26,957 bases of DNA from a virus: IMG/VR virus record IMGVR_UViG_3300032282_001124, positions 1-26,957 of that record, one strand, 5' to 3'. Both the position numbers and the translations under genes were made by a program. This document shows positions 1 to 26,957 of the stretch, piece by piece (the stretch's first letter is position 1; the number at the start of each line of letters is the position of its first letter). The notes beneath the pieces are model-generated. The model was not told the DNA's origin and did no database searches. It saw nothing but the letters and a program-made list of their open reading frames with translations.

Positions 1-1
1 C

Positions 2-241
2 GTACCGTCTACACCCTCGGCACCATCTGAGCCTCCTTCGGTTCCGTCCGTACCGTCTACACCCTCGGCACCATCTGAGCCTCCGTCTGTACCTTCCGTA
101 CCGTCTACACCCTCGGCACCATCTGAGCCTCCTTCGGTTCCGTCCGTACCGTCTACACCCTCGGCACCATCTGAGCCTCCGTCTGTACCTTCCGTACCGT
201 CTACACCCTCGGAGCCATCTGAGCCTCCGTCTGTACCTTCC
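2..241 (+). repeat. 48-bp tandem repeats encoding a 16-residue Pro/Ser unit
   Basis: Five consecutive 48-base units start at about 2, 50, 98, 146 and 194. Each encodes VPSTPSAPSEPPSVPS or a one-residue variant. The last part of the unit alternates between two versions (TTCGGTTCCGTCC and GTCTGTACCTTCC), giving a 96-base higher-order period. The array is in frame, is cut by the window edge and probably continues to the left. Confidence 0.9.
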
Positions 242-2074
242 GTTCCTTCCGTTCCCTCGGAGCCACCTTCCGTTCCTTCGGTACCCTCGGAGCCACCTTC
301 GGTACCCTCGGAGCCACCTTCCGTTCCTTCCGTTCCTTCGGAGCCACCTTCCGTTCCTTCGGCACCCTCCGTTCCTTCGGCACCCTCCGTTCCTTCGGCA
401 CCCTCCGTTCCTTCGGCACCCTCCGTTCCTTCGGCACCGTCTGTTCCTTCGGCACCCTCAGAGCCTCCGTCTGTTCCTTCGGCACCCTCAGAGCCTCCGT
501 CTGTTCCTTCGGCACCCTCAGAGCCTCCGTCTGTTCCTTCTGGGGAACCACCATCAATCGTCCCGTCCGATACCTCAATTGTGCCGTCCGACATCTCAAG
601 CGTGGTGGATTACTTAACGGGGAGAACGCCGTCTATATCAAGTGCCGATCAGGCGGCTTTAGATGCGGCTACTTTGTTTGCGCAAAGTAATTCATCTGGT
701 TTTAACAGTTTAAACAACGCGGCTACAACCACGCAAACTGGGAAAGTTATTGTTAGCCCATTAACAGCTACTGTAGTTAATGGTGTAGATATTGCGCAGT
801 ACTTTAGCAACCCCGCGTACAGGGCGGCTGTAGATGAATACCGTAGTAAGTACCCGGGCCAGCTACAGACCTTAGATGAAGTACTAAACACCGCAGCAGT
901 TACCGGACAGTACAACGGCGTCAACGTAGGCGGCGGATCAACAACCCCCTTTACAGCCCAAGTCCCAAGTGCGGCAGGTATCAGCACATTAGTCCCTTCC
1001 AGTGATGCGGGCATAGTCCCTAGCGCAACGGGCCTTGAGTCACTGGTCCCTGCTGGCGGCGATCAAACGCAGACGCAAATCCAAACCCAACCACCGCAAG
1101 GCGGCGATCAAACGCAGACGCAAATCCAAACCCAACCGCCACAAGGCGAACAAGTTGTTTCAAACATACCCGGTCGGTCATGCCCAGCGCCTTGGATCAA
1201 AATCACAATGGCTGACGGCGGCGTGGTCAACGCTGGCGATCTCAAACCCGGCATGACGGTCTACACACGCCATGAGACAACCGGCGAGTGGGGGAATTTC
1301 CCAGTCATGGCAGTCGAACAAGGAGAAGACACCCGTTGGGCTGTCCTCTTTGAAGGCGGCGCTGAGTTCGTGGGTACGTACAACCACCGCGTCATGACCG
1401 ACAAAGAATGGACTGAGATTCGCTATTTGCAGCCCGGCGACAAGGTTATGCAGCAGGACGGCTTTGCCGTTGTTAAGACAGTGAAATACCTTGACCACGG
1501 CCCCGTCGTGAAGATCGAAATCCAAGACGCCCACACTTACCTGAGCGAAGGCGTGCTGTCGCACAACATCAAGATTAACGAGGCAGGCGGCGAATACATG
1601 CAGCTTGCAGGCGATGCTTTTAATAGTCTTGATGAAGTTGATTACGCAGCCGATGGCGGCCTCATGACGCTAGCCAAGGGCGGTAAAGCACAACAGTTTT
1701 TCCGTAAAGGCAAGTTCAATTTCCAGCCAGCCCAGATGTATGCGGATGGCGGTATGCCGGTGGCCATGGCCATGGGCGGCTTGGGAACTTTGGGCGGCTA
1801 CTCCGATGGCGGTCGCTTACTTAAAGGCCCCGGCGATGGCGTATCTGACAGTATTCCTGCGACAATCGGGCGAGGCGCACAGCCAGCACGGCTGGCCGAT
1901 GGGGAGTTTGTAATCCCCGCCCGCATCGTGTCCGAACTGGGCAACGGTTCAACAGATGCAGGAGCCCGCAAGCTCTACGCTATGATGGATCGAGTCCAAC
2001 GCACACGTAGTAAAACAGTAGGCAAAAACAGGGTGGCCGTGAACAGCCGCGCTGACAGAAATCTTCCCGTATAA
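2..2074 (+). CDS. Virion structural protein with Pro/Ser repeat and Hint (intein-like) domain, 5' end outside window
   Basis: The frame is open from the left edge to the stop at 2072-2074. An apparent GTG start at 581 is unlikely: no Shine-Dalgarno precedes it, and the frame upstream has no stop and continues the same composition. Order of domains: about 185 residues of Pro-Ser-X repeats (2-545); a Ser/Thr/Asn-rich segment; two copies of a GDQTQTQIQTQPPQ repeat; a Hint domain (1181-1567) starting at Cys with a TYNHRV motif and ending in SHN; then Gly-rich motifs (ADGG, SDGG) and a conserved end containing GPGDGVSDSIPATIG and LADGEFVIPARIV. That C-terminus resembles virion proteins seen in many uncultured aquatic phages, so I infer a tail or fibre-associated structural protein. 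The repeat probably forms an extended polyproline-II spacer. The exact virion role is unknown. Confidence 0.85.
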   Translation, partial: VPSTPSAPSEPPSVPSVPSTPSAPSEPPSVPSVPSTPSAPSEPPSVPSVPSTPSAPSEPPSVPSVPSTPSEPSEPPSVPSVPSVPSEPPSVPSVPSEPPSVPSEPPSVPSVPSEPPSVPSAPSVPSAPSVPSAPSVPSAPSVPSAPSVPSAPSEPPSVPSAPSEPPSVPSAPSEPPSVPSGEPPSIVPSDTSIVPSDISSVVDYLTGRTPSISSADQAALDAATLFAQSNSSGFNSLNNAATTTQTGKVIVSPLTATVVNGVDIAQYFSNPAYRAAVDEYRSKYPGQLQTLDEVLNTAAVTGQYNGVNVGGGSTTPFTAQVPSAAGISTLVPSSDAGIVPSATGLESLVPAGGDQTQTQIQTQPPQGGDQTQTQIQTQPPQGEQVVSNIPGRSCPAPWIKITMADGGVVNAGDLKPGMTVYTRHETTGEWGNFPVMAVEQGEDTRWAVLFEGGAEFVGTYNHRVMTDKEWTEIRYLQPGDKVMQQDGFAVVKTVKYLDHGPVVKIEIQDAHTYLSEGVLSHNIKINEAGGEYMQLAGDAFNSLDEVDYAADGGLMTLAKGGKAQQFFRKGKFNFQPAQMYADGGMPVAMAMGGLGTLGGYSDGGRLLKGPGDGVSDSIPATIGRGAQPARLADGEFVIPARIVSELGNGSTDAGARKLYAMMDRVQRTRSKTVGKNRVAVNSRADRNLPV
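242..545 (+). repeat. Degenerate 9/18/30-bp Pro/Ser repeats
   Basis: This continues the repeat array in the same frame with shorter units: PSVPSEP-type units (242-360), 18-base units GTTCCTTCGGCACCCTCC (about 346-435) and three 30-base units encoding VPSAPSEPPS (about 441-533). Pro falls at every third residue apart from the EPP steps. All length changes are multiples of three, so the frame is kept. Confidence 0.85.
1055..1144 (+). repeat. 45-bp direct tandem repeat encoding GGDQTQTQIQTQPPQ
   Basis: Two adjacent 45-base copies (1055-1099 and 1100-1144) differ at only a few bases near their 3' ends. They encode identical 15-residue Gln/Thr-rich peptides just before the Hint domain and probably act as a flexible linker. 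Confidence 0.9.
1181..1567 (+). other. Hint (bacterial intein-like) domain inside the structural gene
   Basis: About 129 residues run from a Cys codon at 1181 to a His-Asn pair at 1562-1567. Hint hallmarks are visible: Cys at position 1 after Ser, a TMADGG strand, a block B motif TYNHRV with the conserved Thr and His, QPGDKV, and a final block HTYLSEGVLSHN. The residue after Asn is Ile, so the Cys/Ser/Thr nucleophile needed for normal trans-esterification and splicing is missing. There is no endonuclease insertion. This fits a bacterial intein-like domain capable of N- or C-terminal cleavage rather than clean splicing; that activity is inference. Confidence 0.8.
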
Positions 2075-2083
2075 GGACGCATC

Positions 2084-3106
2084 ATGGCTGATCCAACCCA
2101 AGTTAATTACACAAACACGTCGATCCCCGACTACGCCAAGCCGTACGTCGAGAACATGCTGGGCCAGTCCCAAGCGTTGACGGACATTAACCAATACCCG
2201 TATCAGAGTTACGAGGGACAGCGGGTTGCGCAGTTCACCCCGATGCAGCAGCAGTCCTACCAAGGCGCTGAGACAATGCAGCCCTCTTATCAACTCACAG
2301 GCGCAACCGGTCTGGCTGGGTTGGCGGGGCAACGCGGATTAAATGCCCAGTACAGCTACGACCCCTACCAGTCGCAAAGTGTTACTGCCGGGAATAATGT
2401 TCAAAACTACATGAACCCCTACATGCAAAATGTAGTGGACATTCAAAAGCGCGAGGCGCAGCGCCAGTCTGGCATCCAAGGCACCCAGCAGCAAGCCCAA
2501 GCAACCCAAGCCGGAGCCTTCGGCGGAGGCCGTGACGCCATCATGCGCGCTGAGCGCGAACGCAATCTTGGTACACAGATGGGGGACATCCAAGCGCAGG
2601 GCAGCAACGCAGCCTACCAACAGGCGCTGCAACAGTTCAATACCGAGCAGCAAGCACGGCAGGGCGCAGCCCAACTCAACGCCCAGCAAGGACAGTTTGG
2701 CGCAGGTCTGGGACTTCAAGGTCTGAACACCGCGCTGCAAGGGGCCAACACCTTAGGTACTCTGGGCCAAAACCAGTACCAGCAAGACATGGGCATCAAC
2801 CAGTTGCAAAACCAGTACGGCATGCAACAGCAAAATCAAGTCCAAAAAGTGTTGGATACAGGCTACCAAGACTTCCAGAATTACCAGAACTATCCGTACA
2901 AACAACTGGGTTTCATGTCCGACATGCTGCGCGGTTTGCCTTTGACTCAACAGGCAGAAACTATTTACAAGCAACCACCTTCTATGTTGACACAGATAGC
3001 GGGAGCCGCAGGCGTTGCCAAGGGCGCAGGTATGTTTAAAGAAGGCGGTCAAGTAAGGCCCGCAGGGTTGTCAGAGTTGGCTCTGTATCACATGCGTCAG
3101 GGGTAA
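2084..3106 (+). CDS. Gln/Tyr-rich phage virion protein
   Basis: This 340-residue protein starts at ATG with AAGGA eight bases upstream and follows the previous stop by nine bases. It is rich in Gln, Tyr, Asn and Ala and poor in Cys. A conserved-looking block near residues 105-190 contains YMNPYMQNVVDIQKREAQR, GAFGGGRDAIMRAERERNL and a following Gln-rich helix. Such blocks occur in uncharacterised virion proteins of uncultured aquatic phages. The C-terminus has MFKEGGQVRP, which resembles the ADGG motifs of its neighbours. No enzymatic domain was recognised. Its place between a structural gene and a transglycosylase gene suggests a tail, connector or internal virion component; the exact role is unknown. 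Confidence 0.85.
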   Translation: MADPTQVNYTNTSIPDYAKPYVENMLGQSQALTDINQYPYQSYEGQRVAQFTPMQQQSYQGAETMQPSYQLTGATGLAGLAGQRGLNAQYSYDPYQSQSVTAGNNVQNYMNPYMQNVVDIQKREAQRQSGIQGTQQQAQATQAGAFGGGRDAIMRAERERNLGTQMGDIQAQGSNAAYQQALQQFNTEQQARQGAAQLNAQQGQFGAGLGLQGLNTALQGANTLGTLGQNQYQQDMGINQLQNQYGMQQQNQVQKVLDTGYQDFQNYQNYPYKQLGFMSDMLRGLPLTQQAETIYKQPPSMLTQIAGAAGVAKGAGMFKEGGQVRPAGLSELALYHMRQG

Positions 3107-3109
3107 GCC

Positions 3110-5155
3110 ATGCAGTTAAACGAAATTCAAGATGTAACGGACAGCCTAGCGCTGATGCCGGACCCCGCGCTGCAACAGTATGCGCAAATGCACAGAGACG
3201 ATCCGTATGTGATGTCGCTGGCCTTGAGCGAGAGCAACCGCCGCAAAAAACTCCGTGCCGCGCAGCAGGGACAGGCTGGGCAGATGCCCCAACCCAAGGT
3301 AGTCGATCAGGCCATTGCGGCTATGAACGCACCGCCGCCCCAGCAAATGATGCCCCCGCAACAAGCGGCTCCGCAGGCTGGCCCCCCGCCACAGGGCCAA
3401 GGCATTGCCCAACTCCCCACGCCCAACCTGCAAGGCATGGCTGACGGCGGCATCGCCGGGTACGATGATGACGAAGATGTGCAAGGCATGGCCCGTGGCG
3501 GCAACGCAGGCAGCGACCCTACAGCAGCGTATCGCCAGTATGCGTTGTCTCAAGCAGCCAAAATGGGGCTTGATCCGTCCGTGGTCGACAGCATTTTTAA
3601 AATTGAGTCCGGGTACAACCCCAACGCACAATCTCCTACCGGCCCGGTTGGCATTGGCCAACTGACCAAAGCTACAGGAAAAGCATACGGCGCTGCCGGT
3701 GAAGACCGCAAAGACCCGTACAAAAACATCGACGCTTCACTGGCGTACATGGCCGACTTGAAAAAGAAATACGGCAACGACCCAGAAAAGATTGCCGTAG
3801 CCTATAACCAAGGCGAGTCTGTGCTCAATAAGCACCTGCGCCAGAACAACGGCGAGATCAACCAAGCCAAACTTCCATCCGAAGCCCAAGGCTATTTGAA
3901 AAAGCTCAGTACCATGCTGACCGCCGCAGTACCAATTGGATCGGCTCAAGCTGCGCCTGTTGCGCAGGCTACCCCTGCTGCACAAGCCCCCGGACAACGC
4001 GTGGTAAACGGCTACGTGGTCGATCAATTTGGCATCCCGTTGTACAAAGCAGGCGAGACACCGAACACTACGCCAGCCAAAGATGAGCGCGGTATTTTTG
4101 AAAAAGGTGCGGACTACTTTGGGATTTCCCCGGAAGTTCAACGCAATGTTTCCAATACGTTTAACGCGCTCGGCGGATATTCTGCACCAGTGCAGGGCGT
4201 TGCTAAAGTATCCCAAGGGCTGGGAGCTACACCGGAAGCTATTGCGGCGGCAACAGCGGCGGCACAAAAAGCAGGCGCGTTGCGCATAGCGCCCCCAGTA
4301 GCTGAAGGAATTGCGGCACTACCAGCCGAAGCGCAGGCAGCAAGGGCTGCTGCTGAAACCGCACGCCGTGCGCGTTTGTTGGAGCAAGACCGAAAAGCTG
4401 CACAGGGGGCCGAAGCCTCCGTTAAAGCTGCGGATACTACTGCTGCTATTGCGCGTACAGGTGAAGAGGCCACTGCCGCTGAAAGAGCAAATGCCGCAGC
4501 GCGGGCTAACCAAGCGGCAAACGCCGCACGGGTTGGGTCATCCGTAAACTCAGCAGCACAAGGGGCCGCAGAAAGCGGTGGGGGTCAATACGGAGAGCCC
4601 GGAACGGGCGCGGGTAGCCAAGCCAACCGCGACTTGCTAATGCGCATGGAACGAGGCCAGCAAAATGCTGCGGGCGTTAAAGATACCAAAGACATTATTG
4701 CCGCCGCCAAGGAAACCGCCGACCCCGAAGTCAGCAAAGGTTGGACCAACGACGACTGGCTTACGTTTGGACTTGCCGCTTTGGCTACGGAATCTCCGCA
4801 TTTCCTACAAGGGATTGGCCAAGCCGGGCTTGCCACACAGAAACAGCGCCAAGCCAGAACCCAACAAGAATCTTCGCAAGAGCTTACCAAAGCTCAAATA
4901 AAGAAACTCAATGCTGACACAGATTACCTGAACGAACAGAAAGGCCAAAACGCCCTGCGCATGAAGGCGCTGTCTCTGGCATCTGCTGACATTGATAAGT
5001 GGATGTCGACGGCTGGCCTAGCGTCCACCCCAGAGGAACAGGACGCCGCACGTAAGAAAATCACCGCTTACTACATGCAACAGATGGGCGTGACTCCGGC
5101 TACAATGGGCGGAACTGGGATCGCGGGCTTTAAGTTCTTGGGAGCTGAAAGCTGA
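3110..5155 (+). CDS. Virion protein with soluble lytic transglycosylase domain
   Basis: This 681-residue protein starts three bases after the previous stop. Residues 75-110 are Pro/Gln-rich and include GMADGGIAGY and GMARGGNAG. Residues about 136-245 match an SLT-type lytic transglycosylase: KIESGYNPNAQS with the catalytic Glu at 166, then GPVGIGQLTKATGKAYG and PEKIAVAYNQG. This fold cleaves peptidoglycan between MurNAc and GlcNAc without water. The middle (about 240-520) is Ala-rich and probably helical, and the C-terminal third is charged, with coiled-coil character. Length and position beside a giant polyvalent protein suggest an internal or tail-associated ejection protein that opens the cell wall during DNA entry. 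A host-lysis role is less likely because no holin or signal peptide is visible. Confidence 0.85.
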   Translation: MQLNEIQDVTDSLALMPDPALQQYAQMHRDDPYVMSLALSESNRRKKLRAAQQGQAGQMPQPKVVDQAIAAMNAPPPQQMMPPQQAAPQAGPPPQGQGIAQLPTPNLQGMADGGIAGYDDDEDVQGMARGGNAGSDPTAAYRQYALSQAAKMGLDPSVVDSIFKIESGYNPNAQSPTGPVGIGQLTKATGKAYGAAGEDRKDPYKNIDASLAYMADLKKKYGNDPEKIAVAYNQGESVLNKHLRQNNGEINQAKLPSEAQGYLKKLSTMLTAAVPIGSAQAAPVAQATPAAQAPGQRVVNGYVVDQFGIPLYKAGETPNTTPAKDERGIFEKGADYFGISPEVQRNVSNTFNALGGYSAPVQGVAKVSQGLGATPEAIAAATAAAQKAGALRIAPPVAEGIAALPAEAQAARAAAETARRARLLEQDRKAAQGAEASVKAADTTAAIARTGEEATAAERANAAARANQAANAARVGSSVNSAAQGAAESGGGQYGEPGTGAGSQANRDLLMRMERGQQNAAGVKDTKDIIAAAKETADPEVSKGWTNDDWLTFGLAALATESPHFLQGIGQAGLATQKQRQARTQQESSQELTKAQIKKLNADTDYLNEQKGQNALRMKALSLASADIDKWMSTAGLASTPEEQDAARKKITAYYMQQMGVTPATMGGTGIAGFKFLGAES

Positions 5156-5195
5156 AACAGCGACTAGCTAATCAGCAGATATAAGGACTCTTGCC

Positions 5196-8100
5196 ATGCG
5201 CATCTACCGTGTACAAGGCCCGGATGGGCGTATATACCGTTTTGAAGGCCCAGACGATGCCACGCCAGAACAAGTAACTGCCGCCGTTGCGGCGCAGTTT
5301 GGCGGGCAAGAGGAACCCCCAGCCCCACCGGCCCCCGGCCCCCAACCCCAAGAAGGCTTTATACCTTCGCTCAAGGCGAGTACTTCCCGTCTTAAAAGCG
5401 ACATTGCGGGGTTGGCAGGTCGTACTGGCTTGATGGGCTTGCCTGAAGCCGAAAAATACATTGCCGAGCAAAAGGCTTACCAAGAAAAAACCCAGCGCCC
5501 AACTGAAAAAAGTTGGTCGGAAGACCCCCTAGCAAAAATTAAAGAGTTGGCTGGCGGCTCCTTGCCGTACATGGCGGCTCCAATTGTTGCCGGTCTTGCC
5601 GCCCCCGAGGCGCTTGGTATTGGGGCGCTCGGTCTTGGTGCCAGCACTGTTGGTGCTGGTTTGGCATCTGCCACGCAGTTTGCGGGTTCCGGCCTATCTC
5701 GGCAAATGGACGAAGGCAAAAAACTGGGCGAGACAAACCTTGCCGCTGCCGCCCTAGCCTCCATCCCCCAAGCCGCGTTGGATGTTTTTGGTTTGAAGAT
5801 GGTGCCCGGCATCGGCAAGATATTTGAAAAAGTAGGCATTGACATTTCCGAAAAGGCCGCTAGAGACATAGCCAAAGAGGGGCTGGCCAAAACAATTACA
5901 GATTACACGCTGACCACCGGCAAGACAATGGGCACCGAGGGCTTGACCGAAGCCGCCCAACAAGTCTTTGAGCGTTTGCAAGCTGGGTTGAGCATCACTG
6001 ACCCCGCAGCCCAAAAAGAATACTTTGACAATTTCATCGGCGGCGCTGTTCTTGGCGGTGTGATTTCTCCAGCAGGTCGTTACTTTGAGCGTGGTGCTGA
6101 ACAAACCCGGTTTAACCAGCAGCAACAAGCTGAGCCCGCAGAAGTTCCAGCGCAGACCCCGGTTCCTACGCAGCCTGAAATGCTTGCACTACCCGCACCG
6201 ACGGAACAAGCTACCCCAGAACCAACTCGGGGGATTCGGGAAACTCCGTACACACCGCCCCCGGCGGTTGAGCAACCACAACCGCCGTTGCAAAAAGCAA
6301 TGGAGATGCACGATCTGCTGGCCAAACAGTACAGCGATTTAAAAACGCAGTACACAACTGCCGCTCAGAACCAAGACACAACTACGCTACGTGCACTGCG
6401 CCCCCAGTTAACGCAAATGCAAATAACTTTGGCAAAGTCCAACGACTACATTGATAGTCTTGGCGGAACGACCAAACCCCAAGAAGAACTAGATACGGCG
6501 CACCAAGCGGCATTGGCGGTGGTAGACCGGCACATCAGCACAATTTCTAAAAAACTGGTTGAGGCCACGCAAAACGATAACCACACTGCGGTGGATAAAT
6601 ACTCGGGCACGTTGGACACCCTGAAAGCGCAACGGGAAAACTTAATTCAAAAGTACACCCAGCGTAGTGCCGCGGCGCAGCAAAAAGCAGACAACGCACT
6701 TAACTTGTCCCAACGCGGGCAGACCCGCGATTTGTTCACGGAACAAGAAGCGCCCGTACCCAAAACACTAGAAGCACCAAAGTCCAAGTACTTGGAAGAC
6801 CAAGGCGTCAAACTGACCCCCGAGCAAAAGGCTGCTATTGATGCCGCGTCCGCCGCGCAAGCTGACCTTGGCCCCACTTCGGACGATGTAAAGCGCAAGT
6901 TGGCAATCCAAACGGCTGAGCACATTGGCGGTCAGATCGACAACCTCAAACGCGAAGTCACTAACATGACCAGCCAAGGGTACCTTGCGGACAGCCAAGG
7001 CGCTCCTAATCCTGAAGTTACAAATAAGTTTGCCCAGATCCAAGCGTTGCAAACCCAATTTGATGCGTTGACCAAACAGTACTCCGACGCCCAACCAAAA
7101 ATGAAGCCGCTGGGTTTATTTGACCCAGACAACATGCTCAAGACTTCCGTTGACAACGGCGACATTGACGCTATTAACCGCCTGACTCAGCAACGCAAAC
7201 AACAAAACCTGCTCGACCGTAACCAAAAACGTGAAGCCGAGAAGGCTGAGAACGACCGGCTGATTAATTCGTTGGACGAGCGTTTAGGGCTAGCCGGTAC
7301 AAAGTCAACCCGCATTTCTGAAGGCAATGAGTACGATGCTCTTGTTGCTGAGATCCAAGCTATCCGGGACAAAATTGAAAAAGTACAAGGCAATTCCAAG
7401 TACTCTGTGCGCGACAGGCTTGATGTAATTGCCGCTGAGCACGAAGAAAAGAAAGCACTCTACAACAACCCTAAAGCAACTAGCCGCCAAAGGGCCGGTG
7501 CGCTTAAGCGCATGAACTCGCTGGTAAAAGAATTCAACGGTCTTGTGGACTCGGTGCTAGACCCCGCAATCAAAAACATCCAAGAGATTCACGCCAAGTT
7601 CCGCAAAGTTGAGCCTGCCAAAAAAGTCAGCGAAGTCAAGGCTGAGAAAGCTGCGCTATTGAAAGTTGAAGGTAAGGACATCAAGATGTCGCCGGAAGCC
7701 CGGCAAGCCAAACGCATCAACGAAGGCAAGATTGCGCCCGAAGTAGAAAAAAGCAAAGCCGTTAAAGACATCGCAAGAGAACTGGGCGGACAAACGACCG
7801 AGTACAAAGACACTTTTGATGAAATCCATCGCCGTTATGCCGCTTTGAAAGAGCGCTATGGCGCAGACGACAAGTCCGCTCAAGCATTTAAAAAAGAATC
7901 TTTAGAGACTTTGGACAAGCTCAGGATTAAATTGGGCCGCGCTACACCTGAGTACAAAGCCCGATTAAAAGAATTGGTTGCCCAACTCCAAGAGTCTTAC
8001 GCCAGCGCGGGGCCACAAGAGATTGCAAGCAAGCGTACGCAACAAGTAACGCGCCGCACAAATACAGCCCCACGGGAATTTAGCGGGGTGCTCAGCCGTG

Positions 8101-11100
8101 CGTCCAAGCAGGAACTCAAGCAAAAGCAGCAAAGCATATCGCAGGAATTTAGAGAAGCCACCGCAAGCGAGAATGAAACTTACGGCATGCGCCCAGACAT
8201 ACGCGGCTTCATGTCTAACATGGAGAAATCCCGCGAAGCACGCGGCGTTGAAGTCGAGAGCCCAGACCTGACCAAAGAGCAAGTCCAGCATATTGACAGC
8301 AACGATATCCGCGCCGCGTTGAACAGCGTAGCAAATGACAGTAGTGCCAGCCCCTTGAACCGCGCTGTTGCCCAGCGCTTGGCAGGCATACTGGATAACA
8401 CCGACATCTTTGCAATTGACAATCTGAAAAATGCAGAAGGCGAAGAGCTACTGGGTCAGGCTATCTCGACTGAGGTACAGCTAAACCGCCAAAAGGGTAT
8501 GACCCAAGAGGTCTTACTGCATGAGAGCACACACGCTGCGGTTGAGCGGATCATTGTTCTGTTTGAAAAAGACCCCAGCCTGTTGACCGAGACGCAGCGC
8601 GTAGCCATGCAGGAACTCAAAGCTTTGCATGCCGCCGTCAAGAGCGACCCATCTATTACCAGCGCCAATGCCAAGGGCAGCTTATCGGAGTTCGCCGCTG
8701 AAATCTTGTCCAACCGCAACTTGCAAGAGCAGCTACGCAGCAAGAAGTGGAAAATGTCGGACGCATGGCAAGGTGTTAAGAGCATCATCCTGCGCTTGCT
8801 TGGGTTTAGCAAAGCTGAAACCGAGACCATGTTGGGTGCCGGTATCCAAGCCGTCGATGCGTTGATGATACCGTCTAGTGTGCGCGGCGTGGTCAAGGGC
8901 AAAACAGTGGTGGCTTTTGATGAGCACATAGAAGGCGTTAAAGACGTCCCGTACTCCAACGCTCAGAAAGACATTGCTGCTTTAGATTCCGGCAGCAACT
9001 CCATGAAGCAGTTTGCGGAAGCGTTTGCGCTGGATATCAAGCAAAAAGACCGCACGCCAGAAGACGTTGAGCGTATTGCCAACGCATACATGGGGTCAGT
9101 GTACGATAAGCCCGAGCAGTATATAAAGCTGCCCACCGCTGATACGCTGGATTACACCGTGCGTATGTCGGACGGCAAACAATTTGACCCAGACAACCCC
9201 CTGCACTACGTGGAAGCCACCAGCGTGGACTTTGCCATGTTACAAGCGCAGGGCGACCCGAAGATGCGTGAACGAGAGGCTGAAGCAATCGAAGACGCTA
9301 GGTTAACTGACTTAAATAAATTAGCCCAAAGCCTTGAGGCTTCGCAAGATTTTACTAATGTGGAACGGGCTTTAGTTTTAAAAGCTGCAATAAAACACTC
9401 GGTTGTTTCCGGTGATGACGGGCGTTTAAAACTTGTAAATATTGATGACAGCAACAGGCACAATGTTGCTGTAGTTAGCGCTGCGGATGCGGCGTTTGTT
9501 ATTCAGAAGCTGCGCGAAGGTTTGCCGTTAAAGAAAGCATTCCTTGAGGGCCTGCAAGAAAACGCTGACCGCAACGCGGACGTAAACAAAGCGTTAAACA
9601 AAAACGGTTGGCAAAAATTTGACCAAGTACCAAAAAACCAAGATTCCCAAAAAGCAGCGGAGGAGTTAAATGCGGCATGCGCGGGAACTCCGTGGTGCAC
9701 TGGTAGCAGCATTAAGTCTTATGCTAGAGGCCAAATTGAAAGCGGGGATTTTTACGTCTACTATAAGGATGGTAAACCGCAAGTTGCTGTGCGCATGGAC
9801 GGCCAAAATAAAATTGGCGAAGTACGCGGCAATGCCCCACAACAAGCGCTTACTCCTGAACAACAAAAAATTGCTACGACTTTTTTAGCCAGCAAAAATT
9901 TTGAAAATTCAAAAAACTACCTTGCTGAATTTGATCGAAAAGCAAGCCTTGTTAATATTGCCAAAGGCGAAACAAATATTGCCCTTGATGAATTTTATAT
10001 CAACGATATTTTAACAAAAGATTTTGATACTAAAGAATATAAAATTGATAAAAGCGAATACAGGTTTGGCAAACTGTTTAAATTTAAAGCTGTTGATGGT
10101 TACGGGGGCAGGCCGCCACCGTCAGACGCCGTAAAAACTTTTTTTGCTAACAAACTCAATGATGTGGTAACGCAGCAATTTGAGCAAAACAATTTTGTGG
10201 GCGTAGATGCGTATTTTGAATACGAAAAATACAGTGGCGGGGACCTTAAACGTGTACCACTTGATATTTTATTTAACGGTAAAAAATACACTATTGACCC
10301 AAAAACGGTTAAAGAGCTTGGGGGGCTTAGTGTAGTTAGTAATTTATCGGATTTTCCTAATTTAGAAAAAGTAGGCGATCTTAAATTTATTGGTGGTAAT
10401 GGTCATGATTTTCCAGCGCTTAAAAAAGTTGGCAATTTAATCGTAGGCACTGCTGATCCAGTTACTTCACGTTTAGCCGCAGGAGCTGAAGTTGGCAGCA
10501 TAGGGGCGTATGGCAGAGAAGAGCACAGCGCCACTATATACGGCATGGAGACGGTAGGGGAACTCAACTTATCAGAAGGTAATTCCTATCTAAAACTTAC
10601 TGCGCCGGATCTTTTGTATGCGCCAAAACCTGAGCCAGTTACGTTTAGGGAATACCGTTTAAGCAGGGCGGTTACAAAATACCTAGAAGGATTAAATGAA
10701 CCAGCACGCAAAAACCCTGCACTGGTTAACCAGTTTTATAACAAACTGCCAGAACGGTTTATAAAACAAATAAAAAAAGACATAGCATCAGAGCATCCGG
10801 ATTTATACAGTGCAACTTTAGATGATTTGATGAGTACGGTAATGCGCAGTATTGAAAACGCAAACCCTACGCAAACTGAAATTTTTGCCGTACATAAAGC
10901 CGTAAATGACTTTTGTAAATTAAATGATTACGAAAAATATGCAGAGATCCCCGGCACGCTTACAGCACCCAAATTAATTGGCGATACACCGCCAGCACCA
11001 AGGCTGACCGAAGCCCCCGAGGCCCCACGTTACGCCAAGGTTGGCGTGGTCAAGGACAAAGAGGGCAACAGTTTCTTCCGCTCCCGCACGGAGGCTACAT

Positions 11101-13682
11101 CGTTTGGCAGTTCTTTTATTGCCAAAGAAACCAGCGCCAAGGACAAGTTCCTTGGTAACGTCATGGGCATCACTGGGCGCGTTCAGTTTGTTGACCGGTT
11201 TGCTGCGCTGTCTGAGGCCTTGAAGCAAGGCGTCAACGATAAAGTCCTTGGTAGCCTTGAGGCGCAGAACGCTGAGTATTTCCTTCGTTTCGGACAAAAC
11301 CGCAGCCAGCTTGCAGGCCAAGCGCTGACCAACGGGAACATCCGCATCCGCCAAGGCAAGGGCGGCGGGTTTATCTACGAGAGCGTCAAGGGCCCAAACA
11401 TGATGGACGTGGCCACCGCGCTGGAAAAAGGTAAGTTTAAAAACGACACCGAGGCCGAGGCAATCCTGACGGCTTACGTAGCTGGGCTGCGTGCGGATGT
11501 TGTTGGTTGGGAGAAACTTAACTTTGAGAACACCGCCAAGGTAAAGCAAGAACACGCCGAGATCATGGCTATGCTGCGGACCAACCCTGAGAAGATGGAT
11601 GCGGTTAAGGAAGCTGCGCGTATATACAAAGAGTACAACGACGGCTTGGTAGATTTTGTTACGCAGGCTGGCTACATTACCGAGAAACGCGCTACTGAGC
11701 TTAAGAAGACGCCGTACATTCCTTTTTACCGCGTCAACAAAGCCAACAACAATGTTGAGTTGATGATCGACAAAGAGCACGCCATCCGCATTGGTAACTT
11801 GAAGGATGAGCCCCAGCTTCACGAGTTGATTGGCGACAACAAGCACATCATGCCAATCTTTACCAGCGCGGTGCAAAACACCTTTATGTTGACAGACATG
11901 GCGCTGCGCAACAAGTCCGTGCAAGAGTCTGCGTTTTTGCTGCACAAGATGGGTATGGCTAGCGTCATCAGCGAGGGTGTTGGCCCAGCCAACTCAAGCA
12001 CTGTCCGGTTTCATGTCAAGGGTGTGCCACACTTTGTAACCATTGACAAGGACGTGTACGGCATCCCTGCTGATCTGATTGTCAAGGGGCTTGAAGGTAT
12101 TAAAACCACGCTGCCCGCAGCGGTGCAGATGATGGGTATGCCAGCAAACTTGTTGCGTAACTTTATTGTGCGCAACCCAGCCTACGCCATACGCCAAGTT
12201 ATCCGTGACCCGATGACTGCATGGCTGACCACCGGCACAGACGCTACGCCGATCCTTGCGTCTATGCGCGAATTGGCTACGATGGTGGCCGGACGCAACG
12301 AAACTGAAGCCCAATTGATGGCCACGGGCGCTATCAGCAGCAACGTGTTTACCGGCGACCAACGGGACATGTCTAAGTTCCTCAAGGAAATCAGCACTGG
12401 TAAATCTGGTTGGGCCAAGTTGATGGCCAAGGCCGACGCGCTGGCACTCCAAGGCGATGCCGCAACCCGCGCTGTGGTCTACAAGGACTCGTTGGACAAG
12501 GGCATGTCTGAGCAGGCAGCGCTGCTGCGCACGTTGGAGTCAATGAACTTTAACCGCCGTGGTCTGTCGCCAAGCATCCAGTGGCTCAACACCATGATTC
12601 CGTTTTTCAATGCGCAGATCCAAGGTCTGGACGTGTTGTACCGGGCGTTCAAAGGCGACATGCCGTATAGCGAACAATTAAAAATCCGCGAAAAACTGGT
12701 GGCCCGCGGGTTACTGCTTGCCGCAGGAACTTTGGCCTACGCTGCCATGATGCAGGACGACGAGGCGTACAAACGCGCCAAACCCGAAGAGCGCTACGGT
12801 AACTGGTTTGTGTACGTCCCCGGCTTGGATGAGCCGCTTAAGATCCCTGTGCCGTTTGAATTGGGCTACCTATTCAAGTCGTTGCCGGAGGCGGTATTTA
12901 ATGTAGCGGCTAACGACGAGAAAGCCAAGGTTGCCATCGGCGGTATGCTGACGCTTATTGACCAGTCCAACCCGTTACAGCTACCAGCAGCTATCAAACC
13001 GTTAACCGAAGTTTATTTGGGCAAATCGTTTTTTGGTGGCGATATTGAATCTGCCCGCGAGAAGAAAATGTTGGCATCTGAACGCTCCCGCGACTCAACC
13101 ACTGAAGCTGCCAAACTACTTAGCAAGGTTACGGGCGCGGGCTTAATACACGACCTGACCGGGCACGAGGGTGTGTCGGCCATCAGCATCGACCATTTGG
13201 TTCGCGGGTACACCGGCGGTCTGGGCGTTGCGCTGGTGCAGCTTGCCAACCCGCTGCTTAACTCTGAGTTACCTGCCGAAGTAGCCAAGCCCAGCACACC
13301 GCTGAGCAAGCAGCCGTTTATTGGCGGTCTGTTCCAGCCAGTACAAGGGCGCGGCACACTGGACGCAGCCTACGACCAAATGTTGTATGTACAACAAGTC
13401 AAGGGTACGTTTGACGACATGATTGCCAAGGGCCAGAAAGCCGAAGCCCGAGCATTTATGCAAGAGCACATGGCGGAGATGTCGCTGACATCAATATCGG
13501 GCGCAGTGCAAAAGCAACTCGGTGAGCTTGCCAAACAGGAGCGCATGATTAAGGCATCGCCCAACCTGACAACCGAGCGCAAGGATGAGTTGCTCAAACG
13601 CTTGGATCAGGTAAAGCAGAAGATCGCTCGGGGTTCGATGGCGGTTTACGATAAAACCAAAGACCGATTTGACCGTTCTTGA
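5196..13682 (+). CDS. Giant polyvalent (ejection) protein, 2828 residues, with HExxH motif and LPD38-like C-terminus
   Basis: The start is an ATG with AAGGA upstream. The N-terminus (RIYRVQGPDGRIYRFEGPDDATPEQV) is a short domain common on large phage ejection proteins. Residues about 122-165 are hydrophobic and Gly/Ala-rich. Residues about 340-950 are Pro-rich linkers and long charged coiled coils. A zincin-type motif LLHESTHAAVE lies at His1109-His1113. Residues about 1368-1926 form an AT-rich insert with TPWCTG (Trp1500) and leucine-rich-like repeats. From about 2440 the sequence MNFNRRGLSP...MIPFFNAQIQG resembles LPD38, a domain of large polyvalent proteins described by Iyer, Aravind and colleagues. 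The family is thought to be packaged and injected with DNA, and to carry enzymatic domains that act on host defences. The domain calls are by pattern only. Confidence 0.85.
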   Translation: MRIYRVQGPDGRIYRFEGPDDATPEQVTAAVAAQFGGQEEPPAPPAPGPQPQEGFIPSLKASTSRLKSDIAGLAGRTGLMGLPEAEKYIAEQKAYQEKTQRPTEKSWSEDPLAKIKELAGGSLPYMAAPIVAGLAAPEALGIGALGLGASTVGAGLASATQFAGSGLSRQMDEGKKLGETNLAAAALASIPQAALDVFGLKMVPGIGKIFEKVGIDISEKAARDIAKEGLAKTITDYTLTTGKTMGTEGLTEAAQQVFERLQAGLSITDPAAQKEYFDNFIGGAVLGGVISPAGRYFERGAEQTRFNQQQQAEPAEVPAQTPVPTQPEMLALPAPTEQATPEPTRGIRETPYTPPPAVEQPQPPLQKAMEMHDLLAKQYSDLKTQYTTAAQNQDTTTLRALRPQLTQMQITLAKSNDYIDSLGGTTKPQEELDTAHQAALAVVDRHISTISKKLVEATQNDNHTAVDKYSGTLDTLKAQRENLIQKYTQRSAAAQQKADNALNLSQRGQTRDLFTEQEAPVPKTLEAPKSKYLEDQGVKLTPEQKAAIDAASAAQADLGPTSDDVKRKLAIQTAEHIGGQIDNLKREVTNMTSQGYLADSQGAPNPEVTNKFAQIQALQTQFDALTKQYSDAQPKMKPLGLFDPDNMLKTSVDNGDIDAINRLTQQRKQQNLLDRNQKREAEKAENDRLINSLDERLGLAGTKSTRISEGNEYDALVAEIQAIRDKIEKVQGNSKYSVRDRLDVIAAEHEEKKALYNNPKATSRQRAGALKRMNSLVKEFNGLVDSVLDPAIKNIQEIHAKFRKVEPAKKVSEVKAEKAALLKVEGKDIKMSPEARQAKRINEGKIAPEVEKSKAVKDIARELGGQTTEYKDTFDEIHRRYAALKERYGADDKSAQAFKKESLETLDKLRIKLGRATPEYKARLKELVAQLQESYASAGPQEIASKRTQQVTRRTNTAPREFSGVLSRASKQELKQKQQSISQEFREATASENETYGMRPDIRGFMSNMEKSREARGVEVESPDLTKEQVQHIDSNDIRAALNSVANDSSASPLNRAVAQRLAGILDNTDIFAIDNLKNAEGEELLGQAISTEVQLNRQKGMTQEVLLHESTHAAVERIIVLFEKDPSLLTETQRVAMQELKALHAAVKSDPSITSANAKGSLSEFAAEILSNRNLQEQLRSKKWKMSDAWQGVKSIILRLLGFSKAETETMLGAGIQAVDALMIPSSVRGVVKGKTVVAFDEHIEGVKDVPYSNAQKDIAALDSGSNSMKQFAEAFALDIKQKDRTPEDVERIANAYMGSVYDKPEQYIKLPTADTLDYTVRMSDGKQFDPDNPLHYVEATSVDFAMLQAQGDPKMREREAEAIEDARLTDLNKLAQSLEASQDFTNVERALVLKAAIKHSVVSGDDGRLKLVNIDDSNRHNVAVVSAADAAFVIQKLREGLPLKKAFLEGLQENADRNADVNKALNKNGWQKFDQVPKNQDSQKAAEELNAACAGTPWCTGSSIKSYARGQIESGDFYVYYKDGKPQVAVRMDGQNKIGEVRGNAPQQALTPEQQKIATTFLASKNFENSKNYLAEFDRKASLVNIAKGETNIALDEFYINDILTKDFDTKEYKIDKSEYRFGKLFKFKAVDGYGGRPPPSDAVKTFFANKLNDVVTQQFEQNNFVGVDAYFEYEKYSGGDLKRVPLDILFNGKKYTIDPKTVKELGGLSVVSNLSDFPNLEKVGDLKFIGGNGHDFPALKKVGNLIVGTADPVTSRLAAGAEVGSIGAYGREEHSATIYGMETVGELNLSEGNSYLKLTAPDLLYAPKPEPVTFREYRLSRAVTKYLEGLNEPARKNPALVNQFYNKLPERFIKQIKKDIASEHPDLYSATLDDLMSTVMRSIENANPTQTEIFAVHKAVNDFCKLNDYEKYAEIPGTLTAPKLIGDTPPAPRLTEAPEAPRYAKVGVVKDKEGNSFFRSRTEATSFGSSFIAKETSAKDKFLGNVMGITGRVQFVDRFAALSEALKQGVNDKVLGSLEAQNAEYFLRFGQNRSQLAGQALTNGNIRIRQGKGGGFIYESVKGPNMMDVATALEKGKFKNDTEAEAILTAYVAGLRADVVGWEKLNFENTAKVKQEHAEIMAMLRTNPEKMDAVKEAARIYKEYNDGLVDFVTQAGYITEKRATELKKTPYIPFYRVNKANNNVELMIDKEHAIRIGNLKDEPQLHELIGDNKHIMPIFTSAVQNTFMLTDMALRNKSVQESAFLLHKMGMASVISEGVGPANSSTVRFHVKGVPHFVTIDKDVYGIPADLIVKGLEGIKTTLPAAVQMMGMPANLLRNFIVRNPAYAIRQVIRDPMTAWLTTGTDATPILASMRELATMVAGRNETEAQLMATGAISSNVFTGDQRDMSKFLKEISTGKSGWAKLMAKADALALQGDAATRAVVYKDSLDKGMSEQAALLRTLESMNFNRRGLSPSIQWLNTMIPFFNAQIQGLDVLYRAFKGDMPYSEQLKIREKLVARGLLLAAGTLAYAAMMQDDEAYKRAKPEERYGNWFVYVPGLDEPLKIPVPFELGYLFKSLPEAVFNVAANDEKAKVAIGGMLTLIDQSNPLQLPAAIKPLTEVYLGKSFFGGDIESAREKKMLASERSRDSTTEAAKLLSKVTGAGLIHDLTGHEGVSAISIDHLVRGYTGGLGVALVQLANPLLNSELPAEVAKPSTPLSKQPFIGGLFQPVQGRGTLDAAYDQMLYVQQVKGTFDDMIAKGQKAEARAFMQEHMAEMSLTSISGAVQKQLGELAKQERMIKASPNLTTERKDELLKRLDQVKQKIARGSMAVYDKTKDRFDRS
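9290..10975 (+). other. AT-rich inserted segment in the polyvalent protein gene
   Basis: Base composition changes sharply inside one open frame. For example, 9961-10020 has 18 of 60 G+C, while 12421-12480 has 41 of 60. Codons shift to AAA, TTT, AAT, ATT and TTA. The segment encodes about 560 residues, including GTPWCTGSSIKSYARG with a following YKDGKPQVAVRMDG strand (reminiscent of PcfJ-like domains) and repeats such as FPNLEKVGDLKF and FPALKKVGNLIV. The borders look like a Lys/Glu-rich stretch on the left and a Pro-rich linker (PPAPRLTEAPEAPRY) on the right. Confidence 0.7.
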
Positions 13683-13733
13683 TGCAGGCAACGCACTGGG
13701 CGTTAAAGATCCTAGCCTCTAAAGCCTTGTCAA

Positions 13734-13753
13734 GGCCCTCCATGCGGAGGGCC
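13734..13753. other. Perfect 8-bp hairpin in the convergent intergenic region
   Basis: GGCCCTCC and GGAGGGCC flank a four-base loop ATGC. It lies 52 bases after the stop of the giant gene and just before the terminator hairpin. It has no U-tract in either direction, so it probably stabilises transcript 3' ends or helps block readthrough between the converging arms. Confidence 0.7.
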
Positions 13754-13764
13754 TCTGCGTCCAA

Positions 13765-13794
13765 ACAGGGGATGAAAAACCCCTGTCCTTTTTC
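13765..13794 (+). terminator. Rho-independent terminator for the rightward virion genes
   Basis: The stem ACAGGGG (13765-13771) pairs with CCCCTGT (13780-13786) around an A-rich loop, followed by CCTTTTTC. It sits between the stop of the giant gene (13682) and the stop of the leftward primase-helicase gene (13793). Read leftward, the same stem is followed only by TTTGG, so it would be weaker in that direction, perhaps aided by the neighbouring hairpin. Confidence 0.8.
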
Positions 13795-16747
13795 AAGACG
13801 TTGCCAAGGCCAGCGGATGTCTAATTTCTTCATCTAGCTCATCTTCCGGTCGAGTTATCTTGATGACCGCCACCCGCATTGCCGGGCCGTTGGTCTTAGA
13901 CAGCAAGTCCTTCTTGGGTAGGTAGGACACCACAAACTGCTTTTCAATCCGCGCCTTGAATTCAGCATAACCAAAGCTGTGGCCAGAGCAGTATGCTTTG
14001 AGCAAGCGCTCCTCAATGAAGAAGTCCACGCATCCAATAGATACGCCGTGCTCAATGCGCCCCATAACCTCTGAGCGTGTGGTGTTCTTATCCACAGCGG
14101 TGCTGTCGCCCAGCCGCGCCATAGGCCCAGCCTTGTCGCCGTAATGCACGATGACAAACTTGCCAAAGTACTCCTGCACGAAACCGTTGAGGATGTCTTC
14201 AGCGCTGCGCTTACCCGCTTTCATGGCGGTGCGTATTGTATTGATGCTGCGGCGGTAGCTCTCGATTAACGGTTCGATTGGTACGTCAACTATGCCAGCG
14301 TACTTGCTACCAAAACATATTGCGGCGGTTATCCCGCAGCCTACCCCAGCCATCCAAAAACGCTCGTCGTTGGGTGCGGTATACACCTTGTACATCTGCG
14401 TCACGGTCTTCTTGGTCATTTCCTTGACGGCCTCGGTGTTGTCCACCATGTACTGCGCCCATACAGCGCCAGCCACCGCATAGTTTTCCTGCAACGACTT
14501 GATGATTTCGATTTCTTCAGGGCTCCAAGCCAGCTTTTCATCCATGATCCACTCCAGCGTGCGGCGCAGTTCCCCTTCTGAGGAGTGCTTGCGCGCCCCG
14601 GTCAGGTAGTCCACGCCGTGCGTGTTGGAGGATAGCAAGGCAAAGGTTGACCATGTGGACAGGTTCAAGCGCTCTTTGTTGGAGCCGGACTCCATGCGCT
14701 CCTTACCCCGCCCCTCGCTGACCGTCATGCTGAACGCGGGGAACCACTCGAAGTCTTTGTGGTTCAGCGTGGTGATCTCGTCGCTGACAAACGGCAGGCT
14801 GTGTAGCATGCCCAAGCGCTGCTGCATCGCAACAGGAGATGTGCCCGAGCCTGTGCGGTAGTGCGTAGGGTGGCCCCAAATTGAAGCAGCCCCGTCCAAA
14901 GCCAGCGACTTACCTGTGCCAGATTCAGTCGAGCAGCAGTGTATGGTCAAACCGTACAGTCCGGTAAAGCGCATCAGCGGTGCGCCAGCGCCTAGGAAAA
15001 TGATAGCTAGTTGATCCCATAGCTTGCGCGAGACAAGCAGGTTTATAAACTTGACCCAGTTCTCCATCGTGCCGGTGATCTGCGTATTGGCCACAAGATT
15101 CTCCAGCCCCGGCAACGGTATCTTTACTGGCGCTTTGCCAGCCTCGTAAATCATGCCGCCGTGCAGGAATGTGTTGTCGGCTTGCCAGCCGTAATGGTCA
15201 GGCACCTCAACTGGTGCTTTCTCGCTGCTAAGCTTTTCTACCGCAGCACGTACATAATCAAACAGGTTCTTGTCATTGCCAGAACCAAATGCCGCCACTA
15301 TGTTTTGTGCAGCCAAATTTTTAAGTGTTTCGTCTTTACTCACAACAGCCCTTTGAGGTAATGTAACTTCCTGTGCCCAACCTTTACGCATCGCCACCAT
15401 GTGGATGGTGTGCTCACCCTTAATGTTAAGGATGTCCAGCGGGAACAGATCAAATGGGAGCAACATGATTTGCCGCTTGGTCTTATTGCCGTCAGCGTCT
15501 TCATCATCGCGCTCCATAAAAATCCCGCCGTGTTGCCCATAGGCATACCCACGCGGGGGCTCGGGCCGCAGAACCTTCTCTGCCTTCCCGTTTTCTTGCT
15601 CGATCTCAACGACCTTGGCTTCAGTACTTACTGCCGTTTCCCGGCCCAGCGCCAGTGGGTTGGTGATCTTGCCCCAGTGCAAGCAGTTTGGGCAGATGCC
15701 GGGATTCTCCGAATCAAATTTGGTACAGGGGTATGGCCCCTTGATCTCAGCCAGCTTGGTACGCATCCGGTCTTCATCATAGGGGTGCAACTCGCTCAGC
15801 CATATCACCGCCTTCTCGCCGTCCTCACACTTTTGCGCAATGCTCAAGTGTGCCCGCCACAACGGCTCCATGCCGTCCTCGGATGCGTGCTCCGCATAGT
15901 GTCGAAGTTGGTCGCAGCCTCGCCCGGCTTTGGTGGCCTTGAAGATGTTGCCAAACTTGGTGACCGAGTTCTTAAACATCTCCAGCATCGTGCCCGATGG
16001 GGCCTGAGTCGGCCTTGTCCCCGGCAGCATGAGCGCATCTTCGCGTGGGGCCTTAACCTCGTAGGCCGTACCCACCAAGTGTTTCTCTACCAGCGCCCGA
16101 ATGTCGTTGAAGTCAAAGTGGTCACCAGCGTTTTTAAATTTAACCTGCGTGACCTCCCGAACTTTTTTCTTGTTCTTGATGCCAGTGTTGACCGTATCAA
16201 AGACGCGCAGCACCCTTGATGCGTCAGCCGTAATCGTTTGGTCAATGTCCAGCTTCTTTTGAAAGCACAGACGCTTGAACCCTTCGGCTACAGGCTTCCA
16301 CTCGTTGATATCCACGGCCTCATGGAACGGCCAGTATGCGTGTACCCCGCCGCCCGAGGCTACCAGCCAAGGGTTGCCCAGCCCAGACAGTCCCACCTCT
16401 TCGGCAAACTGCATGATGGCTTGGGCCGCAAACTTGGCCGATGCGTACGCCTTGGGTTTAATTGTCCCGTCTTTCTCGGGAATGTCCTTGGGGTGGTTGC
16501 AATCAACGTCCACTGCTATGCAACGAACCATTTGCACATTGGTTGCAAGGCGGCGATCCAAATCTCCAAACGTACCCAGCGCAAAATAAACGTCAAGCCC
16601 TTGCTTGTTCCACACGTCTATTGCTGTTTGCGCCTGATCCAACGTGTCTACAAAAATATGCTCCTTATGCTTTGATAATTCAACAACACAGTACCTACCA
16701 TTTCCCGGGGGCGGCAGTACCTCCGCTAGAAATTCAAGCGGTTCCAT
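13793..16747 (-). CDS. Primase-helicase fusion (AEP-like primase plus DUF927-like helicase)
   Basis: This 984-residue protein starts at ATG with AAGGA upstream. The N-terminal 200 residues resemble an archaeo-eukaryotic-type primase: AVDVD (Asp80 and Asp82, metal ligands), SGGGVHAYWPF (131-141) and DASRVLRVFDTVN near 175-187. A small Cys group (YPC, ICPNC) follows and may bind zinc. The second half has a P-loop ESGTGKS (Gly610-Ser614) followed by LALDGAASIWG and a Walker B region LPFVSDEITT (Asp656, Glu657), the pattern of DUF927-like replicative helicases. It should synthesise primers and unwind DNA at the phage fork. It is the last gene of the leftward arm and ends at the terminator region. 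Function is confident from motifs; the exact family names are by recognition. Confidence 0.85.
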   Translation of the reverse strand: MEPLEFLAEVLPPPGNGRYCVVELSKHKEHIFVDTLDQAQTAIDVWNKQGLDVYFALGTFGDLDRRLATNVQMVRCIAVDVDCNHPKDIPEKDGTIKPKAYASAKFAAQAIMQFAEEVGLSGLGNPWLVASGGGVHAYWPFHEAVDINEWKPVAEGFKRLCFQKKLDIDQTITADASRVLRVFDTVNTGIKNKKKVREVTQVKFKNAGDHFDFNDIRALVEKHLVGTAYEVKAPREDALMLPGTRPTQAPSGTMLEMFKNSVTKFGNIFKATKAGRGCDQLRHYAEHASEDGMEPLWRAHLSIAQKCEDGEKAVIWLSELHPYDEDRMRTKLAEIKGPYPCTKFDSENPGICPNCLHWGKITNPLALGRETAVSTEAKVVEIEQENGKAEKVLRPEPPRGYAYGQHGGIFMERDDEDADGNKTKRQIMLLPFDLFPLDILNIKGEHTIHMVAMRKGWAQEVTLPQRAVVSKDETLKNLAAQNIVAAFGSGNDKNLFDYVRAAVEKLSSEKAPVEVPDHYGWQADNTFLHGGMIYEAGKAPVKIPLPGLENLVANTQITGTMENWVKFINLLVSRKLWDQLAIIFLGAGAPLMRFTGLYGLTIHCCSTESGTGKSLALDGAASIWGHPTHYRTGSGTSPVAMQQRLGMLHSLPFVSDEITTLNHKDFEWFPAFSMTVSEGRGKERMESGSNKERLNLSTWSTFALLSSNTHGVDYLTGARKHSSEGELRRTLEWIMDEKLAWSPEEIEIIKSLQENYAVAGAVWAQYMVDNTEAVKEMTKKTVTQMYKVYTAPNDERFWMAGVGCGITAAICFGSKYAGIVDVPIEPLIESYRRSINTIRTAMKAGKRSAEDILNGFVQEYFGKFVIVHYGDKAGPMARLGDSTAVDKNTTRSEVMGRIEHGVSIGCVDFFIEERLLKAYCSGHSFGYAEFKARIEKQFVVSYLPKKDLLSKTNGPAMRVAVIKITRPEDELDEEIRHPLALATS

Positions 16748-16766
16748 AGGAATCCTTGGGAAATAG

Positions 16767-16943
16767 TTAAGACAGGTCGAGTTCTAATTGGTCAGGGTTG
16801 TGGGGACGTTCGGTCTTCCAGTCTTTCTCAGTGCGGTGCAGTATTTCTGCAACCCAGTTTGGCGGTAGTTTGTCGTAGCCTGTAATGTAGGCAAGACGCT
16901 CCAGTTCGCTGTTGGTTAGGGATTGAGGTTGTAGGCTGTGCAT
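16767..16943 (-). CDS. Small hypothetical protein, 58 residues
   Basis: The chosen ATG at 16943 has GGAGAAG at good spacing (GGAGAAGAATATG). An in-frame ATG four codons upstream would place that Shine-Dalgarno inside the gene and is less likely. The protein is acidic at its end (PDQLELDLS) and contains SELERLAYITGYDKLPPNWVAEIL. No family was recognised. It overlaps the end of the helix-turn-helix gene by 28 bases and lies 19 bases before the primase-helicase gene, which suggests co-transcription and translational coupling. Confidence 0.65.
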   Translation of the reverse strand: MHSLQPQSLTNSELERLAYITGYDKLPPNWVAEILHRTEKDWKTERPHNPDQLELDLS

Positions 16944-17194
16944 ATTCTTCTCCATGCTTCGTCGGCAGTTTGTGATGTTGACATGATGCTGTTAAGTAAG
17001 TCCACGCGCTGTTGATACGCGACAAAAACTTCCTTGCCAGCAAACCAGTTGTAGACCGTCTGACGCGTTACGCCCAAGGCGTATGCAATCTTGGTCACGG
17101 GAAACTCAAGATGTACGGCCCAACGCCCAAGCGTATTGCCCGGTGTTCGCGGAGCCGTCCGTATCAAGTCTTTAGTTTTTTCTGAGTAGGCCAT
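16916..17194 (-). CDS. Helix-turn-helix DNA-binding protein
   Basis: This 92-residue protein has a helix-turn-helix near residues 32-56: VTKIAYALGVTRQTVYNWFAGKEV, with the usual Ala/Gly turn and a recognition helix TRQTVYNWF. This pattern is typical of small phage regulators or DNA-packaging/replication accessory proteins. The ATG is only seven bases after a strong hairpin (17202-17221) and no free Shine-Dalgarno is visible, so its translation or transcription may be controlled by that structure. It is upstream of the small protein and primase-helicase genes. Confidence 0.75.
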   Translation of the reverse strand: MAYSEKTKDLIRTAPRTPGNTLGRWAVHLEFPVTKIAYALGVTRQTVYNWFAGKEVFVAYQQRVDLLNSIMSTSQTADEAWRRICTAYNLNP

Positions 17195-17201
17195 AGTTTT
17201 G

Positions 17202-17221
17202 ACAGGGGCCGAAGCCCCTGT
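17202..17221 (-). promoter_or_regulatory. UUCG-type hairpin / inverted repeat before the helix-turn-helix gene
   Basis: On the leftward transcript ACAGGGGC pairs with GCCCCTGT around TTCG, a C(UUCG)G tetraloop of exceptional stability. It lies between the stop of the preceding gene (17225) and the ATG at 17194. It is followed by CAAAACT, not a U-tract, so it is not an ordinary terminator. It could be an mRNA processing or stability element, a translation block, or an operator for the downstream regulator. The stem core is the same as in the terminator at 13765. Confidence 0.6.
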
Positions 17222-17224
17222 GAG

Positions 17225-17566
17225 TTAGTCTAAATATTTCCCGTACAGCATGCTGCGCCATTTTGTGACGGCGGGCATGTGGTTGTGTGCCTTGGTGGGC
17301 TCAACCTTTTCTATAGGGTGGATCCAGCCCAAAGTCTTGAGCGCCCTTACACCGGACACCCACACATTGGGATGCAGCGTTGCAGGGCGGTAGACCTTGC
17401 GCGTAGTACAGTACTCTTTGAATTCATCGCCAAGCACTTCTGGTTTTTCAATCAGTAGTTGCTCGGCGGTGGACAAGTAGCCTGCAACAAACTCTGGCGC
17501 TACGTCAAAGGCTTTCTTCCAACATTTGTTGGCAAGATCCATTGCGTTTTCCATTCGTTCAGACAT
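17225..17566 (-). CDS. Hypothetical protein, possible winged-helix fold
   Basis: This 113-residue protein starts MSERMENAMDLANKCWKKAFD, preceded by GAGAAG. The second half (TLHPNVWVSGVRALKTLGWIHPIEKV, then AVTKWRSMLYG) resembles a common small phage protein in which a Pro-His-x-x-Trp-G core is followed by a Trp-Arg end and which probably adopts a winged-helix fold. The match is by eye only. It sits between the ssDNA-binding candidate and the helix-turn-helix gene, so a replication-linked role is plausible but unproven. Confidence 0.65.
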   Translation of the reverse strand: MSERMENAMDLANKCWKKAFDVAPEFVAGYLSTAEQLLIEKPEVLGDEFKEYCTTRKVYRPATLHPNVWVSGVRALKTLGWIHPIEKVEPTKAHNHMPAVTKWRSMLYGKYLD

Positions 17567-17582
17567 GTTGCTTCTCGGTTAA

Positions 17583-18512
17583 TTATTCGTCGTCCCAGTC
17601 AGACACAATGCTGGCCAGATTGCTCTTTGCAGCAGGCACCGCGTTAACTTTTGCAGCAGCCTTGCGTACTTCCGGCTCGGCTTCTGCTTCGGTTTCCACA
17701 GGTGCAGGCTTGGCCTTTGCCTTGGGGGTTTCCTCAACAGCAAGGGGTTTGCCTTCTAGTTTCAGCGGGGCTGGCTTTGCGCTATCGCTTTGGCTTACAG
17801 TCATCACAACTGCACGCTTGGCTTCGTCAGATTCACCTTGCGTCTTGACCACAGCATACTCGTCATCGGTCAGCCAACGTATTGGGGCAAACACTAACTT
17901 GGGGCTCTCCACTTTCGTGTCAAACTTCATGCGGGTCACGATCTGCTCGGGATTGATTGGCGGGTTTTGGACAGCTAGGTAGCGCACAAATGCCTGCAAC
18001 GGACGCTTGTCGCCTTCTTCCTTGCCAAAGACGGACGTAGCGGGCAGCGTTAACTGAAGCACATCACCTTCGGGGTTGTTGGCCAGCACCACAGCCAAGC
18101 GCTGTTGGTAACGGCAGGCGCGGCTATTGCCTTGGCCCGAACCGGCTACGTTCTGCGGGCATGCCATACAGGTAGTAGCTTGCTTATTGCCTGCTGCGCT
18201 GTCCGGCTTCTCACCATCATTACTCCAGCAGTCAGGGGGCGCAGCACTTGCGTCCTTGTCGTACGAACCGGAGTAAAACACGCGGCTCACTTTGGATGCG
18301 GCCTTGACAACGATGACGTCCAAATGGCGCTCGTCAATGGATGCGACTTCCTTGCCCCCGGCCAGCAGGCGGAACACGCCGCCTTTGATCGAGATACGCT
18401 TGGTGCTTACACCGGCTGCGCCGCCCATCAGGGCCTTGGCTGTTTCAGAAAGCTCGTTGTTGCGAGCGAATGCGGGGACGGCTGCGCCGCCAAAAATGGC
18501 TAAATTGCTCAT
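17583..18512 (-). CDS. Probable phage ssDNA-binding protein with four-Cys motif
   Basis: This 309-residue protein starts at ATG preceded by AAGGAAATTAAG. It has four cysteines at 95, 115, 118 and 133 (DCWSNDG, TTCMACPQ and RACRYQQR), which could bind zinc as in gp32-type proteins. Residues 140-230 look like a beta-rich core. A long Ala/Lys/Glu/Pro linker then ends in the acidic tail SDWDDE. An acidic, aromatic-containing C-terminal tail is the classic partner-docking feature of bacterial and phage SSBs. Position between primase-helicase, helicase and polymerase genes supports the call. No OB-fold could be verified, so this is inference from architecture and context. Confidence 0.7.
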   Translation of the reverse strand: MSNLAIFGGAAVPAFARNNELSETAKALMGGAAGVSTKRISIKGGVFRLLAGGKEVASIDERHLDVIVVKAASKVSRVFYSGSYDKDASAAPPDCWSNDGEKPDSAAGNKQATTCMACPQNVAGSGQGNSRACRYQQRLAVVLANNPEGDVLQLTLPATSVFGKEEGDKRPLQAFVRYLAVQNPPINPEQIVTRMKFDTKVESPKLVFAPIRWLTDDEYAVVKTQGESDEAKRAVVMTVSQSDSAKPAPLKLEGKPLAVEETPKAKAKPAPVETEAEAEPEVRKAAAKVNAVPAAKSNLASIVSDWDDE

Positions 18513-18526
18513 CTTAATTTCCTTGG

Positions 18527-18928
18527 TTAGCGTGGTTTAGTTACAGTGATATCGTACTCAGTTGTTGAGTTGAGTCCGGGGGGAACAATGGTTGGGTTCT
18601 CTTCAAGAAAGTGCGCCATATTGAGTTGCGCAATGCGCTTCTCCAGCAGGTCAACCATCTTGTGTTCAATGACAAACTCCTTGAACGAGTCCCAGTCTTG
18701 GGTAGCGTAGCGGGTCTTGGTCGTGAGGGTGACCGTACCCATGTCGGTGCGGACGGACTTAACGCCCAGCGCCTTCATCTGATCTTTCATCGCAAACTTG
18801 ATTTCGTCTTGCTGGGCCTTGAGCATTTCCACTTGCGTGTCGTACTCCTTGGTCAGCACACCGATCTTGTCCCGAATCTTGCGGTAAATCATGGCTAATT
18901 TATCTAGCGGGATTGCTTCTTCTGACAT
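18527..18928 (-). CDS. Hypothetical coiled-coil protein, Gp157/Gam-like layout
   Basis: This 133-residue protein starts at ATG with AGGAGAAG five to six bases upstream. Residues 5-55 form a charged helix or coiled coil (KLAMIYRKIRDKIGVLTKEY). A short beta segment GVKSVRTDMGTVTLTTK follows, then a helical part and a C-terminal strand. A coiled coil followed by 'G-K-S-x-x-T-x-x-G' is also seen in Gp157 and Gam-like phage proteins that protect or regulate phage DNA ends, but sequence similarity here is too weak to name it. It lies between the helicase and SSB-candidate genes. Confidence 0.75.
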   Translation of the reverse strand: MSEEAIPLDKLAMIYRKIRDKIGVLTKEYDTQVEMLKAQQDEIKFAMKDQMKALGVKSVRTDMGTVTLTTKTRYATQDWDSFKEFVIEHKMVDLLEKRIAQLNMAHFLEENPTIVPPGLNSTTEYDITVTKPR

Positions 18929-18999
18929 TAACTTCTCCTGTTTTGTTGTCTAAGGTTGGACAGTTTACACGGTTTTTTGAGACATACAACTCCTTTCAT
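18928..18999 (-). CDS. Possible 23-residue ORF coupled between two genes
   Basis: The ATG overlaps the stop of the helicase gene (ATGA) and the stop overlaps the next ATG (TAATG). The peptide MKGVVCLKKPCKLSNLRQQNRRS is basic with two cysteines. There is no good Shine-Dalgarno for this start. A competing six-residue frame (ATG at about 18985) has AAAGGAG just upstream. It could be a coupling leader, or the fit could be chance. Confidence 0.3.
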   Translation of the reverse strand: MKGVVCLKKPCKLSNLRQQNRRS

Positions 19000-20555
19000 G
19001 ATTTAATTTCTGTATCAAACATCTGCGTTAATAGTCCATGGTCATCGACCTTGGTCTCCAGCGCCTTGAACATTCGCCGCTCTATAGGGGAGCCTTGGAC
19101 GTGAACGACAGTTACCTTGTCAGAGTCCTGCCCTTTGCGGTCAGAGCGCGCTATACACTGGATGTATTGCTCCACGCTCATCAGCGGGCCGTAGAACACC
19201 ACGGTGTCGGCGGCAGTTAGGGTAATCCCGTGGGCGGTAGCCTGCGGCTGCATAACCAATACGCGGGGGCTGGCCTCATGTTGAAAGCGCCGGATGATAT
19301 CAGCCCGCTTGGTTGGTGGGACATCGCCGTGGATGCACTCAGCCGCAAGGCCTTTTTTGTTTAAGTGGTCTAGCACTGTAGCTATCGTGCTGCGAAACAG
19401 CGCGAAGATGATTACCTTACGGCTAGTCTCTTCCAGTATCTCTTCCAGCACTGCCAGCCGTGGCGCTGAGTCAAACTCCACCACTTCTTTGTCGTCAGTG
19501 TACGCTGCGCCGCACGAGATTTGCAGCAGCTTGGATACGCCAGCGGCGGCATTGACCGCACTGATTGTCTCACCACCAGCTTCAATCAACATCTTGTCTT
19601 TGAGCAAGTTGTAGTACTTGGCTTGCTGTGGGGTCAGAGGCACATCGCGGGTCGTGGTCAGCACAGGGGGTAGGTCTAAACACTGCTCCTTGGTGTAACG
19701 GATGGCCGGTTGCAACGCCTCGTGCACCATCTCCTGCGCGTCGGCTTTGGCTACCCACTTGTACATGGTGGCCTTGTACATCACCTTGTCGCGCCAGCCC
19801 GTGAAGAACAGCGGTATGCCTGTTGGGTTGACCAGCTTAGCCAGCCCATACGCATCGGCAGGGGACTGCGCGGCGGGGGTGCCGGTCATCATCCACAAAC
19901 TTGTCTCAGGTTGCAGTATGGCTCTGAGCGATTTCCAACGTCGTGTACTCACGGTCTTGTACGCATTGGCCTCGTCCACAATCACCAAGTCAAAACGCCC
20001 ATCGGCAATGATTTCGTTGGCAATCAAGTTAAGCCCGTCGTAGTTGGCAATCACAAACTCGTAGTTCTCCTGCACCATCTCAATGCGCCGACTAGCCTGC
20101 GAGTGGTGAGCGACAACGGCAGAGCGATGGATGATACTGTTGTTCAAGTCGCCCAGCCACGCCGACTGCATGATTGACAGGGGGCACAGGATCAGTACAC
20201 GGCGAATCTTCCCGATGCTCATCAGGTAGTCGGCGGCCCACAACGCGGAGAGCGTTTTGCCTGTGCCCGGCTCAGAGAACACAAAGGCTTTGCGGTGCAG
20301 CGTAAGAAACGCAGCCGTCTCGATCTGATGTGCCATAGGCTTGTACTTGCCCGGCCAGTTGTACCGTTTTGTGATAGGTGATGGGACGTTCTTGACCCCT
20401 AGGTTGCGCAGCACGCGAACTTCGTCCAACCCCCAGTAAACAGCAATCTCACACCCATCGTCGTATTCAGCGACGATCTTGTGCTTTGGGATGATGTTGT
20501 ATTTGTCGGGGTTGCGGGTCTTAAATAATAGGGCTTTGTCTTCTACGATTTGCAT
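18996..20555 (-). CDS. SNF2-type superfamily 2 DNA helicase / ATPase
   Basis: This 519-residue protein starts at ATG preceded by AGAGAAG. It shows the SF2 motif set: a Q-like MAHQIETAAFL, motif I SEPGTGKT (Lys100), motif II VDEAN (Asp194-Asn197), motif III MTGTPAAQSP, motif V MQPQATAHGITLTAAD and motif VI QCIARSDRKGQ. The pattern and length fit short phage SNF2-like proteins, which translocate on double-stranded DNA and are thought to help replication, recombination or fork handling. Motif II ends in Asn, where DEAH or DEGH is usual. Its stop overlaps a possible small downstream frame, and it is 13 bases downstream of the HNH gene. Confidence 0.85.
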   Translation of the reverse strand: MQIVEDKALLFKTRNPDKYNIIPKHKIVAEYDDGCEIAVYWGLDEVRVLRNLGVKNVPSPITKRYNWPGKYKPMAHQIETAAFLTLHRKAFVFSEPGTGKTLSALWAADYLMSIGKIRRVLILCPLSIMQSAWLGDLNNSIIHRSAVVAHHSQASRRIEMVQENYEFVIANYDGLNLIANEIIADGRFDLVIVDEANAYKTVSTRRWKSLRAILQPETSLWMMTGTPAAQSPADAYGLAKLVNPTGIPLFFTGWRDKVMYKATMYKWVAKADAQEMVHEALQPAIRYTKEQCLDLPPVLTTTRDVPLTPQQAKYYNLLKDKMLIEAGGETISAVNAAAGVSKLLQISCGAAYTDDKEVVEFDSAPRLAVLEEILEETSRKVIIFALFRSTIATVLDHLNKKGLAAECIHGDVPPTKRADIIRRFQHEASPRVLVMQPQATAHGITLTAADTVVFYGPLMSVEQYIQCIARSDRKGQDSDKVTVVHVQGSPIERRMFKALETKVDDHGLLTQMFDTEIKS

Positions 20556-20568
20556 GTGCTTCTCTTAT

Positions 20569-20802
20569 TTATTTGTTGTCGCCTTGATTGGCGCTCTTGC
20601 TTCGCAGTCTCAGGTTACCCGGCGTTGACTTGCCGCCCTTGCGTAGCGGCTTGATGTGGTCAATGTCTTTGCCTACTCTGTCAACACCCAGCTTGTCGTA
20701 CTTACGCCGCGCACGTTGGCGCTCATGCTGGTCAGACCCGGGGCCGGACTTGCCGGTCTTGAGGTCTTGTTGGTATTCCTTTTTGTAATCACGGGTTGCC
20801 AT
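20569..20802 (-). CDS. Small HNH-type endonuclease domain protein
   Basis: The 77-residue protein starts at ATG (20802) with AAAGGA upstream; an in-frame GTG one codon earlier is less well placed. The C-terminal half has the HNH layout: DIDHIKPLRKGG (Asp48 and His49), PGNLRLR (Asn63) and SKSANQGDN (Asn72). There are no zinc-binding cysteines. The N-terminal half is basic and could grip DNA. Such mini-HNH proteins are metal-dependent nickases or endonucleases and occur in phage replication or packaging regions. Its place between a Cas4-like nuclease and the helicase suggests a DNA-processing job. Confidence 0.75.
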   Translation of the reverse strand: MATRDYKKEYQQDLKTGKSGPGSDQHERQRARRKYDKLGVDRVGKDIDHIKPLRKGGKSTPGNLRLRSKSANQGDNK

Positions 20803-20813
20803 CACAGTTCCTT

Positions 20814-21479
20814 TCAGTGTTTAGGATGGTGGACACAAGTGGTGGCCGGACACCACGGACATAACGGCGAAGGCTTGGCGTTCCATACGCCGGTCTCATG
20901 GGCTTGCTCGATGCGCGCAGCACGCTCTCGATAGTCCCACCAGTGCTTATCTGCTTGATCGTAAGTCATGCTGTGCTTGGTCATGCTGCCCTTGACGATA
21001 AATAAAAGCGCCGAGTTGACCTTGCGGATGTGCGGGTAGTGTGCGAACACCATGATCGACATGAGTTTGAGTTGGTCGCGGTCAGGGTACTTGTCTGAGC
21101 CGGTCTTCCAATCCACAACCCATGCCGTCATGTTGTCGTCGTCAATGATGAGCATGTCAGCAATGCCGCGCACCCACACATCGCTTGCTCTCCAGTCACA
21201 CGGTTGCAGTTCTCTGGTCAGCGCCATCTGCTGCTCAGCAAGTTTACGCCCGGGCTTCCTGAGTAGCTCATCGACCACGGGAACAAACTGCTGATAGGCT
21301 TCGGGCACTGGTGTGTTATCGCGGATGTACAACTCAATGGCTTTGTGTACCTCGTTGCCGTAACGCGTGGCCTCGGTCTCTGTGAACGGATAGTTCTTCA
21401 AGACCTTGACCTCTTGATACCGCTTGGGGCATCCCTCGTAGTCCTTTAGAGCGCTGTGACTCCACGATATAACTTTCAT
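20814..21479 (-). CDS. PD-(D/E)XK exonuclease, Cas4/AddB-like with Fe-S type cysteines
   Basis: This 221-residue protein has the RecB/Cas4 nuclease motifs: an N-terminal WSHSALKDYEGCPKRY, RYGNEVHKAIE (His in motif I), VRGIADMLII (Asp), and VVDWKTG with Asp123 and Lys125, followed by DQLKL. Cysteines at 17, 207, 210 and 215 (one N-terminal, three C-terminal in CPWCPATTC) match the four-Cys 4Fe-4S staple of Cas4 and AddB nucleases. It probably resects or trims DNA ends for phage recombination and replication. No Cas1 or Cas2 or repeat array is present, so a CRISPR-adaptation role is not supported. Its start overlaps the last base of the upstream stop. Confidence 0.85.
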   Translation of the reverse strand: MKVISWSHSALKDYEGCPKRYQEVKVLKNYPFTETEATRYGNEVHKAIELYIRDNTPVPEAYQQFVPVVDELLRKPGRKLAEQQMALTRELQPCDWRASDVWVRGIADMLIIDDDNMTAWVVDWKTGSDKYPDRDQLKLMSIMVFAHYPHIRKVNSALLFIVKGSMTKHSMTYDQADKHWWDYRERAARIEQAHETGVWNAKPSPLCPWCPATTCVHHPKH

Positions 21480-21793
21480 TAGAACCTCGCTGTTTTGATA
21501 GCCTGCGCTAATCGGTCTGCAAACTCACTTACAAACGCCTCATTCTTGTACAGCTTGTTGTTCATGTCGTACAGAATAGCGTGTGTGATCTCATGCCAGA
21601 AGGTAGCCTGCATCTCGTGATCGGCAAAGGGGCGTCCCGAGACGTTGCTTGTGCGGGCGATCCTGATGCGCTGGGGGCCGTAGGCCACAGAGCCTTGCCA
21701 ACTTTTCTCCAGCATGGCTTCAACAACCTCAATTGAGTATTTCTTTTGGCCGATGCGTACAAGTTTTGGTATTGGTGCTTTAACTTGCGTCAT
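21479..21793 (-). CDS. Small zincin-like protein with HExxH motif
   Basis: The 104-residue protein carries TFWHEITHAIL with His67, Glu68 and His71, and a downstream acidic helix NEAFVSEFADRLAQAI that could give the third zinc ligand. This is the compact gluzincin-like layout found in many phage and ImmA/SprT-like proteins. It has no signal peptide and would act in the cytoplasm; the substrate is unknown. It overlaps the upstream gene by 14 bases and the downstream nuclease gene by one base. Confidence 0.75.
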   Translation of the reverse strand: MTQVKAPIPKLVRIGQKKYSIEVVEAMLEKSWQGSVAYGPQRIRIARTSNVSGRPFADHEMQATFWHEITHAILYDMNNKLYKNEAFVSEFADRLAQAIKTARF

Positions 21794-21980
21794 AGTTCTC
21801 CTTGCGTAGTAGTGTAAGTTCGTTTCTAATTTCTATTGCTTTACCTTTTAGCATCCGTACTAGCTCGGGATCTTCTAAACTGATCTTGTCCATGACACGC
21901 TCGATCCACTCAGAGTCAATGCGGAAAGGGCGCTCAAGCGATTCGTAAAGAATGCCGATGATGCGTGATGAATTTATCAA
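21780..21980 (-). CDS. Small hypothetical protein, 66 residues, TTG start
   Basis: The TTG at 21980 is supported by AGGAGAAG five bases upstream (AGGAGAAGTTACATTG). The protein is helical and charged, with RPFRIDSEWIERVMDKISLEDPELVRMLKGKAIEIRNELTLLRKE. No family was recognised. It lies 11 bases downstream of the DNA polymerase gene and overlaps the zincin gene by 14 bases, so it is part of the same transcript. Confidence 0.6.
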   Translation of the reverse strand: MINSSRIIGILYESLERPFRIDSEWIERVMDKISLEDPELVRMLKGKAIEIRNELTLLRKENYDAS

Positions 21981-21991
21981 TGTAACTTCTC

Positions 21992-23977
21992 CTAGTTTTT
22001 AGCTAACCCATAACGACGGTGAGCGCCACCGTCAGCGTTTAATGGAATCCCCGGCATATACCGTGGCCCCATAGTCATTTGCGCCAAGACCCAAGTCTTA
22101 GCGTCAGCTACCTCTGCATCGGGCACAACGGCAATAAGCTCATCGTGCACAGTACCCTTAATGGGATACCGCTTCGATACGCGCAGCATGCCGTCAGTCA
22201 TCACGATACGCGCAGTACCCTGCACGATGTTATTCGTTATCTTGCCTGCATACAGTTTGGTAGCGTCTGGCCCGTATACCCACTGGCTCCTACCCTTGTC
22301 ATCTTTAATCTGTCGTAGATCAGGATACAGCAACTTCATGCCGTTGGGCAATTCAATCTCACCCTTCCTGAACACAACGCATTTATACCTGAATTCCCGA
22401 CCTTGCGCAAGCGCGGAATCAATCAGACCGCTGCACATTTCCCAAAATGATACCACCGGATGCGCCGTGTTACGGTAGATGTCGATGATCTTCTTGGCTG
22501 CCACGCAGTGAATCAGCAGTTCCTTCTCTGTACAGGTGTGGGGAATCTCCAGCATCTTGTCCACGTTGTCATCCCAGTCAAGGAATTTGTTGACGTACGC
22601 CCCATCCACGCCCAGCTTGCGGGCAAAGTCCTTGTCGTAGCGCACAGGCGGTGCGCCTAGGAAACCCACCATAAGCTGCGTAGCAAACGATGCCCAGCCT
22701 AGCCCATAGCCGCAGCCCAGCAGCGCAGACTTAGCCGACTGACGCAAGTCAGGGTGGCTGTCCTTTGTCATGCCGGGGATGTTAAACATCTGCGCACCGA
22801 ACGCAGCGTAGGGGTCAGCGCCTGAGCGAAAGATGTCCAGCATGTCATCGTAGTCGGCCAGCCACGCAAGCACGCGGGGTTCGATTTGAGACAAATCCCC
22901 CACCACCAACTGACACCCGTCAGGAGCCATGATGGCCTCACGCAAAAACGACTTGCGCTTTAAGTTCTGCATGTTGATGGCACTGCCCTTGCTGGCTGTC
23001 CACCGCCCTGAGAGGGCTCCATAATAACTAAGCGGAACAGGCAGAGGGCCACGCTGCGCGATCTCTAAGAAGCGCTGCGCACGTGTGCGCTCAGTCGTTG
23101 ACTTGACCTTTAGCCTAGCCTCGCACAGCGCAGCCACGTCCTCGTTGTCACCGTTGAGCATGGCTTGAAACATAGCGTCCGTCTTGGCAAAGGCGAAGTT
23201 CACACCCTTGGGCTCAGGCGTCTTGGTCGTGGGCTTTTTCTTCTTGGTCGGCGGCTCCACATTGAGGGTGCGAAGCAACTCAGCAAACTGGCCATTGCTT
23301 GCCAGCATAGCGTCCGTCACGTTCAGCCGTGCCAGCAACGCCTCGCGTGCCTCACGTTCCGCTTCAATGGCGTTGACTAGCATGAGCTTGTCCAGCAGCA
23401 ACACCGGCTCGGTGTACATCTTTAACGTCATGTCTATGAGGCGTAGTTCTGAAGCAGGGTATCCAACAACGAGACGCTTGAATATTTCCTCACACAGGTA
23501 TACGTCATGGGCGCAATAACTAGCAAGTTCTCTCTCGACGTCTTCGGTAATGTCCACCAGTCCATCAGTGGAGTGAACAGCAGTACCTTTTGGGGGGAGA
23601 GAAAACGCCAATGCAAGAGTGGCAAGACTGTTGCCAACTTCCACGCCTCGCAAAGCTCTTGCCATTGATAGGGTGTCGAAGATGAAGGCTGGGGTAACTC
23701 CGTACTTCCATGAGAGTATGGATACATCGAATTGGGCGTTATGCGCAAGCACGGCGGTTCGTCCCCAGTCGATTCCAGATAGGAATTCAGGTAGGTCATC
23801 TCCTCGAACCCATTGAGTAGGTTGTTCACTTCCAAGTTCATGGAAACAGCATCCAAACGCGTTAAAAGATTTGTCACGTATGTACTCCTCGGTTGTCATC
23901 TTGGACAGCGTGTATGTCTTGCTGTTCCAATAAGTTTCAAAGTCAACAGTCAGTATGCGATCGTAGGGAGCGCTCAA
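21992..23977 (-). CDS. Family A DNA polymerase with 3'-5' exonuclease
   Basis: This 661-residue enzyme has proofreading motifs VDFETYW (Asp12 and Glu14), HNAQFD (Asp84) and YCAHDV, then a Lys/Pro linker (PPTKKKKPTTK), and polymerase motifs: LSGRWTAS, motif A GDLSQIEPR (Asp361), motif B RQSAKSALLGCGYG, and motif C TVHDEL (Asp612). There is no 5'-3' exonuclease domain. It should be the phage replicative polymerase. The start is TTG, overlapping the stop of the upstream gene as TTGA, with AAGGAGA seven bases upstream. No downstream ATG is as well placed. Confidence 0.9.
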   Translation of the reverse strand: MSAPYDRILTVDFETYWNSKTYTLSKMTTEEYIRDKSFNAFGCCFHELGSEQPTQWVRGDDLPEFLSGIDWGRTAVLAHNAQFDVSILSWKYGVTPAFIFDTLSMARALRGVEVGNSLATLALAFSLPPKGTAVHSTDGLVDITEDVERELASYCAHDVYLCEEIFKRLVVGYPASELRLIDMTLKMYTEPVLLLDKLMLVNAIEAEREAREALLARLNVTDAMLASNGQFAELLRTLNVEPPTKKKKPTTKTPEPKGVNFAFAKTDAMFQAMLNGDNEDVAALCEARLKVKSTTERTRAQRFLEIAQRGPLPVPLSYYGALSGRWTASKGSAINMQNLKRKSFLREAIMAPDGCQLVVGDLSQIEPRVLAWLADYDDMLDIFRSGADPYAAFGAQMFNIPGMTKDSHPDLRQSAKSALLGCGYGLGWASFATQLMVGFLGAPPVRYDKDFARKLGVDGAYVNKFLDWDDNVDKMLEIPHTCTEKELLIHCVAAKKIIDIYRNTAHPVVSFWEMCSGLIDSALAQGREFRYKCVVFRKGEIELPNGMKLLYPDLRQIKDDKGRSQWVYGPDATKLYAGKITNNIVQGTARIVMTDGMLRVSKRYPIKGTVHDELIAVVPDAEVADAKTWVLAQMTMGPRYMPGIPLNADGGAHRRYGLAKN

Positions 23978-24261
23978 TTAAGTTTCTCCTTGGGCGTATT
24001 CATCGCTGCGTTCTCTGCGGCCTTGTTCATGATGACAGCGGTAAGCAGGTTGTTCGTGTCGTTGTCGTCTATACCCATCGAGTAGACGTGCATCCCATAC
24101 ACATCGGTGTTAGCTACCACGAGCACCCCGACCTGCGTAGAGTCGTCCATGAAGCAGCGTACTACCCCTTCGAGACACATGCGCAAGTAACGCTTGGCTT
24201 CCTCGGGCAGTGTTGCAATTAATTCGTTTAGACTTTCTGCGTCTAGTGGTTCATCAGTCAT
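23974..24261 (-). CDS. Hypothetical acidic protein, 95 residues
   Basis: It starts at ATG with AAGGAG upstream; that Shine-Dalgarno lies inside the end of the VRR-NUC gene, which overlaps it by eight bases. The N-terminus is acidic and helical (TDEPLDAESLNELIATLPEEAKRYL), and a beta-like VGVLVVANTDVYGMHVYSMG follows. No family was recognised. It ends in a TTGA overlap with the polymerase start and so is probably translated together with it. Confidence 0.7.
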   Translation of the reverse strand: MTDEPLDAESLNELIATLPEEAKRYLRMCLEGVVRCFMDDSTQVGVLVVANTDVYGMHVYSMGIDDNDTNNLLTAVIMNKAAENAAMNTPKEKLN

Positions 24262-24541
24262 TTAATAACTCCTTGAGTTTTGTTACGTTGTCTTCGTTAA
24301 TCACGAGGGCTATGCCCCCGGCTTCTTGTATACGTGCAAGCTCACGATCTTGCAATGCAGTTGTCTTGCCCTTGCCTGCCTTGCACTCGATACCAAAGAA
24401 CCGTCCATCTGTTCTGCATCCCACGATGTCCGGTATCCCAGCACGCCCGAATCCATTGGCCGGTGGCATGAAGTGGTAGTACCCCAAAGCGGTCAGGGTG
24501 ACCCGCACTTTTGCTTTGACCTTGGATTCAGGCGTTGCCAT
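24254..24541 (-). CDS. VRR-NUC domain nuclease
   Basis: The ATG at 24541 is preceded by GGGAG at eight bases and follows the upstream stop (TGATATG); an in-frame TTG six codons earlier is less likely. The 95-residue protein is almost only the VRR-NUC fold: Glu5, GFGRAGIPDIVG (Asp38), FFGIECKAG (Glu52 and Lys54) and LQDRELARIQEAGGIALVI with Gln64. These are the PD-(D/E)XK catalytic residues. Stand-alone phage members of the family cut branched DNA such as Holliday junctions. Its place just before the polymerase region fits a role in resolving replication or recombination intermediates. Confidence 0.85.
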   Translation of the reverse strand: MATPESKVKAKVRVTLTALGYYHFMPPANGFGRAGIPDIVGCRTDGRFFGIECKAGKGKTTALQDRELARIQEAGGIALVINEDNVTKLKELLND

Positions 24542-24542
24542 A

Positions 24543-24722
24543 TCACTTGCTCCCTTCAACCATTGCCCTACGCGCCGCCTCCAGCGCGGCCTTGGCGTCC
24601 AGCTTTAAGTGTTCGTTCTCTTCTTGCATTTCTTGCATACGGATGTATGCCTCGGTGCAGAAGTCCGCTAGGTTCTTGTTACTCCATGCGGCAAAGTTAG
24701 GTAGGTCTTTGGGTTGTTTCAT
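24543..24722 (-). CDS. Small coiled-coil protein, 59 residues
   Basis: A complete short frame fills the gap upstream of the VRR-NUC gene. The protein begins MKQPKDLPNFAAWSNKNLADF and ends in AALEAARRAMVEGSK. Residues 27-55 form a Glu/Ala/Lys-rich helix (RMQEMQEENEHLKLDAKAAL), probably a coiled coil. It overlaps the preceding gene by 26 bases and ends just before the next ATG. Its function is not recognised; tight packing between coupled genes supports that it is real. Confidence 0.65.
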   Translation of the reverse strand: MKQPKDLPNFAAWSNKNLADFCTEAYIRMQEMQEENEHLKLDAKAALEAARRAMVEGSK

Positions 24723-24858
24723 TTCGTGCTTTCATAAATTGGTCAGCTATCACAAACGCTTGCTCGTGCGGGTGGTTGTCATACTTGTTCCTAATCAGCA
24801 GCGCAGCCATAGCAAACATTGCTACTAGGTCTCGCAGGTTTTGTTCATGCTCGGTCAT
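24697..24858 (-). CDS. Small hypothetical protein, 53 residues
   Basis: The ATG at 24858 has TGGAGT at six bases and is preferred over an ATG 14 codons upstream, which overlaps the winged-helix gene further. The protein (MTEHEQNLRDLVAMFAMAAL, then LIRNKY and FVIADQFMKARN) looks like the small 'M-x-L-R-D-x-F-A' helical proteins common in phage early regions. No function is known. Confidence 0.6.
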   Translation of the reverse strand: MTEHEQNLRDLVAMFAMAALLIRNKYDNHPHEQAFVIADQFMKARNETTQRPT

Positions 24859-25102
24859 CGTGTACTCCAAAAGGTTTAGGACAATTCTCAGGCGGTACAA
24901 CTACGCACCACACAGCAGCCCACTGCTTTCTGTGTTCCGTATTGGATACCCACCTATCTATATATGCATCGGGCATAAGGGGTAGTGCCCGTTGGACACC
25001 AGCCCGCCCTTGCTCAAGGCGTTCCGCTATTTCGCTTACAGTTAAGCCATCGTGATACTGCTGAAGTAGCATCCGTATTTTGTGGTGGTTTGATTTATAC
25101 AT
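24845..25102 (-). CDS. Winged-helix-like DNA-binding protein
   Basis: This 85-residue protein starts at ATG with AAGGAGAA upstream, inside the end of the glycosyltransferase gene. It contains LTVSEIAERLEQGRAGVQRALPLMPDAYIDRWV, a helix-turn-helix of the MarR/ArsR-like winged type in which 'MPDxYIDRWV' forms the wing, and it ends WCVVVPPENCPKPFG. Small phage proteins with this order are frequent and are presumed regulators. Overlap with the next gene is 14 bases from the preferred start there. Confidence 0.75.
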   Translation of the reverse strand: MYKSNHHKIRMLLQQYHDGLTVSEIAERLEQGRAGVQRALPLMPDAYIDRWVSNTEHRKQWAAVWCVVVPPENCPKPFGVHDDRA

Positions 25103-26050
25103 TTATTGGTTTTTCTCCTTAAGTTTCTCTGCTGCCCATTGGACCCCGCGCATAAACTCGATGTAGTCATCGGCAAATACGGCGGCATCGTCAATCTCTT
25201 CTTCTGTCAGTGCGTGCCAAGGACGCTTGGCTTCACCCATCCACTGCTCTATGGCGGCGTAGAAGGGGTTGTCGTCAAAGGCCTTAGTGTTTACCTTGGG
25301 GTATGCCCGCTTGTCAAACTTCTTATCCACAGAGTAGTGCGCTATGTAGTGCGAAGGCTGCAACGTATTCACCCCGGGGATGTAGCAAAAGTCCTTTGCA
25401 ATCATACGTACCTTGGCCTTCTCACACGCCGCTTGTAGCGCAAACATACCAGCCCACCACTGGATCTTGGAGTCGTGCGGTAGCGTGAGGATGTGGGCGT
25501 GCACCGCAATCCACTCAGGAAGAATGCGTGCAATCGTACTGGCCCTACCTATGATGGGAACAAAGCCGCCGTTGTAGAACCTACCGCCATTTTGAAAGTA
25601 CCTAGCAATCACATCGCGGTTGGTGCTCAGCGAAAACAAGTGCCAGCCTTCATAGACATCATCCACGTACAACTCATTGTCCCCGATATCCATGGGTGGG
25701 GCCTCGTGCATGTGGAACATATCCCCATCAATTATCTCCAGCACATCATCAGGGCCAAAGAAATCCATGGACTGATAAAGCGCTGCCTGTATGTTCAGTG
25801 GTACTTGGATTCGGTTAAAGGGTATCTTCAGATCAAAGCATTCAAAGAACGGCTTGCACATATTGTGCGGCACGTCCATGTCCCACTGCATTTCGGTTAC
25901 CGGCTTTTCTTCCGGTAGGTTACGTTCGATTACCAAAGCAAGTGCGTGTTGTGCAGCGGCATCGCCATAGACTTTCTTATGTCTATGCCAAAACAAATCC
26001 AACTGCCACTTGAAGTGGTCATTGTGTACCACTACGGGTATTGATATCAT
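25103..26050 (-). CDS. GT-A-like glycosyltransferase
   Basis: The ATG at 26050 has GGGGAGAAG five bases upstream and shares a base with the preceding stop (TGATG); an earlier in-frame start 18 codons upstream lacks this support. The protein is 315 residues. Residues about 110-150 hold a GT-A-type DxD motif (LEIIDGDMF), followed by RFYNGGFVPIIG, then ILPEWIAVHAHIL, WWAGMFALQAACEKAKVRM and SHYIAHYS. The order resembles plant-type hydroxyproline arabinosyl- and peptidyl-serine galactosyltransferases, which transfer sugars to Ser or Hyp in Pro-rich repeats. The target here is unknown: virion protein, modified DNA base or host envelope are all possible. The early-gene position argues for DNA or host, the extensin-like repeat at the left edge for protein. 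Confidence 0.65.
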   Translation of the reverse strand: MISIPVVVHNDHFKWQLDLFWHRHKKVYGDAAAQHALALVIERNLPEEKPVTEMQWDMDVPHNMCKPFFECFDLKIPFNRIQVPLNIQAALYQSMDFFGPDDVLEIIDGDMFHMHEAPPMDIGDNELYVDDVYEGWHLFSLSTNRDVIARYFQNGGRFYNGGFVPIIGRASTIARILPEWIAVHAHILTLPHDSKIQWWAGMFALQAACEKAKVRMIAKDFCYIPGVNTLQPSHYIAHYSVDKKFDKRAYPKVNTKAFDDNPFYAAIEQWMGEAKRPWHALTEEEIDDAAVFADDYIEFMRGVQWAAEKLKEKNQ

Positions 26051-26211
26051 CAGTCTTCTCCCCGATAAAATATATTGCGCCACCGTGCTTTTAGGATTGC
26101 CCAAATGCTTTGCTTACGTAAACGCTCCAATAGCTCAGCCCGCTCCAGTAGCAGTTCGCTGTTGTGCATGGACAGTAGCGCCCATGCTTTCTCAATGTCT
26201 TCTTGTTTCAT
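26050..26211 (-). CDS. Small hypothetical protein, 53 residues
   Basis: A short complete frame starts at ATG with GGAGAAG five bases upstream and overlaps the previous stop as ATGA. The protein (MKQEDIEKAWALLSMHNSEL to RWRNIFYRGED) is a charged amphipathic helix followed by a basic Trp-rich end. Its stop shares a base with the glycosyltransferase ATG, so the two are probably translationally coupled. Function is unknown. Confidence 0.65.
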   Translation of the reverse strand: MKQEDIEKAWALLSMHNSELLLERAELLERLRKQSIWAILKARWRNIFYRGED

Positions 26212-26441
26212 GTGTTCTTCTCCTTGAGTTTGGCTTCAAAGTTTTTCCACGTTTGTATTGCACTTATTGTGCAGCATTCAACGGCTTCTTCGGCAGTCAA
26301 CCCAACCCACGGGCGCTCAGGCCACTGCGCTACCACATCAGCACGCACCAGCATGGCAAACTTATACGTCTCGGGCGTCATCTGCTTGATGCCAGCCTCC
26401 GCGCCAAGTCTGTCCAGCTTTGGTATTAGTCGTTCACCCAT
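26208..26441 (-). CDS. Hypothetical protein, 77 residues
   Basis: It starts at ATG with AAGGAGAAAG upstream, embedded in the end of the preceding gene (eight-base overlap), and ends in an ATGA overlap with the next. It contains MTPETYKFAMLVRADVVAQWPERPWVGLTAEEAVECCTISAIQTW. The PERPWVGLTAEE motif is similar to RPWHALTEEE in the C-terminal part of the glycosyltransferase (about residues 280-290), a phrase that recurs in small phage early proteins. Function is unknown. Confidence 0.65.
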   Translation of the reverse strand: MGERLIPKLDRLGAEAGIKQMTPETYKFAMLVRADVVAQWPERPWVGLTAEEAVECCTISAIQTWKNFEAKLKEKNT

Positions 26442-26691
26442 TTGCTTTCTCCTTGTCTTTGCGCACCAGTGCAGTCATGTAGTCCAGTGACTTTTGACAC
26501 GCATTGCCGTTGTTTACTGATATCTTTTTCAAATCCTCAAACGTGATATGCGGGTTTGTTTGGGCATCGCATAGCCGCGCCATGTACGCAAAGTAATCCC
26601 TACGCGCTGACGTTTCCACATACCATATTAGCGTTTGTAACTCGCGCGTGTTTGGTATACCAAGTAACTCAATCATTTCAGTGTTAGTCAT
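26434..26691 (-). CDS. Hypothetical helical protein, 85 residues
   Basis: The ATG overlaps the upstream stop (ATGA) and has AAGGAGAAG upstream. The protein is helical (MTNTEMIELLGIPNTRELQT, then WYVETSARRDYFAYMARLCD and LKKISVNNGNACQKSLDYMT) with two cysteines and no recognised domain. It ends KDKEKANG, which encodes the Shine-Dalgarno of the following gene. Confidence 0.65.
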   Translation of the reverse strand: MTNTEMIELLGIPNTRELQTLIWYVETSARRDYFAYMARLCDAQTNPHITFEDLKKISVNNGNACQKSLDYMTALVRKDKEKANG

Positions 26692-26954
26692 ACGTTCTTC
26701 TCCTTTGTTTTTTCAAATTCCTGTCTTTGTTCGTAGCAAACCATACCCATGTGATCTTCGGGGTGGAATAGCAAGTCGTTGTTCTTGTAACACTGCCCAA
26801 GTAATTGTCCATCCTTTCTTTTGTCGTGCTGCTTGCGTACTAAGTGTTTACATGTATTGCAGTTTGCTTCATGTTCATCAAACAAACGCTTGGACTGCTT
26901 ATATGCAGGGGTTGCACTCGAATGACATACATACGTTCCACTAACCTGTGGCAC
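26688..26954 (-). CDS. Cys-rich, probable zinc-binding protein; start at or beyond window edge
   Basis: A GTG at 26954 opens an 88-residue frame, but the frame may continue past the right edge, and no Shine-Dalgarno can be checked. Cysteines and histidines are spaced as a possible zinc ribbon: YVCHSS, then NCNTCKHL, GQCYKN and MVCYEQR. It resembles small phage proteins with a 'C-x2-C...C...C' plan. It heads the visible part of the leftward cluster, so the promoter of this arm is probably beyond 26957. Confidence 0.6.
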   Translation of the reverse strand: MPQVSGTYVCHSSATPAYKQSKRLFDEHEANCNTCKHLVRKQHDKRKDGQLLGQCYKNNDLLFHPEDHMGMVCYEQRQEFEKTKEKNV

Positions 26955-26957
26955 ACA

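Follow-up and report, generated by a model that had tools for sequence, protein, structure and literature searches.

What does a Hint domain that is complete from Cys1 to its terminal His-Asn, and is followed by Ile, do inside a structural gene of a phage? The question arises from a gene at the start of the window, by which we mean the whole stretch of DNA analysed, namely the entire IMG/VR virus record IMGVR_UViG_3300032282_001124 of 26,957 bases. An earlier note on this DNA had proposed that the domain, lacking a nucleophile at position +1, cannot ligate its flanks by classical splicing and may cleave, which would part a Pro/Ser rod from a conserved C-terminal domain. The features on which the argument turns are the following.

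2..2074, plus strand: host gene, an open frame of 690 codons, its 5' end missing at the contig end
2..595, plus strand: Pro/Ser-rich repeat rod in the N-terminal flank, read from the sequence
1054..1146 (ends approximate), plus strand: two direct repeats GGDQTQTQIQTQPPQ, a Gln/Thr repeat immediately upstream of the Hint, read from the sequence
1181..1567, plus strand: Hint domain of 129 residues, from family models, profile, AlphaFold2, Foldseek and VIA
1181..1183, plus strand: Cys1, invariant in 45 aligned relatives
1376..1387, plus strand: block B TxxH (Thr66-His69); in relatives His is invariant, with Ser or Thr at -3 throughout
1526..1540, plus strand: block F DAHTY (residues 116-120), AHTY being invariant in the alignment
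1562..1567, plus strand: block G, penultimate His128 and terminal Asn129 (Asn codon 1565-1567), kept without search constraint
1568-1570, plus strand: Ile at +1, read from the sequence
1571..1573, plus strand: Lys at +2, the proposed acyl acceptor; Lys at +1 or +2 is near invariant in relatives
1778..2071, plus strand: conserved C-terminal domain (YSDGGRLLKGPGDGVSDSIPATIG...GEFVIPARIVSELGNGS), from IMG/VR matches
2084..3106, plus strand: neighbour resembling a DNA-ejection protein (phrog_4287, 5e-11)
3110..5155, plus strand: neighbour, an internal virion protein with a lytic transglycosylase domain (PF01464, 1.6e-22; phrog_342, 1.3e-24)

The host gene product is probably a structural or internal virion protein, perhaps tail-associated, an assignment that we infer from the DNA-ejection-like and lytic transglycosylase genes lying directly downstream. 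These neighbours and the intact relatives of the host gene (1412 aa in L083, 821 aa in L084) agree with the placing of the Hint inside a phage structural gene, and the C-terminal domain is indeed conserved, being shared by no fewer than 595 matching stretches of IMG/VR contigs. This domain weakly resembles the C-termini of tape-measure proteins, and AlphaFold2 returned no confident structure for it (pLDDT 50). Further along the window, a single gene of 2828 codons (5196-13682, plus strand) matches a phage family in its last 680 residues only (phrog_9854, 8.7e-36). Replication genes (DUF927/primase-helicase, SNF2 helicase, exonuclease, DNA polymerase and resolvase) occupy 13793-26957 on the minus strand, opposite to the structural genes, and in their midst the segment 18527-18928 has a match to a family annotated as minor head protein. 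The open frame at 1-594 on the minus strand, reading GTDGGSEGAEG..., mirrors the Pro/Ser repeats and is probably not a gene.

Recognition of the window Hint by family models from its single sequence is weak: the match to Pfam PT-HINT (PF07591; 6.4e-5, 23.7 bits) falls under the gathering cut-off of 27.7 bits, and NCBIfam intein models and the DnaX mini-intein are matched at 2e-5 and 3.6e-5, respectively. One relative, L236, scores 29 bits against PT-HINT. A profile of the 45 relatives matched, among PDB entries, BIL2 (6.5e-12), the DnaX mini-intein (8.5e-12) and 2lwy (1.3e-11), values that do not separate these proteins. With the alignment of relatives, AlphaFold2 produced a confident Hint fold (mean pLDDT 89.8, about 93-98 in the domain blocks), for which Foldseek gave 6y75 as the top match (2.4e-11); the three highest-ranking chains all belong to BIL2 from the BUBL1 locus of Tetrahymena, with mini-inteins within an order of magnitude of BIL2, and VIA-align gives Z scores of 20-21 both for DnaB mini-inteins and for BIL2. 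The fold and the motifs of blocks A, B, F and G place the domain in the Hint superfamily. The complete Hint announced in the earlier note is thus borne out by motifs, intein and BIL profile matches and predicted structure, and its fold and active-site set are consistent with a BIL-like, self-processing character. Between the window and its closest relative, L083, dN is 0.067 and dS 0.52 (dN/dS about 0.13), and on this comparison of sequences the domain is under purifying selection.

How does this domain stand with respect to known systems? It shares the fold, Cys1, TxxH, block F and HN with class 1 mini-inteins (Mtu RecA, Ssp DnaB, Spl DnaX), but has no Cys, Ser or Thr at +1 and lies in a variable linker instead of in conserved sites of enzymes. 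With A-type BIL domains, such as C. thermocellum 2lwy, it has in common the HN end without a +1 nucleophile and a position within variable parts of proteins that are not themselves conserved, while differing in its phage structural carriers and in a near-invariant Lys at +1 or +2, a feature that the available excerpts of BIL reviews do not mention. Pretoxin HINT (PF07591) and the Hedgehog Hog domain have the same fold, whereas the phage domain scores below the Pfam cut-off, shows no sterol region and retains HN. BIL2 of BUBL1 from Tetrahymena thermophila (6y75, 6tmm), the best match by both profile and Foldseek, resembles the phage Hint in fold and in having no Cys, Ser or Thr at +1 (Met occupies this position in the crystallised construct), but it is eukaryotic, only about 18-20% identical, and set between ubiquitin-like domains, with its acceptor Lys in the next domain; no ubiquitin-like family was reported in the window or in the proteins of its relatives. 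By its sequence features, the phage domain is a Hint with two traits of A-type BIL domains and without two traits of class 1 inteins, and its place within the BILs is not firm by profile scores.

Relatives were gathered from IMG/VR by alignment scans and two degenerate DNA patterns; the window sequence used alone found none there, and a peptide pattern found none in 84,980 prokaryote genomes, nor were any found in the plasmids searched. Among the sequenced phages of INPHARED the sole recognised member is an uncultured record, MT835519 (SHN followed by IKQQEQLQ and a stop); two further phage hits that were inspected and have a clear C-terminal junction, in Microcystis phage Mvi-JY20 and Desulfovibrio phage SRB7757, were rejected as ordinary inteins with Ser or Cys at +1. 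The carriers found by the IMG/VR scans are unrelated phage structural proteins: a protein of 2922 residues that is apparently a tail tape measure (L088), DUF4815/phrog_358 structural proteins (L187, L200, L112, L228), a Phage-tail_3 (tail-tip) protein (L267), a collagen-like tail (fibre) protein (L239), a protein of 570-580 residues in jumbo phages with contigs of 200-335 kb (L161, L160), and several members of the family of the window's own C-terminal domain. Throughout, Cys1, the block B His and the final His-Asn pair hardly vary, and random loss of Cys1 or HN was not seen among relatives, save for decayed copies in two tandem arrays. The invariance of AHTY is largely imposed by the search pattern of the first scan; block F is nevertheless retained in most members from the scan that left it unconstrained.

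The insertions lie in variable linkers and not in conserved sites. In the window, as in L083, L084, L141, L146 and L205, the Hint falls exactly between a variable stalk and the conserved domain. Only one of the 80 nearest relatives of the window's C-terminal domain carries a Hint (the other 79 are without), and two different Hint clades occur within this same family, in which the Hint is an accessory domain, apparently gained more than once. In another clade, comprising L315, L322, L323, L354, L355, L369, L377, L383 and others, many proteins begin with a GGYCVTEDTPILLADGT-like sequence, and the Hint is the last domain, followed by tails of 5-11 residues that start with [ILYA]K.

The residue that sets the family apart is the lysine just beyond the final Asn. 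The pattern of the first scan fixed H[TS][YF]..EG....HN, leaving the following residues free, and yielded 99 frames, of which the domain profile cleanly separates 56 members from 43 others. The members form 46 clusters (below 90% identity), of which 45 have the Lys, 26 of them at +1 and 19 at +2; the lone exception, L267 (cluster L151/L267), has it at +3. No member cluster has Cys, Ser or Thr at +1, while 34 of the 43 non-members, which serve as intein controls from the same scan, do have one of these residues and only 5 have Lys at +1 or +2. The second scan fixed N-terminal motifs only and gave 101 frames with a visible end, 62 of them new. Here Lys is found at +1 in 48 and at +2 in 34 of 85 clusters (82 in total), the exceptions being L337 (Lys at +3), L387 (Lys at +4, in a tandem array) and L199 (Arg-Arg, in a tandem copy without Cys1); again no cluster has Cys, Ser or Thr at +1, in line with the absence of the nucleophile noted earlier from the Ile of the window. 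An artefact of the search was rejected, since both patterns leave +1 and +2 free, and so was one of the profile columns, since a profile ending at the final Asn reproduces the identical 56/43 split.

Against a Lys background in the following residues of about 2% per position, or about 4% for two positions, the binomial probability is 8e-112 (2e-30 at 50% identity), values that are optimistic in treating clusters as independent. The tree is the better argument: it requires no fewer than five switches of Lys from one of these two positions to the other, and well supported branches force four of them. It also persists where little else follows. In the second scan, 5-15 residues follow the Asn in forty members, and in the first scan L267 has four and L276 two, ending SHN-FK-stop; on tails of 2 (FK), 5, 6, 7 and 8 residues, which are otherwise variable, the Lys is kept. 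These ends are followed by the next gene within about 60 bases in 10 of the 11 short-tail cases checked, the contig ending in the eleventh. Lys is the sole residue of the C-terminal flank that we noticed as conserved throughout the family.

What could such a lysine be for? It may serve an unusual rejoining of the ends, or the attachment of the protein to something; it lies one or two residues past the Asn, withstands shifts of register and survives even on a two-residue tail, as would be expected of an acyl acceptor, and its near invariance points to a substitute for the missing one. We tentatively favour, at somewhat less than an even chance, an active self-processing BIL-like Hint in which the Lys at +1 or +2 accepts the acyl group of Cys1, so that the domain is excised and an isopeptide link left behind. 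The computations establish the domain with its fold and active-site set, the missing nucleophile and the conserved Lys, and from these we infer every chemical step. Cys1, the block B His and HN together predict an N-S acyl shift and Asn cyclisation: Cys1 would take over the upstream peptide bond as a thioester and, because classical transesterification is impossible without a +1 nucleophile, the acyl group would be handed to the side-chain amine of Lys, here Lys +2 (1571-1573). Cyclisation of Asn129, aided by His128, would then free the Hint. The product would be the protein minus its Hint, the two parts held by an isopeptide bond, or, where the Hint is the last domain, a trimmed protein with a short Lys-linked tag. 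The ε-amine of lysine is a poor nucleophile unless deprotonated, and another role for the Lys could be to influence Asn cyclisation, or to work through its charge. In support of Lys as acceptor, the splicing of BIL2, the closest solved structure by profile and Foldseek, is reported to yield an isopeptide bond to a Lys (PMC8616854), although this Lys sits in the flanking ubl5, not at +1 or +2, and any special tie to BIL2 is weak, given that mini-inteins score about equally in Z and E-value.

The main rival, ranked second after isopeptide excision, is cleavage alone, which we consider possible but doubtful: the Cys1 thioester would be hydrolysed, or the Asn would cyclise, or both, parting the rod from the C-terminal domain as a maturation step, with the Lys tuning cyclisation. 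This agrees with the position of the window Hint between stalk and conserved domain, with the predominance of cleaved products among BIL domains (PMC7664689), and with an effect of the +2 residue on splicing noted for Npu DnaE (PMC7765530). It is however at odds with the roughly 40 relatives having tails of 2-15 residues, which have no C-terminal domain to release and yet keep both HN and Lys, and a tuning role gives no obvious need for Lys through its shifts of register. The same short tails lead us to reject release of the C-terminal domain, the purpose assigned to the Hint in the earlier note, as its general function. Nor does the lack of a +1 nucleophile necessarily prevent ligation, as had been argued: besides the Lys as possible acceptor, some BIL domains of this kind are reported to ligate (Aranko 2013 and Dassa 2004, as cited in PMC7664689, PMC7765530 and PMC5874633).

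Splicing without any nucleophile, as proposed for A-type BIL domains, appears unlikely here. In this route the Asn cyclises first, and the α-amine that this frees on the +1 residue then attacks the Cys1 thioester to leave a normal peptide bond; the Lys would help by its charge. The match of the family profile to 2lwy (1.3e-11) speaks for it, but it fails to explain why Lys alone is fixed at +1 or +2. Conjugation in trans, whereby the Hint would activate the upstream virion protein for transfer onto a host Lys or one in another subunit, as a phage counterpart of BUBL dispensing, is less probable still: BIL2 does conjugate ubl4 to different substrates (PMC8616854), and in many members no domain follows the Hint, yet such transfer has no need for a Lys fixed in cis within two residues of the domain. 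That the domain is a decayed, inactive intein remnant or an ordinary mini-intein is most improbable despite the absent +1 nucleophile and the decay of some tandem copies (L199), considering that its active-site set is kept across very divergent proteins, that dN/dS is about 0.13, that it is inserted in variable linkers and that it is present in just one of the 80 closest relatives of the host domain.

Returning to isopeptide excision, it is plausible, if short of even, that these phages harbour a widespread family of splicing domains in which Lys at +1 or +2 replaces Cys, Ser or Thr and virion proteins mature to an isopeptide-linked, branched chain. Hint domains have already been named in some proteins of uncultured phages; a phage Hint family of this kind was not found described in the open-licence literature searched, where neither the fixed Lys nor the occurrence in diverse structural proteins seems to have been described before. 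Were the Lys the acceptor, the reaction would amount to a form of protein splicing with an isopeptide bond as its outcome, performed by a compact domain with a built-in acceptor and many natural variants, hence a new route of maturation for virion proteins and a possible tool for ligation. Even if it were not, putative autoprocessing Hint domains recur in structural genes of uncultured phages, making BIL domain function directly testable in a simple system.

Two further observations concern the arrangement of these domains. Tandem Hints, two to four per protein, are present in L199 (1-2892), L279 (a related contig), L112, L202 and L387; in L199 the first copy keeps Cys1 and has lost HN (SRTVK), while the second keeps HN and has lost Cys1, as if the pair shared one set of ends. 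A second, distant group of phage Hints (L188, L194, L196, L197, L261) ends in VVHN and also has Lys at +1, and L212, a relative of this group, has Cys there, so that Lys and Cys seem interchangeable at +1 in the VVHN group.
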